This document shows, in pieces, positions 1 through 64,000 of a stretch of DNA of 64,000 nt (position 1 is its first letter; the number at the start of each line of letters is the position of its first letter). The notes below the pieces were generated by a model. That model saw only the letters and a list, made by a program, of their open reading frames with translations. It made no database searches and was not told where the DNA came from. Made by a program: the position numbers and the translations under genes. Origin of the DNA: Parvivirga hydrogeniphila (lineage in GTDB: Bacteria; Actinomycetota; Coriobacteriia; Anaerosomatales; Anaerosomataceae); NCBI RefSeq assembly GCF_023371205.1, contig NZ_JAMCCO010000001.1, forward strand, positions 430,662 to 494,661, in the 5' to 3' direction.

Positions 1-1
1 G

Positions 2-676
2 CTCATCCGCACCGCAGGCGCGCTCGATCCGAGCCAAGACGCGCTGTTCTTCTCGCTCACCGGGCTTCCGGCGCGCGAGCCGTTTGGCGACGTCGCGGCG
101 GACGCGCCTCGCGAGGTCCGCTACGCCGAGGCGGTGGCGCTGGCGCGCGCGGAGGACTTCTTCGGCGCCGTGGACGTGGTGCGCGGCCTGTTGGACGAGG
201 CCCCCGACGACGCGAAGGCGCTCGCGCTGGCGGGGTTCTGCTACCTCAAGCAGGAAGCGACGAACGAGGCGATGGCGTGCGCCGTGCGCGCGCTTGCGCT
301 CGCCCCGGACATGACCGAGGGGATGTACGTGCTCGGCACGACCTACGCGCAACGGCCCGGCCTGGCCAAGCACGCGGCGCGCGTCTTCTTGGCGCTCGCG
401 AAAGCATCGCCTGCCGAGCCGCTCGCGCACGTCCTGCTTGCCGAGGCGCTGCTCGGGCTGCAACGCTACCGCCAGGCACGTGCGGCGTACGCGGCGGCCG
501 TCGCGCTCGACCCCTCGTGCGTGCGCGCGCGGTTCGGGCTGGCGGCGGTGCTGTTCTCGGAAGGCAGCTACGCCGAGGCGCAGTGGCACATCCGCCGGGC
601 GGCGTACTACGACACCAAGCGGCTCGGAGTCTTCTGGGACCTCTTCGACCGCTACGTCGAAGGAGGTGCTGCGTGA
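2..676 (+). CDS. TPR-repeat protein, 5' end outside window
   Basis: The frame is open from the first bases, so the true start lies upstream and at least 224 C-terminal residues are seen. The protein is made of degenerate tetratricopeptide-type helical pairs: alternating Ala/Leu-rich amphipathic helices with motifs such as 'ALALAGFCYLKQ' and 'YRQARAAYAAAVALDP', the latter a classic TPR second helix ending in LDP. TPRs mediate protein-protein contacts, and no enzymatic motif is visible. The stop overlaps the GTG of the glycosidase-like gene (GTGA), so the two are probably translationally coupled. The partner is unknown. Confidence 0.8.
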   Translation, partial: LIRTAGALDPSQDALFFSLTGLPAREPFGDVAADAPREVRYAEAVALARAEDFFGAVDVVRGLLDEAPDDAKALALAGFCYLKQEATNEAMACAVRALALAPDMTEGMYVLGTTYAQRPGLAKHAARVFLALAKASPAEPLAHVLLAEALLGLQRYRQARAAYAAAVALDPSCVRARFGLAAVLFSEGSYAEAQWHIRRAAYYDTKRLGVFWDLFDRYVEGGAA

Positions 677-2571
677 GCGGCGTGCCGCGCAACCCGGCCT
701 TCCCGGTCGGCGTCGACCTCCACCCGTTGTCGGCAGAGCGCCTCTCGCCCGAGGACTGGTACGCAGAGGGCGTCGAGACGGACCTCGATGCGATCGCCCA
801 GGCGGGTCTGTGGCTCGTGCGGCTGTTCGTGTCGTGGCGCTGCCTCGAGCCGCAGGTCGGGCAGTACGACGAGGAGATGTTCGACCGGCTGGACGCGGTC
901 ATCGGGCAGGCGAAGGCGCGCGGATTGAAGGTCGTCGTGTGCTTCTTCGCCGACGACAAGCTTGCCGAGCTGACCGAGGTGCCGTGGGGCAAGAAACGCG
1001 ACGCGCGCACGGACGACTACCTCGTCCAGCGCGAGGTCTCGCTGGTGCAGCGCATCGTCAACCGCTACCGTACCGAGACGGCGGTCCACGCGTGGGACCT
1101 TGCGAACGAGGCGTTCTGCGCGGGGTTCTCGTCCGAGGAGGACCTCGAAGCGTGGGTGCGCACGCTTCGCGAAGCGATTCGCGAGGTCGACCCCGACCGG
1201 CCGATCTGGCTCGGCGTGGACGCGGAGACCTTCTTGAGGGAGACTGGCGTCGATGCCCGGCCGGCCATCGACTTCGCCGAGGCTGCGATGAGCCATCTCA
1301 CCGGGCCGTACCGTGCGTACATCGCCGAAGGGCCGCTCACTTCAGGTCCGTCGACCTACGTGGATGGGTTCCTTGCGCGCAGCGCGCTCCGGGACCTTCC
1401 CGTGGTCGTAGACGGCGTCGGGGTGCATTCGCTGGACTTCTCGGCCGCTGAGGAAGCGGCGTACGTGCGCACAGCGCTCTTCTCCGCGCTCATGAACCGC
1501 GCGAGCGGCGTGCTCGTCCGCCGCTGGCGCGACGTCGATACGGAGCGCCGCGAACCGTACTTCCGCGACCCGTTCGAGGTGCTCGTCGGCCTCACTGACA
1601 TTTCAGGGGCACCCAAGCCGGTCGTCCGTGAGGTGCGGGCGTTCGCTCGCGCCGTAGCCGCCATCGATTTCGGGGAGTTCTCGCTCGCTCCTGAGCGGGC
1701 GGCTGTCCTCGTCCCCTCGGAGCGCTATGAACCGCTGCCATCGTTGGCCGGGCTGTATGCGCCGCGAGCGTGTCTGCAGTCGTACATCGCGGCCAAAGAA
1801 GCGCACCTGCCGGTGGCCGTGACGCGCGAAGGAGACGAGATCGGCAGCTTTCAGGCGCTCATCGTGCCATCGGCGTTCAAGCTGGCGTCCGAGACCTGGC
1901 GGCGGCTGGCCGCGTTCGTGCAGGGCGGCGGTTCCCTGGTGCTGTCGTACGGTGGCGGCGACGCCGATCCTGCGGTGCGCGAGATCTTCGGCGTCGAGTT
2001 CCTGGGAGACCACGGACCCCGGCGACGCTTCTCGTGCAGGGTCGCGCAGCCGGGCGTGCTCGGCGCGATCGCGTCGTTCGACGCAGAGCAGCCGCTCCCG
2101 AGCTTCGCGCTCTTGGCGCCGAAAGACGCGCTGGTGGTGGCCACAGACGAGAACGGGAGTCCGCTCGCGACGGTCCGGCAGCACGGTCAGGGCCGCGCGG
2201 TGTTCCTCGCGACGCCGATCGAGCGGGCGATCGCGCAGGCCGACCCGTGGGCGACGCCCGCGCCGGTTCGGTCGTTCGTGCGGGAGGTCTACGGCTCGGT
2301 CGCGCGGGCAGCAGGTGCGGGCCCTGTCGTGGAGTGCGACGCGCCAGAGGTCGAAGTCGCGCACTTCCTCGGAGACGGACGCGACATCGTCGTGCTGTTG
2401 GTGCACAATGCTGTGCAGACGCGAGCCAGCCTCACCTTCGGGCGGACCGTCGCCGCTGTCGCGGACGTACGCGGAGGCGAGGAGGTCGAGGTGGGTGCGA
2501 CGACGTTCGAGGTCCCGCTGCCGCCGAACGGAGCGGCCGCGTTGCAGGTCATCTACGCGAAGCAGGGGTGA
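673..2571 (+). CDS. Glycoside hydrolase clan A-like TIM barrel protein with GATase-like C-terminal domain
   Basis: 632 residues. I chose the GTG at 673 because it overlaps the upstream TGA and follows AAGGAGGTG at 660-668. The first ~300 residues look like a clan-A (beta/alpha)8 barrel as in GH5/GH42: 'VDLHP' on the first strand, 'LVRLFVSWRCLEP' and 'HAWDLANEAF', where the NE pair is the usual acid/base position. A later part ('ALIVPSAFKLASETW', 'GGGSLVLSYGGG') resembles the beta-galactosidase trimerisation domain. The strand-7 region that normally ends in the nucleophile Glu reads 'LPVVVDGVGVHS' with no Glu, so activity is uncertain. No signal peptide is visible, so it is probably cytoplasmic. 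Confidence 0.7.
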   Translation: MSGVPRNPAFPVGVDLHPLSAERLSPEDWYAEGVETDLDAIAQAGLWLVRLFVSWRCLEPQVGQYDEEMFDRLDAVIGQAKARGLKVVVCFFADDKLAELTEVPWGKKRDARTDDYLVQREVSLVQRIVNRYRTETAVHAWDLANEAFCAGFSSEEDLEAWVRTLREAIREVDPDRPIWLGVDAETFLRETGVDARPAIDFAEAAMSHLTGPYRAYIAEGPLTSGPSTYVDGFLARSALRDLPVVVDGVGVHSLDFSAAEEAAYVRTALFSALMNRASGVLVRRWRDVDTERREPYFRDPFEVLVGLTDISGAPKPVVREVRAFARAVAAIDFGEFSLAPERAAVLVPSERYEPLPSLAGLYAPRACLQSYIAAKEAHLPVAVTREGDEIGSFQALIVPSAFKLASETWRRLAAFVQGGGSLVLSYGGGDADPAVREIFGVEFLGDHGPRRRFSCRVAQPGVLGAIASFDAEQPLPSFALLAPKDALVVATDENGSPLATVRQHGQGRAVFLATPIERAIAQADPWATPAPVRSFVREVYGSVARAAGAGPVVECDAPEVEVAHFLGDGRDIVVLLVHNAVQTRASLTFGRTVAAVADVRGGEEVEVGATTFEVPLPPNGAAALQVIYAKQG

Positions 2572-2580
2572 GCGAACCTG

Positions 2581-3936
2581 ATGTACGACAGGCACGATTT
2601 CCACGACTTCTTGCTCGAGTCATGGCTCGAGCTGCACGACCTGCTCGCTGAGCATCCCGAGGTCAAGCGTCTGCTCTTCGACCCCGTGACAGGGCTTCCG
2701 ACGACGCCGCTTCTGTTCCCGCGCATCGAGTCGCTCCTGGAGGAGCGTGGCGAGATCTCGCTTCTGTGCCTGAATGTGGTGAAGTACTCGAAGATCGAGG
2801 AGATCTACGGCTGGAAGGTCTTCGACGAGGTGATGCGCGAGGTTGCGAGCACGCTCGAGCGCATCACGGGCGCTGAGCTTCGAGATTCCGACATCGTGGC
2901 CGAGCTCATGGTGTCGGGCAACGCCTTCGTGGTGCTGCTCTCGCCGCCGCGCACCACCCAGCACATGGAGCGCGATGCGCTGACGAGTCTGGCTCGCCGC
3001 GTGGAGGACCGCGTCCGGCGCGAACTCAAAGCGGTGCTCGATCCGGCGCTGTACGTGAAGTTCGGATGCTACGTCGGCGCCGCGACGGTGCGACGCGATC
3101 CGAAGCTTCGGATGGAGCGGCTCGTGCACGACGCGCTCGACCGCGCGCTCGCGCAGGCGGACGCGCGCGAAGCGCAAGACGCGGAGGAGCGCGGACGGCG
3201 CTTGAAGGAGATCATCGACACCGAGGCCGTCCGGACGCTCGTACACCCGGTGCTCCGGCTCAGCGACCTCTCCATTGTGGGCTACGAGGCGCTCTCGCGC
3301 GGCCCCGAAGCGACCGAGTTCGAGCGCCCCGACAAGCTGTTCAAGGCGGCGTACGATTCGGACATGGTGGTTCGGCTGGAGCGGTTGTGCCGCAAGCGCG
3401 CGCTCGAGGCCGCGAAAGGCCTGCCGGAGGGCAGGTTGATGTTCATCAACGTCGAGCCGGAAGCGGTCGCCGACCCGGAGCTCCGCGAGGTCGTGTTCGC
3501 ATCGTTGCTCGCAGAGGCGGGGCTCCGGCCCGAACTGGTCGTGTTGGAGATCACCGAGCGTACAGCGATCGGCGACTTCTGCGCGTTCCGTTCGACGGTC
3601 GAGTACCTGCGGATGCTCGGGTTCTCAATCGCGATCGACGACGCCGGGGCCGGATACGGCTCGTTGCAGTGCCTTGCCGAGGTGAGGCCGCAGTGGGTCA
3701 AGATCGACATGTCGCTCGTGCGCGGCGTGGACTCCGACGAGATCCGCCGCCAACTGATAGAAAGCATGCACGCATTCGCGGCCAAGGTGGGCGTGAACCT
3801 CGTCGCCGAGGGCATCGAGACGCCTGAGGAGCTCGCCACGCTGCGCGAGATCGGCGTGGAGTACGGCCAGGGCTTCCTGTTCGCGCGGCCCTCCGAGCCG
3901 TTCCCGCAGGACAGCGAGGTCGCTCAGGGCCTGTAG
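2581..3936 (+). CDS. Degenerate GGDEF plus EAL domain protein, probable c-di-GMP phosphodiesterase
   Basis: 451 residues. Residues ~35-200 are a GGDEF-like fold that keeps 'DPVTGLPT' but has 'SGNAF' where GGDEF should be, so cyclase activity is unlikely. Residues ~210-445 form an EAL domain with the family residues in place: 'YEALSRGP' (EAL), 'FINVEP' (Asn), 'LEITE' (Glu), 'IDDAGAGYGS' (the Asp pair), 'VKIDMS' (Lys), 'VAEGIET' (Glu) and 'YGQGF' (Gln). It is predicted to hydrolyse cyclic di-GMP, with the dead GGDEF perhaps sensing GTP. No membrane segment or signal peptide is visible. The gap to the upstream gene is 9 bp, suggesting co-transcription. Confidence 0.85.
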   Translation: MYDRHDFHDFLLESWLELHDLLAEHPEVKRLLFDPVTGLPTTPLLFPRIESLLEERGEISLLCLNVVKYSKIEEIYGWKVFDEVMREVASTLERITGAELRDSDIVAELMVSGNAFVVLLSPPRTTQHMERDALTSLARRVEDRVRRELKAVLDPALYVKFGCYVGAATVRRDPKLRMERLVHDALDRALAQADAREAQDAEERGRRLKEIIDTEAVRTLVHPVLRLSDLSIVGYEALSRGPEATEFERPDKLFKAAYDSDMVVRLERLCRKRALEAAKGLPEGRLMFINVEPEAVADPELREVVFASLLAEAGLRPELVVLEITERTAIGDFCAFRSTVEYLRMLGFSIAIDDAGAGYGSLQCLAEVRPQWVKIDMSLVRGVDSDEIRRQLIESMHAFAAKVGVNLVAEGIETPEELATLREIGVEYGQGFLFARPSEPFPQDSEVAQGL

Positions 3937-3947
3937 GCTGCGCGGAG

Positions 3948-3967
3948 CGAGAGCGCCGCTGCTCTCG
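3948..3967 (+). terminator. Hairpin after the EAL gene
   Basis: A 7-bp perfect stem (CGAGAGC at 3948-3954, GCTCTCG at 3961-3967) with a 6-nt loop lies 12 bp after the stop of the EAL gene and before selD. There is no clear T-tract, so it may be a weak terminator or simply an mRNA 3' structure. Confidence 0.4.
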
Positions 3968-4092
3968 TGCCGTCCGTACGAACCGGTGCTGAGCACGCAC
4001 TTCACGCGTACCACGACCGGCCGCTCTCGCTCGCTCAATCACGATGCGTTATGCTACGCATGAGTGCACTATGAGCCAGAACGGAGCGAGCA

Positions 4093-5121
4093 GTGGAGCC
4101 TGTCCGCTTGACGCAACTGTCCACGAAGTCCGGTTGAGCCGCCAAGTGGGGTCCGGGAGACCTCGCTGCGGTGCTCGAGAAGATGGCTCCGGGCAGCTCG
4201 GAGGACCTGATGGTCGGGTTCGAGACGTCCGACGACGCTGCCGTGTACCGGCTGGGCGATACCGCGGTGCTGCTCACGGTCGACTTCTTCACGCCGATGG
4301 TGGACGACCCGTACGACTTCGGGCGCATCACCGCGGCCAACGCACTTTCCGACATCTACGCGATGGGGGGCAGGCCGCTCACGGCAATGAACCTGCTCGC
4401 CATGCCGTGCTCGATCCCGGCGGAGATCACCGCGCGCGTGCTGCAAGGCGGCGCGGACAAGGTCCGGGAGGCCGGGGCGGTGATCGTCGGAGGCCACACC
4501 ATCGATGACAAGGAGCCCAAGTACGGGCTGTCGCTGATGGGCGTCGTGGACCCCGGGAAGGTCGTGCGGAACGTCGGCGCGCGGCCCGGAGACGTGCTCG
4601 TGCTCACCAAGCGACTGGGCGTCGGCATTCTGAACACCGCGCTCAAGCAGGGGCTCGAGACCGAAGCGTCGCTCTCTGAGGTCATCGAGAGCATGGCGCA
4701 CCTCAATGCGGCCGCTGCGGAGGCCATGCAAGAGGTCGGCGTGCACGCCGGCACCGACATCACCGGCTTCGGGCTGGCCGGCCACGCGCGGGAGATGGCG
4801 TTCGGCAGCGGCGTGGCGGTCGAGATCGAGCTCGCGAAGGTGCCCGTGTGGCCGGGCGTCGTCGAGTACGCGGGCCACGGCGTGCGTCCTGGCCGGACGG
4901 CCGACGTGCTCGCGTTTCTGGAGGAGTGGGTGGACTGGGGGCCTGCGGGCTTCGACTGGAAAGGCGTGCTTGCCGACCCCCAGACCTCGGGCGGGCTGCT
5001 CATGGCGGTGGAAGAGAGCAAGGCCGAAGCGCTGCTTTCGGCGCTGGCCGCGCGAGGCGAGGAGGCCGTCGCGGTCGGGCGGTGCATCGACGGGCGGCCA
5101 GGCGCCGTCCGCATCGTGTAG
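4093..5121 (+). CDS. selD: Selenide, water dikinase SelD, itself a selenoprotein (in-frame TGA)
   Basis: SelD makes selenophosphate from selenide and ATP, the selenium donor for selenocysteine. Without readthrough the frame appears to begin at 4171, but continuing upstream through TGA 4135-4137 gives the canonical SelD N-terminus ('LTQLSTKSG-U-AAKWGPG') starting at GTG 4093. That start has GGAG six bases upstream at 4083-4086. The TGA is codon 15, where other SelDs carry the catalytic Cys or Sec, and the essential Lys follows three residues later. Full length is 342 residues, normal for the family. 'DDAAVY' and 'LTVDFFTPMVDDPYDFG' are typical AIRS-fold ATP-binding motifs. A hairpin fitting a bacterial SECIS follows the TGA. 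yedF follows 26 bp downstream. Confidence 0.95.
4145..4167 (+). promoter_or_regulatory. Bacterial SECIS-like hairpin in selD
   Basis: Just after the TGA at 4135-4137, positions 4145-4153 can pair with 4159-4167 over nine consecutive base pairs (seven Watson-Crick, two G-U), closing a 5-nt loop CGGGA at 4154-4158. The loop starts 17 nt after the TGA and has G at its second position. This fits the known bacterial SECIS layout, in which SelB binds an apical loop with G in the first two positions placed about 16-37 nt past the UGA. The assignment is by structure and position, not by alignment. Confidence 0.8.
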
Positions 5122-5147
5122 GCGATCCAGAGGCAGGAGGCGAAGCG

Positions 5148-5486
5148 ATGGGCAAGGTCGTGTTCATCTGCACGGACAGGATCGGGCACGGGGACGAGGA
5201 GCTCGGGCGCAAGCTCGCGGCGTCGTTCCTGTACTCGCTCGCACGGACGGAGCCGAAGCCGACCGCGGTGCTGTTCATGAACGCGGGGGTCCGGCTGGCG
5301 TGCGAGGGCTCTCCTGCGCTCGACGACCTGCGGCTGCTCCAGGAAGATGGCGTTGCGATCAAGTCCTGCGGGACCTGCCTGGACTACTACGGGCTGATGG
5401 ACAAGCTCGCCGTGGGCGAGGTCGGGAACATGAACGACACCGCAGCGACCTTCATGGGCGCAAGCGACGTCGTGACGATCGCGTAG
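5148..5486 (+). CDS. yedF: YedF-like DsrE-family selenium-metabolism protein, short form
   Basis: 112 residues starting at ATG 5148, with AGGAGG at 5135-5140. It is a single DsrE/F-like domain ('VVFICTDRIGHGDEELG', 'SCGTCLDYYGLMDKL'). The two Cys of 'SCGTC' match the position of the putative persulfide/perselenide site. YedF proteins linked to selenium metabolism usually have an N-terminal TusA/SirA domain followed by this domain, and here only the C-terminal domain is present. It lies 26 bp downstream of selD, supporting a role in selenium delivery or handling. The biochemical function of the family is not settled. Confidence 0.8.
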   Translation: MGKVVFICTDRIGHGDEELGRKLAASFLYSLARTEPKPTAVLFMNAGVRLACEGSPALDDLRLLQEDGVAIKSCGTCLDYYGLMDKLAVGEVGNMNDTAATFMGASDVVTIA

Positions 5487-5508
5487 CCGACACGCGCGGC
5501 TCCGACCA

Positions 5509-5542
5509 CGGGAGGCGCTCGCGCGGCGGCGGGCGCCTCCCG
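5509..5542. terminator. Strong bidirectional hairpin between yedF and the convergent ferredoxin gene
   Basis: A perfect 10-bp GC-rich stem (CGGGAGGCGC at 5509-5518, GCGCCTCCCG at 5533-5542) with a 14-nt loop sits between two convergent genes: yedF ending at 5486 and the minus-strand gene ending at 5572. There is no T-tract, but its position suggests termination for both strands. Confidence 0.6.
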
Positions 5543-5571
5543 GTATGTGTGGCGATAAGGAGCGGCCGCCC

Positions 5572-6837
5572 CTAGTGGCCTTCGATCTCGCCGGAGCCTG
5601 GCACGTACACAGCTGCAGCCGCCGGGTCTGTGAGGTACAGCTCCACGAACGCGCGCACGTCGCCTGGGTAGCAGCCGTACACGTCCTTCAGCTCCTTGAG
5701 CGGCCGGTCTTGCTCCGAGGCGGGGACGCCGTAGACGGCGGTGAACGCTTCGGCAGGCACGCCAGCGGCCTCGACGACCTCTGAGATCGTGGTCGAGCCC
5801 TTGATGAGCGAGACGTCGAAGGAGCCGGGCGCGACCGTGCCGGAGGCGGGCGCTTCGCGCTCCATCTCCTGCTTGAGCGTCGGTTGCGACCACTCGAAGG
5901 CGCCCGCGGCTGTCGCGCCGGCAATCAACGTAGCGAACAAACCCACAGAGAAGACGCTTGCCGTCACGGGCGTGAGCGAGCGCGTGCCGGAGCTGATGGC
6001 GAGCGTATCGGCCACCGGACACGCCGCGACGCACTCGCCGCAGTCGATGCACTCAGGGTTGGAGACGGTCGTTGCGGCAGACACGTTCACATTCATCGGG
6101 CACGCGCGGTCGCACGCCTTGCAGTCGATGCAGGTTTCTGCGTTGCGACGGACCTTGAAGATGCTGAACCGCGAGATCAGGGCGAGGAACGCGCCCATCG
6201 GGCACGCGTACTTGCAGAAGAATCGGTCGTAGAGCAAAGAGCCGACGAGCGAGACGACGAGCACGGCAAGGCCGACGCCGAACTCGGCCACGAGCTCCGG
6301 CGAGGTGAGGTGCTGGTAGGCGACCCACGGGTCGTAGGGCCGTATGGCCAGATCGGCGGTCGTCCAGGCGAGTCCGAGCGACGCGGCCAGCACGACGTAC
6401 TTCAACAGACGCGCCGGCTTGTCGAGAGACGCCGGAACGCTCAGTCTGCGCCCGAAGATGCGTCTGCCAAGCCGCCCTGAGAGCTCTTGCAGGAAGCCGA
6501 GCGGGCAGATCCGCCCGCAGAACGCTCGCCGGAACACCAGCGCCACGGCGACGGTCGCGCCGAGCAAGAGCACGCTCGAAAGCGCGATGCGGCGCACGAG
6601 CGTGCCGCTGGAGATAAGGGACCAGAGCGTCTCGAGACCGCCGAACGGACACAGCGCGTCCACGCCCACGGGCCGACCGGCGCCGGCCCGCTGGTGGAGG
6701 ATGCCGAGCGCAGTCACCATGGCCAGCACGGCGGCCAGCACCGCCCATCGGACGATTCGGGCCGTGCGGCGCGGTCCCTTCGCGGCGAGTATCGGGCGGT
6801 CGCCCGGGCTCACGGTCTTGTCGCGCGTGGTGGTCAT
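5572..6837 (-). CDS. NapH/YccM-like polyferredoxin membrane protein
   Basis: 421 residues from ATG at 6837, preceded by GAGGAGGA. The likely topology is an N-terminal TM near residues 28-46, further TMs, then cytoplasmic ferredoxin modules. Four Cys motifs are visible: the membrane-proximal 'FCGRICPLG' and 'FCKYACPMG' typical of NapH/RdxA/YccM, plus two 4Fe-4S ferredoxin motifs 'CIDCKACDRACP' and 'CIDCGECVAACP'. A further TM and a soluble ~100-residue C-terminal domain follow. Such proteins pass electrons between quinol or soluble donors and redox enzymes. Lying inside the sel locus but on the other strand and divergent from selA, it may supply electrons to a selenoenzyme; that is inference. 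Confidence 0.8.
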   Translation of the reverse strand: MTTTRDKTVSPGDRPILAAKGPRRTARIVRWAVLAAVLAMVTALGILHQRAGAGRPVGVDALCPFGGLETLWSLISSGTLVRRIALSSVLLLGATVAVALVFRRAFCGRICPLGFLQELSGRLGRRIFGRRLSVPASLDKPARLLKYVVLAASLGLAWTTADLAIRPYDPWVAYQHLTSPELVAEFGVGLAVLVVSLVGSLLYDRFFCKYACPMGAFLALISRFSIFKVRRNAETCIDCKACDRACPMNVNVSAATTVSNPECIDCGECVAACPVADTLAISSGTRSLTPVTASVFSVGLFATLIAGATAAGAFEWSQPTLKQEMEREAPASGTVAPGSFDVSLIKGSTTISEVVEAAGVPAEAFTAVYGVPASEQDRPLKELKDVYGCYPGDVRAFVELYLTDPAAAAVYVPGSGEIEGH

Positions 6838-6935
6838 GGTTCCTCCTCGTCGAGCGGGGTCACTTCGTGAGCAGGATAACGACTGCTCGCGTACGCAAGG
6901 TGTGCTGGGTGTGCAGAAATCGTGAAGGCGTGCGC

Positions 6936-6963
6936 TTGTCGCTGCCCGCTGCTCCGCTAGAAT
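6936..6963 (+). promoter_or_regulatory. Likely selA promoter giving a leaderless mRNA
   Basis: TTGTCG (6936-6941), a 16-nt spacer and TAGAAT (6958-6963) resemble a sigma-70 promoter. The expected start of transcription falls on or beside the selA ATG at 6970, and no Shine-Dalgarno sequence is seen. A leaderless transcript would explain both facts; such mRNAs are common in actinobacteria. Confidence 0.55.
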
Positions 6964-6969
6964 GACCTC

Positions 6970-8361
6970 ATGGACATGCAGTCGCTTCTTCGAGCGCTCC
7001 CGAAAGTCGACCGCCTCTTGGAGCGCGACGACCTCAAGGCGCTGTGCGCGGTGCATCCGCGGGTGCTGGTGGCCGACGCGGTGCGCGAGACGCTCGACGA
7101 GCTCAGAGACGAGATCCGCGCAGGCGGCGAGCCCGATGTCTCCGAACACGCGGTCGCAGCGCGCGCCGCGATGCTGGCGGAGCGCATGGCGCGGCGGTCG
7201 CTCCGGCGGGTCGTCAACGCCACGGGCATCGTCGTCCACACGAACCTCGGCCGCTCGTGCCTCGCGAAGGCCGCCGTGGACGCGGTTGCGGAGGTCTCGG
7301 GTTCGTACTCCACGCTGGAGTACGACGTGGAGGCCGGCGAGCGCGGCAGCCGTCACGTGCACGTCGAGGAGCTCATCTGTCGGCTGACGGGTGCAGAGGC
7401 GGCGATGGCGGTCAACAACAACGCCGCCGCCGTGCTCCTATCGCTTGCCGGGCTCTCGCGCGGGAAGCGGGCCATCGTCAGCCGCGGGCAGCTCGTCGAG
7501 ATCGGCGGGTCGTTCCGCGTCCCTGACGTGATGCGCGAGAGCGGTGCGGTGATGGTGGAAGTGGGCACCACGAACAAGACGCACCTGCGCGACTACGAGA
7601 ACGCGATCACGCCCGACACGGGGCTGCTGCTCAAGGTGCACACCAGCAACTACCGCGTCGTCGGGTTCACCCAGGAGGTCTCCCTCGAAGAGCTCGTCGA
7701 GCTCGGCGCGCGGCACGGCGTCCCGGTGATGGAGGACCAAGGCTCGGGCGTGCTCGTGGACCTGCGCGAGTGGGGGCTGCCGTACGAGCCCACCATCGGC
7801 GAATCGGTTGCTGCGGGCGCAGACGTGGTGACGTGCTCGGGCGACAAGCTGCTCGGCGGCCCGCAGGCGGGAATCATCGCCGGGAAGTGGCACGTCGTGC
7901 AGGCGCTCAAGAAGCACCCGATGGCCCGCGCGGTGCGCCTCGACAAGATGACGCTCGCGGCGCTCGAGGTCACGCTCCGGCTGTACCTCGATCCGGAGCG
8001 TGCGCGGCGCGAGATCCCGACGCTTCGCATGCTGTCGGCACGTCTCGAGGAGATGCGCGAGCGCGCCGAAGCGCTGGCTGAGCGTGTCGCGCACGCGTGC
8101 GGCGATGCGTACGCGACTGGCACGGCCCCGGAGGTGTCGCGTGCAGGCGGCGGCGCCCTGCCGATGGCAGACATCCCGACCGTGGTCACGACCGTGGTTC
8201 CGTCTCGCATGAGCGTCGGCGAGCTCGAGGCGCGGCTGCGGTGCGGCGAACCGCCCATCATCACCCGCATCAGCGATGAGCGGCTGCTCATCGACCCGCG
8301 CACGCTGCTCGACGGCGACGAGGCCGCGATCGTCTCCGCGCTCGCGACGCTCGCCAGGTAG
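6970..8361 (+). CDS. selA: L-seryl-tRNA(Sec) selenium transferase
   Basis: 463 residues. SelA is a PLP enzyme that converts seryl-tRNA(Sec) to selenocysteinyl-tRNA(Sec) using selenophosphate. Visible family features are '[17 protein letters not shown]' (residues ~80-97), '[10 protein letters not shown]', 'VGTTNKTHL', '[12 protein letters not shown]' and the PLP-lysine motif '[12 protein letters not shown]' with Lys293. Length matches the family (about 460). ATG 6970 is preferred over the upstream ATG at 6962 because the -10 box ends at 6963. selB follows after 36 bp and is probably in the same transcript. Confidence 0.97.
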
Positions 8362-8397
8362 CGGCCGGCGCGCTTCTCGAAAGCGACAGGAGGCACG

Positions 8398-10305
8398 ATG
8401 TCCGCACCATCCCTCGTGCTCGGCACCGCAGGCCACATCGACCACGGGAAGTCTTCGCTCGTCAAGGCGCTCACTGGGACCGACCCAGACCGCCTGCCTG
8501 AGGAGAAGGAGCGGGGCGTCACCATCGAGCTCGGGTTCGCGCAGCTCACGCTGCCGAGCGGACGCTCGATGGGCGTCGTGGATGTGCCGGGCCATGAGCG
8601 CTTCGTGCGGCAGATGGTCGCAGGCGCTACCGGCATCGACGTGGTGCTCTTCGTTGTGGCGGCCGACGACGGCGTGATGCCGCAGACCCGCGAGCACCTT
8701 GCCATCATCGACCTGCTCGGCATTCCCGCCGGCGTCGTCGCGCTCACGAAGGCGGACCTCGTGGACGAGGAGTGGCTGGCGCTCGTCGCCGAAGACGTCC
8801 GGGAGCTCATCTCCGGCACGAGCATCGCGGGTGCGCCGATCGTGCCGGTGTCGTCCAAGACGGGGCAGGGCCTCGACGACCTGCTTGCGGCCATCGACGA
8901 AGTGGCCTCCGAGGCCGCGTCGCGGCACGCCGACCTCCCCATGCGGCTGCCGGTCGACCGCGTGTTCACGATCGCCGGTGCGGGCACCGTGGTGACGGGC
9001 ACGCTCTGGAGCGGGACGGCGGAGCGTGACGCGCAGGTCGAGGTGTACCCGAGCGGGCGGCGGGGCAGGATACGCTCCGTCCAGGTGCACGGGAACAGCG
9101 TCGAGAAGGCGCGTGCCGGCAACCGCGTCGCGCTGAATCTCGCCGGCCTCGAGCGCGACGAGGTCGAGCGCGGCGACGTCGTCGCGGAGCCAGGCTCGCT
9201 CGCCGTCACCGACCGCTTCGACGCGTACGTGACCTACCTGGCCTCCGAGGACAAGCCGTTCGAGACCGGCACGCGCGTGCATGTGCACCACGGCACGCGA
9301 GAGGTGCTCGGGCGCGTGCTGCTTATGGACGCCGAGGCGCTTGCGCCCGGCGAGAGCGGGTACGCACAGGTCAGGCTCGAAGAGCCGCTGATGCCGCGAT
9401 ACGGCGACCGCTTCATCGTCCGCCGCTACTCGCCGATGTGGACGATCGGCGGCGGCGTCATCCTCGACGTCTTGCCACCTCGCCGCACGCGGCTCAAGGA
9501 GCACGAGCGCGCGCTGCTCGACGCGCTGCGCGCGGGCGACCTCGGGAGCGCGGCCGTGGGGCTTCTGCGCTCGCGTGCGGTGCCGATGACGTCTGGGCAG
9601 GTGGCCATGGCGCTCGGACTGCCCAGGCCGCAGGTGGCCGACCAGCTCAACAGGGCGGCGCTGGAGCGCGTGAAGGTCGGTGCTGAGACCTACTTCGTGA
9701 CGGCAGAGGCGCTCGCGGACCTCGTGGAGGCCGTCGAACGAGAACTGATGGCCTTCCACGACGAGAACCCGACCGCCACCGGGATCTCGGCGCTCGCGCT
9801 TCGCGACCGCGTGGACCGGCGTCTCGACCCGAAGGTCTTTGACGCGCTCGTGGAGCGAGCGGTCGCCGCGGGCAAGGCCGCGGTCGCAGGTGGCGAGGTG
9901 CGTCACCCGCGCGCCGCCTCCGCTGCGCTTGCCGAAGAGGAGGCCGTCCGCGTACGGCTGCTCGCGCTTCTCGCCGCGCAGGGGCTCCAGCCCGAGGGGA
10001 TGTCCGAGCTCGCTGCGGCGGCCGGTGCACCGCTCGACGTCGTGAGGCGCGTCCTCACGAAGCTCGTTGCGAGCGGGGACGTGGTACGCGTGGGGCCCGA
10101 CCTGCATTTCCACGCTGCGGCCGTGAGCGAGGCGCGCGAGCGCATCGTGGCGTACCTGCGCGAGCACGGAACGATGCTCGCGAAAGACGCGCGGGACGTC
10201 ACGGGCAGCAGCCGCAAGTACGTGGTGCCGCTGCTGGAGTACTTCGATGTACAAGGTGTCACGAAGCGGCAGGGCGACGAACGGGTGCTGGGTCCGAGAG
10301 CGTGA
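8398..10305 (+). CDS. selB: Selenocysteine-specific elongation factor SelB
   Basis: 635 residues with AGGAGG nine bases before ATG 8398. SelB delivers Sec-tRNA to UGA codons by binding the SECIS hairpin. The GTPase motifs are clear: '[10 protein letters not shown]' (P-loop), 'DVPGHE' (G3) and 'TKAD' (G4). EF-Tu-like beta-barrel domains follow (e.g. '[16 protein letters not shown]'), and the C-terminal ~250 residues are repeated winged helices ending near '[18 protein letters not shown]', the SECIS-binding part. Length fits the family. The tRNA-Sec gene begins 65 bp downstream, completing the machinery. Confidence 0.97.
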
Positions 10306-10333
10306 CGCGATCGGCCGTGCTGCGCGCGGCGGT

Positions 10334-10362
10334 TTGACACGCCGGCACGCGCCACTCACAAT
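10334..10362 (+). promoter_or_regulatory. Promoter of selC
   Basis: TTGACA (10334-10339) followed by exactly 17 bases and CACAAT (10357-10362, four of six matches to TATAAT). The tRNA 5' end at 10371 lies 8 bases after the -10 box, so transcription may begin almost at the mature tRNA end. Confidence 0.65.
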
Positions 10363-10370
10363 TCGCCCCT

Positions 10371-10467
10371 GGAGGCGGATGGGTCCTGGTGGGCTCCGCG
10401 GTCTTCAAAACCGTCGTGGGGCGTGAAGAACGTCCCGGGTGCGTTCGATTCGCACACGCCTCCGCCA
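10371..10467 (+). tRNA. selC: tRNA-Sec (anticodon TCA)
   Basis: 97 nt including an encoded CCA. The acceptor 5' strand GGAGGCG pairs with CGCCTCC, followed by discriminator G and CCA. The anticodon loop CTTCAAA gives anticodon TCA at 10405-10407, which reads UGA. The D-stem is of the six-pair tRNA-Sec type with the same single T-C opposition I recall from E. coli selC. The long variable arm is GGGGCGT paired with ACGTCCC around a GAAGA loop, and the T-arm is GTGCG-TTCGATT-CGCAC. The eighth acceptor pair appears to be a G-A mismatch, which is odd for an 8+5 bacterial tRNA-Sec. Confidence 0.95.
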
Positions 10468-10514
10468 GCATCCGGTTGACTGCGCGTGCCTCCTGCTACT
10501 AGCGTGGTGAACGC

Positions 10515-10711
10515 ATGGTGCGCCCCATCCTCGCCCGTGCGTGGACGATACTCGCGTGCTCTGTGCCCACCTCGTTCCTGCTGCTGTTCGGTGCCGCACA
10601 TACCGCCTACGGAGGCGATCTACCGAAACCAGGCCAGGGCGCCCGGGCGCAACCGTGGTCGTGGGGAATGCCGAGGCCTTCGCATCATCGCTGTCTGCCG
10701 AGATCCGGTGA
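10515..10711 (+). pseudogene. Remnant of a small exported-protein gene
   Basis: Starting at ATG 10515 the frame encodes a signal-like segment ('TILACSVPTSFLLLFGAAH') and then loses coding character near 10650. A neighbouring frame takes over with 'TVVVGNAEAFASSL' up to a TGA at 10709-10711. The frame change suggests a small secreted or membrane protein broken by an indel. No family is recognised. It lies directly downstream of tRNA-Sec and upstream of a broken permease-like gene, so the pair may once have been an exported peptide with its ABC transporter. Confidence 0.35.
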
Positions 10712-10727
10712 GTATGCGGGTGAACCG

Positions 10728-11330
10728 ATGAGGCGATCGATCCACCTGGCGTGGGACGGGATGAGGACACGGAAGCTTGCGTTCGCGATTCTTTGCGTCG
10801 AGATGCTCGCGACCTCTCGTGATCTCGCAGGCGTTGTTCCTTGTGCGGGACCTGGCCGCCGCGAAGAGCAGGGTTGCCGGCTTCCAGCCTTTCGACCAGT
10901 GGTACCAGCTTAGCGACGCTTCGAGCGCAGAGAGATTCGCTGCCCGCTCCGGTTCAGCCGATTTCGAACAACGGCTTGGCCGCCTCTACGCGTGGTTGCA
11001 GAGGCGCGACGACATCGATCTCGTCATCTTGCCAAAGAGCCAGGTGATGCTGGGCTATGGGCAGGCAGCGATTGCGGCCTACGTCGTATCGCCCAACGTC
11101 TCCCGGTACTCTGCGCGGTGCCACGAGATCGGGGACGAGGACGTGGTCGCAGCGCCCTCGCAGCGCTTCGACATGGCCGAGGAAGAGCTTCATCGACAGG
11201 CACGTCTCATCGACGGAAAGGGCAGTGCCCCGCTCGAGCAGGGCCGTGGTGTTCGGAGGGCTTACGACGACCTCGGACTCGATGCCCTCGAAGAAGGCGC
11301 TCCTGTGAAGCCCTCGTATCGCATGCGACG
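10728..11330 (+). pseudogene. Decayed permease-like gene (ABC/FtsX-type), frameshifted
   Basis: ATG 10728 starts 'MRRSIHLAWDGMRTRKLAF', typical of MacB/FtsX-like permease N-termini. After 'EMLATS' (near 10815) the frame must shift to continue 'VISQALFLVRDLAAAKS' and then 'LGRLYAWLQRRDDIDLVIL'. Further frame changes appear beyond ~11150. The remaining ~200 codons are far short of a normal permease and nothing complete follows. I read it as an inactivated transporter gene; the exact family is uncertain. Confidence 0.45.
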
Positions 11331-11425
11331 GGAAGAATGGTGCCAGGGATTTCGCACTATCATCGAGCGACGTCTGCGAATGGGAACACTCCGTGCGACC
11401 GTGCACTGCAGTGGAAGGAGCAAGC

Positions 11426-12439
11426 GTGGCTGACGAGAGCTTCGGCACGCCTGAGATCCTCACCGACAAGCCCGTGATCGGCATCAGCGCGTGCCTGTAC
11501 GACTGCCCCGTGCGGTACAACGGCAAGCGCTTCGATGCGGTCTCGCGTCTCGGTCGCGAGAAGGGCGGCTTGCGCTTCATGCCCGTGTGCCCCGAGTGCA
11601 TGGCCGGATTCGGGGTGCCGCGCGACCCGATCCACCTCACCGGCCCAGGCAAGGACGTGCTCGCTGGCACCGCTCGCGTCGTGAACCGGCATGGCCGCGA
11701 CGTCACCGCCGACCTGGTCGCGGGAGCGCAGGCGTGCGCGGACGCGCTCGACCGGGCTGGCGTGCGCGTTGTCATCCTGAAAGAGGAATCGCCGTCATGC
11801 GGCCTGCTGAAGACCCGGGTCGGGAACGGGCAGCGCGAGCAGCGCGTGAAGGCCGCGGGCGTCTTCGGCGCGCTGCTCGTGCGCAAGGGCTGGTTCATCA
11901 TTCCCGACGCGGCATTCGACTCGCCGCTCAAGTGGTGGGACTGGCGTCGCCGTATGCACGCGTGGCTGTGGTTGTCGGCTCGCTCGGTGCGAACGAACGG
12001 CGAGCTTTCTGACGCGTGGCACGTGGTGAAGTTCATCGTGCAGGAGACGCAGCGCGCGGAAGCCGACGCCATCGGCCGCGCGATCGCTGGGCTGCCGCGG
12101 CACGCTGCCGCGGAGGAGATCGAGGCCGTCCGCGCGCGGATGCTCGACGCGCTCCGCGCGCCCACGACGCCGCAGCGCGCGCTCGCGGCGATGTGGAAGG
12201 CGTACACATACCACCGCAAGCGCGGTACGCTGGAAGGCGTGGATCTGCACGAACTGACAGTGCGCTCCCCCGAGGTGCGGCGCAATGCGACCGCGCTCGC
12301 CCAGGAGCTGCTCGTGCTGGAGCGCGTCTCGTTCGAGAACGACCTGCTCTTCGCGCCGAGCCCGGTGCTGTACCGCGAACGGCGGCGCGTGCGGGCGCGC
12401 GACGAGGCGCTCGGCAGGACGCCGGACAGGAAGGAGTGA
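11426..12439 (+). CDS. DUF523 (TudS-like) plus DUF1722 protein
   Basis: 337 residues. The GTG at 11426 follows GGAAGGAG at 11412-11419. The N-terminal ~160 residues are DUF523, with conserved Cys motifs 'ISACLYDCPVRYNG', 'PVCPECMAGFG' and 'KEESPSCG'. Members of this family characterised as thiouracil desulfurase (TudS) bind an iron-sulfur cluster with three such Cys. The C-terminal ~170 residues match DUF1722 ('MWKAYTYHRKRG' near the middle). The two-domain fusion is a known architecture. The substrate here is unknown. Two bases separate it from the nitroreductase, so they are likely an operon. Confidence 0.85.
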   Translation: MADESFGTPEILTDKPVIGISACLYDCPVRYNGKRFDAVSRLGREKGGLRFMPVCPECMAGFGVPRDPIHLTGPGKDVLAGTARVVNRHGRDVTADLVAGAQACADALDRAGVRVVILKEESPSCGLLKTRVGNGQREQRVKAAGVFGALLVRKGWFIIPDAAFDSPLKWWDWRRRMHAWLWLSARSVRTNGELSDAWHVVKFIVQETQRAEADAIGRAIAGLPRHAAAEEIEAVRARMLDALRAPTTPQRALAAMWKAYTYHRKRGTLEGVDLHELTVRSPEVRRNATALAQELLVLERVSFENDLLFAPSPVLYRERRRVRARDEALGRTPDRKE

Positions 12440-12441
12440 CC

Positions 12442-12954
12442 ATGGACGCCATCGAGGCCATCATGACGCGGAGGAGCATCCGGAAGTACACGGACGAGCC
12501 GGTCTCGCCCGAACATGTCGAGACGCTGCTCAAGGCCGCCATGGCCGCGCCGTCGGCAGGCAACCAGCAGCCGTGGCGCTTCGTGGTGCTCACCGAGCGC
12601 GAGCGCCTGGACGCTGCGGCGGAGACGACGCCGTACGGCGCGATGCTGCGCGAGGCGCCGCTCGGCATCGTCGTGTGCGCGGACACGCGCGATCTGAAAC
12701 ACCCGCAGATGTGGCAGCAGGACTGCTCGGCCGCCGTCCAGAACGTCTTGCTCGCTGCGCACGCACTCGGGCTTGGGGCGGTGTGGCTCGGCTTCTGGCC
12801 GAAGCTGGAGCGCGTCGAGCCGCTCAAGGCCGTCCTTGGGCTGCCGGAAGGCGTCGAGCCGCTTGCGGTCATCGCGATCGGGCATCCCGCCGAGACGAAA
12901 CCGCCGGTGGACCGCTTCGACCCCGAGAAGGTCCGCTACGAGCGCTGGTCGTGA
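12442..12954 (+). CDS. Nitroreductase-family flavoprotein
   Basis: 170 residues with AAGGAG upstream of ATG 12442. The N-terminus 'AIMTRRSIRKYTDEPV' and 'AAPSAGNQQPWRF' are the FMN-binding signatures of small nitroreductase-like oxidoreductases. 'GLGAVWLGFWP' and 'AIGHPAE' are typical late motifs. It would be an FMN/NAD(P)H-dependent enzyme of the cytoplasm with unknown natural substrate. It sits between the DUF523 gene (2-bp gap) and a small membrane protein gene (6-bp gap). Confidence 0.9.
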   Translation: MDAIEAIMTRRSIRKYTDEPVSPEHVETLLKAAMAAPSAGNQQPWRFVVLTERERLDAAAETTPYGAMLREAPLGIVVCADTRDLKHPQMWQQDCSAAVQNVLLAAHALGLGAVWLGFWPKLERVEPLKAVLGLPEGVEPLAVIAIGHPAETKPPVDRFDPEKVRYERWS

Positions 12955-12960
12955 GGCGGC

Positions 12961-13314
12961 ATGGGCGCGCGAGGCCCGTACGGGCGCATCGTCAACAACT
13001 TCTTGCACGACATGGCGACCGGCACCTGGGCCGCGTGCGTCCTCGTCATCGCCGTGCTCGACCCGCGTGCAGCAGCGGCGCCTCATGAGGCTGCCGTCGC
13101 GCTTGCCGACGCGATGCGTGCGGTGTTCTGGCTGCTCACAGGCGCGCTCGCCGTCATCGCCGTCACCGGCGGGATCCGGCTCGCGTACTGGCGCCAGCAG
13201 GCCGCTCCTGAGGAGGTCGCGGCGAAGCGCACGGCGCTCGTCGTCAAGCACGTCGCCTTCCTGCTGATCTACGGCGCCGGAACCGCATGGGCGTGGCTTG
13301 CCGTGCGAAGCTAG
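12961..13314 (+). CDS. Small membrane protein, three predicted TM segments
   Basis: 117 residues. Hydrophobic stretches at about residues 20-38, 55-72 and 92-110 suggest three membrane helices, with a charged loop ('RLAYWRQQAAPEEVAAKR') between the second and third. I do not recognise a family. It starts six bases after the nitroreductase stop, so it is probably the last gene of that operon. It may be a membrane partner of the flavoenzyme; that is inference only. Confidence 0.7.
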   Translation: MGARGPYGRIVNNFLHDMATGTWAACVLVIAVLDPRAAAAPHEAAVALADAMRAVFWLLTGALAVIAVTGGIRLAYWRQQAAPEEVAAKRTALVVKHVAFLLIYGAGTAWAWLAVRS

Positions 13315-13403
13315 TCCGGCGGGCAGGCAGGTTGTGGACCGGGCTCGCGGCGAATACTATACGTGGGACTGAACCCCGCCTGGCGACGCCGCCGAGGAGC
13401 CAC

Positions 13404-14411
13404 ATGACCGGATTCGAGCGCTACTTGGACCGCACCGCGAAGAAGTTCGACGAGTACCTGCTCACCTTCTTCGAGGACGGCTCGCATCCGGACATGACCC
13501 GCTACCTGTACGAGCCGCTCCGGAGGTTCTCCGACAACGCCGGCAAGCGGCACCGGCCGCTCATCTGCCTGCTCGCGTGCGAGGCGGTGGGGGGCGACCC
13601 TCAGCGCGCGTGGCCGGCGGCGGCCGCCATCGAGCACTTCCACACCGCAGCGCTCATCCACGACGACATCGAGGACTCCTCGCTCACGCGGCGCGATGTG
13701 CCGTGCATGCACGTCACGGAGGGCGAGGGCCTCGCCATCAACGCGGGCGACCTCGCGCTTTCGCTCGTCTGCGGGACGGTCGTGGACGACGAGGGGCTTG
13801 ACGACGCCACGAAGCTTCGGGTGCTCGGCGAGCTCGTGTCGATGACGACGCGGACCATCGAGGGCCAGGCGCTCGACATCGGCTGGGCGCGGGACGGGCG
13901 GTTCGACCTCACCATCGAGGACTACCTCGTGATGGCCAACCACAAGACCGCCTTCTACTCCGGCGGGGTGCCGCTGGCCGTCGGCGCGATCATCGGGGGT
14001 GGTACCGAGGAGCAGATCGAAGCACTTCGCGCGTTCGGCATGGCCGCAGGGCTCGCGTTCCAGATACAAGACGACGTGCTGAACCTGGTGGGCACCAAGG
14101 AAGCCACCAAGAAGGACTTCCGGAGCGACATCACGGAAGGCAAGCGGACGCTCGTCGCGATCCACGCGCTTGCGAACTCGCCGGAGCGCGAGCGGCTCGT
14201 GGAGCTGCTCTCCGCGCACACGACTGACCCTGACGAGCTCGCGGAGGCGGTCGCGATCATGGAGCGCGCGGGCTCGATCGAGTACGCGAAGCGCTACGCG
14301 CGCGACCTCGTGGAGCACGCGAAGGCGGGGCTCAAAGCCGCGCTTCCGCCGTCGCGAGCGCGCACGCTCCTGCTGTCGATGGCGGACTTCTTCGTGAAGC
14401 GCGCGGCGTAG
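13404..14411 (+). CDS. Polyprenyl diphosphate synthase
   Basis: 335 residues from ATG 13404, with GAGGAG nine bases upstream; longer starts add unrelated residues. It is an isoprenoid chain-elongation enzyme using allylic diphosphate and IPP. The first Asp-rich motif is 'HDDIEDSSLTRR' (residues ~87-98). The second is 'QIQDDVLNLVG', where the last Asp of DDxxD is Asn. 'KRHRPLICLLACEA' near residue 45 carries the IPP-binding basic residues. The residues before the first motif do not let me judge the product chain length. Candidate products are geranylgeranyl or longer diphosphates for lipids or menaquinone. Confidence 0.9.
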   Translation: MTGFERYLDRTAKKFDEYLLTFFEDGSHPDMTRYLYEPLRRFSDNAGKRHRPLICLLACEAVGGDPQRAWPAAAAIEHFHTAALIHDDIEDSSLTRRDVPCMHVTEGEGLAINAGDLALSLVCGTVVDDEGLDDATKLRVLGELVSMTTRTIEGQALDIGWARDGRFDLTIEDYLVMANHKTAFYSGGVPLAVGAIIGGGTEEQIEALRAFGMAAGLAFQIQDDVLNLVGTKEATKKDFRSDITEGKRTLVAIHALANSPERERLVELLSAHTTDPDELAEAVAIMERAGSIEYAKRYARDLVEHAKAGLKAALPPSRARTLLLSMADFFVKRAA

Positions 14412-14487
14412 GGCGCTTCTTCGGGTACGAACCTTGGGACGGCGGCCGGTGAGCCGCCCCGGCTCGCGTTCGTGCAAGGAGGACGGC

Positions 14488-15678
14488 ATGCGTGCGTACC
14501 CGATCGCTGAAGGCATCGACTGGGTCGGCGCCATCGACTGGAACCTGCGCGACTTCCACGGCTACGAGACACCGTTCGGCAGCACCTACAATGCGTACCT
14601 CGTGCGCGGCGCCGAGAAGATCGCGCTCATCGACACCGTGAAAGCGCCGTTCGTGCCGGAGCTTCTGGCGCGCGTCTCGAGCGTCGTGGACCCGGCCGAC
14701 GTGGACCTCATCGTCGTCAACCACGTCGAGCCGGACCACAACAGCGGCCTCCGCGACGTGATGGCGGCCATGCCGAACGCGCGTGTGGTCGCGTCGCCGT
14801 CCGGCGTGAAGGGCGTTGCCGAGTACCACGATGGGCTTGCGGTCGACGCCGTGACTGCCGAAGACGTGATCGACCTCGGTGGCCGCACGCTGCGCTTCCT
14901 TCCGATGCCGATGGTGCACTGGCCGGACTCGATGTTCACCTACTGCGCCGAGTCCAAGACGCTCATGCCGAACGACGCATTCGGGCAGCACTTCGCTTGC
15001 GAGGAGCGGTTCGCCGACGAGCTGGGACTCGATGAGGCGCTCGAGCAGCTCGGCATCTACTACGCCAACATCCTGCTGCCGCTCGGTACGCAGGTTGCAA
15101 AGGCGGTCGACAAGGTGCTGGCGACGGGCTGGGAGATCGACGTCATCGCGCCCTCGCACGGCGTGGCGTGGCGTGGCGCCGACATCGCGGCAGCGATCGA
15201 GCGCTACCGGCGGTGGACGGCGGGCGAGAAGCGTGACAAGGCCGTGGTGGTGTACGGCACGATGTGGGGCTCGACGGCCGCGCTCGCGGCGCGTGCGGTG
15301 GACGGCCTCGCGCAGGCCGGCGTGGAGGCGGCGCTCTACGACGTCGCCGCGACGCCTATCGCGCACCTGGCGTATGAGCTGCTGGAGGCCAAAGCGCTCG
15401 TGCTCGGCTCGCCGACCTTGCACCACGGCATGCTCTACCGCGTGAGCGGCCTTCTGACCTACCTCGAAGGGCTGCACCCGGCAGGACGCCTCGCCGCGAC
15501 CTTCGGCTCGTACGGTTGGGGCGGCGGCGCGATCAAGCAGATGCGCGAGCGGCTTGAGAAGGCGGGTTTCGAGATTTATGGCGAGGACCTCGGGGTGAAG
15601 TTCCGTCCGACCGCGGCCGACCTGGAGGCCGCCGAAGCGTGGGGCCGCAGCATCGGCGAGGCGCTCAAGGCGCGGTAA
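14488..15678 (+). CDS. Flavodiiron protein (A-type flavoprotein, FprA/ROO family)
   Basis: 396 residues from ATG 14488 preceded by AAGGAGG. The N-terminal ~250 residues are a beta-lactamase-like diiron domain: 'VNHVEPDHNSG' (HxExDH), 'MVHWPDS', 'NDAFGQHFA' and 'APSHGVAWR' supply the iron ligands. The C-terminal ~145 residues are a flavodoxin domain ('VYGTMWGSTAALA', 'GSPTLHHGMLYRV', 'GSYGWGGGA'). Such enzymes reduce O2 to water or NO to N2O and protect anaerobes. No rubredoxin domain is fused. The gene ends 24 bp before the integrase relic. Confidence 0.93.
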   Translation: MRAYPIAEGIDWVGAIDWNLRDFHGYETPFGSTYNAYLVRGAEKIALIDTVKAPFVPELLARVSSVVDPADVDLIVVNHVEPDHNSGLRDVMAAMPNARVVASPSGVKGVAEYHDGLAVDAVTAEDVIDLGGRTLRFLPMPMVHWPDSMFTYCAESKTLMPNDAFGQHFACEERFADELGLDEALEQLGIYYANILLPLGTQVAKAVDKVLATGWEIDVIAPSHGVAWRGADIAAAIERYRRWTAGEKRDKAVVVYGTMWGSTAALAARAVDGLAQAGVEAALYDVAATPIAHLAYELLEAKALVLGSPTLHHGMLYRVSGLLTYLEGLHPAGRLAATFGSYGWGGGAIKQMRERLEKAGFEIYGEDLGVKFRPTAADLEAAEAWGRSIGEALKAR

Positions 15679-15702
15679 GACGCCGGTGGGCTGGGGACAG
15701 CG

Positions 15703-15858
15703 GCGCGCCTGCTGAAGTCGGGTCACGACATCCGGACGATCCAAGAGCTGCTCGGTCACAAAGACGTGAGCGCCACGATGATCTAGACGCACGTACTGGC
15801 TCGCGGGGGTATGAGGCGCGAAGCCCGTTGGACTGCTTGTGACATCCCGGCTGCTTGA
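15703..15858 (+). pseudogene. 3' relic of an integron-type tyrosine recombinase, catalytic Tyr codon is TAG
   Basis: Read from 15703, the frame encodes '[19 protein letters not shown]' and 'KDVSATMI', then TAG at 15784-15786, then 'THVLARGG', ending at TGA 15856-15858. This matches the C-terminus of tyrosine recombinases, where the LLGH motif and 'TMIYTHV' surround the nucleophilic Tyr. The wording '[24 protein letters not shown]' is closest to integron integrases (IntI) in my knowledge of the family. The stop falls exactly on the catalytic Tyr codon. Everything upstream is gone, replaced by the flavodiiron gene. Confidence 0.75.
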
Positions 15859-15909
15859 AGAGCGGGGGCATCGTAGCTGCTTGCGCAGACTGGAGATGCT
15901 CTCGCGGTT

Positions 15910-16577
15910 AACGTCCCCGGTAGTGGTGCACGAAGGCCCGGCCGCCTGGCACGAGGCGGCCGCTGCTCCATCCTCGAGGGTGATTGAAGCCCGAAGACGA
16001 GGAGGAGGCAGCGGCCAAGGACACGATGGACCGGCTGGCATGGCTGCGCAAGACGCTTAAGGACGCCGATCCCGACCTGATGCGCGAGATGCTGCGCGTG
16101 TTCGCCGAAGAACCGATGGGTGCCGAGGCCGATGCGCTCTGCGGCGCCAGCCACGGCGAGCGTAGCGACGAACGCGTGCCGAGCGGGCGCTCGTGGCCGT
16201 GATCGCCGAGCGCTGCGTGCGCGGGGTCTCGGCCAGACGCGTGGACGGGCTGGCGAAGACGCTCGGCATCGAGGACATCTCGAAGTCGCAGGTCTCTCGC
16301 CTGGCTCGTGCGCTCGACGAAGAGATCGCCGCCTTCAAGCATCTTCCCGAACCGCGAGAGCATCATCCGTCTGGTGGGCCCGGTGCTCTCAGGGCAGCAC
16401 GACGAGTGGCAGGCGAGCCGCCGTTGCATGTCGATCGAGCCGCTGGAGAAGACCATGCAGCCGATGCTCGTGGTGGAGGAAGGACTCGATCAGGAGGTGG
16501 TGCCCGCGCTCATGGCTGGCTGAGCGACAAGCTCGAGGTCGGAGCAGAGGGCCTCATACACCACTTGACGGGACGTG
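15910..16577 (+). mobile_element. Internally deleted IS256-type (mutator) element, copy 1
   Basis: Imperfect ~26-bp terminal inverted repeats lie at about 15910-15936 and 16552-16577; both contain CGTCCC and AGTGGTG cores when read inward. Inside are broken pieces of an IS256-type transposase: an N-terminal part ('RLAWLRKTLKDADPD', 'SAEADA'-like 'GAEADALCGASHGERS'), a middle part ('GVSARRVDGLAKTLG') and a C-terminal part in another frame ('RESIIRLVGPVLSGQHDEW'). The catalytic core between the middle and C-terminal parts is missing. About 127 bp are also missing relative to copy 2 at 28042-28790. It cannot make a functional transposase. Confidence 0.75.
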
Positions 16578-16604
16578 CCGGGGGCTCCATAGCCTCCTAC
16601 CAGC

Positions 16605-16649
16605 TAAAACGCCCCTTCGAGTATCTCCGAAGAGACACTAAAGGGGCGT
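16605..16649 (-). terminator. Rho-independent terminator of tRNA-Val
   Basis: On the minus strand a 9-bp stem (ACGCCCCTT with AAGGGGCGT; plus-strand arms 16609-16617 and 16641-16649) encloses a small inner hairpin and is followed by TTTTA. It lies just downstream of the minus-strand tRNA-Val, as expected for an intrinsic terminator. Confidence 0.75.
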
Positions 16650-16660
16650 CCTGTCATCCA

Positions 16661-16735
16661 TGGTGGGCGATACAGGATTTGAACCTGTGACTTCCTTCTT
16701 GTAAGGGAGGCACTCTCCCGCTGAGTTAATCGCCC
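16661..16735 (-). tRNA. tRNA-Val (anticodon TAC)
   Basis: 75 nt with encoded CCA. The acceptor stem is GGGCGAT/ATCGCCC, the D-stem ACTC/GAGT, the anticodon loop CTTACAA (anticodon TAC, plus-strand 16701-16703) and the T-arm ACAGG-TTCAAAT-CCTGT. The anticodon stem CCTCC/GAAGG has one C-A mismatch, which is unusual but leaves the fold intact. The defective IS256 derivative ends 84 bp away on its 3' side. Confidence 0.93.
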
Positions 16736-16949
16736 GTTCGGCGTTCGCGCGTGACTGCCATTCTAGCAGGGCGCGGCGAACGTGCGCAGGACGGCGAGCC
16801 GCTGACCTGCCCCGGTGCAAGTACTTCGAATCACTTGCGCCCGAAGCGTTCCTCTCCACCGTGGGCGGGGTAGAACCACAACATGGAGCGTCGTCAAGCG
16901 CCCGCGACGCTCGGACATACGATGGAGGGCGCGTGGAGGTGGGAAAGGC

Positions 16950-17708
16950 ATGGCAGACCTCACTGGAAAGGTGGCGCTCGTGACCGGGGCTGCTTCCGGC
17001 ATCGGTCGGGAGAGCGCCCTCGCCTTCGCTCGAGCAGGGGCCAAGGTGGTCGTCTCGGACGTGATGGTCGAGGGCGGCGAAGAGACCGTCGCCATGATCA
17101 GGGACGGCGGCGGCGACGCTATCTTCGTCGAGTGCGACGTGTCGAAGGAAGACGACGTCAAGAGGCTCGTCGCGCGGACCATCGAGGCCTACGGACGTCT
17201 GGACTGCGCGCACAACAACGCCGGCATCGAGGGCACGCCGGCGCCGATCGTGGAGTGCACCGAGGAGAATTGGGACCGTACGCTCGGCATCAATCTCAAA
17301 GGCATCTGGTGGTGCGCGAAGTATGAGATCCCGGAGATGCTTAAGGTAGGCGGAGGCGCTATCGTCAACACGGCATCCATCGCCGGCCTGGTCGCGTTCC
17401 CGGCGCTCCCGGCCTACACAGCATCCAAGCACGGCGTCGTGGGACTCACGAAGTCGATCGCGCTCGATTACGCCACGCAGAACATCCGGTGCAACGCGGT
17501 CTGCCCGGGCGTCATCCACACGCCGATGGTCGATCGCTTGACGAACGAGGATCCCGAGGCGCTGAAGGGCCTGCAGGCGTTGGAGCCGATCGGTCGCCTC
17601 GGCAAGCCTTCCGAGATAGCCGATGCGGTCGTATACCTCTGTTCTGATGAGGCGTCGTTCATCACCGGCGCTGCGTTGCCGGTGGATGGCGCGTACGTCG
17701 CGCAGTAG
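16950..17708 (+). CDS. Short-chain dehydrogenase/reductase
   Basis: 252 residues; ATG 16950 is preceded by GGAGGTGGGAAAGG, and upstream in-frame starts add sequence unlike the family. It is a classical SDR Rossmann enzyme: 'VTGAASGIGRE' (NAD(P)-binding TGxxxGIG), 'HNNAGIEG' (NNAG), 'NTASIAGL' (catalytic Ser region), 'YTASKHG' (YxxxK) and 'NAVCPGVIHTPM'. The Asp after the second strand ('VVSDVMVEGG') favours NAD(H) over NADP(H). The substrate cannot be told. It appears monocistronic, with a strong hairpin after it. Confidence 0.93.
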   Translation: MADLTGKVALVTGAASGIGRESALAFARAGAKVVVSDVMVEGGEETVAMIRDGGGDAIFVECDVSKEDDVKRLVARTIEAYGRLDCAHNNAGIEGTPAPIVECTEENWDRTLGINLKGIWWCAKYEIPEMLKVGGGAIVNTASIAGLVAFPALPAYTASKHGVVGLTKSIALDYATQNIRCNAVCPGVIHTPMVDRLTNEDPEALKGLQALEPIGRLGKPSEIADAVVYLCSDEASFITGAALPVDGAYVAQ

Positions 17709-17752
17709 GCGGCAGAGCACGGTCACGACACGCCTGCTCCGCCACAAAGCGA

Positions 17753-17784
17753 GACCGGCCGGTCCCTCCGGGGGCCGGCCGGTC
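17753..17784. terminator. Bidirectional hairpin between the SDR and cold-shock genes
   Basis: A perfect 10-bp stem (GACCGGCCGG at 17753-17762, CCGGCCGGTC at 17775-17784) with a 12-nt loop lies between two convergent genes. There is no T-tract; it probably stops or stabilises both transcripts. Confidence 0.6.
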
Positions 17785-17804
17785 CGTATGCGCTCTGGCA
17801 CGGC

Positions 17805-18008
17805 TTAGAGCGGGCGCACCTGCGTGGCCTGCTGCTTGCCGTTCTGGCCAGTGGCCTCCGTGAAAGACACGGCCTGACCCTCGTCGAGGGTCTTGAAGCC
17901 CTCGCCCTGGATCTCGGAGAAGTGGACGAACAGGTCGTCGCCACCCTCGCGCTCGATGAAGCCGTAGCCCTTGTCAGGGTTGAACCACTTGACTTTACCT
18001 TCAGCCAT
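17805..18008 (-). CDS. Cold-shock domain protein (CspA family)
   Basis: 67 residues from ATG at 18008, the standard Csp length. '[17 protein letters not shown]' carries RNP-1 and 'DLFVHFSEI' carries RNP-2, the RNA-binding aromatic patches of the OB-fold. It acts as an RNA chaperone. The upstream leader is about 110 nt if transcription begins near the -10 box at 18121-18126; long leaders are typical of cold-regulated csp genes. Confidence 0.97.
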
Positions 18009-18120
18009 TCCAAACCTACCTTCCGCCCTAACGCGGGGCACAACAAAATGACGTGACCGACCGCCAGAATGCGGTGTGTCACGTCGCAATCCTGCGAGCC
18101 CCTCTGGCTCGCCTGCAGGG

Positions 18121-18126
18121 AGTATA
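18121..18126 (-). promoter_or_regulatory. Probable -10 box of the cold-shock gene
   Basis: TATACT on the minus strand, preceded by GC as in an extended element; I see no good -35. It would give a ~110-nt 5' leader for the csp gene. Confidence 0.4.
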
Positions 18127-18131
18127 GCAGA

Positions 18132-18264
18132 TTACGCGCCAGCGTGTGCGCCGGGCTCCTCCAGCCAGCGGAGATGCTCCTCGATCCGCTCGGCCGCACC
18201 CTCTTCGGCGTCGGGCTGCGCCGAGCATCTCGATGCGTCGCAGAATCCAGTCGTCCTGGTACAC
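18132..18264 (-). pseudogene. Internally deleted DUF6483-like gene
   Basis: From the GTG at 18264 the frame begins 'MYQDDWILRRIEML', as in DUF6483-type proteins. After ~15 codons the coding signal moves to another frame, 'EEGAAERIEEHLRWLEEPG', ending at TAA 18132-18134. The middle of the gene appears lost together with a frame change, leaving two ends. Function is unknown even for intact members. Confidence 0.4.
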
Positions 18265-18311
18265 AGCGCTCCCGTCAGAGGACCGCCTGCAAGTCTAGTC
18301 CCGCGACCGCT

Positions 18312-18512
18312 TCAACCCTGTCCCACGTGCTTGGCGAACCCGCCGAAGTGCACGAGGTCCACGCCGTCCAGGTCGAACGTCGGCAGCCGGTGGCTGATCG
18401 TCTCGGCAGCCTGTGGCACTTCCTCGCGGATGATCGCCCGCATGCGCCTCAGCACCGCCTGCATCTCGGGCGGATACGCGCTGATGTACTCGTCGATCGC
18501 GTCGGCCGCCAT
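18312..18512 (-). CDS. Truncated DUF1801 (YdhG-like) protein
   Basis: 66 residues. 'AIDEYISAYPPEMQAVLRRM', 'ETISHRLPTFDLDG' and 'HFGGFAKHVG' match the N-terminal half of DUF1801 proteins, which are normally 110-150 residues. The sequence stops just where the family continues into its second half, so it is probably nonfunctional. It begins 10 bp downstream of the methyltransferase stop on the same strand. Confidence 0.55.
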   Translation of the reverse strand: MAADAIDEYISAYPPEMQAVLRRMRAIIREEVPQAAETISHRLPTFDLDGVDLVHFGGFAKHVGQG

Positions 18513-18521
18513 CGCTCCTTC

Positions 18522-19064
18522 TCACCGCACCCCGGGCACGAGGCGCTTCGTCCTGCGCATGTACTCGCTATACCCGGGCAGCTCGCCGGCCAGCCAGCGT
18601 TCCTCGGCCAGCGTGCGCGCCACCAGGCCCGCCATGCCGAGCGCCACCGCTATCCACGTCCATCGCGCCCCCGCGAAGAGCGGCAACCCGATGTAGAGGA
18701 GCGCCAGCCCCAGGTAGAGCGGGTGCCTGATGACCGAGAAGATCCCCGTGTCCACGAGCCGGTGCCCGTCGTGCGTCTCCACGGATGCCGAGAACGACCT
18801 GCCGAGCGTGGTGACGCCGACCCACCTCAGCCCGGCGGCCGCCGCGACGAGCAGGGCGCCCGCCACCATCCCGGGCGTGCGCGGCTCGGCGGTCCCGAGC
18901 GCCAGCTCCGCGATCGGTCCCGCGAAGCACGCGAGATACGGCACCCAGACCGCCCAGAACGTCCACTCGCGCCGCGCGCGCGTGGTGGGCGCGCCTGATA
19001 CCGCGAAGGCGGCGCGGTCGATAAGCGTGTAGGCGACGATCAGCACGATGTATGCGCTCTGCAT
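18522..19064 (-). CDS. Isoprenylcysteine carboxyl methyltransferase-like membrane protein
   Basis: 180 residues, several hydrophobic helices. The C-terminal half has the signature of the ICMT/PEMT-like family: 'DTGIFSVIRHPLYLGLALLY' and 'EERWLAGELPGYSEYMRRT', the SAM-binding RHPxYxG and the E/GY motifs. In bacteria these methylate small lipids or unknown acceptors at the membrane. It follows the serine-hydrolase gene by 12 bp on the same strand and is probably co-transcribed. The substrate is unknown. Confidence 0.85.
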   Translation of the reverse strand: MQSAYIVLIVAYTLIDRAAFAVSGAPTTRARREWTFWAVWVPYLACFAGPIAELALGTAEPRTPGMVAGALLVAAAAGLRWVGVTTLGRSFSASVETHDGHRLVDTGIFSVIRHPLYLGLALLYIGLPLFAGARWTWIAVALGMAGLVARTLAEERWLAGELPGYSEYMRRTKRLVPGVR

Positions 19065-19076
19065 GCGCGCGTTCTC

Positions 19077-20656
19077 CTATCGGTCGGTCTCGGTCGTCGC
19101 GGTGCCGTCAACCGGCGCAAGGAGCGCGGTGGCGATCAGCGTCGCCGCGCCGAGCCCGGCGGCTGCGGCAGCCCAGTCTGCCACGAACGGCAGCACCGAG
19201 GAAAGCAGCAGGTGCGGCTGCGCGGCGCTCCACGCGAGCGCGTCGATGACGAGCGTGCCGAGTGCGAACAGGAGCGCGCGCCTGTAGCGTGCCGCGGCCG
19301 AGAAGGGCGCGATCCGACGGATTCCGCGACGCACGTCGCGCGCCAACCGACCGAGCTGCAGAAACGAGGCAAGCGCGATGACGCCGGCAAGCGCGATGAC
19401 GCCGGCAAGCGCCCGGAGGAGGTTCTCAGCCCAGACGATGCGCGTGAACTTCACGGAGCCCAGTCCGGCGTACGAGGCCCAGTCTCCGAGGATGCGGCCC
19501 ATCATCGGCCAGCTGCGCTGGCTGTTGGTGAGGATGACGATGCCGTCGCCCGAGGACGGCACCGCCTGGAAGTGGGTCATCCAGCCATTGCCCTGCCCGC
19601 CGTGCCAGACCGACGTCCGACCGTCGGGAAGGCGCTCGATGAAGTGGCCGAGGCCGTAGCTGTCGGCGACGGCGCCGAAGATCCCGGTGACGTCGGTCTC
19701 AGCGGCGTGCATCGCGCTGATGGCGGTCGGGCTCAGCACGTCCTGGTCGGCGGCGTGCTCGCCGGTCATCTCGGCGGCGGCGAAGCGCGCGATGTCCTCC
19801 ACCGGCGCGAGCAGCCCGCCGGAGGCCTTGGCCGGATAGACGTAGGGCGCCACCGGCTCGCCGCGCAGGTCGTAACCGGTCGGGAAGTCGGGGCGCAGGC
19901 GCTCCTCCCACACGAAGGTCGACTCGCGCATGCCGAGCGGCTCGAGCACCTCGGCCCGCATGTACTCGGCGTACGACCGGCCGGAAACCTCCTCGATCAC
20001 GATCTCGAGCAGGTCGAAGCCGGGGTTCGAGTAGAAGAAGCCCGCGCCGGGCTCCCGGAACAGGCGCGCCTGCGCCGCGAGGTCTTCGCGCAGCGTGGGC
20101 ATCTCGGCGCCAGGCTCGTACTGCGCCAGCACGTCGCCGAGCGGCATGCCCGCGGTCTGGCTGAGCAGCCGCCTCACGGTCACCTCCCGCTCGGCGTACG
20201 GCGTGTCCGGCAGCTGGAAGCCACCGAGATAGTCCTGCACCGGACGGTCCAGATCGACGAGGCCGTGCTCGGCCAGGCGCATGACGCCCCACGCCGTCAG
20301 CGACTTGGAGATGGACTGCGCGCGGCAGACCGAATCGACCGTCATCGGACGCGCTTCCTCGACGTCGGCCAGGCCGTATGCGGCCGACCACACGACCTCG
20401 CCCTCCCCACGAGCGCGATGCTCGCACCCGGGACGTCGTAGCGCTCCATGAGGCGCGGTACCGCCTCGTCGAGGTGCGCGGTGAAGGCGTCGCGTGACCG
20501 CCAGCGCGGCGCGCGGGCGTCGGCGCAGCCGTGCAGGCCGAGGAGCGCCACCGCCAGGAGCGCACCCACGGCGCGGACGATCAGAGCCCCGGCACGTCCG
20601 TGCTGGGAGCGCGCGGTCGTGTCGCGATCGGTCGCTCGCCTCCGCGATGCGGACAT
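19077..20656 (-). pseudogene. Beta-lactamase-family serine hydrolase lipoprotein, one-base frameshift near 20403
   Basis: From ATG 20656 (GGGAGGGAG upstream) the protein has a signal peptide with lipobox-like 'LLGLHGC' and runs to 'DVPGASIALVGRA'. The family sequence then continues one frame over as 'EVVWSAAYGLADVEEARP'. A single missing G in GGGGAGGGC restores one frame. Beyond that the hydrolase is complete: 'SISKSLTAWG' (SxxK nucleophile), 'YSNPGFDLLE' (YxN) and 'HGGQGNGWM', followed by C-terminal membrane segments. It is either a recent pseudogene or a sequencing error in a G-rich run. An 18-bp tandem duplication (19377-19412) lies in the C-terminal TM region. Confidence 0.75.
19377..19412. 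repeat. 18-bp tandem duplication inside the serine-hydrolase gene
   Basis: GATGACGCCGGCAAGCGC occurs twice in direct succession (19377-19394, 19395-19412). In the minus-strand reading it adds a second 'ALAGVI' to a membrane helix without breaking the frame. Confidence 0.85.
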
Positions 20657-20740
20657 GCGCTCCCTCCCCGTGCGGTTCCTGCCGCGGTCCCACGGAATCG
20701 TATACCATGTCCGACAACCATCCGGGGCCGGCACCCCGGC

Positions 20741-20956
20741 ATGGAGCAGAACGTCTACCGCGTGCGGATCGGGTCGGACGCGAAGTTCATGGACCGCTTC
20801 TCGCGCCTGTCACCCAAGCGCGCCGCTGCGCTCATCTATAAGCAGATGAAGGACCTGCTGCCGTCGCAGCGCGCTAAGAGCCCTCGTCACGCTGCCATTC
20901 GAAGCAGAAGTCCTGCTCCTCCGTCGCCGGCCAGAGCACGCGCGAGGCCGGAGTGA
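20741..20956 (+). CDS. Possible small protein, unknown
   Basis: 71 codons from ATG 20741. The first ~46 residues ('MEQNVYRVRIGSDAKFMDRF', 'KRAAALIYKQMKDLL') look protein-like with balanced charge; the rest overlaps the minus-strand Cys-rich gene and looks like noise. No clear Shine-Dalgarno sequence is seen. It may be a truncated gene whose 3' end was lost. Confidence 0.3.
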   Translation: MEQNVYRVRIGSDAKFMDRFSRLSPKRAAALIYKQMKDLLPSQRAKSPRHAAIRSRSPAPPSPARARARPE

Positions 20957-21113
20957 TCACGAGCGCCAGCTGCGGGATTCCGATGGGGGCGCGCCGCCGG
21001 CAGCTGCCGTTCCACCAGTAGCGGCATGAGCCGCACGACATAGCGTCGGGCTTCGCCTCGGTCGTGCCGTCAGTGCTCCCCCTCCGCAGGTCGTTGTCTT
21101 CCGGCGACACCAC
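20874..21113 (-). CDS. Small four-Cys protein, possible metal-binding domain
   Basis: 79 residues; GGAGGAGGTG overlaps the GTG start at 21113. The core 'CGSCRYWWNGSCRRRAP' followed ~30 residues later by 'WPATEEQDFCFEW' is a recurrent pattern in short bacterial proteins, with four Cys that could bind a zinc ion or cluster. Function is unknown. It lies 63 bp downstream of the DUF2239 gene on the same strand. Confidence 0.65.
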   Translation of the reverse strand: MVSPEDNDLRRGSTDGTTEAKPDAMSCGSCRYWWNGSCRRRAPIGIPQLALVITPASRVLWPATEEQDFCFEWQRDEGS

Positions 21114-21176
21114 CTCCTCCTTCCCCCGGACACGGGGCTACGGTAGAAGGGTAGCCGATACGTCTGACACGATGAG

Positions 21177-21740
21177 CTAGCCGGCGTCTTCGGCATCGAA
21201 AGCGTCGGCGGCGAGCTTGGCCGAGAACCGAGCGACGTCTTCGGGCCACGCGGCCAGATGGGACTCGAAGCCCCGCTCGTCACCCGCGAACAACGAGCGG
21301 CACGCCTCCTCGAAGCCGACCAGGTTGCCGGCCATCGCTGTCATGAAGCGGAACGCGGCCTCCCGCGAGCGCCTCACGCGGTCTCCCCGCTCGTTCTGTC
21401 GACGCGCCTGATCGACGAGCCGCCGAAGCGCGGCCGACGCGCCCGATGGTTGCGCGTTCAGCCACTCCCAGTGACGGGGCAGCAGCGTGACCTCGCGCGA
21501 GACGACGCCGAGCCGCGGTCTCCCCGGACCCTTGCGTTCCGGGGCCTCCGCCGGCGCGCCGGCGGACGACGCTTCGCGCCGATCGATATCGACCTGCTCG
21601 CCGGTGACGTCGTCGAACACGAGCAGGGTTCGTGGATCGTCACGCTCCAGCAGCTCGGCGATAGCGGCGGCGATCTCAGCTCGGCCGCCCGAGGCGACCG
21701 CCTCGGCGTCGGCGAACAGGGTAAGCGCTTGCTCGGTCAT
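21177..21740 (-). CDS. DUF2239 family protein
   Basis: 187 residues from ATG 21740 with AGGAG upstream. 'LLVFDDVTGEQVDID' near residue 40, 'GRPRLGVVSREVTLLPRHWE' near residue 75 and 'RFMTAMAGNLVGFEEACRSLF' in the C-terminal half match DUF2239, a short cytoplasmic family without assigned function. A well-formed promoter flanked by two inverted-repeat operators lies immediately upstream, so expression is probably controlled by a repressor not encoded next to it. Confidence 0.85.
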   Translation of the reverse strand: MTEQALTLFADAEAVASGGRAEIAAAIAELLERDDPRTLLVFDDVTGEQVDIDRREASSAGAPAEAPERKGPGRPRLGVVSREVTLLPRHWEWLNAQPSGASAALRRLVDQARRQNERGDRVRRSREAAFRFMTAMAGNLVGFEEACRSLFAGDERGFESHLAAWPEDVARFSAKLAADAFDAEDAG

Positions 21741-21775
21741 GTGTGCTCCTCGGCATCTGGTTACGATGTCGCTGA

Positions 21776-21820
21776 TTATTACCCGGGTGAAACTATGTTG
21801 TCAATATCACCAGGGTGAAA
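21776..21820 (-). promoter_or_regulatory. Sigma-70 promoter with two operator repeats upstream of DUF2239
   Basis: On the minus strand TTGACA (plus positions 21799-21804), exactly 17 bases, then TAATAA (21776-21781). Two similar motifs of form TCACC-NN-GGTGA lie at 21779-21790 (overlapping the -10) and 21807-21818 (upstream of the -35), spaced 28 bp. Each is nearly palindromic, and together they resemble a dimeric repressor's paired sites. Confidence 0.65.
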
Positions 21821-21853
21821 AGGGAGACGCCGCACGTCGGTGCTCCGCCGCGC

Positions 21854-21925
21854 CTACTTGGGAGGCGCGTCCAGCTCGACGCCGTGCTCCGCGTGACTGA
21901 AAGTACCGAACTGCTGCCCATGCCC
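21854..21925 (-). pseudogene. C-terminal coding scrap
   Basis: A minus-strand frame ends 'HGQQFGTFSHAEHGVELDA' and then 'PPK' before a TAG at 21854-21856. It looks like a genuine C-terminus, but it has no start and no recognisable family; the preceding sequence lacks coding character. The rest of 21821-21998 holds nothing I can identify. Confidence 0.25.
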
Positions 21926-21998
21926 TGACCTCGAATCCGTACCTGGCGCTTGGGTGCATCAACGGCACGGTCGCGCGACTTCTGATCCACACGTCGCG

Positions 21999-22385
21999 CT
22001 ATCGGTTCATCCAGGTGATCGAGAGTTGCAACACGCTGGCCGTTGCGACCCAGACGAGATAGGGCGTGAGGGCGAGAGACGCCAGCCGGGAGTACGGCCA
22101 GAAGGCCACCATGCACCAGACGATCATCGCGAGGACGATGAGGATATCGATCGAGGCGAGCGGCAGGTTGCGCAGACCGAACTGGATGGGCGTGAACGCG
22201 AGGTTGGAGACGACGTTGACCGCGATGGGCACGAGCAAGGACATCGGTGCCGTCCCGCGCGCGACGCGGTAGATCATGTAGCCGAAGACCACGATGATGA
22301 CCGGGTAGAGCACGGTCCACACGGTGCCGATGAAGCTGGGCGGAGGCGTCCACGCCGGCTTGGCGAGGCTGTCGTACCAGTCCAT
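21999..22385 (-). CDS. TspO/MBR family membrane protein
   Basis: 128 residues from ATG 22385, with AGGTGGG upstream; a GTG at 22409 is also possible. 'WYDSLAKPAWTPPPSFIGTVWTVLY' contains the TspO hallmark PxWTPP, and five hydrophobic helices follow, with 'VNVVSNLAFTPIQFGL' in the position of the conserved WS/N segment and 'TPYLVWVATAS' near the end. TspO proteins bind tetrapyrroles and related ligands at membranes. It is the last ordinary gene before the mobile-element region. Confidence 0.88.
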   Translation of the reverse strand: MDWYDSLAKPAWTPPPSFIGTVWTVLYPVIIVVFGYMIYRVARGTAPMSLLVPIAVNVVSNLAFTPIQFGLRNLPLASIDILIVLAMIVWCMVAFWPYSRLASLALTPYLVWVATASVLQLSITWMNR

Positions 22386-22555
22386 GCGTCCCACCTGAGC
22401 GCCTCCCAAGACACCGATCCTCCGGACAACCCGGCGATCTCCGACACGTGTTCGACCATCCGCCTAGTCACTATGAGATGAGCGGCCCGAATCCGCATAT
22501 AACGTGGATCACGGCGGGAATGACCCCGCGGCGCCGACATACGGAGGGACCGGCC

Positions 22556-23500
22556 ATGAACGAGTGTACTCACATCGGGCTCGACGTCCACAAGGACACG
22601 ATCTCGGTCGCCGTCTTGCGATCCGGCACGACCGTGATCGCACCCTCGATGATCCCGAGAAGGAGCGGCGTCCGCGTGAAGACCGACCGCATCGACGCGC
22701 GCGACCTCGCGCGGCTCCATCGCGCGGGCGAGCTCACGAGTGTGCGGGTGCCAGGGGCTGCCGAGGAGGCTGTGCGCGACCTCATCCGCGTGCGCGAGGA
22801 GGTCAAGTGCGACCGGCGGATCGCCCGTCAGCGGATCCGGAGCTTCCTCATGCGCTACGGCAAGCGCTACCCCGGCCCGCGCGACGCCTGGTCTCACCGC
22901 TTCGAGGTATGGGCGCGCTCTGTGACCTTCGACAAGCCGCACGCACAAGAGGCGTTCGCCAACCCGCTTTCCGCCAACTTCATCCGCGATGCGCAACTCG
23001 CCGAGATGGGCAAGCGGGTCGAAGAGATCGCGATGACCGAGGCCTTCGCGGCCGACGTCGCCCGCCTCTAGACGTTTCGCGGTGTCGGCACGCTTACGGC
23101 CATGACGATTCTTGCCGAGACGTGCGACTTCACGCGCTTTGCAACGGCAGGCAACCGCATGGCATTCACCGGGCTCCTGCCGTCCGAGCACTCGAGCGGG
23201 GCGAGCAGGCACCAAGGCTCGATCACCACGACGGGAAACCGGCACATCCGCCGCGCGCTCGTGGAATCCGCCTGGGCCTACCGGCACGCCCTTGCCGTGC
23301 GCAGCAAGCTCCGTGAGCGTCTCGAGGGGATGCCGCCTGAGGTCGCCGCCTACTCGTGGGCAGCACAGATGCGGCTGAACGGCAGCTACCGCCGCATCGC
23401 CGCGAGAAAGGGTGCACACACCGCGGTCGTGGCCACCGCACGTGAGCTCTCGAGCTTCGTCTGGGGTCTCATGACCGGCAACCTCGGTCCGGCCCGATAG
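22556..23500 (+). pseudogene. IS110-family transposase with internal deletion and nonsense codon
   Basis: ATG 22556 (GGAGGG upstream) begins 'HIGLDVHKDTISVAVLR', the DEDD N-terminus of IS110-type recombinases. It then jumps directly to 'IAPSMIPRRSGVRVKTDRID', skipping about 55 residues that normally include the 'YEAGPTG' segment with a catalytic acid. A TAG at 23069-23071 interrupts it again. The Transposase_20 C-terminus follows: 'FTGLLPSEHSSGASRHQGS' and 'GNRHIRRALVESAW'. It cannot be active. Confidence 0.85.
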
Positions 23501-23530
23501 TAGACGTCATGCATGCGGGCGGGCGCCACA

Positions 23531-23748
23531 CTCCGGAGAGATCCTCGATGACGTTATTCGACATCAGCAAGCGAGCGCCTAGTTTGAGGCAGGCTCCGGG
23601 CCGACCGAGATGTGGAGTCGAAATCCCTTAGATATCGGCATGGTCGAGCGCCGTTGCCATGTGCCCGTCCGCTGTCACCTACACACCAGAAAAGAGGACC
23701 GTGATCGATCGCGGGTTGACCGGCAATCTCATATCAACGTACGTGTTT
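23531..23748 (+). repeat. Conserved noncoding right end of the IS110-type element, copy A
   Basis: This ~215-bp sequence occurs three times: here, 26596-26806 and 32370-32582 (both reversed). It contains tandem hairpin-forming segments. Copy A is the most diverged and its T-arm-like hairpin is damaged. Conservation outside any protein gene, next to the transposase, suggests a functional RNA or recombination site; for IS1111-group elements the guide (bridge/seek) RNA is encoded in this position. Confidence 0.7.
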
Positions 23749-23796
23749 GGGGATGAGCGGCGAACGAAGTGAGTCCGCTCGATCCCCGGGTTAGAC
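23749..23796 (-). other. attC-like recombination site, interrupted by IS110 copy A
   Basis: Read on the minus strand: core GTCTAAC (plus 23790-23796, fits RYYYAAC), then GGGGATCGAGCGG, a 14-nt spacer, and CCGCTCATCCCC, which pairs with the first arm except for one extra C on the left arm. The site then ends at the IS right end. A one-sided extra base is the typical extrahelical base of attC and gives the orientation. It sits immediately after the stop of the minus-strand mrr fragment, as in a gene cassette. Confidence 0.65.
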
Positions 23797-23797
23797 C

Positions 23798-24295
23798 CTA
23801 CAGATCAACATCCTGTTCGAAATAGTCAGTGTCGATGCGCTGAAGACGTATCGTTCTTGTCACACTCGTACCGACATCATGGTCCATCATGAGTTCCGCG
23901 AGCTTGTCGCCGTCGATTAACACGATGCGCTTCTCAATCATCTTGACGTAGTCTCTTGCCGGGCCGCTGAATTGAGCCGTGGTGATGAAGACTCCCTTGC
24001 GCGCTCGATGACTCTCAAGCGATCCGGCGAACTCCCGGACCTCCTTCTCGCCAACTGTGTTCGCCCACCGCTTGGCTTGGACAACCACTACGTCGAGGCC
24101 AAGCTTATCCTCCTTGATGAAGCCATCGATCCCGCCGTCACCAGACCTTGCTGTCATACTTGCGCTGTCTGCGACAGAGCCCCCGTATCCCATGGCGACG
24201 AGGACATCGAGTACGACTCTCTCGAAGCGAACGGAGTCCATCTCCCGCAGCCTCTCAAGTAGTTGCTCGTGTGCATTCGCATGGACAATCAGTGG
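23798..24295 (-). pseudogene. Mrr-type restriction endonuclease, N-terminus missing
   Basis: The C-terminal nuclease domain is intact: 'FERVVLDVLVAMGYGG', 'SGDGGIDGFI' (catalytic Asp) and 'VVVVQAKRW' (QxK), then 'EVREFAGSLESHRARKGVFI' and 'IDGDKLAELMMDHDVG'. These are hallmarks of Mrr enzymes that cut methylated DNA. The N-terminal winged-helix half is absent: upstream of about 24295 the frame runs into sequence that codes DUF3800 on the other strand. An in-frame start at 24379 exists but adds unrelated residues. An attC-like site follows directly. Confidence 0.75.
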
Positions 24296-24302
24296 GCCCA
24301 CT

Positions 24303-24716
24303 GCGGCCAACCACCTCGAGTTGGTGGACAAGGCGATTCGGACAGCGTTGGCCAAGGCACCGGGCAAGCAGCGCGACAAGAACCTGGTGGTTGTCTATGC
24401 AGATGAGAAGCAGTCGGTTCCAGCTACTGACCTATCCGCAACGATCAAGAAGGCGGTTGAGGCCCGCGGCTACACGCTGCTGGAGGATGTGAACATCGTT
24501 CAATCGTCATGCGCTACGCCGGGAGTCTTGTTGGCGGACGTCATCGCATACCTGAGCATGTGGGTCTATGCCGGACACAAGGCTGCATCAGCTCAGGCGT
24601 CGCTGTTCGACGGTAATCCCGGAAGCGTCCCGAAGCATCTCGAGCAGAAGCTCCATGCGGTCTCCGCAATTCTCGAGCGCGGCAGTGGCGTGTCCTTCGT
24701 TCCCAAACTGAAGTAG
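24303..24716 (+). pseudogene. DUF3800 protein, C-terminal fragment
   Basis: About 135 residues without a proper start. 'NLVVVYADEKQSVPATDLS' and 'GVLLADVIAYLSMWVY' (conserved LADxIAY) resemble the C-terminal half of DUF3800 proteins. The N-terminal half, which carries the first conserved Asp, is missing, cut at the same point as mrr so the two fragments lie head to head. A complete attC-like site starts 15 bp after its stop. Confidence 0.6.
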
Positions 24717-24731
24717 TCGCCGCATGGCACC

Positions 24732-24812
24732 ACCTAACCAGCGCATCCAGCAGACGCGGCAAGCGATAGACTGATAGAAGAAGATGGGCGCGCTGCTGAT
24801 GCGCTGTTAGGC
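24732..24812 (+). other. attC-like site 1 (complete)
   Basis: 81 bp. Left core ACCTAAC (24732-24738, RYYYAAC) and right core GTTAGGC (24806-24812, GTTRRRY). Between them AGCGCATC-AGCAG-CGCG on the left pairs with CGCG-CTGCTGATGCGCT on the right. The left arm carries three extra unpaired bases (C, C and A), the asymmetry characteristic of attC and indicating plus orientation. The variable centre is ~30 nt. This is the best-formed cassette recombination site in the window. Confidence 0.85.
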
Positions 24813-24842
24813 AGCCGTCTTGTTGGGTGACCCGCGGTCCAC

Positions 24843-25703
24843 TTACAGCCCCAGATCCTCGCTAATCCACCGCGCGGTCTCTGTCTGCACTTGACTCAAG
24901 TCAGCGAGATCCACGGACTTGTAGACGTGTCCCGAGATGTCCGTCGGTACTGCTGAGATGGTGATGTCTTTCAGGATTGCGCAGCGACGTCCGGTGACCA
25001 GCATCGCACCAAGCTCGGTCGTCACGTTGTAGTTCAGCCCTCGACCCACGCGGTCTTCAAGTAGGCCGATGCCGTAGCGGCATGCCCACATATACGCCCC
25101 CACGTTTCCGAACAACTCCTCATCAACGATGCGATCTGATGCCAGATGCAGAGTCAGGCCGTGATCACTACAGACTTCCCTGATGGTCCGCACGGCTTCC
25201 GCGACAGGGTCAGGTAGCTTGCCGTTCTCGTCCGCAAAGCGCGTCATGCAGAACACGTTCGTCTCGAACGGGAACCGTTCGAGCAGACGACCAATGCCCT
25301 CGCGCCACCGAGGCGGGGCAAAGCCAGGGGGGATGACAGGGTGCATGGCGGTCGCCAGGATTGCGCCGTCTGCGGCCCGCTCGACCTCAACAGCCTGTAC
25401 GGCGGCTCTCGAATGGTCGCCGAGAACGCTCATCGCCTGCTGCTTCCCCAAGGGCGTTAGGCTCCACCGGCCTGTCGGTCCATCCCTGACGACGAGACCG
25501 CTCTTGCATAGATTCGATAGGTGCGCTCCCACGCTCGAAGGCGCTGGGACGCGCAGCGTCTCAAACACCTGCTGGACATCCGCAGACGTGAACAGGTGTG
25601 CCTCATGGCGCTCAGACGCCACATACGCTGCAGCCAGAACCTTGTGCGATTGCCTCGCTAGGAGCTGGATGTACAGGCCGATGCCTGGCAATTCACTCGC
25701 CAC
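24843..25703 (-). CDS. Winged-helix protein with TIR/deoxyribosyltransferase-like C-terminal domain, candidate defence effector
   Basis: 286 residues. Residues ~1-95 look like a winged helix-turn-helix ('SSVGAHLSNLCKSGLVVRD', 'GRWSLTPLGK'). Residues ~140-286 have the alternating strand/helix pattern of TIR/nucleoside-deoxyribosyltransferase-like domains: 'NVFCMTRFAD' (first strand), 'LASDRIVDEELFGNV', 'CRYGIGLLEDR', 'LNYNVTTELGAML' (N-x-N-V..ELG, where the Glu is the usual catalytic position) and 'RRCAILKD'. This is fold recognition by eye, not by search. Its ATG overlaps the 3' end of the partner gene by 11 bp. The unit lies between two attC sites, antisense to them. Confidence 0.7.
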   Translation of the reverse strand: MASELPGIGLYIQLLARQSHKVLAAAYVASERHEAHLFTSADVQQVFETLRVPAPSSVGAHLSNLCKSGLVVRDGPTGRWSLTPLGKQQAMSVLGDHSRAAVQAVEVERAADGAILATAMHPVIPPGFAPPRWREGIGRLLERFPFETNVFCMTRFADENGKLPDPVAEAVRTIREVCSDHGLTLHLASDRIVDEELFGNVGAYMWACRYGIGLLEDRVGRGLNYNVTTELGAMLVTGRRCAILKDITISAVPTDISGHVYKSVDLADLSQVQTETARWISEDLGL

Positions 25704-26280
25704 CTACGATTCTCGACACAAGCTGCTGCGCAGCTTCCCAGCCAGGCTGAGTCATCTTGATCATCTTCTTGCGTCCGTTTTCTCGGACGATGAACAGATC
25801 GCGCATGTCCTTGATGGTCCGGGAGAAGTTCGGTGGGTCGTACTTGCGGTAGTGTTCCGCCACCGTTCGAATCTTGTCGGCATCTGTCGTTTCTTGATCA
25901 AGACCGCTCGCCTGGCGACCAGCGACCACGAGAAGGGCAATTTCCTCGGTAGCAGTCTTCTTCGGACTCGCCAGCTTCGACGAGGGCAGTACCAGCTTCA
26001 GATCATCGTCCTCAATGTGGAAGACGCGCTCGGCACTCTCCCTATCGATGCCCAGCTTCGTGGCGATGCGTCCGATCGAGTCCGTTCCGCCCTCCACGGC
26101 CGGAGCGACCATACCCGCCGGCGCCCCTGATGCGGTGCCATGGGCGGGAGCTGCCGCCGGAGCAGATTGGCCTGACAGAATCTCCACCGCCTTCTCGAAG
26201 GCTACCTGCTGAAGCTCCTTTGGCACCTTTGCAGTCTCTACGGCCTTCAGTGCCTCCGCGAGGATGGTGGCGATATCCAT
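25693..26280 (-). CDS. Partner of the TIR-like protein, unknown family
   Basis: 195 residues from ATG 26280, with TTGGAG upstream; a TTG at 26292 is possible. A short helical N-terminus ('ATILAEALKAVETAKVPKE'), an Ala/Pro/Gly-rich linker (residues ~45-70), and a conserved-looking C-terminal domain: 'GRIATKLGIDRESAERVFHI', 'EEIALLVVAGRQASG', 'FSRTIKDMRDLF' and 'MTQPGWEAAQQL'. The last part resembles a winged helix ending in a basic wing. I recall similar proteins paired with predicted nucleotide-processing effectors, but no function. It is the first gene of the minus-strand pair. Confidence 0.6.
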   Translation of the reverse strand: MDIATILAEALKAVETAKVPKELQQVAFEKAVEILSGQSAPAAAPAHGTASGAPAGMVAPAVEGGTDSIGRIATKLGIDRESAERVFHIEDDDLKLVLPSSKLASPKKTATEEIALLVVAGRQASGLDQETTDADKIRTVAEHYRKYDPPNFSRTIKDMRDLFIVRENGRKKMIKMTQPGWEAAQQLVSRIVGGE

Positions 26281-26513
26281 GGCAATCTCCAATCATGGTA
26301 CTCCCATATCTTGGGCAGTATTCAAGCACGGCGTATACCCGTGTGTCAATAGCAGATGGAACGCGCGATTGGATGTACTGCGACGGCGCGCCATGTGTCG
26401 CCCTCGGCCAAAGTGGGTTTACCAGGTCTTACGGGCGTTGCCGCTCCCTACGGCACAATATGTGACGGCATCACCATCGGAATATGCGTAGTGCAGCAAG
26501 CGCTCTCGACGCT

Positions 26514-26595
26514 GCCTAACCCGGGCGTCCAGCAGACGCGGCGCCCGCGATGTAGGGTCGAGTAGGGAGCGTCCGCTGCGCCGCGGCTGAAGCGC
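26514..26595 (+). other. attC-like site 2, interrupted by IS110 right end B
   Basis: Left core GCCTAAC (26514-26520), then a left arm that shares TCCAGCAGACGCGGC exactly with attC site 1, so it is the same site family and orientation. The right arm is GCGCCGCGGCTGAAGCGC, after which the IS right end (AAACACG) begins at 26596. The expected GTTRRRY core is therefore not present here. The 233 bp between the partner gene and this site (26281-26513) hold no gene I can identify. Confidence 0.7.
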
Positions 26596-26806
26596 AAACA
26601 CGTTGATATGAGATTGCCGGTCAACCCGCGATCGCTCACGGTCCTCTCTGGTTCTTCGTCGGTACAAGCGGGCGGGCACATGGGAACGGCGCTCGACCAT
26701 GCTGATATCCGGGGATTCGAACCCCACATCTCGGTCGGACCGGAGCCTGCCTCAAACTAGGCGCGCGCTTACATGAGTCGCATAACGTTATCGAGGATCT
26801 CTCCGG
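26596..26806 (-). repeat. IS110-type right end, orphan copy B
   Basis: It is close to the right end of copy C over its full length and has the intact T-arm-like hairpin, but no transposase follows: at 26807 it is cut by the IS3-type element. It begins with AAACACG directly against an attC arm, like copies A and C. Confidence 0.8.
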
Positions 26807-26879
26807 ATGGGATGCCCCGTCTCTGGTACCAGCCGCAGAGCAGGGCCTCCGATGTCCTGACATCGTAGCGGACGTCGTC

Positions 26880-27715
26880 ACGCTGCGCCCACGGGGTGCA
26901 TCGCGGCGTACTCCTCCGGCGTGAGGTAGCCGAGCGAACTGTGCAGGTGTTCGGTGTTGTGCTCGACCCTGAACCGTTCGAGCATCGCCCGGGCGCGCTC
27001 GATGCTCCAGAACTCGTGCTCATCTCATTCAGGCATTCGTCGCGCAGGCGTGAGTTGAACGACTCGCAGAAACCGTTCTGCCAGGGCTTGCCCGGCGCGA
27101 TGCGGAACGTGTCCGTCCCGATCTCGGCGAGCCAGTCCACGACCTCGGACGCGATGAATCCTCCACCATTGTCTGAACGGATCACCGCAGGCGTTCCGTG
27201 CTCTGCGAACAGCCGCTGAAGCACCAGCTCGACCGCGCCGGCCGTGATCGAGCGGGCGCCGAAGACGGCGAGCGCGCAGCGGGTGGAGACTCATCGACGG
27301 CGGTGAGCATCTTGAACGTCCTCCCGGGACTCGTGGCGTCGCAGACGATGTCGCAGGTCCAGACGTGGTTGCGGTACTCGGCGCTCACGGGCACACCGGC
27401 CCCGATGCGGATCTTGCGTCGGCGCCTGCGCGCCGGGACCGCCAGGTCGTGGTCGCGCCAGATGCGCTCCATGCGCTTGCGGTTCTGGACGAGACCGCGC
27501 CGCCTGAGCGAACGGAAGGCCCGCCTCGAGCCCCACCTGGGCTTGCGGCGCCTGATCTCGGCGATCGCGGCCAGGATCTCCTCGTCGCCTTTCGGGGCCG
27601 GCCCGCAGTCGAGATGCGAGCGCGAGGTTCCCACGACCCAGCACGCCCGTCTGGTGGACATGCCCGCGGCGGTCATCTCGCGCACCGTGTGCCGCTTGTC
27701 CGGTGCGCCGCTCAT
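26880..27715 (-). pseudogene. IS3-type OrfB (DDE transposase), at least two frameshifts
   Basis: It starts at ATG 27715 ('MSTRRACWVVGTSRSHL'). The rve integrase core is spread over three frames: first Asp in 'NHVWTCDIVCDAT', then a shift near 27290-27225, second Asp in 'IRSDNGGGFIA' and Glu in 'NGFCESFNSRLRDE', then a shift near 27020 into 'LERFRVEHNTEHLHSSLGYL'. The catalytic residues survive but no continuous protein can be made. Confidence 0.8.
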
Positions 27716-27983
27716 TTCCCCGGAGCACGTCCTTGATCACGTCAATCCCGAGGTCGCGCTCGGCGAGCAGCCGCTTGAGCCGGGCGTTCTCCGCCTCGGG
27801 CTCACGCAGCCGCTTGGCCTCCGAGACCGTCATGTCGCCGTACTTGCGCTTCCAGCGGTAGTAGGTCTGCTCGCTGATGCCGTGGATCCGGCAGACGTCT
27901 CTGGCCGCGACGTCGTCCTTGGCCGCCTGCGCCAGGATGTCGACGATCTGCGATTCGGTGAACCTCGCTTGCTTCAAAGCCAT
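27716..27983 (-). CDS. IS3-type OrfA
   Basis: From ATG 27983: 'ARFTESQIVDILAQA', 'DVCRIHGISEQTYYRWKRKY' (helix-turn-helix) and 'ENARLKRLLAERDLGIDVIK' (leucine-zipper), the usual OrfA DNA-binding subunit. The frame continues past the normal end near the OrfB start, because the short A-run where programmed frameshifting would occur (near 27716) seems to have lost a base. Probably inactive. Confidence 0.7.
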
Positions 27984-28041
27984 CTCCTCTCCTCGAGGAG
28001 ACCCTAACACTCAGCGTGGTACCGATATCGGGGGGCATCCC

Positions 28042-28790
28042 AGCGGCCACTGCTCCATCCTCGAGGGTGATTGAAGCCCGAAGACGAGGAGGAGACAGCG
28101 GCCAAGGACACGATGGACCGGCTGGCATGGCTGCGCAAGACGCTTAAGGACGCCGATCCCGACCCGATGCGCGAGATGCTGCGCGTGTTCGCCGAAGAAC
28201 CGATGGGTGCCGAGGCCGATGCGCTGTGCGGCGCCAGCCACGGCGAGCGTAGCGACGAGCGCGCGAACAGGCGTAACGGCTACCGGGAGAACGCGAGCTC
28301 GACACGCGAGTCGGAACGATCCCGCTCGCGGTGCCGAAGCTGCGCGAGGGCAGCTGCTACCCGGACCGGCTGCTCGAGAGCAGAAGGCGTGCCGAGCGGG
28401 CGCTCGTGGCCGTGATCGCCGAGCGCTGCGTGCGCGGGGTCTCGGCCAGACGCGTGGACGGGCTGGCGAAGACGCTCGGCATCGAGGACATCTCGAAGTC
28501 GCAGGCCTCTCGCCTGGCTCGTGCGCTCGACGACGAGATCGCCGCCTTCAAGCATCTTCCCGGACCGCGAGGGCATCATCCGTCTGGTGGGCCCGGTGCT
28601 CTCAGGGCAGCACGACGAGTGGCAGGCGAGCCGCCGTTGCATGTCGATCGAGCCGCTGGAGAAGACCATGCAGCCGATGCTCGTGGTGGAGGAAGGACTC
28701 GATCAGGAGGTGGTGCCCGCGCTCATGGCTGGCTGAGCGACAAGCTCGAGGTCGGAGCAGAGGGCCTCATACACCACTTGACGGGACGTG
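28042..28790 (+). mobile_element. Internally deleted IS256-type element, copy 2, left end lost
   Basis: Very similar to copy 1 (15910-16577), including the same loss of the transposase core, but it retains ~127 bp that copy 1 lacks ('NRRNGYRE' and 'VPKLREGSCYPDRLLESRRR'). The right inverted repeat ends at 28790; the left end is truncated by the IS3-type element. Several frameshifts prevent translation of a transposase. Confidence 0.75.
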
Positions 28791-28873
28791 GCCATGCCGC
28801 CGGGACGGGTGCAGACCTACGATGCATCGTGAACCAACCCGTGGACTACCCCCGGTCAGCTTCGCATCTTGGC

Positions 28874-29749
28874 CTAGGTGCCTCTTGGTCTTCCCCAGAA
28901 GCCCACGACGAGGCCACCCGGGCCCGTGTGCGTGCCGATAATCACTCCTATGCGGTCTGTAATGGTCTCTCCCGCCGTGAACCGATCGGCCAGCATGCCC
29001 TTCAGCACGGTTGCATCGTCAGGACACTGCGCGTGGTCGAGAACGATAGTCTGCTCCTCGGGATCCTGGACATGTTCTGCGACCATATCAGCGAGCATTT
29101 CCAAGGCTTTGTGGCGTCCCCTGATCTTCTTCAATAGAGCGAGACGACCTTCGGCGTTCACATGGAGTATCGGCTTGATGTTGAGTATCGATCCGGCGGC
29201 GCCGGCCGCTGCCGAGATCCTGCCGCCACGTACCAGGTATTCGAAGGAGTCCACTGTGAACAGGTGGTTCACACGAAGGCGGTTGCGCTCGGCCCATGTG
29301 ACGACCGCCTCGGCGGACATACCTTCGTTCAGCCGACGTGCCATTTCCAACACTAGCAGGGCCTGTCCTGCCGAGACAGAGAGGGAATCGACGACGTGTA
29401 TATCAGCGTCGGGCCAGTCTTTCAAGAAGCGGTTGCGAGCGGTGAGAGCAGTCTCATACGAGCCGCTGAGTCCGGAAGAGATCGTGACGTACAGTGCGGT
29501 CTTGCCGAGGGCGTATGCTTGTTCGAATGCCCTCCGGCAATCGGCCGGCCTCACCTGAGAGGTCGTGGAACTGGCTCCCGCGCGAAGTGCATCGTAGAAG
29601 TCATCGCATGTGAGCGTAAGCCCGAAATCATCGAACCGGTCTTCACCATTGAGCGTGTATGGGAAGAAGAGGACCTCGACTCCCGCAGCTCTGAGGATGT
29701 CAAGCGACAGATCACAACCTGAGTCCGTGATCAACATGGTGTCCTGCAT
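28874..29749 (-). CDS. DegV family fatty-acid-binding protein (FakB-like)
   Basis: 291 residues. 'LITDSGCDLSLDIL' at the N-terminus, 'AGASSTTSQVRP' (the TSQ loop contacting the carboxylate), 'YVTISSGLSGSYETA' and 'SLSVSAGQALLVLEMAR' are DegV motifs. 'RIGVIIGTHTGPGGLVVGFWG' is the conserved C-terminal lipid-head-group loop. DegV/FakB proteins hold a fatty acid for phosphorylation by FakA; no fakA is seen nearby. It is the last gene of a minus-strand series tetR-plsC-patatin-degV, which strengthens a lipid role. Confidence 0.9.
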   Translation of the reverse strand: MQDTMLITDSGCDLSLDILRAAGVEVLFFPYTLNGEDRFDDFGLTLTCDDFYDALRAGASSTTSQVRPADCRRAFEQAYALGKTALYVTISSGLSGSYETALTARNRFLKDWPDADIHVVDSLSVSAGQALLVLEMARRLNEGMSAEAVVTWAERNRLRVNHLFTVDSFEYLVRGGRISAAAGAAGSILNIKPILHVNAEGRLALLKKIRGRHKALEMLADMVAEHVQDPEEQTIVLDHAQCPDDATVLKGMLADRFTAGETITDRIGVIIGTHTGPGGLVVGFWGRPRGT

Positions 29750-29801
29750 GATGCTCCTCTCCGCTTACGGGTGCCTCCGGTGCCGACCTGGTGTGATCCG
29801 G

Positions 29802-30704
29802 CTACATGCTTTGCCTGGCTGCTAGGAGGTTCTCAATCTCCTTCACGGCCATCTCAGCGGCCTTCTCACCCATCGAGATCATCTTTGCGGCCTCGTAGAA
29901 GTTGTAGTAGTAGACGTCGTCGATCAAGGGAGCGATCACTAGGTCGGCAGTCCTGAGCCGAGACTCAGAGAGCTCACGCTGCATCAAGTCGACCGAGCTG
30001 GCAGCGAGCTGATAGACCGAGGGTGAACGCAGTTTGCTCATGACCGCGTCAAGCGCTCTCGAGTAGACGATATCGGGGAAGCCCCTGCCCTTCACTTCGC
30101 TGACCTCGACCTTCTGGTCGTCGTTGGAGTAGACGGGCATCCTGCTTCTAGGGACGCCCAGGTTAGTGATGGCGACCACAACGTCTGCCCTCATATTCTT
30201 GGCGACATCGACCGGGATTGGGTTGAGCACGGCTCCGTCCACGAGCAGCCGTCCATCCCGCTCCACCGGCGCAAAGATCACAGGGGTCGAGAGGCTTGCT
30301 CTGATCGCGCTGGCAAGATCACCCTCGCGCAGCACGACTTCCTGCCCGTTGGTCACATCTACGGCTACGCATTCGAAGGGCATCCTCGTGTCGGCGAACG
30401 TCTTGCCACCCAGAAGATCGCGGATGAACTTCTCGACCCGTCGTCCATTCACCAGAGCCGTACTCGGACGGGCGATATCGACGAGAGAGACGAGCCGCTT
30501 GATATCGATGGAGAGTGCGACCTCCTCCATTTCCTGCGGGGTCATGCCGACCGCGTAGGCACCGCCGATGAGCGCGCCTATGCTTGTTCCCGCGATCATG
30601 TGGATCGGCAGGCGCTCTCTGTCCAGCACTTTGAGCACACCGATGTGTGCGAGTCCCCGGGCGCTCCCGCTCCCGAGGGCCAGACCCAGCCGTTCTCCAC
30701 TCAT
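29802..30704 (-). CDS. Patatin-like phospholipase (RssA/NTE-type)
   Basis: 300 residues. Catalytic dyad motifs are 'IAGTSIGALIGG' (GxSxG, Ser ~42) and 'LLVDGAVLNPIPV' (DGA, Asp ~155). The oxyanion glycine loop is 'LALGSGSARGLAHIGVLK'. It hydrolyses acyl chains from phospholipids or related esters; there is no signal peptide, so it is cytoplasmic or membrane-peripheral. Its start overlaps the end of plsC by 4 bp, so they are co-translated, consistent with acyl-chain turnover. Confidence 0.92.
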   Translation of the reverse strand: MSGERLGLALGSGSARGLAHIGVLKVLDRERLPIHMIAGTSIGALIGGAYAVGMTPQEMEEVALSIDIKRLVSLVDIARPSTALVNGRRVEKFIRDLLGGKTFADTRMPFECVAVDVTNGQEVVLREGDLASAIRASLSTPVIFAPVERDGRLLVDGAVLNPIPVDVAKNMRADVVVAITNLGVPRSRMPVYSNDDQKVEVSEVKGRGFPDIVYSRALDAVMSKLRSPSVYQLAASSVDLMQRELSESRLRTADLVIAPLIDDVYYYNFYEAAKMISMGEKAAEMAVKEIENLLAARQSM

Positions 30705-31351
30705 GCGTTCTCCCTCGGCATGTGCTCCATCGCAACCTTTTCATCGCACGTTCGAGCCGAGCACATCTCGGCCAGTGCGTTTTCGAGGGCCTTCCTGCCC
30801 TCGGGCATCGCTTCCTTGACGCTCGCACTGGCTCCTTTCACATCCGAGGGACGGAAAGTGCTTCCTACGCTTACTTCAATAGGACACAGGGTGGGCAACG
30901 CTCTTCCTGGGGGGAGGGCTTCTCTTGTGCCCGCTATGCGCACCGGAAGGATCGGCGCGTTCGCTTTCAGCGCTAGGTAGACCGCCCCGCCAAGGATCTC
31001 GCTGCCGACGATTCCCCCTTCGGGGAACACAGCCACCGTCCCGTCCTCTTCAAGGATCGCGAGCGCCTTCTTGAGGCTGCTGATATTGGCGCTCTGTTTC
31101 TTCACCGGTAGCGCACCCATCGCGCGAAGGAAGGTTCCTCTGATGAGTTCGTCGAACAGATAGGAGGCGGAAAGGAAGGTGAGGCGTCTGTCGGGGAAGG
31201 CCGACGCCAGTACGAAACCGTCGAGATTGCTCTCGTGGTTCGCCGCTATGACAAGTGGGCCTTCCGAAGGGAGGTCCACCGGCGAAGCGATCTTCATCCG
31301 AAAGGCGAACCGGAAGATCCGTGCCGTCAGGAACCGTGTGATCACATACAA
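30701..31351 (-). CDS. 1-acylglycerol-3-phosphate acyltransferase family protein (PlsC)
   Basis: 216 residues. 'AANHESNLDGFVLA' is acyltransferase motif I (NHxxxxD), 'FPEGGIVGSEILGGA' is motif III and 'ILPVRIAGTREALPPG' is motif IV. It transfers an acyl group to lysophosphatidic acid or a related acceptor at the membrane. It stands between tetR and the patatin gene. Together with the patatin it could exchange acyl chains on membrane lipids. Confidence 0.92.
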   Translation of the reverse strand: MYVITRFLTARIFRFAFRMKIASPVDLPSEGPLVIAANHESNLDGFVLASAFPDRRLTFLSASYLFDELIRGTFLRAMGALPVKKQSANISSLKKALAILEEDGTVAVFPEGGIVGSEILGGAVYLALKANAPILPVRIAGTREALPPGRALPTLCPIEVSVGSTFRPSDVKGASASVKEAMPEGRKALENALAEMCSARTCDEKVAMEHMPRENA

Positions 31352-31420
31352 CGTTGGAACCAGCTCCGAATCACTTCGTGGGATACTCGATAGCGCTCAG
31401 GATCTCGTGCGCGCGATCGT

Positions 31421-32035
31421 CTACTGACTCGGCGACAGTTCACCGCTGAGCCCCAGGACGGCCATGATCTGGTCCGAGACCTTGTCCGGGTCGAGCGGTC
31501 TCTCCAGAAAGGAGTGCTCCAGTATCAGCCCGTCCATCATCGCGGTGAGCATCAACGTCAAGAGATTGCTGTCGACCCCCCCATGGAGACGTCTATGCGC
31601 AACGATGTCCTCGATCACAGGCTTCAACAGGCCGACGAGTTCCTCCCTGAACTGTAGGACGTGTCGGCGCAACTCCGTCTCACTCGGGGAAAGCTTGACG
31701 ACGAGTGCGTTGACGAGGTTCTTCTCTCGCATCCCGAACTTCAGGTAATCCTTGACGATCTGATGTAGTCGCCCGTCCAACGTCTCCTCGCCGTGTGCCG
31801 CCTGAAGACGTGCACGCAGGTCTGCCATAACGTCGTCAAGCACTGTCCGGTAGATGTCCGTCTTGCCGGAGAAGTGATGGTAGAGCGAGGCTTTGGTGAT
31901 GCCGAGGCGTCGGGCGATATCGTTCATGGATACGCCAAGGTAGCTGCGATCCGAGAAGAGTTGTCGAGCGACGTCGACGATCTGCCTCTTTGTGCTCTCG
32001 GGACGGTCTAGTCGTTGGTCGAGCCGCTCATCCAT
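31421..32035 (-). CDS. TetR-family repressor of the lipid operon
   Basis: 204 residues from ATG 32035. The N-terminal TetR HTH is clear: 'QIVDVARQLFSDRSYLGVSM', 'DIARRLGITKASLYHHF', 'GKTDIYRTVL'. The C-terminal ~130 residues are a helical ligand-binding domain. A 26-bp near-palindrome lies ~50 bp upstream. The gene heads the minus-strand series with plsC, patatin and degV, so it probably represses them and itself; a fatty acid or acyl-CoA ligand is a reasonable guess. Confidence 0.9.
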   Translation of the reverse strand: MDERLDQRLDRPESTKRQIVDVARQLFSDRSYLGVSMNDIARRLGITKASLYHHFSGKTDIYRTVLDDVMADLRARLQAAHGEETLDGRLHQIVKDYLKFGMREKNLVNALVVKLSPSETELRRHVLQFREELVGLLKPVIEDIVAHRRLHGGVDSNLLTLMLTAMMDGLILEHSFLERPLDPDKVSDQIMAVLGLSGELSPSQ

Positions 32036-32083
32036 GCTGTGAACCCCCTGTGTCCACCTGAGAATCTGTGTGACGGGTACGCC

Positions 32084-32109
32084 GGGCCTACCAACCGGTC
32101 GGTAGGGCC
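32084..32109. promoter_or_regulatory. Palindromic TetR operator
   Basis: 26-bp near-perfect palindrome centred on ACCGGT between 32096 and 32097, with outer arms GGCCTACC and GGTAGGGCC; 11 of 13 pairs match. It lies upstream of the TetR gene starting at 32035, where autoregulatory operators usually sit. Confidence 0.7.
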
Positions 32110-32283
32110 GAAATGTACCATCCCATCGGAGTCGAGTCAACGCCACGCTCGTACCCGCATATCACCAGATGCGAAGTGGTGCGCATTCCTGCCATAGCTT
32201 CGGGTTGCTAGTGGACCATTCTGTGATCGAGCCAATGACACGGAGATTCATGGTTCCCTGCTACGTAGCCTGAGCGAAGGTGC

Positions 32284-32369
32284 TGCTAACCAGCGCGTCA
32301 ACACAGACAGGGCGCAAGGAGCGGTAGACTCAGGTGAAGATCGCGCGTAGCGCCCTGCTGGTTACGCGC
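32284..32369 (+). other. attC-like site 3, interrupted by IS110 copy C
   Basis: Left core TGCTAAC (32284-32290, degenerate) and arm CCAGCGCGTC...CAGGGCGC; right arm GCGCCCTGCTGGTTACGCGC. AACCAGCGC is shared with attC site 1. The site breaks off at 32369, and the IS right end AAACACG starts at 32370. After the far IS end (33654) the flank begins GCACC, preceded by TA, so a TAGCA core tail may remain there. The 248 bp upstream (32036-32283) hold the TetR operator and nothing else I recognise. Confidence 0.6.
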
Positions 32370-32582
32370 AAACACGTTGATATGAGATTGCCGGTCAACC
32401 CGCGATCGCTCACGGTCCTCTCTGGTTCTTCGTCGGTGCAAGCGGGCGGGCACATGGGAACGGCGCTCGACCATGCTGATATCCGGGGATTCGAACCCCG
32501 CATCTCGGTCGGACCGGAGCCTGCCTCCAACGAGGCGCGCGCTTGCATGAGTCGCATAACGTCATCGAGGATCTCTCCGGAG
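32370..32582 (-). repeat. IS110-type right end, copy C
   Basis: Third copy of the ~215-bp conserved noncoding sequence. It contains hairpins GCCTC-GTTG-GAGGC, CGGT-CCG-ACCG and CGGGG-TTCGAAT-CCCCG (plus 32484-32500), the last identical in form to a tRNA T-arm. These occur in tandem within ~60 nt and suggest a structured RNA or folded recombination substrate. Confidence 0.75.
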
Positions 32583-32609
32583 TCTCGCGCCCGCCCGCGT
32601 GCATGACGT

Positions 32610-33563
32610 GTACCACCGCGCAGGACCGAGGTTGTCGGTCATGAGGCCCCACACGAAACCTGAGAGCTCGCGTGCGGTCGCCACGACCGCGGTGTGTGCC
32701 CCCTTTTCCTCGCCGAGATCGTGCGGAAGGTCCGATTGAGCCGCACCTGTGCCGCCCACGAGCAGGCCGCGACCTCAGGCGGCATCCCCTCGAGACGCTC
32801 ACGGAGCTTGCTGCGCACGGCAAGGGCGTGCCGGTAGGCCCAGGCGGATTCCACGAGCGCGCGGCGGATGTGCCGGTTTCCCGTCGTGGTGATCGAGCCT
32901 TGGTGCCTGCTCGCCCCGCTCGAGTGCTCGGAGGGGGTGAGACCCGTGAAGCCCATGTAGGAACCGGCGTCACCGAAGCGGTGGAAGTCGCACGTCTCGG
33001 ACATGATCGTCATGGCCGAAAGCGTCCCGATGCCACGAAGGGCAGAGAGGCGCGCGACGCCTTCTGCGAACGGCTCTGTCGCTGCGATCTCCTCGATGCG
33101 GCGTCCCATCTCGGAGAGCTGGGTGTCACGGATGAAGTAGGCAGCGAGCAGGTTGGCAAACGCCTCGGTCGCAAGCGGCTCGTCGAAGGTGACGGCACGC
33201 GCCCACACCTCGAAACGGTGAGACCAGGCGTCACGAGGACCGGGGTAGCGCTTGCCGTAGCGCAGGAGGAAGCTCCGGATCCGCTGGCGGGCGACTCTCC
33301 GGTCGCACTTGACCTCCTCGCGCACGCGGATGAGGTTGCGCACGGCCTCCTCGGCAGCCCCTGGCACCCGCACACTCGTTCGTGAGCTCGCCCGCGCGAT
33401 GGAGCCGTGCGAGGTCGCGCGCGTCGATGCGGTCGGTCTTCACGCTGACGCCGCTCCTTCTCGGGATCATCGAGGGTGCGATCACGGTCGTGCCGGGTCG
33501 CAAGACGGCGACCGAGATCGTGTCCTTGTGGACGTCGAGCCCGATGTGAGTGCACTCGTTCAT
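32610..33563 (-). pseudogene. IS110-family transposase, deleted and frameshifted
   Basis: It starts at ATG 33563 ('HIGLDVHKDTISVAVLRPG') and carries the same ~55-residue internal deletion as copy A (joined to 'IAPSMIPRRSGVSVKTD'). A 4-bp insertion near 33375 shifts the frame before 'RVPGAAEEAVRNLIRVREE'. The C-terminal part ('RHQGSITTTGNRHIRRALVE') is intact, then another shift occurs near 32705. Confidence 0.85.
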
Positions 33564-33677
33564 GGCCGGCCCCTCCGTATGTCGGCGCCGCGGGGTCATT
33601 CCCGCCGTGATCCACGTTATATGCGGATTCGGGCCGGCCATCTCATAGTGACTAGCACCGCTCTGCGTTCGCGGATG

Positions 33678-33701
33678 CGTGTCAGACACGCTTGCTATAC
33701 T
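33678..33701 (+). promoter_or_regulatory. Possible cassette promoter with inverted repeat
   Basis: Perfect inverted repeat CGTGTC-A-GACACG (33678-33690) directly before TGCTATACT, whose TATACT (33696-33701) is a good -10 box. No clear -35 is seen. It lies 40 bp upstream of the cassette gene starting at 33741 and could be a repressor-controlled promoter. Confidence 0.45.
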
Positions 33702-33740
33702 CAGGGTGTTCGTGTTGCTTTCGGCAGTTAGGGGGACGTG

Positions 33741-34394
33741 ATGATTCGGGAGTTCGCCCATCTCGATCGGGTGGACATCGGGGCCATGGATGCCCTGATC
33801 GACTCGATGATGGAATTGCTTGAGGCCCTCGACGAGGGTCTCGTTCCGAACGACACTGATTACACGCTCGAGGACTTGGGTGTGTACGTCGAGTCTCTCG
33901 TTCGCGGCCAGCGCGGTTCACTCGGAAGGACCGTACCGGGTAGCTGGGCAGTAGCGCCTGACGACGCAGGAATGGACTCTGACGCTCGCGTCAAGTACAT
34001 CTTCCGACCAACGTACATCGCTGTCGCGACTCTGAGCCGCGTGCTTTGCGAGTTCCCCTTGACCGCGATGCGGGTTCCTGGCTACCTAGATTCGTTGCTC
34101 AACGGGATGACCTTTTGCTCGCATCGAGGTCTACGGGGCCACGGGTATGAGGCGGACGTCGGTGCGATCGACGCGCTACGAACGTTGTCTCTCGGCAAGG
34201 TTCCGTGGCTGCTCGCTCGTAATCCGGAGGCGTGTCCCCCGCTCAAGTCGGCCATCGACCATGTGGCTCACGATATGGCGCATCGCCTTGCAGCTGGAAC
34301 CGCTGTGGGCATGTGGGGCGAGGACTACTCGGACGGCTTCAGGTCCGTACTTGAAACGCTGCGGTCGAAGAACGGTCTTGAATTCAAGGCGTGA
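33741..34394 (+). CDS. Unknown protein, probable integron cassette gene
   Basis: 217 residues from ATG 33741, with AGGGGG upstream; a GTG immediately before is possible. No family is recognised. It has an acidic helical N-terminus ('IDSMMELLEALDEGLVPND'), 'DYTLEDLGVYVESLVRGQRG', 'GYLDSLLNGMTFCSHRG', and a His-containing segment 'SAIDHVAHDMAHRLAAG' near residue 180. There is no signal peptide or TM. An attC-like site follows 60 bp later in the same orientation and the IS110-interrupted attC site precedes it, so it looks like a complete mobile cassette. Confidence 0.7.
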   Translation: MIREFAHLDRVDIGAMDALIDSMMELLEALDEGLVPNDTDYTLEDLGVYVESLVRGQRGSLGRTVPGSWAVAPDDAGMDSDARVKYIFRPTYIAVATLSRVLCEFPLTAMRVPGYLDSLLNGMTFCSHRGLRGHGYEADVGAIDALRTLSLGKVPWLLARNPEACPPLKSAIDHVAHDMAHRLAAGTAVGMWGEDYSDGFRSVLETLRSKNGLEFKA

Positions 34395-34454
34395 TTGCGG
34401 GAAGCTCCCACGAACCCTAGTAGTGGTGCTGCGCGTTCGTAGCGGTTCGGCACT

Positions 34455-34543
34455 GCCTAGCAAGCACTTCCAGCTGACGCGCAGGAGTCGTCGGCTAGAC
34501 TGAGGAGTGGTTGGCGCGCATCTGAAGCGCAGAGATGTTAACC
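34455..34543 (+). other. attC-like site 4, decayed core sites
   Basis: Arms GCACTTCCAGCTGACGCGC (left) and GCGCGCATCTGAAGCGC (right) pair with three extra bases on the left arm, the same asymmetry pattern as attC site 1. The outer cores are degenerate: GCCTAGC (34455-34461) and GTTAACC (34537-34543). It follows the unknown cassette gene. Confidence 0.6.
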
Positions 34544-34559
34544 CGAACCCGGAGGGCCA

Positions 34560-35105
34560 GTGTTCCGAGTGAGACCGGCTGATCCCGGCGAGCACGAGGT
34601 CTTGAGCGCCCTGGCTCATCGTGCCAAGGCGCACTGGGGTTACACGGGGGCCATGCTCTTAATGTGGGACGATTTGCTCGCCCTGACACCATACTTCATC
34701 GCCTCGAATGACGTGTTGTGTGCGGTGAGTGAGGGCACCGTCGTCGGCTGCGCGGCAGTCTGTGTTAGGGATTCTGTTTTCGAACTCGAGCATCTGTGGG
34801 TCGATCCAGAGTGGCAGGGGCGCGGTGTCGTTCGTCTGCTGCTCGCAGCGTCCGTGGAGAACGCTCGATCTCGCGGTGCGGCTCGACTCAGGGTCGTCTC
34901 AGACCCCAACGCCAAAAGCTTCTACGCGCGTATGGGTGCAGATTGCCGCCTGACAAGCGCTTCCACTCAGACGGTCGTGCTGTGCGCTAGACTCGGGTCG
35001 GAAGTGCTCGTCGGCCCGCCGCGGCTGACGGGCAATGCGTTCGACGGAACGAGAGCGTGCCGCATCGCGTGCGCCGGGCCGCGCCCGAACAGCTTATGGA
35101 GGTGA
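34560..35105 (+). CDS. GNAT acetyltransferase, C-terminus likely replaced
   Basis: 181 residues from GTG 34560, with GGAGGG upstream and just after attC site 4, as expected for the first gene of a cassette. 'RPADPGEHEVLSALAHRAKA', 'DSVFELEHLWVDPEWQGRGV' (acetyl-CoA-binding Q/RxxGxG) and 'ARLRVVSDPNAKSFYARMGA' are GNAT motifs. The last ~45 residues do not resemble the family and overlap the ribosome-binding region of the ClC gene, so the original 3' end was probably lost where the array meets the chromosome. Confidence 0.75.
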   Translation: MFRVRPADPGEHEVLSALAHRAKAHWGYTGAMLLMWDDLLALTPYFIASNDVLCAVSEGTVVGCAAVCVRDSVFELEHLWVDPEWQGRGVVRLLLAASVENARSRGAARLRVVSDPNAKSFYARMGADCRLTSASTQTVVLCARLGSEVLVGPPRLTGNAFDGTRACRIACAGPRPNSLWR

Positions 35106-35107
35106 GA

Positions 35108-36364
35108 GTGCAGTTGCCGTCACGATCCGCCAACCGCCACATCCGCGTTCTGCCCGCGTCGATCATCGTCGGCCTGATCGTGGGTCTGGCCGTTACGGAG
35201 CTGCGCTATCTGACGACGGACGTCATGTGGCCGCGGCTCATCTCGACTCACAACCCCGTCGTGCTGTTCGCAGCACCGGCCGTGGGCATCCTCCTCTCGG
35301 GGCTGCTTCTGCGCTGCTTCGCGGACCGCCCGGAGATCCACGATGCTGAGTCGTACTTGGAGGCCTACCACCACGGCATGACCGAGACTCGGCTGGGTTC
35401 GTTCGTGGCGAAGGTGGCAGCAGCTGTCGCGACCGTCGGCCTCGGTGGGGCGGCCGGCCTCGAAGGACCCAGTCTCTACGTCGGCAGTTCGCTCGGCGCA
35501 GTGGTGGCCGACCGGATGCAGAGGATCGGGCTGAGCCGCCGTCGGCTGAGGGCCTTGTTGGTCGCAGGGGCTGCAGCCGGTATCAGCGCCGTGTTCAAGG
35601 CGCCGCTCACCGGGCTCATCTTCGCCCTCGAGATGCCATATACAGACGATTTCGCGCACGATGCCCTGATCCCTTCGATGCTCGCCTCGGTCGCCTCCTA
35701 CCTTGTCGCCATATCGCTCATCGGCACAGAACCGCTCTTCCAGGTCGACCGCACCTACGTGCCCAGTGTCGGCAACGTCATGTTGGCGCTTGCTCTGGGC
35801 ATCGTGGTCGGCCTAGCAGCCCGCTTGTTCTTGGCGTCGCTCAGGTTGGCCGATGCCCTGACGGAGCGATGGAGGATTCCTCTGGTCGCGCGAGCTGCGA
35901 TCGGCGGCATCCTGTGTGCCTCCTTCGGACTCGCCAGCTTTCGGATCTACGGGTCTCCGTTGGCGATAGGCAGCGGGTATCAGCTCATCGACGCGGCCGC
36001 AGCGGGTCGCTACATCGGGTTTGCCTCGGTGGTCTTGTTCATCCTTCGCGGCGGTGCCGTCGTCTCCACGTTGGGAAGTGGTGCCGCCGGCGGATCGTTC
36101 GTCCCTCTCGTGTCCCTTGGCGCCATAGCCGGCGGCGCATTCGAGGCGCTCGCGCCAGCCACCGGGCCGTTGTTCCCCATCGTCGGCATGGCCGCATTTC
36201 TCTCTGCGGCCAGTGCCACGCCCGTCGCTGGCGCCGTGTTCGTCGCAGAGTCCACCGGAGCCGCAGGGTTCGTCATTCCCGGCTTGGTGGCCGCTGCTGC
36301 CGCATACGTGGTCACCGGCGGCAGGACCCTTTCGGAGCACCAGCGACCCAGCAGGCGTCGGTAG
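35108..36364 (+). CDS. ClC-type chloride channel/antiporter
   Basis: 418 residues; GTG 35108 sits 5 nt after GGAGG, preferred over ATG 35096. It has about ten hydrophobic helices. ClC signatures are 'GGAAGLEGPSLYVGS' (GxxGPxxx), 'FKAPLTGLIFALEMPY' (GxFxP-like with the gating-Glu region) and 'GSGAAGGSFVPLVSLGA' (GGxFxP). It moves chloride or related anions across the membrane. There are no C-terminal CBS domains. It is the first chromosomal-type gene after the accessory region. Confidence 0.9.
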   Translation: MQLPSRSANRHIRVLPASIIVGLIVGLAVTELRYLTTDVMWPRLISTHNPVVLFAAPAVGILLSGLLLRCFADRPEIHDAESYLEAYHHGMTETRLGSFVAKVAAAVATVGLGGAAGLEGPSLYVGSSLGAVVADRMQRIGLSRRRLRALLVAGAAAGISAVFKAPLTGLIFALEMPYTDDFAHDALIPSMLASVASYLVAISLIGTEPLFQVDRTYVPSVGNVMLALALGIVVGLAARLFLASLRLADALTERWRIPLVARAAIGGILCASFGLASFRIYGSPLAIGSGYQLIDAAAAGRYIGFASVVLFILRGGAVVSTLGSGAAGGSFVPLVSLGAIAGGAFEALAPATGPLFPIVGMAAFLSAASATPVAGAVFVAESTGAAGFVIPGLVAAAAAYVVTGGRTLSEHQRPSRRR

Positions 36365-36420
36365 TGCGGGCGAGAACAGCCCGTGTCGATCGGAGCGCGG
36401 CAGACAGTCCGCCTGCGTGA

Positions 36421-36567
36421 GGCATCTTCGGCGGCGAGAACAGCTGGGGCGGACTGCAGCCCACGGCTTACGCCGGCCCCGGCACGCTGCACATGAAGTA
36501 CTGGCGCGCGTTCGAGCCGGCCAACGCGCCTGTAGCGATGTTCGAGGTGACGGTCCGGGTGAAGTGA
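36421..36567 (+). pseudogene. C-terminal coding remnant
   Basis: A frame with no start encodes 'GIFGGENSWGGLQPTAYAGP' and then 'GTLHMKYWRAFEPANAPVAM', ending 'FEVTVRVK' at TGA 36565-36567. It reads like the end of a secreted beta-rich protein, but I cannot name a family. The rest of 36365-36579 contains nothing else visible. Confidence 0.35.
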
Positions 36568-36579
36568 GGCAGCTGCGCC

Positions 36580-38490
36580 CTACTCCGCCCCGACGCCCTC
36601 GAGGCGGTACATGATCGTCAGCCGACCGGTGGCGCCCTCGGGGAGTCCGAGGAAGCTCCTGTAGCCGTCGGCCGCCCGCTTCATGGCCTCGGTGATCGCC
36701 TCGCCGCGGTTGATGTCGTTCACGCCGTCGCGCAGGCCGTCCGAGAGCGTCTTGAGCCCGTGCTGCGAGGTGTCGAGGCCAGGCAGGTCGTGCCCCTCGA
36801 CTTGCCCGCCCGATGCGAGCGCCGACAGCGCGCTTCTGAGCTGGTCGAGCAACGAGGCCGCGTCTGCAAGCTCGCTGAGCGAGTCCGCGCTGCTCGCAAG
36901 CTCGTCCGAGACCTGGCCGATGCCGTCGGCGAGTGCGCGCGCGGAGTCGCGCGTCGTCGCAAGCCCGGGCATCTGCTGGCCGGCTACCTCGCCGCCGTCG
37001 CGCAGCACGACGAGCGCCGCCTTGAGCTGCAAGAACGCCTGCGGCAGCTGCTCGAGCGCCCCGGCCTGCTCCACGATGGCGGCAAGCCCGTCTTCGGTCT
37101 GCTTGAGGCCGTTCGCCAGGTCGTGCACGGCCGCGCGCGTGTCGGCAAGCCCGGGGATCGGCTGCCCGCCGACGACGCCGCCCGAGCGGAGCGCGTCGAG
37201 GAGCGCTTGCTGCTGGGCGAGACCCTGCGCGAGCGCGGCGATCTGCGGGTCCGTGGGGTAGGCGGCCGCGCGGTCCTGTGCGAGCGCAAGCAGCGAGGCG
37301 TTCGACGTCCGGATCTGGTCGAGCAGCGCGATCTGCCCGTCGATGAGCGCGACGATCTGCTCGGCGCCGTCCTGGGCCTGCGAAACGCCCTGAGCGAGCT
37401 GCTGGAGCGCTGCCTGAAGCTGGGCGAGGTCGTCGAAGGCGCCGGTGTCGATGCCGGCGATCACGCCGTCGAGGTACTGCGTCTGCGCGGCCGCGAGCGC
37501 TTCGACGCCGTTCGCACCGTCCGCGAGCTGCGCAAGCCCGGTCCGCATGGCGTCGAGGCCGCTTGCAGCGCCCGTGATGGCGGAGGTATCGAAGCCGGAC
37601 ATCCCGTCCAGGATGCCGGTGACGACCTGGCGCTGGCCGTCCGAGAGCTGGGCGAGCTGGTCGAGCGCGTCAGCGACGTCGCCGAGCTGGCTCGCCACCG
37701 AGAAGTCGGGGGAGGCGGGAAGCTTCGGGAACACCGAGATGATGAGGGGCTCCAGCCTGATGTCGCGCGCGTCGAGCACGAGCGTCATCGAGGCGTCCGG
37801 CGAAGGCATGACCGGCACCGCGTAGGTGGACGTGGATCCGGTCACCGCGACCTGGGCTTGCTCCGGAGCCTCCACCACGGTCATGCGCGTGCCGTCGATC
37901 TTGAACTGCGGGACGCAGAGCAGTGGGACAGCGTAGGTGACCTCCTCGGAGCGTTGCGAGCCAGAGCCGTCCGTGTACCAGACGGTCTCGCGCCGCTCCA
38001 AGCGGTTGTGGAAGGTGAGCGTGATCGCAAGGCGGCCGCTCTTGCCCGCCAGTTGATCAGGCTCTGTTTCCACTCCGTCGAGCTCGTAGCGCGCAGAGAT
38101 CTCGAGCGGGAGCTCGGAGCCGGTCTGAACGCGGTAGAACACGTCCGCGGCCCCGGTCGACTCGACGCTGCCGCGCACGAAGCCGCCCTCGAGGCGCGGC
38201 TCGAAGCCGTCGGTGAGCGAGGCGAGCGCGCGTGCGCCAGGCGCCGGATCGGCGACCTCGAGCAAGCCGTCGCCGGTGAGGTGCAGCCAGTCCACCACGA
38301 CCGCCTTGCTCACCTTCCCGCGCGCGTCGCAGATGGCGTAGACGGTCTCCGAGTCGGTCACCGCATCCGGCTTCTTCGGCTGCGGCGCCGACGCTGCGGT
38401 GCCGGTGCCGAGGACAGCAGCGACGAGCGCGGCCGTCGTGGCGAAGGCAAGCACGCTGCGCGAACGGGTGTGAGCACGACGCATGATCAT
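36580..38490 (-). CDS. Secreted coiled-coil protein (YhgE/Pip-like)
   Basis: 636 residues from ATG 38490, overlapping the TGA of the MMPL gene (ATGA). The N-terminal signal peptide ends near 'GTGTAASA'. A beta-rich region covers residues ~40-300, followed by ~330 residues of heptad-like repeats with 'LPGLADTRAAVHDLANGLKQ', 'LPGLATTRDSARAL' and 'GHDLPGLDTSQHGLKTLSDG': a three-fold repeat 'G..LPGL.(D/T)T..' in a long helix. Such X-X-A-L repeats occur in YhgE/Pip-type proteins paired with RND/MMPL exporters. It may form the extracellular part of the exporter. Confidence 0.75.
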   Translation of the reverse strand: MIMRRAHTRSRSVLAFATTAALVAAVLGTGTAASAPQPKKPDAVTDSETVYAICDARGKVSKAVVVDWLHLTGDGLLEVADPAPGARALASLTDGFEPRLEGGFVRGSVESTGAADVFYRVQTGSELPLEISARYELDGVETEPDQLAGKSGRLAITLTFHNRLERRETVWYTDGSGSQRSEEVTYAVPLLCVPQFKIDGTRMTVVEAPEQAQVAVTGSTSTYAVPVMPSPDASMTLVLDARDIRLEPLIISVFPKLPASPDFSVASQLGDVADALDQLAQLSDGQRQVVTGILDGMSGFDTSAITGAASGLDAMRTGLAQLADGANGVEALAAAQTQYLDGVIAGIDTGAFDDLAQLQAALQQLAQGVSQAQDGAEQIVALIDGQIALLDQIRTSNASLLALAQDRAAAYPTDPQIAALAQGLAQQQALLDALRSGGVVGGQPIPGLADTRAAVHDLANGLKQTEDGLAAIVEQAGALEQLPQAFLQLKAALVVLRDGGEVAGQQMPGLATTRDSARALADGIGQVSDELASSADSLSELADAASLLDQLRSALSALASGGQVEGHDLPGLDTSQHGLKTLSDGLRDGVNDINRGEAITEAMKRAADGYRSFLGLPEGATGRLTIMYRLEGVGAE

Positions 38491-40598
38491 CGACCTCTCT
38501 TCACGTGCTTCGGCCAGCCGATGCTCAGGCGTTCGTACAGGGGCTGGCCGATGACGAGGACCGCTGGCAGGACGAGCAGGATGACGGTGAAGCTCGTGAC
38601 GGCGCCGCGGGCGAGGAGCTCCGCGAGCTTGCTCACGATGCCGACGCGGGAAAGCAGCGCGAGCGAGATGGTGGCGGCGAACATGACCGATGCGCTCACG
38701 AGGACAGACTGGCTCGATTCGGCGACAGACGTGTGGATCGAGCGGATGCGGTCGCCGGTTCTCGCGAGCTCCTCTTCGTAGCGCGTCGTGAGCAGGATCG
38801 CGTAGTCGACCGTCGCTCCGAGCTGGATCGCTCCGATGGCCAGCGCCGCGACGAAGATGATGGTGCCGCCCGAGAGCGCCTCGAAGGCCTGGTTGGCGAC
38901 GATCGCGAGCTCGATGCATCCGACGAGCGCTATCGGCACGGCAAGGGACCTGAACGCTGCTGCCACGATGAGGAAGATGGCCGCGATCGACAGCAGGTCG
39001 ATGCGCTCAGCGTCGCCTTGAGAGACGTTCTCCATGTCGCGCATGAGCACCGGCTGTCCCGTGAGATAGGCGCGGTGCGGCCACGCACCTGCGACCGTCG
39101 ACCGGATGGCGTCGAGCGTAATGTCCAGCCGCGCCGTGTCGTCGAGGCCGTACGCGAGATCGAGCGTGAGGTAGGTGCGGCCTTCCGAGAAGAAGACCTC
39201 GCGCGCGGAGGCCGGCACGAACTCCTCAGGCAGCCTGGGATCGACGAGCGAGGTGTAGCCGAAGACCCGCGTGACGCCGGGGACGGCCTCCAGGCGAGCG
39301 CTCAGCGCGTCGAGCGCGGCGAGGTCCTCTGCGCCCTCGACGACGAGGTACGCGCTCGTCTCGCGCCCGAACGCTTTCGCAATGCGGTCGTTCGCGACGA
39401 CGGACGGCATGTCCTTGGGAAGCCCCTGGTTGAGGTCGTAGCTGAGCTTCACCTGGCCGTAGGCGCTCCAGGCGAATACAGCCGCGACGGCCGCGAGGCC
39501 GAGGATCGGCCATGCGTGGCGCGCCACCGCTTCGCCGACGCGAGAGAAGTCGAAGCGAGGGGTGCGATGCCGGATCCGCTCGATGAGCGGGCGCAGGTCG
39601 ATGAGCAGCCCGGGCAAGAGCGTGATGACCGCGAGCATCGCGATCGGCACGCCGCGTGCGAGCGCGAGCCCCATGTCCTTGCCGAACCCGAGGTGCATAA
39701 CCGTGAGGGCGAGGAACCCGGCGACGGTCGTCGCCGCGGCGGAGACGATGGACTTGAAGGTTGCAGCAGTCGCGACGGCCATCGCCTCGTGTTCCGGCAG
39801 CCGCTGCCGTTCCTCCTCGAAGCGGTGATAGAGGAACAGCGCGTAGTCCATCGTGACGGCGAACTGCACCGCGAAGACCACGACACGGGTGAGGTACGAG
39901 ATCTCCTGGCCGATGTAGAACGAAAGCCCCAGGTTCACGAAGACCGACGCCGCGATGGTCCCGACGAAAAGCACCGGGACGACGACGGACGGCACGGTGA
40001 GCAGGAGCACGACCGTCACGAGGACCAGGACGGCGATGGCGATCCGGACGCTGTCCCGCGCCATCACCTCGGAAAGCTCGACTTGCTGGATGCCCGTGAT
40101 CGCGGCGTCGTGGCCTTCGAGCACGCGCTTGAGCTCGTGCACAGCCTGCTTCGTGCGCGGGTCGTTCTGCGAGTGCGTGAAGCTCACCTGCAGGAGCGTG
40201 GCGTCGCCCGCGAAGTAGTTCTTCGTGACAGCCGAGTCCAGGAACTCGCGCGGCTGCTCGATCGGCGCGAGGTCGGTGACCCAGTGCACGGACTCGACGC
40301 CGCTGATGCTCTCGATACGCGTGACGAGCGATTTCACCTGTGCGTCGTCGGCGTCGGCGATCATCACCTGTGCGACGTTGCCGAGCGAGAAGTCCTCCGT
40401 GAGGATGCGGTAGCCCTCGACCGACGGCAGGTCCTCGGGGAGGTACGACAGCAGGTCGTAGTTGACCTTGACGTTCATCGTGCCGAACGCCCCCAGCACC
40501 ACCAGCAGCGCGGCGACGGCCTGGATCTGCCGACGCCGGCGTACCACGAAGCGCCCGAACCGCAAGAGCGCGCTCTCAGAGTTCCGCACGCGGCTCAC
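38487..40598 (-). CDS. MMPL/RND-type transporter
   Basis: 703 residues. There are two repeats, each a TM helix, a ~130-residue extracellular loop and five TM helices. 'VNYDLLSYLPEDLPSVEGYR' is the typical first loop start. 'TMDYALFLYHRFEEERQR' and 'ATVDYAILLTTRYEEELART' are the MMPL motif 4 pairs with the proton-relay Asp-Tyr. It exports lipids or drugs using the proton gradient. It overlaps both neighbours by 4 bp in one operon with TetR and the secreted protein. Confidence 0.93.
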   Translation of the reverse strand: MSRVRNSESALLRFGRFVVRRRRQIQAVAALLVVLGAFGTMNVKVNYDLLSYLPEDLPSVEGYRILTEDFSLGNVAQVMIADADDAQVKSLVTRIESISGVESVHWVTDLAPIEQPREFLDSAVTKNYFAGDATLLQVSFTHSQNDPRTKQAVHELKRVLEGHDAAITGIQQVELSEVMARDSVRIAIAVLVLVTVVLLLTVPSVVVPVLFVGTIAASVFVNLGLSFYIGQEISYLTRVVVFAVQFAVTMDYALFLYHRFEEERQRLPEHEAMAVATAATFKSIVSAAATTVAGFLALTVMHLGFGKDMGLALARGVPIAMLAVITLLPGLLIDLRPLIERIRHRTPRFDFSRVGEAVARHAWPILGLAAVAAVFAWSAYGQVKLSYDLNQGLPKDMPSVVANDRIAKAFGRETSAYLVVEGAEDLAALDALSARLEAVPGVTRVFGYTSLVDPRLPEEFVPASAREVFFSEGRTYLTLDLAYGLDDTARLDITLDAIRSTVAGAWPHRAYLTGQPVLMRDMENVSQGDAERIDLLSIAAIFLIVAAAFRSLAVPIALVGCIELAIVANQAFEALSGGTIIFVAALAIGAIQLGATVDYAILLTTRYEEELARTGDRIRSIHTSVAESSQSVLVSASVMFAATISLALLSRVGIVSKLAELLARGAVTSFTVILLVLPAVLVIGQPLYERLSIGWPKHVKRGR

Positions 40599-41203
40599 GC
40601 CCGTATCCCTCGCAAGAACAGGTCGGCCATCCGCTCGCCAACGTCCGCTGGCAGAGACTCTGCGAACCCGCCGACGACCGAAAGCGCGCGCGCCGTGATA
40701 GGCGCGTTCGTCATGGCGAAGAACGCGGCGGCGGCCTGTCTCGGGTCCACCGGGCGGAATGCGCCTGCGGCGATGCCGTCTGCGATGGCGGAGGCGAGCG
40801 CGTCGACGATGGCAGAGGCGCGTTCCAGCACCTGCTGCGGCAAACGGCCTTCGAGGCTCGCGACGCTCAGGATGAGCACGCGCATCGTGTCCGGATGGCT
40901 GCCGAGGAGCTCGCTGTAGGCGCGAGCGAACGCAATCAGCCGCTCGGCGGGGCTGCCCGGCTCCGCCAACGCGTCGCTCGCGACCGCTTCCATCAGGTCG
41001 GCGGCCTCGAGCACGGCGGTCTCGAACAGCGACTGCTTGTCGGCGAAGTGGTAGTAGATGAGGCTGGTGGACGTGCCGCTCGCCTGTGCGATGTCGGCTA
41101 CGGACACGGCGTCGAACCCGCGCTGGCCGAACAGCGCGCCAGCGGACGCGAGGATGCGGTCGCGTGCGGAATCGGAGCTTCCGTGGGGTTCGGCCGATGC
41201 CAT
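40595..41203 (-). CDS. TetR-family repressor of the MMPL operon
   Basis: 202 residues from ATG 41203, immediately next to a perfect palindromic operator. The N-terminal HTH reads 'RILASAGALFGQRGFDAVSV', 'DIAQASGTSTSLIYYHF', 'DKQSLFETAV'. The C-terminal helical domain would bind the inducer. It is the first gene of the operon and probably represses it; the inducer is likely a substrate of the exporter. Confidence 0.92.
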   Translation of the reverse strand: MASAEPHGSSDSARDRILASAGALFGQRGFDAVSVADIAQASGTSTSLIYYHFADKQSLFETAVLEAADLMEAVASDALAEPGSPAERLIAFARAYSELLGSHPDTMRVLILSVASLEGRLPQQVLERASAIVDALASAIADGIAAGAFRPVDPRQAAAAFFAMTNAPITARALSVVGGFAESLPADVGERMADLFLRGIRA

Positions 41204-41210
41204 GTTGGTC

Positions 41211-41236
41211 CTCCTGACTGAACGTTCAGTCAGGAG
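41211..41236. promoter_or_regulatory. Perfect 26-bp operator palindrome
   Basis: Half-site CTCCTGACTGAAC (41211-41223) is followed by its exact reverse complement (41224-41236), beginning 7 bp upstream of the TetR ATG. The core TGAACGTTCA with flanking ACTG/CAGT is a common TetR-type operator form. It overlaps the probable ribosome-binding site, so the promoter is at or just upstream. Confidence 0.85.
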
Positions 41237-41317
41237 CATGCAACACGCGGTTTGCTCCGTCAAGGCCAGCGGGAGGGTGCGCGGCCTTCCGCGCGTCGGA
41301 GGCCGGCGGCCGCGGCC

Positions 41318-42220
41318 TCACGCACGTCCTGAAGTCTCCGCACGCCACTGCGCGAGCTTCCGAGCGGCGTCCTCGACGGTGAGCACGGGCTCGGGGGCGT
41401 CGGGCGTCTCGGCGCGCAAGCGCTCGAACAGCTCGGCGAGGATCGGCGGGCGGATGTTGCTCGCACGCAGCGCGCTCGCATTCGCGAAGACCTCCTCGGG
41501 GGTGCCGCGCACGGCGATGGTCCCGCCAGGCGCGAGCACGTACGCGTAGTCGGCGAACTCGGGCACGGCGTCGATGTCGTGCGTCGTGAGCACGATCGTC
41601 ATACCGCGCTGCCGCGACAGGCGTTCGAGCAGGTCGAGCACGTGCGCGCGCGACTCCGGGTCGAGGCCCTCGAACGGCTCGTCGAGCACGAGGAGCTCGG
41701 GATCCATCACGATCGCTCCCGCGAGCGCGACCTTGCGCTTCTCGCCGCCGGAGAGGTTGTGCGGCACGCGGTCGGCGAGGTGCGCGATGCGGAGCTCCGC
41801 AAGCGCGCGCTCGACGCGGTCGCGCACGTCCTCCTCGGCCAGGCCGTACTGCCGAGGCGCGAACGCCACGTCATCGAAGACGGTCGGCATCAGCAGCTGC
41901 TCATCGACGTTCTGCAGCACCACGCCGATGCGCGAGCGGATCTCCGTCCACTTCTCGGCGGGCGGCACGCCGAAGACCGTCACGACGCCCTCGCTCGGCT
42001 TGAGCAGCCCGAGCACGTGGTAGAGCATCGTCGTCTTGCCAGCACCGTTGGGGCCGAGCACTGCGACGCGGCGGCCTCGGTGCGCCACGAAGTCCAGTCC
42101 GCACAGGTGCACCGAGGCTCCGCCCTCATAGGTGTGGCGGGCGCACGAGATGTGCACCACGGCCTCAGCGCCGGGGTCCTCGGGGTGCGTGTGGTCGAAC
42201 GGGTGCACGTGCGTGCTCAT
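41318..42220 (-). CDS. cbiO: CbiO-type ATPase of an ECF metal transporter
   Basis: 300 residues from ATG 42220. A His-rich N-terminus ('STHVHPFDHTHPEDPG') precedes the ABC domain: Walker A 'LGPNGAGKTT', Q-loop 'IGVVLQNVDEQLL', signature 'NLSGGEKRKVALA', Walker B 'LLVLDEPFEGLDP' and H-loop 'LTTHD'. The asymmetric fit to cobalt/nickel ECF ATPases is good. It powers CbiMQ and overlaps cbiQ by 4 bp. The His-rich tail may buffer the metal. Confidence 0.92.
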   Translation of the reverse strand: MSTHVHPFDHTHPEDPGAEAVVHISCARHTYEGGASVHLCGLDFVAHRGRRVAVLGPNGAGKTTMLYHVLGLLKPSEGVVTVFGVPPAEKWTEIRSRIGVVLQNVDEQLLMPTVFDDVAFAPRQYGLAEEDVRDRVERALAELRIAHLADRVPHNLSGGEKRKVALAGAIVMDPELLVLDEPFEGLDPESRAHVLDLLERLSRQRGMTIVLTTHDIDAVPEFADYAYVLAPGGTIAVRGTPEEVFANASALRASNIRPPILAELFERLRAETPDAPEPVLTVEDAARKLAQWRAETSGRA

Positions 42221-43029
42221 CGAGACGCTCCTTCCTTGGAAGCGGCGCGCAGGACCAGCACCGCCGCGAGCAGTGCGAGCGAGAGCGCGAGCGGCATCCA
42301 GCTGTAGGGCACCAGATCGCGCCAGGCGATGCGCCACGCGACAGAGGCCGCGATGGCGGCGAGCCCGGCGACGGCGAGCACCGCGTCTGCGGCCGGCGCT
42401 GCGCTCCGCCGGACCGGGACCGTGAGGCGGCCGGAGTAGCCGCGCAGCGCCAGCACGTCGTACTCGCGCTCTGCGAGGTCGAACGCGTACAGGACGAGAT
42501 TGCCGAGCGCGCGCACCGTCGCGCGGGCGCTCCGCACGGGGTGGCGTCCGGCGCCCGAGCGCAGCCGGGCCGCGACGACCAGGTCGTCGAGCTTGTCGCC
42601 GAGGATGAAGATGGCGCGGTACGTCATGAACAGCGCGTCCCCGACGAGACCGGGAAGCGCGCGCTGGATGCTCGCGAAGACCTGGGGGTACGGCGTCGTG
42701 AACAGCACGAGGACGACCGCGAGCGCGGCGGTGACGGCCTTCGTGACGATGAGCGCACCCGAGAGCACGTCAGGCGCCGAGGCCCAGGCGAACAGCGCTG
42801 CGAACACGGCGGGGTAGCCGGCGAGCGCGAGGTACGGCCGCATCGGGATCCGCGCTGCGACGGCCGCCGCGACCGTTGCGACGGCCACCGCGAGGCACAC
42901 GAGCACGTTCGTGGTGATGGCGGCCGCGGCGATCGTGAGCGCAGCGACCGCGATCTTGGTGCGAGGGGACGCGGCGTGCAGGGCCGACCGCCCGCTCGTT
43001 GCGACGGCATCGACGAGCCTGACGTCCAT
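42217..43029 (-). CDS. cbiQ: CbiQ-type ECF transmembrane protein
   Basis: 270 residues, about six hydrophobic segments. 'ASPRTKIAVAALTIAAA' at the N-terminus and 'MTYRAIFILGDKLDDLVVAA' then 'ARLRSGAG' (the cytoplasmic A-R-x-x-G coupling helices) identify the EcfT/CbiQ family. It links the ATPase CbiO to the metal-binding CbiM. It overlaps both neighbours (cbiO by 4 bp and cbiM by 1 base). Confidence 0.9.
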   Translation of the reverse strand: MDVRLVDAVATSGRSALHAASPRTKIAVAALTIAAAAITTNVLVCLAVAVATVAAAVAARIPMRPYLALAGYPAVFAALFAWASAPDVLSGALIVTKAVTAALAVVLVLFTTPYPQVFASIQRALPGLVGDALFMTYRAIFILGDKLDDLVVAARLRSGAGRHPVRSARATVRALGNLVLYAFDLAEREYDVLALRGYSGRLTVPVRRSAAPAADAVLAVAGLAAIAASVAWRIAWRDLVPYSWMPLALSLALLAAVLVLRAASKEGASR

Positions 43030-43838
43030 CACGCGCCTCCGTGATGCTCGGCGGGGGCCGGGCGGATGGGAGCGGGCGCTCGCGGCTCGATGAGCAGCGA
43101 CGGGCGCACGCGCGCGAGGTACCCGACGATGGCCGCGGTGACGAGCGCTTCGAGCACCCACCCGATCGAACCGAGCGTGTACACGACGGTGGCGAACCGC
43201 TTGAGCCCGAGCCCGGCCTCGTGGCCGGCCGTCTCCTCGTGCTCGCCGCCCGAGAACAGCCCGACATGCACGACGCCTGTCGAGAACGGCGAAGCGAACG
43301 TGAGGTTCTCCGGATCGAGCGCGCCGGTGTCGCGCTTCGTCGCTTCGGTGGTGCCGGAGATGGCGACGAGACCCACGAGCAGCGTCGTGGTGAAAAACAG
43401 CGTCAGCACGGTCGCGACGGCCGCCGCCTGGCCTGCGCGTCGTAGCCCGAACACGCGGAGCAGCCCGTGCAGAAGCGCCCAGCCCACGCACATCTCGGTG
43501 GCAGTCATGAGGGCGTTCAAGCCGATGATCGTGACGCCGCCGTGCCCGAGTGCGGCCAGAATGACCTGTACGATGAACGCGGACACCACCGAAAGCGCGG
43601 GTCCGAGCAGCGCACCGGCGAGCACCGTGAGGTTCATGTGGTAGCCAAGCGGCACGATCTCGCTGGACATCGCGACGATGACGAGCGCCGAGACGATTCC
43701 CACGAGGGGAAGGCGTCGGCGCGTCTCGTAGCGGCGGGACGCCCGGTCGGCGACGAGAAGCGCAGCGATGGCGAGAAGCCAGCCGCCGCCCCAGAGCCAC
43801 ACCGGCAGCACGCCGTCAGGGACGTGGATGTGCGTCAT
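43029..43838 (-). CDS. cbiM: CbiM-type metal-binding membrane component
   Basis: 269 residues. The N-terminus 'MTHIHVPDGVLPVW' is a variant of MHIPDG, whose amino group and His bind Co2+ or Ni2+. The remaining sequence is hydrophobic with 'GYHMNLTVLAGALLGP' and 'ALGHGGVTIIGLNAL', both diagnostic. The C-terminal part contains a soluble stretch, then a final TM near residue 230. No separate CbiN or NikN gene is present. Cobalt versus nickel cannot be decided by sequence alone. Confidence 0.92.
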   Translation of the reverse strand: MTHIHVPDGVLPVWLWGGGWLLAIAALLVADRASRRYETRRRLPLVGIVSALVIVAMSSEIVPLGYHMNLTVLAGALLGPALSVVSAFIVQVILAALGHGGVTIIGLNALMTATEMCVGWALLHGLLRVFGLRRAGQAAAVATVLTLFFTTTLLVGLVAISGTTEATKRDTGALDPENLTFASPFSTGVVHVGLFSGGEHEETAGHEAGLGLKRFATVVYTLGSIGWVLEALVTAAIVGYLARVRPSLLIEPRAPAPIRPAPAEHHGGA

Positions 43839-44275
43839 GAGCGTGCCCCCTTCTGGGCGCGTGCGCATTCGGCGCACACGCCATAGATGGCGACATCGTG
43901 GCGCGTGAGCACGAAGCCTTCAGGAAGCGCCGCCGAAACGAGCGTGCACGCGACCGGCGCCACCGCGCCGCACGACATGCACACGGCGTGGTGGTGGTGC
44001 TCTCCGCACGCGCAGACGGCGTACAGCGCAGCGCCGTCCAGCTCGCCGACGCGCGCGAGGTAGCCCGCTTCGGTCATCGCGCTCACTGCTCGATAAACGG
44101 TGGCAAGGCCGATGCCGGGATGCTCCTGCGACACGCGCTCGTGCAAACGCTCTGCGGTGAAGGCGCCGCCCATCGTCGATGCGGCGGTCGCGATGATGGC
44201 GCGTGCACGGCTCACCCTGCGCCCTCCGTAGGGCGACGGTGGCCGAACGTGCGCCGTTGCTGGATCAGCCGGCAT
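43835..44275 (-). CDS. Fur-family metalloregulator
   Basis: 146 residues from ATG 44275, with GGAGG 5 nt upstream. Winged helix 'HERVSQEHPGIGLATVYRAV'; metal-binding part 'ACGEHHHHAVCMSCGAVAPV' and 'GVCAECARA' with two CxxC motifs for structural zinc. It overlaps cbiM by 4 bp, so it is the first gene of the cbiMQO operon and probably controls it. Given the context it may sense nickel, cobalt, zinc or iron. Confidence 0.9.
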   Translation of the reverse strand: MPADPATAHVRPPSPYGGRRVSRARAIIATAASTMGGAFTAERLHERVSQEHPGIGLATVYRAVSAMTEAGYLARVGELDGAALYAVCACGEHHHHAVCMSCGAVAPVACTLVSAALPEGFVLTRHDVAIYGVCAECARAQKGARS

Positions 44276-44285
44276 GTGCGCCTCC

Positions 44286-44306
44286 AAGTGATACTGGTTC
44301 TCACTT
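44286..44306. promoter_or_regulatory. Fur-type operator
   Basis: 21-bp inverted repeat AAGTGA-N9-TCACTT located 11 bp upstream of the Fur-family ATG, in the divergent region shared with the LysR gene. The inner bases include GAGAACCAGTATC, similar in style to a Fur box. Confidence 0.6.
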
Positions 44307-44319
44307 ACGCTCGACGGTA

Positions 44320-44343
44320 TACCCCATTGCCGTGGGGTACAAT
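44320..44343 (+). promoter_or_regulatory. LysR gene promoter with inverted repeat
   Basis: Inverted repeat TACCCC (44320-44325) and GGGGTA (44334-44339) with an 8-bp spacer overlaps a good -10 box TACAAT (44338-44343). The -35 is poor, suggesting activator or self-regulated expression. Confidence 0.5.
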
Positions 44344-44375
44344 CGCGCCAGGGACCTCGTGCGAAAGGCGATGGG

Positions 44376-45263
44376 ATGAACCTTCAGCAGCTGCGGACGT
44401 TCGTCGCGGTCGTCGAACACGGCTCGTTCTCCGAGGCAGCGCGTGCGCTCGGCATCACCCAGCCGGCCGTCACGATGCAGATGCAGTCGCTCGAAAGCGA
44501 GCTCGGCGTGACGCTTCTCGATCGCCGCTACAGGCGGGTCGACCTCACCGAGGCCGGCGCCGCACTCCTCCCGTACGCGCGCCGCGTGCTCGAGGAGATC
44601 GAGGAGGCGCGGACCGAGATAGAGACGATGTCTGGGCGCGTCACCGGTCACCTCGACATCGCAGCGAGCACGACACCGGGCCAGTACGTCCTGCCGCGTC
44701 TGCTCGGCAGCTTCCTCAAGCAGTACCCCGAGGTGAGCGTGTCGCTTCGCGTGTACGACACCGCTGAGGTCGTCGAGCGCGTGGAGGCAGGCGAGGCGCA
44801 CATCGCCATGACGGGCGCCGAGATCCCTGGTGCGCGCGTCGTGCAAGAGGAGCTCGGCCGGGACGACCTCGTCATGGTGTGCCCGCCCGACCATCCCGTC
44901 GCCGCCAAGCGCGGCTTGGTGATGGAGGACCTCACCGAGGAGTCGTTCGTCATGCGCGAGGCCGGCTCAGGGACGCGGATGGTGGCCGAGGAGGAGATGA
45001 AGCGCCACGGCGTCGATCCGCACGAGCTCGACGTGGTCCTCGAGCTCGGCACCAACGAGGCCGTGCTCTCCGCCATCGAAGGCGGCATCGGCATCGGCGT
45101 GGTGAGCTCGTGGGTCGCGGACAAAGCGCTCAAGCTCGGCACCGTCGCGCAGGTCGACGTCGGCGGCTTCCCGCTCCGCCGGCCGCTGTACCTCGTGATG
45201 CCGCGCACCACGCCGACGCGCGCGGCCGACGCGCTCGCGGACTTCCTGCGCGAGCGGCTGTAG
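44376..45263 (+). CDS. LysR-family transcriptional regulator
   Basis: 295 residues. N-terminal HTH: 'LRTFVAVVEHGSFSEAARAL', 'GITQPAVTMQMQSLESELGV'. C-terminal periplasmic-binding-protein-like effector domain ('LDIAASTTPGQYVLPRLLG', 'VMREAGSGTRMVAEEEM', 'GGIGIGVVSSWVA'). The effector domain resembles those of CysB/CysL-type LysR proteins that bind small oxyanions or sulfur compounds. It stands 170 bp upstream of the tungstate/Moco operon, so it could control it; that is inference. Confidence 0.9.
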   Translation: MNLQQLRTFVAVVEHGSFSEAARALGITQPAVTMQMQSLESELGVTLLDRRYRRVDLTEAGAALLPYARRVLEEIEEARTEIETMSGRVTGHLDIAASTTPGQYVLPRLLGSFLKQYPEVSVSLRVYDTAEVVERVEAGEAHIAMTGAEIPGARVVQEELGRDDLVMVCPPDHPVAAKRGLVMEDLTEESFVMREAGSGTRMVAEEEMKRHGVDPHELDVVLELGTNEAVLSAIEGGIGIGVVSSWVADKALKLGTVAQVDVGGFPLRRPLYLVMPRTTPTRAADALADFLRERL

Positions 45264-45326
45264 CCGCGTCTCTTGAGCCGCACGCACGGCCGGTGTATGC
45301 TCGAATGCGTCCGCGCGAGCGGACGA

Positions 45327-45416
45327 CCTCCGAGTTCCGGAGTCCTACAGCGGCTGGTCACCGCCACGGAGCCGGGACCGATAGGGTCGGGACGGGAAAC
45401 CGCCCGGCCTCCCGTG
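45327..45416 (+). promoter_or_regulatory. Structured leader, possible Moco/Tuco-type riboswitch
   Basis: The ~90 nt before the tungstate-transport operon form several nested hairpins: CTCCG-AGTTC-CGGAG; CGGCT pairing with AGCCG around GGTCACCGCCACGG; GACC-GATAG-GGTC; and GGGACGG-GAAA-CCGCCC with a GNRA tetraloop. The ACCGCCACGG segment and GAAA loop recall the molybdenum-cofactor riboswitch, which is often placed before tungstate/molybdate transport and moa genes. The assignment is by eye only. Confidence 0.5.
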
Positions 45417-45433
45417 TTCGGAAAGGAGCGTGC

Positions 45434-46297
45434 GTGTCAGACCATCGCATGTGGCTCGCCTTCGGGCGGGCCGTCGCTGTCGCTGCCGTGGTCGTGGCGT
45501 TCGTCGCGCTCCAGACCGGCTGCGCGTTACGCCAGACGCAGAAGGCTTCGCCGCAGCGGCTCGTGCTCGCCACCACCACGTCCACCCAAGACTCCGGCCT
45601 GCTCGACGTGCTCGTGCCTGCCTTCGAGACGGCGCATCCGGAGTACGCGGTGGAGGTGATCGCTGTGGGCACGGGCGAGGCGCTGCGGCTCGGCGAGCAG
45701 AAGGACGCGGACGTGCTGCTCGTGCACGCGCCTGAAGACGAGGCGGCGTTCGTCGCGGCGGGGCACGGCATCGAGCGCCGTGACGTCTGCTACAACCGCT
45801 TCGTGCTGGTGGGGCCGGCATCGGACCCTGCCGGCGCGGCTCACGCCGCAGACGCGGCCGACGCTCTCAAGCGGATCGCGGCACGCCAGGCGCTCTTCGC
45901 GTCCCGCGGCGATGACTCCGGCACGCACAAGAAGGAGCTCGCCCTGTGGAACGCCGCGGGCGTGAAGCCGGGCGGCGCGTGGTATCTCGTCACGGGCCAG
46001 GGCATGGGCGAGACGCTCAAGATCGCCTCAGAGAAGCAGGCGTACACGCTTTCCGACGAAGCGACGTTCCTGACGATGCGAGGCTCGCTCGACCTAGCGC
46101 AGCTCTTCGATGCCGACCAGTCGCTTCGAAACCAGTACGGCGTCGTCCCGGTGACAGGCGCGAAGAACGAGCGAGGCGCGCGCGAGTTCGCGGACTGGAT
46201 CTGCGGTCCTGATGCCCAGCGTCTGATCGCTCGCTTCGGCGTCGATGAGTTCGGGCGCTCGCTGTTCGTCCCGAACGCGCAGGGAGGCGGATCGTGA
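45434..46297 (+). CDS. tupA: Tungstate ABC transporter substrate-binding lipoprotein TupA
   Basis: 287 residues from GTG 45434, with AGGAG at 45424-45428. The signal peptide ends with 'ALQTGC' (lipid-attached Cys30). 'LATTTSTQDSGLLDVL' is the TupA/ModA-type oxyanion-binding start, 'SRGDDSGTHKKELALW' contributes further ligand residues, and 'YTLSDEATFLTM' is diagnostic for tungstate/molybdate binders of the TupA group. It is lipid-anchored outside the membrane and is followed by tupB (4-bp overlap). Confidence 0.92.
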   Translation: MSDHRMWLAFGRAVAVAAVVVAFVALQTGCALRQTQKASPQRLVLATTTSTQDSGLLDVLVPAFETAHPEYAVEVIAVGTGEALRLGEQKDADVLLVHAPEDEAAFVAAGHGIERRDVCYNRFVLVGPASDPAGAAHAADAADALKRIAARQALFASRGDDSGTHKKELALWNAAGVKPGGAWYLVTGQGMGETLKIASEKQAYTLSDEATFLTMRGSLDLAQLFDADQSLRNQYGVVPVTGAKNERGAREFADWICGPDAQRLIARFGVDEFGRSLFVPNAQGGGS

Positions 46298-47001
46298 GCC
46301 TGTTCGCGGAGGCCTTCGCTGATGGCGTCGCCGCGCTCGCATCAGGAAGCGTGGACGTGTGGGGCGTGGTCGCGACCTCGCTTCGCGTCTCAGGCGCGGC
46401 GGTGGCGTTCGCCGTGGTCGTGGGCGTGCCGGCAGGGCTGTACCTCGGCATGCGACGGTCCGCGGCGCGCAACGTGCTCCTCGTGCTCGCCAACGCCGGC
46501 ATGGGTCTGCCGCCGGTGGTGGTCGGCCTCGTGACCGCGATGCTGCTGTCCCGCCGCGGTCCGCTCGGCTCGCTCGACTTGCTGTACACGCGCCCCGCGA
46601 TGGTGATCGCGCAGGTCATCATCGCCGTTCCGGTCGTCGCTGCGGTGACGGCAGCGGCCGCCGCCTCGGTGCCGTTCGAGCTCCGCTTGCAGGCGCGGTC
46701 GCTCGGAGCGTCGAGGCTGCACGAGGCGATGCTGGTGCTGCGAGAGGCGAGGATGGGGCTCATCGCAGCGGTGGCGGCAGGGTTCGGCGCGGTGATCTCA
46801 GAGGTCGGCGCCGTGATGATGGTGGGCGGGAACCTCGAGGGCTCCACGCGCGTGATGACGACGGCGATCGTGCAGTACACGCGCATGGGGCGGTACGGAC
46901 CGGCGCTCGCGCTGTCGGCAGTGCTGCTCGCCCTCATCGTCGCCGTGAACGTCGTGCTGGCGCAGGTCCAGCGCTCGGCCGAGAGGTTCGAGCGGTCATG
47001 A
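46294..47001 (+). CDS. tupB: Tungstate ABC transporter permease TupB
   Basis: 235 residues, about five to six TM helices. 'TSLRVSGAAVAFAVVVGVPA' opens the permease domain and 'ARSLGASRLHEAMLVLREAR' is the EAA coupling loop. 'GAVISEVGAVMMVGGNLEGS' is highly characteristic of TupB. The GTG start overlaps the TGA of tupA; tupC overlaps its end by 4 bp. Confidence 0.93.
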   Translation: MSLFAEAFADGVAALASGSVDVWGVVATSLRVSGAAVAFAVVVGVPAGLYLGMRRSAARNVLLVLANAGMGLPPVVVGLVTAMLLSRRGPLGSLDLLYTRPAMVIAQVIIAVPVVAAVTAAAAASVPFELRLQARSLGASRLHEAMLVLREARMGLIAAVAAGFGAVISEVGAVMMVGGNLEGSTRVMTTAIVQYTRMGRYGPALALSAVLLALIVAVNVVLAQVQRSAERFERS

Positions 47002-48107
47002 GCGCGATCCTCGAAGCCACGGGCGTGCGGAAGTCCTACCGGCGCCAGGAGGTGCTCGACGTCGAGCACGTCGCGCTTGCGCCGGGCACGACGCTTGCGC
47101 TCTTGGGGCCGTCCGGGGCCGGCAAGTCCACGCTGCTCGCGATACTCGGGCTGCTCGAGCGGCCCGACGGCGGCCGTATCGTGCTCGACGGGCGTGAGGT
47201 GACGGTCGCGGACCGCTCGGCGCGCATGCGGATCGCGGCCGCGTTCCAGCGGCCGTGGCTGTTCAAAGGCACTGTCGGCGCGAACGTCGCGTATGGGCTC
47301 GCGCTCCGCGGCGTTCCCGCGTCCGAGCGGCGAGCGCGGGTCGTCGAGGCGCTCGCGCGCGTCGGGCTGGCCGGGTGGGAGAACCGCTCCGCGCTCACCC
47401 TCTCTGGCGGCGAGGCGCAGCGGGTGGCGCTCGCTCGGGCGCTCGCGGTCCGTCCGCGCGTGCTCCTGCTCGATGAGCCGCTCGCATCGCTCGATCCGCT
47501 CGTGAAGTGGCGCCTCGCGCGCGAGTTCGCAGAGGTGCTTCGCGAGGACGGGATGGCCGTGCTCTGGGTGACGCACGACCAGGACGAGGCCGCTTTGGTG
47601 GCCGACGAGGTCGCGGTGATGCGCGACGGCCGCATCGTCGCGAGCGGGCCCGCCGACGAAGTGTTCCTCGTGCCGGGCGACGCGTGGGCCGCCGGCTTCC
47701 TCGGGCTCGAGACACCAGCGCGCGGCGTGGTGGCCGAGGTGGAGGAAGGCGTCGCGCGCGTCGCGTGCGATGGCGCGGACATCTTTGCGGTCGCAGACGT
47801 GCGTCCGGGCGAGCGCGTGCGCGTGGGTGTGCGGCCCGAAGACGTCGTGCTGTTCGAGGCCGGCGCAGCGGTGCCACCGAGCTCGGCGCGCAACCGGCTC
47901 CGCTGCACCGTGCACGCGCTCGAGCACACCGGCACGACCTACCGGGCGGTGCTCGGATGCGGCGGCGTGCGGCTTGCTGCCCGCGTGTCGAAGGCCGCGG
48001 CCCGCGAGCTCGGGCTTGCGCCCGGCGCACAAGTGCTGGCAGTCTTCAAGGCCACGGCGGTGCGCGTGGCGAGCGAACGCGACAAGAGCGAAGGAGCGTC
48101 CGGATGA
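46998..48107 (+). CDS. tupC: Tungstate ABC transporter ATPase TupC with TOBE domain
   Basis: 369 residues. Walker A 'LGPSGAGKSTLLAILG', Q-loop 'AAAFQRPWLFKGTV', signature 'LTLSGGEAQRVALAR', Walker B 'LLLDEPLASLDP' and 'WVTHDQDEA'. The C-terminal ~120 residues are TOBE-like ('RNRLRCTVHALEHTGTTYRA'), found in molybdate/tungstate ATPases where they may sense the oxyanion. It overlaps mobA-fdhD by 4 bp. Confidence 0.93.
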   Translation: MSAILEATGVRKSYRRQEVLDVEHVALAPGTTLALLGPSGAGKSTLLAILGLLERPDGGRIVLDGREVTVADRSARMRIAAAFQRPWLFKGTVGANVAYGLALRGVPASERRARVVEALARVGLAGWENRSALTLSGGEAQRVALARALAVRPRVLLLDEPLASLDPLVKWRLAREFAEVLREDGMAVLWVTHDQDEAALVADEVAVMRDGRIVASGPADEVFLVPGDAWAAGFLGLETPARGVVAEVEEGVARVACDGADIFAVADVRPGERVRVGVRPEDVVLFEAGAAVPPSSARNRLRCTVHALEHTGTTYRAVLGCGGVRLAARVSKAAARELGLAPGAQVLAVFKATAVRVASERDKSEGASG

Positions 48108-49504
48108 GTCCGAGCGCAGGCGATAAGATCCCGGTCACTGCGGCCGTGTTGGCAGGCGGCCGTTCGATGCGGATGGGCGTCGACAAGACGCTCCTGCTCG
48201 TGGACGGCGAGCCGCTCATCACGCGCGTCGCCGAAGCGGCGCTTTCGGTGTGCGAGCGCGTCGCCGTGGTCACGAACCGTCCCGAGGCGATGGCCGACGC
48301 AGACCTGCCGGAGGGCGTGGCGGTGTGGGTGGACGAGGTCGCCTACCAAGGCCCGCTCGGAGGGCTTGCGACCGCGCTCAAGAACGCGCACGACGAGTGG
48401 GTCCTTGCAGTCGCGGCCGACATGCCGTGGCTCAGCCCCGCCGTCATCCGCGCGCTGTGGGACGCCCGCGAAGGAGCGCAGGTCGTGGTCCCGCGCACGG
48501 ACAAAGGCGTCGAGCCGCTGCTCGCGCTCTACCACCGCGACTGCTTGCCGCATGCGCGCCGCGTGCTGGAGTCGGGTCGGCGCCGCCTCGTGGCGATGTT
48601 CCCGGCCGTGTCTGTGCGCGAGGTGGACGCCGAGACCCTGCGCGTCGTCGACCCCGAGCTGCGCAGCTTCGTGAACGTGAACACCCCGGAGGACCTCGCC
48701 GAGGTCCGGGAGGCCGCGACCGAAGAGCCGACAGCGACCGTCGTGCCTGCTGCCGTCATCGAGGTTGGCGCGCGGCGCGGCCGCCGGATGCCTGCCGAGC
48801 GCGCGGTGACGATCCACATGAACGACACCGAGATCGCGACAGTCCAAGCGACGCCGGCGGACCTGGAGGAGCTGGCTGCTGGATTCCTCGTCTCGGAAGG
48901 ACTGCTCGCCGACCGCGACGCGCTCGACGGCATCGACGTGGACCACAAGCGGGGCCTCGTGTACGCGCGAAGCGCAGAGCCTGTTCCCGAAGACCTCGTC
49001 TATCGCCGCCGGTACATCACCGCCGGCTGCGGCAAGGGCGTGACCTTCGCCTCGCTGGGCCATACGCTCGGACTTGACGCGGTGACCGATGCGAGCACCG
49101 TGAGCGCGGATGCGCTGTACGACATGGTGGGTCAGATGGCGAGGGCCGCCGTCATGTATCGCGACACCGGCGGCGTGCACGCGTGCGCGCTTGCGCGCGA
49201 TGGCCGCGTGGCGATCGTGCGGGAAGACGTGGGGCGCCACAACGCGGTCGACAAGGTGCTCGGCCGAGCGTGGCTCGACCGGACGCAGACGGCAGGTGCC
49301 GTGCTCCTCACCACGGGCCGCATCTCCTACGAGATGGCGGTCAAGGCGGCCAAGGCGAAGGTGCCGGTGGTGGTCTCGCGCACGGCGGTGACCGAGCTGG
49401 CGGCAGAAGTCGCTGAGGCGGTCGGGCTCACGCTCGTCGGGTATGCGCGCGCAGGCAAGCTCGTGGTCTACACGAACCCGCAGCGGATCGTCGAAGGGAA
49501 GTGA
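48104..49504 (+). CDS. MobA-FdhD fusion protein
   Basis: 466 residues. Residues ~12-205 are MobA: 'AAVLAGGRSMRMGVDKTLLL' (GTP-binding LAGGxSxRMGxDK), 'GPLGGLATAL' and 'AADMPWL', which attaches GMP to molybdopterin. Residues ~230-466 are FdhD: 'ERAVTIHMNDTEIATVQATP', 'ELAAGFLVSEGLL', 'RRYITAGCGKGVTF', 'REDVGRHNAVDKVLG', 'TTGRISYEMAVKAA'. FdhD transfers sulfur to the cofactor of formate dehydrogenase. The E. coli CxxC sulfur relay appears here as one Cys in 'AGCGKG'. The fusion links guanylation and sulfuration. Confidence 0.93.
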   Translation: MSPSAGDKIPVTAAVLAGGRSMRMGVDKTLLLVDGEPLITRVAEAALSVCERVAVVTNRPEAMADADLPEGVAVWVDEVAYQGPLGGLATALKNAHDEWVLAVAADMPWLSPAVIRALWDAREGAQVVVPRTDKGVEPLLALYHRDCLPHARRVLESGRRRLVAMFPAVSVREVDAETLRVVDPELRSFVNVNTPEDLAEVREAATEEPTATVVPAAVIEVGARRGRRMPAERAVTIHMNDTEIATVQATPADLEELAAGFLVSEGLLADRDALDGIDVDHKRGLVYARSAEPVPEDLVYRRRYITAGCGKGVTFASLGHTLGLDAVTDASTVSADALYDMVGQMARAAVMYRDTGGVHACALARDGRVAIVREDVGRHNAVDKVLGRAWLDRTQTAGAVLLTTGRISYEMAVKAAKAKVPVVVSRTAVTELAAEVAEAVGLTLVGYARAGKLVVYTNPQRIVEGK

Positions 49505-50736
49505 GCGCGATGATCACGGTCGAAGAGGCGCGCGAGCGCGTGCTTGCGGGCATCGAGCGGCTCGGCACGGAGCGCGTCGGCATCATCGAGGCGCTCGGCC
49601 GGGTGCTCGCAGAGGACGTGGTGTCCGACATCGACGTCGCGCCGTTCGACAACTCCGCGATGGACGGGTACGCGGTGCGTGCGGAAGATGTGGCGGCCGC
49701 ACGCGAGGACGCGCCCGTGCGTCTCGCAGTCGTCGAGCACGTGCCGGCCGGCTCGTTCCCGACGCGGGCGGTCGGCCGGGGCGAGGCGGTCCGTATCATG
49801 ACGGGCGCTCCGATGCCCGAAGGCGCCGACGCCGTGGTGATGGTCGAGCGGACCCGCGAGGAGGACGGCGGAGCGACCGCTGCGATCCTCGCGCCCGTGC
49901 GGGCCGGCGAGAACGTCCGTCGCAAGGGCGAGGACGTGCGCGCAGGCGAGGTCGTGCTGAGCGCAGGCGAGGTCGTGGGGCCGGCGGCCGTCGGGCTGCT
50001 CGCGTCTGTCGGCTGCGAACGCCCGCTCGTCTACCGCAGGCCGCGCGTCGCGATCGTCGCGACGGGCGACGAGCTCGTGGATGTCAGCGAGAAGCCGGGC
50101 CCAGGCAAGATCCGCAACTCGAACTCCTACTCGCTCGCGGCGCAGGTGCTCGCGGCCGGCGGCGAGCCGCACGTGCTCGGCGTGGCGCGCGACACCGCGG
50201 CCTCGACAGAGGCGCTGCTGTCGCGGGCCCCTGAGTTCGACGTGATGGTGACGACGGGCGGCGTGAGCATGGGCGACTACGACGTCGTGAAAGGCGTGCT
50301 CGAGCGGCTGGGCGAGATGGACTTCTGGAAGGTCGCGATGCGGCCCGGCGCGCCGCAGACGCACGGGAGGATCGGCTCGACGCCGTTCTTCGGGCTGCCG
50401 GGGAACCCGACCTCCACGATGGTGGGGTTCGAGCTGTTCGTGCGTCCGGTGTTGCGGAAGATGGCGGGACATGCGGCGCTCGACCGTCCGCGCCACCCCG
50501 TGACGCTCGCGCACGACGTGAAGAAGAAACCCGACCGCCGGTACTTCTTGCGAGCGCGCGTCGAGCGCGATGGCGACGGGTACGTCGCGCGCCTGTCCGG
50601 CGGCCAGTCCTCCGCCATGCTCACCTCGATGCATCGCGCGAACGCGTTGCTGGTGTTGCCAGAAGGAGAGTCGCACTTCGCGGCAGGAAGCGTCGTGGAG
50701 TGCATCCGTCTCGACATGGAAGAAGGGACGCCATGA
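49501..50736 (+). CDS. moeA: Molybdopterin molybdenumtransferase MoeA
   Basis: 411 residues from GTG 49501 (overlapping the upstream TGA). Motifs: 'DVAPFDNSAMDGYAV', 'RIMTGAPMPEGADAVVMVE', 'GENVRRKGEDVRAGE', 'TGDELVDVSEKPGPG', 'TTGGVSMGDYDVVK', 'GLPGNPTSTMVGFELF'. It inserts molybdate or tungstate into adenylated molybdopterin; next to TupABC, tungsten insertion is plausible. The last 4 bp overlap the small Cys protein gene. Confidence 0.95.
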   Translation: MSAMITVEEARERVLAGIERLGTERVGIIEALGRVLAEDVVSDIDVAPFDNSAMDGYAVRAEDVAAAREDAPVRLAVVEHVPAGSFPTRAVGRGEAVRIMTGAPMPEGADAVVMVERTREEDGGATAAILAPVRAGENVRRKGEDVRAGEVVLSAGEVVGPAAVGLLASVGCERPLVYRRPRVAIVATGDELVDVSEKPGPGKIRNSNSYSLAAQVLAAGGEPHVLGVARDTAASTEALLSRAPEFDVMVTTGGVSMGDYDVVKGVLERLGEMDFWKVAMRPGAPQTHGRIGSTPFFGLPGNPTSTMVGFELFVRPVLRKMAGHAALDRPRHPVTLAHDVKKKPDRRYFLRARVERDGDGYVARLSGGQSSAMLTSMHRANALLVLPEGESHFAAGSVVECIRLDMEEGTP

Positions 50737-50954
50737 GCACGAGCAGTCAGCCGAAGCAGGTCGACCCGCGGTGGGCGAGCCAGGTGACTCCTGAGCTCGA
50801 GACGGCGGTGCGAGAGAAGGGGAAGGACGGCAGCATCACCTGCCCGGTGCTGCGCAAGCTCGCCGAGGACTTCGGCGTGCCGTACAAGGTGGCCGGCGCT
50901 GCGGCGGACATCGTGGGCGTGAAGGTCAAGAACTGCGACCTCGGGTGCTTCTAG
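50733..50954 (+). CDS. Small conserved-looking Cys protein in the Moco operon
   Basis: 73 residues from ATG 50733, overlapping the end of moeA (ATGA). The C-terminal half 'ITCPVLRKLAEDFGVPYKVA' plus 'GVKVKNCDLGCF' ends in a CxxxCF motif, with another Cys at 'TCP'. It resembles a small helical domain with three Cys, possibly a metal- or sulfur-binding or regulatory protein. I recall similar small proteins beside molybdenum genes of anaerobes but no function. Confidence 0.75.
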   Translation: MSTSSQPKQVDPRWASQVTPELETAVREKGKDGSITCPVLRKLAEDFGVPYKVAGAAADIVGVKVKNCDLGCF

Positions 50955-50955
50955 C

Positions 50956-51486
50956 GTGGATGCGCCGCGCCGGATACCGATCGTCTCGATCGTCGGCAAG
51001 AGCGACGCAGGCAAGACGACCCTCCTCGAAGGCGTCGTGAGCGAGCTCGTCGCGCGCGGGTACGCGGTCGCGACGTGCAAGCACCACGCGCACGAGGTCG
51101 ACATCGACGTGCCGGGCAAGGACTCATGGCGCCACGCGCGGGCCGGCGCGCGCGTGGTGATGGTGGCGTCGCCGTCGCAGCTGGTGACGATCCGACGGCT
51201 GGAACGCGAGCTCGACCTCGACGAGATCGCTGCGGAAGCGGCCCGCGCCGGGTGCGACGTGCTCGTCACCGAGGGATTCAAGCGCGTGGCGACGGTGCGC
51301 ATCGAGGTCGCCCGCCGTGCGCGCTCCCGCGAGCTCATCAGCGAGCCGCACGAGCTCGTGGCGCTCGTGACCGACGACGAGAGCATCGAAGCTCCGGGCG
51401 TGCCGCGATTCGCGCTCGACGATCACCGCGGCGTCGCGGACTTCGTCGAGCGCACGTTCCTCAAAGGAGCACGGGATGGCGACTGA
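50956..51486 (+). CDS. mobB: Molybdopterin-guanine dinucleotide biosynthesis protein MobB
   Basis: 176 residues from GTG 50956, one base after the upstream stop. The P-loop is 'VGKSDAGKTTLLEGVV', followed by 'TCKHHAHEVDIDVPGKDSWR' (typical MobB) and 'DVLVTEGFKR'. MobB is a GTP-binding adaptor that helps MobA guanylate the cofactor. The 3' end overlaps moaA by 11 bp. Confidence 0.93.
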   Translation: MDAPRRIPIVSIVGKSDAGKTTLLEGVVSELVARGYAVATCKHHAHEVDIDVPGKDSWRHARAGARVVMVASPSQLVTIRRLERELDLDEIAAEAARAGCDVLVTEGFKRVATVRIEVARRARSRELISEPHELVALVTDDESIEAPGVPRFALDDHRGVADFVERTFLKGARDGD

Positions 51487-52501
51487 CGGGTTCGGCAGGC
51501 GGATCGACTACCTGCGCATCAGCGTGACGGACCGGTGCAACCTCCGATGCATATACTGCATGCCGCCCCAAGGCGTCGCGTGGAAGCCGCACGAGGAGCT
51601 CCTTACCTACGAGGAGATCGAACGGTTCGCAGCCATCGCTGCATCGCAGGGCATCTCGAAGATCCGACTCACGGGCGGAGAGCCGCTCGTCAGGCGCGGG
51701 CTCGTGGGTCACGTGCGCCGGCTGCTCGCCGTCACCGGCATCGAGGCCATCGCGCTCACGACGAACGGGACGCTGCTCGCCCGCTACGCGCAGGATCTCG
51801 CCGAGGCTGGGCTCAAGCGCGTCAACATCTCGCTGGACACGCTCGACCCTGACACCTTCGCGCGCATCACGCGCGGGGGGGATCTGGCGGACGTGCTCGC
51901 CGGGCTCGATGCGGCGTTCGAGGCGGGCATGGACCCCGTCAAGATCAACGTCGTCGTCGTGCGGCGGCTGAACCAGGACCTGCTTGGCTTCGCGCGCATG
52001 ACGTTCGAGCGACCGGTGCACGTGCGCTTCATCGAGTACATGCCGGTCGGCGGCGCAGACGACGGCACGGTCTGCGGCGGCGCCGAGGCGGAGGGCTGGA
52101 CGGCAGACGACGAGGTCTCCTCCGACGAGATCCTGGCGCGTCTGGCGGCCGAAGGCGCGGCCGCCGGGCTCGGCGAGCTGGTGCCGGTGGCGCGAGAGAG
52201 CGCGCCCGGCGGGTGGGGTCCCGCGCGGTACTACCGCTTCGAAGGGGCCTACGGGACGCTCGGCGTCATCTCGCCGCTTTCCCACCACTTCTGCGGTGAG
52301 TGCAACCGCCTGCGGCTGACGGCGGACGGACGGCTGCGGACCTGCCTGTTCAGCGACGATGAGCTCGACGCGCGGGCCGTGCTGAGAGGCGGCACCGACG
52401 ACGACGTGCGCGGCCTCATCGAGCGCGCGCTCGCCGCCAAGCCCGAGAGCCACAACATGCGGATCGGCACGGCACGGCGCATGTCGCAGATCGGAGGGTG
52501 A
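51476..52501 (+). CDS. moaA: GTP 3',8-cyclase MoaA
   Basis: 341 residues from ATG 51476, with AGGAG upstream. Radical-SAM Cys motif '[13 protein letters not shown]' (Cys21, 25, 28). Near the C-terminus the second cluster is '[18 protein letters not shown]' and 'TCLF'. '[15 protein letters not shown]' and 'LTTNGTLL' are SAM-binding motifs. It catalyses the first step of molybdopterin synthesis. It has an internal stretch (~residue 195-215) longer than usual, otherwise standard. The terminal GG tail is present: it ends '...SQIGG'. Confidence 0.96.
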
Positions 52502-52503
52502 CG

Positions 52504-52989
52504 ATGGGTGAGAAGAAGTTGACGCACATCGACGAGCGCGGTGCCGCGCGCATGGTCGACGTCTCTGGAAAGCCGGTGACGCACCGGCGGGCCGTGGCGC
52601 GCGCGAAGGTGCTGATGGAGCCCTCGACGCTCGAGATGATCCTCGGCGGCACGGCTCCGAAAGGCGACGTCCTCGCCACCGCGCGCATCGCCGGCATCAT
52701 GGCAGCGAAGCAGACTGCCTCGCTCGTTCCGATGTGCCACCCGCTGCCGCTCACGCACGTCGCCGTCGACCTTCAGCCGGAGTACTCGGCTGTCGCCATC
52801 ACGGCGACGGCGGAGACGGACGGCAAGACGGGCGTCGAGATGGAAGCGCTCACGGCAGCGGCAGTCGCTGGCCTCACGATATACGACATGTGCAAGGCGG
52901 TCGACCGCAGCATGGTCATCACCGACGTCATGCTGCTCGAGAAAGAGGGCGGCGCTTCTGGGCGCTTCGTCCGAGAGGAGTCGAAGTGA
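52504..52989 (+). CDS. moaC: Cyclic pyranopterin monophosphate synthase MoaC
   Basis: 161 residues; ATG 52504 is preceded by GGAGGG. '[20 protein letters not shown]' (start), '[20 protein letters not shown]' (active-site Lys and His), '[20 protein letters not shown]' and '[10 protein letters not shown]' are all invariant MoaC motifs. It follows moaA by 2 bp and acts directly after it. Confidence 0.97.
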
Positions 52990-53474
52990 GCGAACGTGCG
53001 ACCTCACCGCTTCTTCGTGGCACGGTCGTATCGGTGAACCTGTCCGAGCGTAAGACCGTGCGCAAGACCCGAGGATCAGAAGGCGTGCTCGTGGAAGGGC
53101 ACGGGTTCGCGGGCGACGCCCACGCTGGCGACTGGCATCGCCAGGTGAGCCTGCTCGCGCGCGAGTCGATCGACACGATGGTGGCGAAAGGACTGTCCGT
53201 GGACGCCGGCGACTTTGCCGAGAACATCACCACCGAGGGCATCGACCTGGTCTCCCTTCCAGTGGGCACGGTGCTGCGCGTCGGAGACGAAGCGGTGCTC
53301 GAGGTGAGCCAGATCGGGAAGGTCTGCCACACGAAGTGCGCCATCTACTACCAGGCAGGCGACTGCGTGATGCCGCGGGAGGGCATCTTCGCAGTGGTGC
53401 GGCAGGGTGGTACGGTACGGGCAGGCGACCCGATCGTGGTCGAACGGCTTGGGGAGGCTGACGGCACGTGCTGA
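52986..53474 (+). CDS. MOSC domain protein
   Basis: 162 residues from GTG 52986, overlapping the TGA of moaC. '[20 protein letters not shown]' and '[20 protein letters not shown]' are MOSC motifs; '[20 protein letters not shown]' contains the conserved Cys that could bind a persulfide. MOSC domains carry sulfur for Moco maturation. Often fused or adjacent to MogA, as here (7-bp overlap). Confidence 0.93.
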
Positions 53475-53947
53475 GGATCGGTGTTCTCACGTGCTCTGAC
53501 ACGCGCTCGCGCGGCGAAGCGGAGGACACTGCCGGCAAGGCGCTGATCTCGATGTGCGAAAAGCGCGGCTGGATGGTGGCGGCGTACCACGTGGTGCCGG
53601 ACGACGCAGAAGCCATCGCGCTCGCCATCACTGAGATGTGCGACGTGGACCAGGTGGACGTCGTGCTATCCACCGGCGGCACGGGCCTGGGGCCCCGGGA
53701 CGTCTGCCCGGAGGTGACGCGTTCGCTCGCCGACCGCGAAGTCCCAGGCATCGCGGAGACGATCCGCGCTGAGAGCCTGGCGAAGACCCGCCGGGCCATG
53801 CTCTCGCGCGGCGTAGCCGCGCAACGTGGGAGGACGCTCATCATCAACTTCCCGGGCAGCGAGAAAGGCGCGCGGGAGGCGTTCGAGATCGTCGCCGACC
53901 AGCTCGAGCACGCTGCCGAGATGATGGCGGGCGGAGGGCACGGCTAA
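53468..53947 (+). CDS. mogA: Molybdopterin adenylyltransferase (MogA/MoaB family)
   Basis: 159 residues. 'IGVLTCSDTRSRGEAEDTAG', 'DVVLSTGGTGLGPRDVCPEV' and 'LIINFPGSEKGAREAFE' are the family motifs for molybdopterin binding. It activates molybdopterin by adenylation before metal insertion by MoeA. The GTG start overlaps the MOSC gene. MogA and MoaB cannot be cleanly told apart. Confidence 0.94.
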   Translation: MLRIGVLTCSDTRSRGEAEDTAGKALISMCEKRGWMVAAYHVVPDDAEAIALAITEMCDVDQVDVVLSTGGTGLGPRDVCPEVTRSLADREVPGIAETIRAESLAKTRRAMLSRGVAAQRGRTLIINFPGSEKGAREAFEIVADQLEHAAEMMAGGGHG

Positions 53948-53950
53948 GCT

Positions 53951-55105
53951 ATGCCCCACGACGGCGTCATCTACCTCGACCACGCCGCGACTTCCTGGCC
54001 GAAGCCTCCGGAGGTCCTCGAGGCTATAGGGCGGGCGCTCGGGCCTGCTGGTGGCAATCCGCACCGGAGCGCGCACCGCCTGGCGCTCGCTGCGGCGCGG
54101 CTCGTGCTCGAATCGCGGTCAACGGTGGCTGCCTTCCTCGGCGTCGCCGACCCGCGCGACCTGCTGTTCGTGCCTGGCTGCACCTTCGGGCTGAACATGG
54201 CGCTCAAAGGTCTGCTCGAGCCGGGAGACAGAGCGGTCGTATCCAGCGTCGAGCACAACGCGGTCGTCCGTCCGCTCGCGGTCCTCGAGGCCTCCGGGGT
54301 CGAGGTGGTGCGGATCCCTGCCGACGACGCGGGCCGCATCGACGTGGACGCGGCCGAAGCGCTCATCGCTGCGGCACCGACGAAGGCCGTCATCTGCCAG
54401 CACGCGTCCAACGTCACCGGAGCAATCCATCCGGTGGGGGACCTCGCCGACATCGCCCACGAGCACGGCGCGGTGCTCGTCGTGGACGGCGCACAGGCCG
54501 CAGGGCACCTTCGGGTCGACATCGCGGCGCTCGGAGCGGACGTGTACGTCGCGTCCGGACACAAAGGGCTGCTCGGCCCGGCCGGCGTCGGCGTCGTCTA
54601 CCTCGCGCCCGGACTCGAGGTGCGCGAGCTGGTGCAAGGCGGAAGCGGCGGAGATTCCGGTTCTCTTGCGATGCCATCGGTGCGTCCTGACCGCTACGAG
54701 GCTGGCACGCCCCCTCTGCCTGCGATCGCGGGGCTCGCGGCGGCCGTCGAGGTGCTTGCTCGGGAGATGGACTCCCTCGTCGCCACGGAGCAGCGGCTGG
54801 TGAAGCGATTGGTCGCGGGTCTGGCAGGGATTCCGGGCGTGCGCGTCCTTGGGCCGGCGCCTGGCGAAGAGCGCGCGCCTGTGGCGAGCATCGTGCACGA
54901 GGCCATGGAGCCGGACCGGCTCGCATACGAGCTCGACTCGCGGTACGGCATCGCGGTCCGCGCCGGGCTGCACTGCGCGCCTGCCGCGCACGCGGCCGTC
55001 GGCACCCTCGAGACGGGCGCCGTGCGGTTCAGCATCGGCCGCGGCGTCACGGAAGCCGACGTTGATGCGGCCATCGAGGCGGTACGCGAGGTGTGCGAGC
55101 GGTGA
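53951..55105 (+). CDS. Class V aminotransferase, cysteine desulfurase-like
   Basis: 384 residues. 'IYLDHAATSWPKPPEVLEAI' (N-terminal), 'SSVEHNAVVRPL', 'QHASNVTGAIHPV', 'VVDGAQAAGHL', the PLP Lys205 in 'ASGHKGLLGP' and a candidate persulfide Cys342 in 'AGLHCAPAAH'. This is the SufS/Csd-like group often called 'cysteine desulfurase family'. It may supply sulfur to FdhD/MOSC or, like CsdB, release selenium from selenocysteine. It starts 3 bp after mogA and overlaps DUF3343 by 4 bp. Confidence 0.9.
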   Translation: MPHDGVIYLDHAATSWPKPPEVLEAIGRALGPAGGNPHRSAHRLALAAARLVLESRSTVAAFLGVADPRDLLFVPGCTFGLNMALKGLLEPGDRAVVSSVEHNAVVRPLAVLEASGVEVVRIPADDAGRIDVDAAEALIAAAPTKAVICQHASNVTGAIHPVGDLADIAHEHGAVLVVDGAQAAGHLRVDIAALGADVYVASGHKGLLGPAGVGVVYLAPGLEVRELVQGGSGGDSGSLAMPSVRPDRYEAGTPPLPAIAGLAAAVEVLAREMDSLVATEQRLVKRLVAGLAGIPGVRVLGPAPGEERAPVASIVHEAMEPDRLAYELDSRYGIAVRAGLHCAPAAHAAVGTLETGAVRFSIGRGVTEADVDAAIEAVREVCER

Positions 55106-55356
55106 TAGAGCGCTACGCCGTCTACGGGTTCGAGTCAACGCACGACGCCTTGTCTGCCGAGAGTGTGCTGGCCTGCGCGGGTGTCCCGTTTGCCACCATC
55201 CCCACCCCGAAGTCGCTGGGCGCTCTGTGCGGGATCGCGCTGCGCGTCGCTGCGCGGGACGCGTCTGCGGCCGAAGCGGCGCTCATCGTCGCAGGACTGC
55301 GCTGGAAAGCGCGTGCGGAGATCGAAGACCGCGCGCCACGAGGCCTCAGTCGATGA
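55102..55356 (+). CDS. DUF3343 (putative Se/S carrier-like) protein
   Basis: 84 residues from GTG 55102 (GTGA overlap with the desulfurase). 'YAVYGFESTHDALSAESVLA' and 'FATIPTPKSLGALCGIALRV' fit DUF3343, a small ferredoxin-like-fold family linked to selenium/sulfur transfer; Cys at 'LACAG' and 'ALCG' could carry the chalcogen. Partnering with a cysteine desulfurase supports that. The convergent transpeptidase gene overlaps its last 11 bp. Confidence 0.85.
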   Translation: MIERYAVYGFESTHDALSAESVLACAGVPFATIPTPKSLGALCGIALRVAARDASAAEAALIVAGLRWKARAEIEDRAPRGLSR

Positions 55357-56383
55357 TGAAGACGGGCGTTCCGACGCTCACGCGCTCGTAAAGGTCTTCG
55401 ATGTCCCAGCGGTGCATGCGCATGCAGCCGTGGGACGCCGCATGGCCGATCGAGTAGTCCTTGTTCGTGCCGTGGATGCGGATGCCGGGGGCGTCCAGGT
55501 CGAGCGCACGCGTCCCGAGCGGGTTGTTCGGGCCTGGCGGGATCATCTTCGGCATGTCGACCGCCCACGCAGATCCCGGGTTGCCCCACGTCGGCATGTA
55601 GCGCTTGCGCACGATGCGGAAGCGACCGCGGGGCGTCGGGAAGTCCGGTGCTCCGACAGCGACGCGGTACACCTTGACGAGACGGCCGTCCTCGTAGAGG
55701 AAGAGGCGCCGGTCGGCTCTCCGCACGAGGATGGCGGTGCCGAGGTCGTCGCGCGTCACGCACGGCTCGATGCGCTCGACGGGAAGCTCGACGCTGGTGG
55801 CTCCCGCTGCGATGGCAGCGGCGAGCGCATCGGCTGCGCGCCGTGGCTCGATGCTGAGCCCCGGGCGCTCGGGCACGACGACGAGCTGCCGCGCCTGCAC
55901 GACGAGGGTCGCGTCCACCGCAGGCGTTCCGCTCCGCGCGGCGAGCTCAGCGGCCCACGCATCGAGTCCTGCGCGGTCGATGCGGATCTGAAGCGGCAGA
56001 GAAGCGCCGTACCGCTCTTTGGACACCCGCGCCGCCAGCCGCTTTGCGAGTCCCGCTTCCGCCTTCGTTCGAGCGAGGTGCCGCAGCGCGCTGTCGACGT
56101 CGACTTCCACGAACTGCGAGGGGCGCACCTGCACGCGCGCATCTCCGCACCTCACAGCGATCGGCTCGTCGAGCGGGGCGAGAAGCTCGCGTTCGAGAGC
56201 GGCCTGTGCGACGTCAAGCGGCATGCCGTCGAGCGCGACGCCGGCCATGCCTGAACCAGGCGGGAGGGTGTCGCGCTCGACGTAGTCCTGCGCCACGGCA
56301 ACGGCGACGCCGGCGCTCGCCACGAACGCGACACACGCGATCACGCACGCGAGCACGCGGACATGTGCGGGCGCTCGATGCAC
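55346..56383 (-). CDS. L,D-transpeptidase with N-terminal membrane anchor
   Basis: 345 residues from GTG 56383, with AGGAGGG upstream. An N-terminal TM/signal-anchor (residues ~8-28) is followed by a VanW-like/peptidoglycan-binding-4 type region (residues ~30-200). The C-terminal YkuD domain carries 'RIHGTNKDYSIGHAASHGCM' (catalytic His and Cys in HxxxxxxSHGC). It forms 3-3 cross-links in peptidoglycan or attaches partners to it; extracellular. Monocistronic, convergent with the Moco operon. Confidence 0.92.
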   Translation of the reverse strand: MHRAPAHVRVLACVIACVAFVASAGVAVAVAQDYVERDTLPPGSGMAGVALDGMPLDVAQAALERELLAPLDEPIAVRCGDARVQVRPSQFVEVDVDSALRHLARTKAEAGLAKRLAARVSKERYGASLPLQIRIDRAGLDAWAAELAARSGTPAVDATLVVQARQLVVVPERPGLSIEPRRAADALAAAIAAGATSVELPVERIEPCVTRDDLGTAILVRRADRRLFLYEDGRLVKVYRVAVGAPDFPTPRGRFRIVRKRYMPTWGNPGSAWAVDMPKMIPPGPNNPLGTRALDLDAPGIRIHGTNKDYSIGHAASHGCMRMHRWDIEDLYERVSVGTPVFIID

Positions 56384-56457
56384 GGACCCTCCTCGCGACG
56401 GTGGTCTGTGGGCGTATTCTACAATGGAACGGTCTGGAACCGTGGATATGGAGGCAG

Positions 56458-57303
56458 ATGGACCCGCACGCGGCCGACGCGGTCTACCGCGGCAACCTGG
56501 ATCGCCTCGTCGCCAAGGTGCGCGACGAACGCGGGCTCGACCTCGCACAGTACCGTACCCGGTACGTCGAGCGGCGGCTCGCGTCACGGCTCAACGCCTT
56601 AGGTCTGCACAGCTACCGGCAGTACTCCGCCTACCTCGACGAGCACCCAGAGGAGTACGCCAAGCTCATCGACACGCTCACGATCAACGTCACCCAGTTC
56701 TTCCGCGACGCGACGGTGTTCGACGTGTTCCGCGAGCAGATCGTCCCGCAGCTGCTCGAGGAGAAGCGGCGGCGGCACCAGCGCATGGTGCGGGTGTGGT
56801 CGGCGGGCTGCTCGACCGGCCAGGAGGCGTATTCCATCGCCATGTCGTTCTTGGCCGGCATGGGTTCTGCTCAGAACGACTTCCTGCTCTCGATCCTGGG
56901 AACGGACATCGATCCGAAGGTCCTCGAGATCGCCCGTCGCGCGGAATACCCGGCCGAGCAACTGTCGCACATCCCGCCAGCGGACCGGCGGCGCTTCGTG
57001 GAGGAGCGAGGCGACGTGTTCCGCATCAAGCCGGAGGTCACGCGGCTGTGCCGGTTCCAACGGCTCAACTTGCTCACGGATCCGCCGATACACGTAGTCG
57101 ACGTGGTCTTTTGCCGTAACGTCTTCATCTACTTCAACAGGGAGGAGCAAGACCGGTTGCTCGAGGTCTTCTGGTCTTCGCTCGCGCGCGGAGGCTACCT
57201 GGTGTTGGGCAGGAGCGAGCGCATACCGCCAGGTATGCGGCCGGCGTTCGAGCTGGTGAATGGCCGCGAGCGTATCTACAGGAAGCCGCATGCGCGGCCG
57301 TAG
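56458..57303 (+). CDS. cheR: Chemotaxis methyltransferase CheR
   Basis: 281 residues from ATG 56458 with GGAGG upstream. N-terminal helical domain ('YVERRLASRLNALGLHSYRQ'), 'LTINVTQFFRDATVFDVFRE' and the SAM site 'RVWSAGCSTGQEAYSIAMSF', then 'LGTDIDPKVLEIARRAEYP' and 'VFCRNVFIYFN'. It methylates receptor glutamates. First gene of the chemotaxis operon. Confidence 0.96.
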   Translation: MDPHAADAVYRGNLDRLVAKVRDERGLDLAQYRTRYVERRLASRLNALGLHSYRQYSAYLDEHPEEYAKLIDTLTINVTQFFRDATVFDVFREQIVPQLLEEKRRRHQRMVRVWSAGCSTGQEAYSIAMSFLAGMGSAQNDFLLSILGTDIDPKVLEIARRAEYPAEQLSHIPPADRRRFVEERGDVFRIKPEVTRLCRFQRLNLLTDPPIHVVDVVFCRNVFIYFNREEQDRLLEVFWSSLARGGYLVLGRSERIPPGMRPAFELVNGRERIYRKPHARP

Positions 57304-57376
57304 GGCCGGACAAGGGCGCTGTGTATAGTATCCTAGAGGCACGAGGGCGAAGCGCCATTCGGAGGAGGGGTTGCAG

Positions 57377-58702
57377 ATGGCAGAAAGCGGCATGTTCCAG
57401 CCGGGTCAGCGTGCTCGCAAGGGACTGCTGGTGACATTCTCGCTCTGGACGTGGGCGACTATCGGCCCCGCCGTGGCCATCGGACTCACGGCCACCGGCA
57501 TCTTTGCCGCGGCGGTGCTCGACATCGACGGTGATAAGCTGCTGTACACGGCCATCTTCGGTGCGGTCGCGATGCTCGTGTGCGCGATTCCCGGACAGAT
57601 CGCCTGGTGGCGCGCGTTCGGGCGCCGCATCCTTGACCCGCTGCACGACCTCGGGCAGGTGATGGCGTTGGCAGCCGAAGGCGACCTGACGGTGCGCGCC
57701 TCGGCGCCGCACGACGATGAGATCGGCGTGCTCGCAGAGGACTGCAACCACCTCATCGAGTCGCTCGGTGAGATCGCTGCAGGCGTGCGGCGGTCCTCGG
57801 AGCAGGTGACGAACGCTGCCACCCAGCTTTCAGCCTCGTCCGAGGAGATCAACTCCTCGTCGATGGAGATCTCCTCTTCCGTGCAGCAGATAGCCCACGG
57901 CGCCGAGCTGCAGTCGCGGAAGGTCGAAGAGACCACATCTGCGATGGAAAGCATCACAGACACGGTGAACTCGGTCGCGCGACGCGCCGAAGAGGCGAGC
58001 AAGACGAGCGAGGAGGCCGCCAAAGCGGCGTTGCAGGGCGAACAAGCCACCGCAGAAGCGATCCAGAAGATCAGCGACGTTCGCGAGGCCATCGAGACGC
58101 TTGCGCAGTCGGTGGAGATGCTCGGCAAGCGTTCCGAGCAGATAGGCCAGATCGTGGACGTGATCACCTCGATCGCCGACCAGACCAACCTGCTGTCGCT
58201 CAACGCCGCCATCGAGGCGGCTCGGGCTGGCGAGTCGGGGCGCGGGTTCTCAGTCGTCGCTGAAGAGGTGCGGAAGCTCGCCGAAGGGTCGGGCAAGGCG
58301 GCCGAGCAGATCGGCGAGCTCATCAAGGAAGTGCAGGCCGAGACGGCCAAGGCTATCAAGTACATGGAGCGCGGCGCGAACGAAGTAGTGGTCGGCAGCG
58401 AAGTCGTGGGCAGGACCGGCGAGGCGCTCCGCAGCATCACCGAAGCGGTGACGCGCACCGCGACGCTCGCAGAGGAGATCGCGGCCGCGATGGCAGAGCA
58501 GGCGCAGAGGACGGTGGAAGTCGACAAGGCGATGCACGAGATCGCGGCGGTGGTCGAGGAGAATGCAGCCTCTGCAGAAGAGACGGCTGCGGCCGCACAG
58601 CAGCAGACGGCGTGCATGCAGGAGATCTCGTCATCCGCGCAGGAGCTTGCCGAGATGGCCCGGCGGCTCGAAGAGTCCGTCCGCCGGTTCAAGGTGGAGT
58701 AG
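57377..58702 (+). CDS. Methyl-accepting chemotaxis protein without an extracytoplasmic sensor
   Basis: 441 residues from ATG 57377 with GGAGGAGGGG upstream. Two TM helices (residues ~18-43 and ~51-75) are separated by only a few residues, so there is no periplasmic ligand domain. HAMP follows (~78-130), then a long coiled coil with the conserved tip '[20 protein letters not shown]' and '[20 protein letters not shown]'. It may sense membrane state, redox or a cytosolic cue, or need a partner. Confidence 0.95.
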
Positions 58703-58711
58703 GGGTCTGCG

Positions 58712-59203
58712 ATGGAAGGCCGCTCGAGCGACGAGGTCAAGCAGGTGGTGCTCTTCACGCTAGGCGACGAAGAGTACGGCCTGCCGGTGGAGCGCGTGAC
58801 GAGCATCATCCGGTACGAGATCCCGACGCCGGTGCCGCATGCTCCAGATTACGTCGAGGGCGTGATCAACCTCCGTGGGCGGATCGTGCCGGTGGTCGAT
58901 CTGGCGAACAGGCTGTTCGGCGTTCGTCTCGATCGCACGCCAGGCACGCGCATCATCGTCACGGAGACTGCTGCCGGACTCGTCGGATTCACCGCGAGTT
59001 CTGCTCACGAGGTCGCACGGATACCTGCTGTGTCAGTCATGCCGGCGCCCGAGTCGGTCGTCTCGAGCGATCTTGCCGAAGCGTTCGAGGGCGTCGCCGA
59101 TCACCAAGGGCGGCTCGTCATCCTGCTCGTCCCCGACAAGCTTGTTCCAAGCGTCTCGTTCGTGTCGACAGACGAAACGGAAGAGGCGAGCGTCGATGCC
59201 TAG
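58712..59203 (+). CDS. cheW: CheW coupling protein
   Basis: 163 residues, 9 bp after mcp. 'QVVLFTLGDEEYGLPVERVT', 'GVINLRGRIVPVVDLANRLF' and 'TRIIVTETAAGLVGFTASSA' are SH3-like CheW motifs. It bridges receptors and CheA. The 3' end overlaps cheY by 8 bp. Confidence 0.96.
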   Translation: MEGRSSDEVKQVVLFTLGDEEYGLPVERVTSIIRYEIPTPVPHAPDYVEGVINLRGRIVPVVDLANRLFGVRLDRTPGTRIIVTETAAGLVGFTASSAHEVARIPAVSVMPAPESVVSSDLAEAFEGVADHQGRLVILLVPDKLVPSVSFVSTDETEEASVDA

Positions 59204-59567
59204 GTCTGTGCTGGTCGTGGACGATGCGGCCTTCATGCGCATGATGATCCGGGACATCCTGTCCAAGGAAGGCTACGTCATCCACGAGGCCGTGAACGGA
59301 AGAGACGCTATCGAGAAGTACCTGGAGGTACGGCCCGACCTCACCACCATGGATATCACGATGCCTGAGATGGACGGCATCGAGGCGCTGAAGAAGATCC
59401 GCGAGCATGACCCGCATGCCCGAGTGCTCATGGTGAGCGCGATGGGGCAGCAGAAGCTCATCGTCGAGGCCCTTGAGGCAGGAGCCATGGATTTCTTGGT
59501 CAAACCGTTCCAGCCCACCAAGGTGCTCGAGACCGTCAAGAAGTGCCTCCAAACGTCACCGCGGTGA
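59196..59567 (+). CDS. cheY: CheY response regulator
   Basis: 123 residues from ATG 59196. 'VLVVDDAAFMRMMIRDIL' (DD pair), phospho-acceptor Asp in 'LTTMDITMPEMDG', 'LMVSAMGQ' (Ser) and the Lys of 'FLVKPFQP'. A single receiver domain; it signals to the motor or pilus. It overlaps cheW. Confidence 0.96.
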   Translation: MPRSVLVVDDAAFMRMMIRDILSKEGYVIHEAVNGRDAIEKYLEVRPDLTTMDITMPEMDGIEALKKIREHDPHARVLMVSAMGQQKLIVEALEAGAMDFLVKPFQPTKVLETVKKCLQTSPR

Positions 59568-59576
59568 TGAGCGCCG

Positions 59577-60644
59577 ATGCTGCCGACGATCAAGGTCCTC
59601 ATCGTCGACGATTCCGCGCTTATCCGGCAGATGCTGTCGCGTGCGCTTTCTGTCGATCCGCGCATCGAGATCGTCGGGACGGCGAAGACTGGGATCGAGG
59701 CCATCGAGCTCGCGCTCGAACGAACGCCTGACGTCATCACCCTCGACATCGAGATGCCCGAGCTGACGGGTCTCGAGGCGCTGCCAGTGCTGGTGAAGTC
59801 GACCCCGGCTCGGATCGTGATGCTGTCGAGCATCGACGACCCCGACACCACGTACCAAGCTTTGTCGTTGGGGGCGTCCGACTTCATCGTGAAGCCGAGG
59901 CAAGGGGTCGCACGATCCCTCACAGAACTCTCCGAGCTCGTGATCAAGAAGATCAAGACCGCGTACCGTATCGACCCAGCGAAGCGTGTCGCTGCGAGCG
60001 AGACGCCCGATGACCGATCGGCGTCCGTTCAGCGAGAGCCGAGGACTTTGGGCAGACAGGGGCCGGATCGCGTGGTCGCCATCGCGGCCTCGACCGGAGG
60101 CCCGCCGGCCCTCGAGCGTCTGTTCTCAGGTCTCGGTCCCGGGCTGCCGTGCACATACCTCGTCGTGCAGCACCTGCCGTCGGGCTTTTCCGCATCTTTG
60201 GCGAAGCGCCTTGCCAAGGCGTCGGGAATCGAGTTCGTGGAGGCGTCGAGCGGTATGCTGCTCCGAAACGACCGAGGCTATGTGGCTCCACACGGGGCCC
60301 ACATGGTCGTCGAACCGGGCGCATCGCCGCGTGTGCGGCTCGAGGACGCGCCACCGCTGCACGGAGTGCGGCCGGCGGCAGACCCGCTGTTCGAGAGCGT
60401 TGCAAGGACATTCGGAGAGCAAGCCGTCGGCGTGGTGTTGACGGGGATGGGCTCCGACGGGGCGCTCGGGCTCAAGGCGATCAAACAGCGTGGGGGTCTT
60501 ACCATCGCACAGGACGAGGCTACGAGCGTCGTATGGGGCATGCCCAAGGCGGCGTTGCAAGCGGGTGCCGTGAGCAAAGTGGTCCCGCTCGACAAGATCC
60601 CGGCCGAGATACGGCGTTCGGTGCGGCAGGGGGTGAGCGCGTGA
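59577..60644 (+). CDS. cheB: CheB glutamate methylesterase
   Basis: 355 residues. Receiver domain ('VLIVDDSALIRQML', 'ITLDIEMPELTG', 'SDFIVKPR') and a linker to ~residue 165. The esterase domain has the triad 'IAASTGGPPAL' (Ser), 'VVQHLPSGFSA' (His) and 'LTGMGSDGALG' (Asp). It removes methyl groups or deamidates receptors, activated by CheA. Stop overlaps the cheA GTG. Confidence 0.96.
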   Translation: MLPTIKVLIVDDSALIRQMLSRALSVDPRIEIVGTAKTGIEAIELALERTPDVITLDIEMPELTGLEALPVLVKSTPARIVMLSSIDDPDTTYQALSLGASDFIVKPRQGVARSLTELSELVIKKIKTAYRIDPAKRVAASETPDDRSASVQREPRTLGRQGPDRVVAIAASTGGPPALERLFSGLGPGLPCTYLVVQHLPSGFSASLAKRLAKASGIEFVEASSGMLLRNDRGYVAPHGAHMVVEPGASPRVRLEDAPPLHGVRPAADPLFESVARTFGEQAVGVVLTGMGSDGALGLKAIKQRGGLTIAQDEATSVVWGMPKAALQAGAVSKVVPLDKIPAEIRRSVRQGVSA

Positions 60645-62599
60645 GCGACGACATGTCCGCGTACAAGGAGGTCTTCCTCTCTGAAAGCGCCGAGTACCTG
60701 CAGGCCATCACCGATGGGCTGATCGCGCTTGAGGCCGATCCGCACGACTTGGAGCCGGTCGAGACCGTCTTCCGCGGAGCGCACAGCCTGAAGGGCATGG
60801 CCGCTGCGATGGGCTACGATCGGACGGCGGATCTCACCCACAAGATGGAAAGCCTCATGGACACCATCCGCAAGCGGGAGCAGGCCATAGACTCTGACCT
60901 CGTCGATCTCATGCTGCGGGCCGTGGATGCCGTACGCGAGCTCATCGCTGACGAGAGCGAGGGGCGCTCGACATACGACGCTGCGCCCATCATCGCGGAC
61001 CTGATCGCCCGGACGGAGCGTGGGAAGGCTGTCCCGGTCGAGACCGAAAGCGCTTCAGGGCCGAAGCCGGCCGAGGCGCCGCCGTCCGCAGGCGGTGAAG
61101 TGTACCGAGTCTCCGTGACGATCGAGCCGACGAGCGTCTTGAAATCGGTGCGCGCCTACATGGCGCTCAAGCGCCTCGGGCACATGGGCACCGTGCTCGA
61201 CACCGAGCCGAGCGCCCGCGACATCGAAGACGAGCGCTTCGACCGCACCTTCGTGGCCGTGCTGCAGACGGTCGAGCCGCCCGAGGCCATCGAGCGGGCC
61301 GTGCTGGGGATCAGCGAGATCGAGTCGGTGCAGGTGGCCGTGGACGCCTCTCGGAGGCCGACGCATCAGGCAGCGCAACAGGAGGCTGGTGCGGAGACCA
61401 GACGCGTCGTGCCGAAGCTCTCAGAAACGCAGACCGTGAGGGTCTCCATCGGCCACCTCGATGCGATGGTGAACCTCGTCGGCGAGCTCGTCATACTTCG
61501 CGCTCGGCTCGAGCGCATCGCCCGGGAGCGGGACGACCACGAGCTGTCAGAGACGGTGGCAGCGCTCGATCAGATCAGCGCCGAGCTTCAACACGAAGTC
61601 ATGCAGACGAGGATGGTGCCCGTCGGCAACATCTTCAACCGCTTCCCGCGTATGGTGCGCGACCTCGCGCGGGACCTCGGCAAGCAGGTCGACTTCGAGA
61701 TGACCGGTCTTGACATCGAGTTGGACAGGACGGTGCTCGACGAGATCGGCGATCCGATCGTGCACCTGCTGCGCAACGCTGTCGACCACGGCATCGAGGG
61801 TCCCGAGGAGCGGCAAGCGCTCGGAAAACCGCCTCGCGGTCACGTGCGGCTTTCCGCGGAGCGCGACCGCGATCAGGTCCGGATCTCGGTGTCCGACGAT
61901 GGCCGTGGCATGGACATCGACCGGATCTGGCAGAAGGCGGTCGAGCGCGGCCTGGTGTCTGCAGGAGAGCGCGACGCCTGGTCGGAAGAAGAGGTGCTGA
62001 TGCTCACCTGCGCCCCGGGATTCTCGACCGCTGAGAAGACGACCTCGGTGTCCGGGCGGGGCGTGGGCATGGACGTCGTGAAGGGCAAGATCGAGTACCT
62101 CGGCGGCACGATTGCGATCCGATCCGAGCGCGGGAAGGGGCTCGAGATCTCGCTCAGTCTGCCGCTCACCCTGGCGATCGTGCCTGCGCTGCTCGTCGGG
62201 ACGTCCGAGCAGGTCTACGCGCTGCCGCTCTCGGCGGTGACAGAAGTGCTGTCGACCGACGAAGTCCGCACGACCACCGTCGACGCTGCGCCGTGCGTGG
62301 TGCTGCGGGACGGCGCGGTGGTTCCGGTGTGGCGGCTCGACCAGCTGTTGTCGGAACCCACGGGGCGGAGGCGCAAGCCCCGCGAGAAGGATCACATCGT
62401 GCTCGTGGAGTCCGCTGGCTTGCGCAATGCGCTCGCCGTCGAGCGTCTGGTCGCCCGCCAGGAGGTCGTCATCAAGCCGCTTTCGCCGCTCTTCAAGGGC
62501 ATCAGAGGGCTGGGCGGCGCGACGGTGCTGGGAGACGGCAGCGTGGCGCTCATACTCGACCCAAGGACGCTCTTCGGACGAGGAGGTGTCCGGGCATGA
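60641..62599 (+). CDS. cheA: CheA histidine kinase
   Basis: 652 residues; GTG 60641 overlaps the cheB TGA. P1 HPt with His48 in 'FRGAHSLKGMAAAMG'. A P2-like domain (~150-240) is followed by the dimerisation helices ('VRVSIGHLDAMVNLVGELVI'). The ATPase has 'HLLRNAVDHGIEGPEE' (N box), 'VSDDGRGMDID' (G1) and 'TSVSGRGVGMDVVKGKIEYL' (G2). The CheW-like C-terminus contains 'LTLAIVPALLVG'. Receptor-controlled kinase of CheY and CheB. Confidence 0.97.
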   Translation: MSDDMSAYKEVFLSESAEYLQAITDGLIALEADPHDLEPVETVFRGAHSLKGMAAAMGYDRTADLTHKMESLMDTIRKREQAIDSDLVDLMLRAVDAVRELIADESEGRSTYDAAPIIADLIARTERGKAVPVETESASGPKPAEAPPSAGGEVYRVSVTIEPTSVLKSVRAYMALKRLGHMGTVLDTEPSARDIEDERFDRTFVAVLQTVEPPEAIERAVLGISEIESVQVAVDASRRPTHQAAQQEAGAETRRVVPKLSETQTVRVSIGHLDAMVNLVGELVILRARLERIARERDDHELSETVAALDQISAELQHEVMQTRMVPVGNIFNRFPRMVRDLARDLGKQVDFEMTGLDIELDRTVLDEIGDPIVHLLRNAVDHGIEGPEERQALGKPPRGHVRLSAERDRDQVRISVSDDGRGMDIDRIWQKAVERGLVSAGERDAWSEEEVLMLTCAPGFSTAEKTTSVSGRGVGMDVVKGKIEYLGGTIAIRSERGKGLEISLSLPLTLAIVPALLVGTSEQVYALPLSAVTEVLSTDEVRTTTVDAAPCVVLRDGAVVPVWRLDQLLSEPTGRRRKPREKDHIVLVESAGLRNALAVERLVARQEVVIKPLSPLFKGIRGLGGATVLGDGSVALILDPRTLFGRGGVRA

Positions 62600-63207
62600 G
62601 GCCTGAGGCGCTCTCAGAGCTGCAGATCGACGCGATCCGCGAGATGGGAAGCATCGGTGCGGGCCACGCGGCCACCGCTCTCGCGCAGATCACCGGAAGG
62701 CCTGTCGGGATCGAGGTGCCCGAGGTACGGTTGCTGCCCGTGATCGAAGTCCCGAGGGCCCTCGGTGGCCCGGAGACGCTGATCGGCGCCGTGTTCTCAC
62801 GCCTTCTGGGCGAAGTCTCGGGGAGCGTGCTGTTCGCCGGGACGCGGGGCGCGCTTCTCGGTCTGGTCGACTTGCTGCACAACCGCCCGATCGGTTCGAC
62901 CAAGACGTTGGGATCGGACGAGGAGAGCATCATCACGCAGACGGGATTCGTGCTGATCACCGCGTACTTGACGGCGATAGGGCGGCTCGCGGACCTGACG
63001 ATCCTCCCGTCTCGTCCGGCGTTCGCGTTCGACATGTCCGGGGCGGTGCTCGACGCGATCGCCGCCGATGTCGGGATGAAGGCCGACACGGCCATTCTCG
63101 TTCAGACCGCGTTCTCCACCGAAGAGGAGCGCGTGGACGCCGTCGTGCTGTACATGCCCGACCCAGACAGCCTGGAGGTCGTGCTCGGCAGGCTCGGCGT
63201 CGTGTGA
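62596..63207 (+). CDS. cheC: CheC-like protein with both phosphatase sites altered
   Basis: 203 residues, ATGA overlap with cheA. The family's two pseudo-symmetric sites are normally E-x2-N: the first reads 'REMGSIGAGHAATALAQIT' (Glu kept, Asn replaced by Ser); the second reads 'SIITQTGFVLITAYLTAI' (Glu to Gln, Asn to Phe). So CheY-P phosphatase activity is doubtful. CheC also binds CheD, which is the next gene with a 4-bp overlap, and that role could remain. Confidence 0.9.
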   Translation: MRPEALSELQIDAIREMGSIGAGHAATALAQITGRPVGIEVPEVRLLPVIEVPRALGGPETLIGAVFSRLLGEVSGSVLFAGTRGALLGLVDLLHNRPIGSTKTLGSDEESIITQTGFVLITAYLTAIGRLADLTILPSRPAFAFDMSGAVLDAIAADVGMKADTAILVQTAFSTEEERVDAVVLYMPDPDSLEVVLGRLGVV

Positions 63208-63734
63208 CTGGGGGTCAGGTGCTGGAGAACTCGATACCGGGAGGGACGTCGGGCAGCGATCCGACCGTCGTCGTGGTGAGCACGGGCGAGCTCGCTCTTG
63301 CCGAACATCCATCGGTGCTGCTCACTCCCGCGCTCGGCTCGTGCGTCGGCGTCGCGGTGTGGGACGCGGCGCGGCGGCGCGGCGCTCTGGCGCACGTGAT
63401 GCTGCCGTCGCCAGCGAACGCGCCGCAGGACGGCAATCCGGACCGCTTCGCATCGGTGGCGGTGCCGAAGATGATCGCCTTGCTCGGCGAGGGCCTGTCA
63501 CTGAAGCGGTTCGTGGCGAAGATCGCAGGCGGAGCGGCCATGTTCAAGGGCGACACGCAGATGGCCTCGATCGGCGACCGCAACGTCGAGGAAGTCAAAC
63601 GGCAGCTCGGGCTGTTGAAAGTGCCCGTGATTGCCGAAGATACTGGCGGAAGCCATGCGCGTACCATGGAGTTCCACCTCGACACGGGACTCGTGATCGT
63701 GCGGAGCTACCTGTACGGGATACGGGAGTTGTGA
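63204..63734 (+). CDS. cheD: CheD chemoreceptor deamidase
   Basis: 176 residues, GTG 63204 overlaps the cheC TGA. Catalytic Cys47 in 'LTPALGSCVGVAVWD' and His64 in 'GALAHVMLPSP', the same 17-residue spacing as in characterised CheD. 'FVAKIAGGAAMFKG', 'IGDRNVEEVKRQL' and 'GGSHARTMEFHLDTG' complete the family. It deamidates receptor glutamines and is regulated by CheC. Confidence 0.96.
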   Translation: MTGGQVLENSIPGGTSGSDPTVVVVSTGELALAEHPSVLLTPALGSCVGVAVWDAARRRGALAHVMLPSPANAPQDGNPDRFASVAVPKMIALLGEGLSLKRFVAKIAGGAAMFKGDTQMASIGDRNVEEVKRQLGLLKVPVIAEDTGGSHARTMEFHLDTGLVIVRSYLYGIREL

Positions 63735-63747
63735 GGGCAGCGCAGGG

Positions 63748-64000
63748 ATGATGGTCGATGGCATAGACGCGGTCGGCTCCGGGAGCAGGCACCGTTCGGG
63801 CCCTGTGGGAGTCGTCATCGCCGGAGGTGGTCTGAGGGCGACCTCCATACTGCGGCTTCTGTCCGAAGTCGAGGACCTGCGGGTCGTCGGCGTGTACGAC
63901 TCCAGTCCGAGCGCTCCGGCCGTCCGTCTGGCGGAGGACCTCGGGATCTTCGTGACGACACAGGCCGACGACCTCGCCCAGATCGAAGGGCTCGACTTGA
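63748..64000 (+). CDS. Start of a protein with an N-terminal Rossmann-like domain, truncated by window end
   Basis: 84 codons are visible. After ~15 residues, 'PVGVVIAGGGLRATSIL' and 'LRVVGVYDSSPSAPAV', then 'AEDLGIFVTTQADDLAQ', form the first two strands and helices of an NAD-binding-like fold. In some bacteria such a domain precedes PAS/histidine kinase modules, so a sensor kinase is one possibility. The ATG at 63751 is an alternative start. The 3' part is outside the window. Confidence 0.7.
   Translation, partial: MMVDGIDAVGSGSRHRSGPVGVVIAGGGLRATSILRLLSEVEDLRVVGVYDSSPSAPAVRLAEDLGIFVTTQADDLAQIEGLDL

Follow-up and report, generated by a model that had tools for sequence, protein, structure and literature searches.

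Introduction

Among bacterial selenoproteins, SelD (selenophosphate synthetase) and FdhA have the widest distribution (PMC1794560). In a 2015 reference set of prokaryotes, 19% of the SelD genes encode selenocysteine (Sec), always at the catalytic position discussed below (PMC4561486). The dependence of such a SelD on itself was already a subject of discussion in 2006, and some of the species considered then have no other selenoprotein (PMC1794560). The published rules for bacterial SECIS hairpins (bSECIS) allow a loop of 3-9 nt with a G in the first two bases followed by a G, a stem of 4-16 bp, a distance of 16-37 nt from UGA to loop and an energy of at most -7.5 kcal/mol (PMC13188914). A Sec-containing SelD with its TGA and hairpin is an arrangement long described in many bacteria; less familiar is the place that the hairpin occupies in the lineage described here, which differs from that in most other lineages sampled. 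This hairpin position may be the only part of our analysis that specialists find of interest.

We analyzed a stretch of 64,000 nucleotides from a Coriobacteriia bacterium, hereafter the window, together with 27 genomes of its family and further relatives. We conclude, with a probability of about 97%, that the window encodes a Sec-type SelD, the UGA of which would be read as Sec through a hairpin immediately downstream. Sequence evidence alone could hardly make a stronger case for a Sec-SelD.

A selD frame interrupted by a single UGA

The frame that extends on the plus strand from GTG 4093 to TAG 5121 is open, its sole interruption being the TGA at 4135-4137. When this codon is read through, the gene (4093-5121) encodes a selenophosphate synthetase of 342 residues, in which Sec is residue 15. 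The product scores 378.5 bits against TIGR00476 (cut-off 125) and 336.3 bits against PRK00943 (cut-off 299). Residue 15 corresponds to the catalytic Cys in two aligned proteins, the solved SelD structure 3u0o and the Aquifex enzyme 2yye, and the U/C-x-x-K motif is present as U15-A-A-K18, aligned with GCGCK in 3u0o and GCAAK in 2yye. The ATP/metal-binding Asp motifs DDAAVY, ALSDIYAMGG and TDITGFGLAGH are present as well, aligned with 3u0o. This is the only SelD of the genome. A search of the genome for a second, Cys-type SelD found none, the two weak matches being distant (29% and 28% identity) and devoid of TGA. The nearest named genomes, which are each 93% identical in SelD, are a Slackia-labelled MAG and Coriobacteriaceae bacterium EMTCatB1, the source of which is a thermophilic electromethanogenic biocathode (PMC5347234, PMC7943316).

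A GGAG at 4083-4086, 6 nt before GTG 4093, is the likely Shine-Dalgarno sequence, and most family members have GGAG, AGGAG or GGAGG before the equivalent start, which lies at or near 14 codons before the Sec codon. Within the family, the codons upstream of the TGA show 144 synonymous and 65 nonsynonymous changes, as in coding sequence. The first in-frame ATG, GTG or TTG past the TGA is GTG 4171, 26 codons after GTG 4093, and the mechanical ORF call gives a shortened frame of 316 aa on the plus strand (4171-5121). The earlier note on this DNA had claimed that the normal N terminus of SelD is only reached by reading through the TGA and that a standard caller would lose 26 residues; the frame, the catalytic-site alignment and the ORF call agree with it on both counts. 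An ordinary gene caller would misplace the start of this gene, and our reading puts it right.

Conservation of the TGA and Sec/Cys variation

We then compared the site among relatives. In 25 of the 27 family genomes, the SelD match reaches the site and contains exactly one internal stop, which is TGA. The other two are G020, without a match, and G011, with two matches, the N-terminal one containing TGA. In G011, selD lies in two frames (loci L028/L030, G011:C23:18439-19354), an N-terminal piece with the TGA and a separate C-terminal piece, and this split appears to be a frameshift or an assembly error. TGA is common to all full-length SelD genes of the family. Among the loci fetched from public genomes and relatives, in which some genomes enter twice under two collections, the site codon is TGA in 111/113 and TGC in 2/113. 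Forty further loci of the class, picked on purpose, divide into 20 with TGA and 20 with TGC or TGT, the latter being those chosen for their stop-free matches. TAA or TAG occurs at the site in none of the relatives read; the in-frame UGA stands where homologues have Cys, and the site is either TGA or TGC/TGT.

The form of SelD goes together with the presence of SelA. Within the class, a SelA above the family cut-off was found in all six Sec-SelD genomes tested and in none of the 20 Cys-SelD genomes, one of which carries a weak, sub-cut-off relative. The Cys-SelD genomes of families f18 and f22 (loci L116-L135) keep SelD without SelA. Selenophosphate would have to serve another use in these genomes, putatively in selenouridine or in selenium-dependent molybdenum hydroxylases.

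When homologues are aligned with the TGA treated as U, Sec falls on the catalytic Cys/Sec position. The central claim of the earlier note, that this SelD is a selenoprotein, is supported by the retention of TGA in every full-length family member, the restriction of the site to Sec or Cys, the linkage to SelA and the synonymous constraint on the hairpin described below. Together, these comparisons document Sec-SelD as universal among the full-length genes of an uncultured family, and as tied to SelA within the class.

A predicted SECIS hairpin after the UGA

The best fold of 4135-4180 is a 9-bp stem closed by a CGGGA loop, with an energy of -23.9 kcal/mol and a z-score of -2.59, 3 of 200 shuffles being as good. 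The predicted SECIS hairpin spans 4145-4167 on the plus strand, with arms at 4145-4153 and 4159-4167, the loop at 4154-4158 and a conserved core in which 4148-4153 pairs with 4159-4164. It satisfies the published bSECIS rules, with a loop of 5 nt, a stem of 8-9 bp, a spacing of 16 nt and an energy of -10.7 kcal/mol for the hairpin alone. It departs from the consensus in that its spacing is at the lower limit and its loop has GGG, not GGU. An Rfam scan found no model that matches the hairpin. The earlier note had described nine base pairs and a CGGGA loop. The fold was recovered, but only about six of the nine pairs are conserved: a set of 42 distinct sequences from Coriobacteriia retains the inner six or seven pairs but not the outer ones (A-U in 3/42, G-C in 19/42). 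With the outer three less conserved, the stem that functions probably comprises about six pairs. An alternative fold that places GGU in the loop (UGG-GGU-CCG, three pairs) was rejected, since it leaves an invariant GAC unexplained and is broken in one relative (L070).

Within Coriobacteriia, compensatory double changes in this stem are few (one cell) because the stem is nearly invariant. Since covariation is therefore uninformative there, we used synonymous-codon null models instead. In the family, the codons for Gly14 (GGT), Gly20 (GGT), Pro21 (CCG) and Asp23 (GAC) are each the same in 27/27 members. GGT accounts for merely 194 of the 1029 Gly codons in the genes of the family set, yet it is used without exception at codons 14 and 20. 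At codon 22, the wobble base of which is the last loop base, all four Gly codons are used. Nowhere in the gene is synonymous constraint stronger than in the 7-codon windows that start at codons 13-17, and in Cys relatives this constraint is absent. When synonymous codons were drawn according to each gene's own usage, the expected mean paired fraction in Sec relatives was 0.752, compared with 0.979 observed, and none of 1000 resamplings reached the observed value. Pairing in the Cys forms is not above the resampling expectation, and the four inner pairs are formed in 0/22 of them. This freezing of silent sites in Sec but not in Cys relatives supports the hairpin as the SECIS that the earlier note had taken it to be.

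Alternative readings of the UGA

Could the TGA at 4135 be a true stop, with translation starting at GTG 4171 and producing a shortened SelD without its catalytic residue? The frame from that codon is open and has a GGGAG 11 nt upstream. Codon 27, though, is GTG in just 18 of the 27 family members and GTC, GTA, GTT or ATA in the others, and the frame before the TGA shows protein-level conservation and has a Shine-Dalgarno sequence of its own. Relatives that start past the TGA, which the earlier note had named as evidence against its reading, were not what we found: their starts lie upstream, with ribosome-binding sites of their own, and codon 27 is not conserved as a start. With a site that is never TAA or TAG and that is Cys where SelA is missing, we consider a true stop extremely unlikely. 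Even closer to negligible is the idea that the TGA arose by an error of sequencing or assembly, or that the gene is a pseudogene with a decayed Cys codon. It draws on the fact that TGC and TGT are a single base away from TGA, but the same TGA is common to independent genomes across the order and the class, and outside this codon the frame is unbroken and conserved.

A different kind of objection accepts that UGA is read as Sec and disputes the signal, the hairpin being then a by-product of protein conservation and high G+C content. The codons for GP-GDL pair easily in a GC-rich genome, the formate dehydrogenase SECIS has a GGU that is missing from this loop, and the z-score of the fold is only -2.6. 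Against this, the silent positions of the stem are frozen although codon usage over the gene as a whole is different, the effect is gone in Cys relatives, and the resamplings fell short of the observed pairing in every case. We regard recruitment by a signal other than this hairpin as very improbable, and favor the reading in which the hairpin downstream of the UGA directs Sec insertion.

Sec machinery and its neighborhood

SelA, SelB and tRNA-Sec are all present in the genome, and their genes lie downstream of selD on the plus strand of the window. The selA gene (6970-8361) encodes L-seryl-tRNA(Sec) selenium transferase (TIGR00474, 613.7 bits), selB (8398-10305) encodes the Sec-specific elongation factor (TIGR00475, 379.1 bits), and selC (10371-10467) encodes a tRNA-Sec with a UCA anticodon, found by ARAGORN and matched by Rfam RF01852 with 74.9 bits over 10371-10463. 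Of the 27 family genomes, 26 have a tRNA-Sec model match above the cut-off; with scores near 47-54 bits, some of these matches could be other long-armed tRNAs. In G009 and G010, the best tRNA-Sec match is on another contig (L036 and L038, versus L196 and L195), unlike its place beside selB in the window, and selA-selB still adjoin selD.

Downstream of selD is a gene for a yedF-like selenium-associated protein (5148-5486, plus strand), which matches only positions 86-194 of TIGR03527, the C-terminal part, the N-terminal part of the model being missing. In many relatives, too, yedF adjoins selD. A long frame with polyferredoxin-type Cys motifs lies on the minus strand between yedF and selA (5575-7374), so that selD-yedF is parted from selA-selB; in several relatives yedF and selA are close together. 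Elsewhere in the window, 53951-55105 encodes a protein of the class V aminotransferase family, the family of cysteine desulfurases, which is a possible candidate for the selenium donor of SelD. A molybdenum/tungsten cofactor riboswitch (RF01055, 58.6 bits) is found at 45316-45445, just upstream of a solute-binding protein gene (45446-46297), and a cspA thermoregulator match at 17752-18090 on the minus strand is below threshold (42.3 bits versus 78, E 5e-8).

Other selenoprotein genes and the dependence of SelD on itself

The genome contains at least three further TGA genes, one for a formate dehydrogenase and two for peroxiredoxins. The formate dehydrogenase alpha subunit (L156, 307-3828 minus strand; G000:C2:360705-364226) has its TGA at the expected catalytic site, in the motif ARIUHSSTV, followed by a strong hairpin with a GGUCUU loop. 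The two AhpC/TSA peroxiredoxins (L186, G000:C1:54303-54701; L185, 414315-414683) have a TGA at the peroxidatic site, in the motifs DFTFVUPTEI and PRANTPGUTHEA. We therefore rejected SelD as the sole selenoprotein of this organism. Searches of the genome for FlpD/FrhD and for GrdB found none, and selenouridine synthase SelU had no match above the cut-off. A scan of the window for other frames running through TGA returned only ordinary junctions of neighboring genes and noise; it is insensitive, because selD itself falls below its limit, its upstream part being so short.

Not every family member has the same set. In G009, of the same genus, no formate dehydrogenase of this family was detected, and Sec-SelD and both peroxiredoxin genes are kept. 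G009 and G019, high-completeness family genomes, both have Sec-SelD and no molybdopterin formate dehydrogenase match; in these two, the Sec machinery would be used for SelD, for peroxiredoxins and for any other targets that escaped detection. The loops differ as well. Family formate dehydrogenase hairpins mostly have GGUC or GGUU in the loop, one of the peroxiredoxin genes has a GGU at a similar distance while the other has none within 50 nt past its TGA, and the GGU seen in this genome's formate dehydrogenase SECIS is missing from the CGGGN loop of selD. More than one loop would therefore seem acceptable to the SelB of this organism.

These elements suggest the following sequence of events. 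Ribosomes would start at GTG 4093 and reach the UGA at 4135, where the hairpin just downstream would recruit SelB-GTP-Sec-tRNA(UCA), presumably through SelB binding to the loop. Sec would then be inserted at the catalytic residue, equivalent to Cys17 of Escherichia coli SelD, and the full-length enzyme would be expected to make selenophosphate, which SelA would use to form Sec-tRNA. Since SelA needs selenophosphate for Sec-tRNA, SelD would require its own product in order to be made. The autocatalytic loop proposed in the earlier note is logically sound in that SelD both needs Sec and makes its selenium donor, a circular dependence that is real on paper. Such a dependence is nothing unusual, and it is not the only purpose of the machinery, which would also serve the formate dehydrogenase and the two peroxiredoxins.

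Hairpin position across lineages and comparison with known systems

The protein itself resembles known Sec-containing SelD (SPS2-Sec) in family, Sec position and machinery. It differs in coming from an uncultured Coriobacteriia lineage near strain EMTCatB1, and we found no functional difference.

To compare hairpin positions, we used an ungapped codon alignment, in which a second, distal hairpin occupies columns 31-45; the sequences come from one similarity search and were not placed on a tree. Coriobacteriia of the window's type are represented by 59 distinct sequences. The proximal hairpin, with its loop 16 nt after the UGA, has its four inner pairs in 55 of them, and the distal hairpin, with its loop 33 nt after the UGA, is formed in none. 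Other phyla are represented by 36 distinct sequences, in 24 of which the distal hairpin is formed (five or more of its six pairs) and in 16 the proximal one, these counts including 12 sequences with both. The four Sec sequences of family f18, from the same class, form the distal hairpin, and the proximal one is not formed in this register. In the distal hairpin, pairs are often exchanged (G-C, C-G, A-U and U-A all occur at columns 33-43, for example), and its pairing exceeds both synonymous null models. A few sequences of Nitrospirae and Clostridia look to have a putative hairpin in between.

This distribution raises the possibility, which we judge evenly balanced, that the functional SECIS has moved within one orthologous gene. 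It would be proximal (16 nt, CGGGN) in Coriobacteriia of the window's type, distal (33 nt, GUU/GGU) in many other phyla, present in both places in some and seemingly intermediate in a few. Sec would have been kept while a neighboring hairpin replaced the recoding signal, perhaps via an intermediate with two hairpins. Differing positions in a single gene offer a natural series for studying how SECIS elements are recognized by SelB and come to be replaced in evolution. Gene and UGA are the same as for the selD SECIS of other phyla, and the hairpin of the window likewise follows directly after that UGA. But while selD of many Chloroflexi, Marinimicrobia, Firmicutes and other MAGs has a well-paired distal hairpin with a GUU/GGU-type loop, the Coriobacteriia of the window's type do without it.

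Follow-up and report, generated by a model that had tools for sequence, protein, structure and literature searches.

A 3' stub of an integron integrase gene beside an orphan cassette array in Parvivirga hydrogeniphila

What is the short integrase-like sequence behind a flavoprotein gene of Parvivirga hydrogeniphila, how did it come to lie there, and does it belong with the attC-like sites found further along the chromosome? The source is a heat-loving anaerobic actinobacterium (type strain Es71-Z0120T, order Anaerosomatales, class Coriobacteriia), and the window, the whole stretch of DNA analysed, comprises 64,000 nucleotides. An earlier note on this DNA had proposed a relic of an integron integrase whose catalytic tyrosine codon became a stop. 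Our analysis leaves very little doubt that a sedentary chromosomal integron lost its integrase here, that the feature is what remains of the 3' end of the integrase gene, and that the array is frozen as orphan cassettes (CALIN).

The upstream neighbor of the stub, the conserved anchor of the integron locus, is an A-type flavoprotein gene, FprA-like (14488-15678, plus strand; Pfam ODP with its beta-lactamase fold, and Flavodoxin_1). In all three congeners searched, the ortholog of this gene is followed by an intact intI on the same strand, after a gap of 91 bp (L060), 124 bp (L058) or 192 bp (L059), and it is with the 3' end of this intI that the relic aligns. The proposal that this chromosome once carried an integron integrase is thus borne out, and what the relatives hold at the locus is an intact IntI, not an unrelated integrase. 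The window aligned to the congener G001 over 11449-15705, a match that stops shortly behind the flavoprotein gene; the alignment resumes at 15704 after skipping about 900 bp of G001, and this break therefore indicates the deletion of about codons 1-272. At the junction (15679-15699), where inspection revealed no clear repeat, what is left of the flavoprotein-intI intergenic region is fused to intI codon ~273. Judged by its position, the relic is evidently the in situ remnant of the intI of this locus.

The arrangement is shared beyond the genus. Among 60 relatives, comparison of coordinates by eye placed the flavoprotein gene and intI next to each other in 12, each of which is one of the 26 members of the family; family members without the adjacent pair carry intI elsewhere or on another contig, or lack it. 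Among 36 named loci with the flavoprotein gene (those of this actinobacterial group among 80 named records), intI lies directly downstream of it in 11, always on the same strand and for the most part in the genomes already counted among the 12, and several of the 36 contigs stop shortly after the flavoprotein gene. For the 25 relative loci in which no intI had turned up at first, the region behind the flavoprotein gene was searched again for stubs, and no match had an E-value better than 0.009. Across 11 loci, the divergence of IntI is correlated with that of the flavoprotein (Mantel r 0.765, reached in 0 of 5000 permutations), as expected if both were inherited together. Two of these 25 loci, L091 (1027-8754) and L074 (10455-14007), display attC sites behind the flavoprotein gene with no intI there; the first cassette-like unit of L091 comprises two small ORFs, which we take to resemble a toxin-antitoxin pair.

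The 3' end of the relic, not its 5' end, faces the array, and the earlier note had concluded that an inversion or a deletion was needed to link the two. A relic that came in this way from a divergently arranged integron would fit the textbook layout, in which intI diverges from the array, as well as the one attC site of the window that is inverted. However, the relatives make such a relocation very unlikely. At E-values up to 0.001, 56 attC matches were found in 10 of the 36 relative loci, all of which had been turned so that the flavoprotein gene lies on the plus strand; every one of the 56 is on the flavoprotein strand, downstream of the flavoprotein gene and, where present, of intI, and the 11 intI genes share this strand without exception. 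Of the attC matches, 21 come from the three loci of the genomes used to build the attC model and 35 from seven other loci. In the native layout, intI thus follows the flavoprotein gene and precedes the array, toward which its 3' end points; the need for an inversion was rejected on this ground, since the relatives share the orientation. With intI on the same strand as the attC array and upstream of it, the relatives carry reverse-oriented sedentary chromosomal integrons. In the three congeners, a common block after the intI stop ends in GTTAG, beyond which the sequences diverge, and this block is a putative attI of the relatives. Such a block was not found in the window: two congener-derived patterns for an attI remnant, searched with up to three mismatches, gave three weak matches against a shuffle mean of 1.01 and one against 0.29, none of them near the relic.

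Profile searches and DNA homology show that window positions 15700-15842 (plus strand) correspond to the final ~47 codons of an intI gene, so that the stub described earlier stands, with bounds slightly different from the 15703-15858 and some 50 codons given for it. Read in frame 1 of 15601-15900, the relic has a TAG in mid-sequence, at 15784-15786, where the three congeners have TAC; it replaces the tyrosine of 'MIYTHV', the catalytic nucleophile of the tyrosine recombinase family, and the stop noted earlier at the catalytic codon is therefore real. After 'THVLARGG', small indels disrupt the frame and the frameshifted remains run to the old stop of the gene, TGA at 15840-15842, not to the frame-1 stop at 15858. 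What survives is the last ~15% of intI: about 85% of the gene, some 272 codons, is missing, including the part that contains the IntI-specific additional domain, and the relic lacks both the catalytic tyrosine and the full catalytic domain of a functional tyrosine recombinase. The TAG, stressed in the earlier note, is one lesion among several and not the defining one, the deletion of ~0.9 kb being disabling by itself, and the landing of the stop exactly on the catalytic codon is probably a coincidence.

In a comparison over 33 codons, the relic differs from the congeners by seven to eight non-synonymous changes, the stop counted, while congeners differ from each other by zero to one; with 33 codons only and the relic's stop included, 7/33 against 1/33 is borderline (Fisher p 0.054), and the excess is suggestive of decay, no more. 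Third-position differences of the relic (11-14) exceed those at first and second positions together (8-9), a pattern that fits a gene that may have stayed functional over much of the period after the species diverged. The same pattern could be taken to mean that the stub was kept for a function, for instance as a remnant regulatory or recombination site, but the period as a working gene before the loss explains it, the frame is broken by the stop and the frameshift, and nothing else suggests use. Retention for a function is accordingly highly improbable, and the stub itself is most likely without function.

Assignment to IntI, rather than to another tyrosine recombinase, was addressed by profile and similarity searches. 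Against NCBIfam, the conceptual translation of the relic scored 53.8 bits with the integron integrase model TIGR02249, ahead of XerC (37.8) and XerD (36.4); the full-protein cut-off of TIGR02249, 265 bits, is out of reach for a stub. The translation also matches Pfam Phage_integrase with 29.8 bits, above the gathering score of 27.1, and this match, together with an integron integrase as the best NCBIfam model, indicates that the resemblance is not due to chance. In BLAST comparisons, identity of the stub to 11 clade IntI proteins is 73-79%, against 53-63% to the pair of Xer-like proteins encoded in the same genome. At the DNA level, it is homologous to intI of G002 and G003 over 15700-15797 (80.6% and 81.6% identity, respectively) and to intI of G001 over 15704-15842 (74.6%), and the congener intI genes cover the whole TIGR02249 profile, 1-315. 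That the stub is instead a XerC/XerD or phage-type fragment merely resembling IntI might be argued from the mere ~40 active-site residues left, which are common to all tyrosine recombinases, and from the match of the XerC profile (1.4e-9); yet the IntI profile leads by 16 bits, the orthologous place holds an intact IntI over the curated cut-off in all three congeners, and both Xer-like genes are still present elsewhere in the genome. Profile ranking, BLAST identities and orthologous position led us to reject this origin as extremely improbable, and the earlier judgement that the wording of the active site is closest to IntI is upheld by the comparison with XerC/D.

The history that we propose starts from an ancestor in which the flavoprotein gene, intI, attI and the cassette array would all have pointed in one direction. 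A deletion of ~0.9 kb would have taken out approximately codons 1-272, and with them most of the catalytic domain, so that the start of the intergenic region now adjoins codon ~273. The stub would then have decayed, by the change of the tyrosine codon to TAG, other amino-acid replacements and indels, unless the stop came first. The remaining array would have been frozen without its own integrase, and IS elements would have invaded it at attC sites. A sequencing or assembly error hiding a gene intact in the living strain is exceedingly unlikely: a single substitution suffices for the TAG and the evidence is that of the assembly rather than of reads, but the 0.9 kb deletion, the stop and several indels occur together, well within a long contig and in an apparent isolate genome, and the attI-like block is missing too. 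One strain of the species was examined, so the deletion may be specific to the clone or the assembly.

Is another integron integrase present? The genome assembly (9 contigs, 1,840,996 bases, 99.99% complete) was searched with the IntI model and gave no IntI over the cut-off. Of its five matches, four are accounted for by two Xer-like genes, which match in two parts each, and the fifth is the relic. IntI may be supplied in trans by a plasmid missing from the assembly.

The array lies in a non-syntenic integron and cassette region (15843-36579), which extends from the relic to the point where synteny with G001 resumes, at 36580. A hand-made attC finder, which returned many doubtful hairpins, was dropped in favor of a covariance model built from 17 congener sites, with no window sequence included. 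This model detected six attC sites at E-values of 1.4e-5 or below in the 64 kb, between 23736 and 35045, the next different match having an E-value of 0.26. All six fall within the non-syntenic block at 15.8-36.6 kb and none scored well outside it; the attC-like sites reported previously are hence genuine attC of the same integron, located at 23.7-35.0 kb. The first (23736-23796, minus strand; 40.4 bits, E 2.7e-9) is inverted relative to the rest, and its R' box is cut by an IS110-type element. The second (24732-24812, plus strand; 58.5 bits, E 1.3e-14) folded into an intact hairpin, and this palindromic site matched the model on the other strand as well. The third (26514-26607, plus strand; 31.6 bits, E 9.6e-7) is interrupted in its R' box by a truncated IS110-type element, and the fourth (32284-32382, plus strand; 39.6 bits, E 4.7e-9) is cut after the GTT of its R' box by the IS110-type element at about 32379-33653. 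The fifth (34455-34543, plus strand; 46.9 bits) has a homolog in G001 (BLAST 34457-34540, 89% over 84 bp), and the sixth (34948-35045, plus strand; 27.6 bits, E 1.4e-5) is the most divergent.

Six attC sites and no other IntI in the genome therefore make this array a CALIN, a set of orphan cassettes: more than the two neighboring attC sites that define one are found, with no integrase nearby, the genome holding the relic and the two Xer-like genes only. The gap of ~5.7 kb at 26607-32284 is wider than the 4 kb that some surveys apply, and strict clustering would split the CALIN. The array is also rearranged. An inverted cassette at 23736-24379 carries a minus-strand Mrr-type restriction endonuclease gene followed by the minus-strand attC, opposite to the other five sites. 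A segment of ~5.9 kb (16600-22460) carries genes for tRNA-Val(TAC) and a short-chain dehydrogenase, has no attC and has no syntenic copy in the three congeners, and minus-strand genes for DegV, patatin, an acyltransferase and TetR lie between attC sites at 28874-32146, with small weak matches only elsewhere in the genus. Searches of 16.6-22.4 kb and 28.8-32.25 kb against the genus gave no syntenic copy, only partial dehydrogenase-like and tRNA matches. The inverted attC and the ~6 kb without attC at 16.6-22.4 kb point to later rearrangements beyond simple loss of the integrase.

Insertion sequences are found behind the relic and at the attC sites. Directly behind the relic is a decayed transposase remnant of IS256/Mutator type (15984-16570, plus strand), with a partial duplicate at about 28055-28800; the Mutator-type assignment comes from a Pfam Transposase_mut match of the 28 kb copy, and that of the 16 kb copy from reading its sequence. 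IS110-type copies, one truncated and all seemingly decayed, occupy 22464-23738, 26600-26807 and 32379-33653, one of them matching Pfam Transposase_20. The first, a decayed IS110-family element on the plus strand, is inserted in an attC R' box and repeats the 32.4-33.7 kb copy. In each of the three cases, the copy starts directly behind the CACGTT of an R' box, which reads ACGTACGTT in the inverted attC, and at the copy at about 32379-33653, the flanks GTT and AGCA jointly rebuild a box complementary to the R'' of the site, TGCTAAC. Relatives of IS1111 are reported to insert at attC ends (PMC11187229), and the IS1111-attC group (ISKpn4, ISPst6) likewise comprises DEDD-type IS located at one end of attC (PMC11187229). 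By contrast, the copies in the window are decayed, share the same position after GTT in all three cases, and belong to either the IS110 or the IS1111 group. Their position after the GTT of R' provides a lead for RNA-guided attC targeting in the order Anaerosomatales.

Decay of this kind is common and well known, and the relic is an unexceptional example of it. Stops, frameshifts or large indels are reported for about one in three intI genes (PMC2426708), and 43% of intI were predicted to be inactive in another study (PMC3108266). Compared with intI pseudogenes generally, what distinguishes the present one is the survival of the last ~15% and the stop on the catalytic tyrosine codon. The closest parallel is found in Xanthomonas, where intI lies downstream of ilvD, a fixed chromosomal neighbor, and was lost by stops, frameshifts and large deletions, while a CALIN remains (PMC12444791); here, by contrast, the phylum is another one, the anchor is an FprA-type flavoprotein gene and intI is in reverse orientation. 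Chromosomal integrons of Treponema share this 'reverse' layout, with intI transcribed toward attI, in the direction of the cassettes (PMC3607928), and T. phagedenis kept attC sites while lacking intI (PMC3607928). They belong to the Spirochaetes, and the relevant sections of that report describe no IntI stub (PMC3607928). The relic is thus one more instance of frequent integrase decay, with the origin of the locus settled.

The occurrence of integrons across the order weighs more than the relic. IntI over the curated cut-off was found in 40 of the 60 Anaerosomatales relatives and in 46 of the 149 genomes of a class-wide sample, where all 47 genomes matching at 1e-60 belong to Anaerosomatales; a sample of the phylum gave 13 of 296 genomes, 11 of these outside the class. 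The IntI-positive genomes are mostly draft or metagenome assemblies, in which contamination is possible in single cases; the shared locus, the single-contig genome G001 and the correlated divergence (r 0.765) argue against it as a general explanation. We consider it likely that Anaerosomatales, a little-studied order of subsurface anaerobic Actinomycetota, possess an ancestral, vertically inherited sedentary integron of reverse layout, anchored in one family behind the FprA-type flavoprotein gene, and that in the Parvivirga type strain the integrase disappeared while the array persisted in a frozen state. If true, this contradicts the view of integrons in Actinobacteria as absent or as recent arrivals. 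In the part of the IntegronFinder 2.0 paper that covers its RefSeq survey, no complete integron is reported in the Actinobacteria of the data set (PMC9024848), and Actinobacteriota are counted among the integron-bearing phyla in a review (PMC8618304). Integrons are therefore not new to the phylum; an order with such prevalence may be. The main text of the paper describing P. hydrogeniphila Es71-Z0120T contains neither 'integron' nor 'integrase' (PMC9686372), and nothing on integrons of OPB41 or Coriobacteriia was found in the open-access literature, which does not by itself establish absence from print. The clade permits comparison of intact, decayed and absent integrases at one fixed site, in cultivated and uncultivated relatives. 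On one contig of another relative (G045, C32, 8241-13035), several partial matches to the IntI C-terminus, one of them with a TGA, lie together with a full intI, perhaps representing a duplicated or decaying integrase. Elsewhere in the window, a selenocysteine tRNA gene is found at 10371-10467 and a molybdenum/tungsten cofactor riboswitch at 45316-45445.
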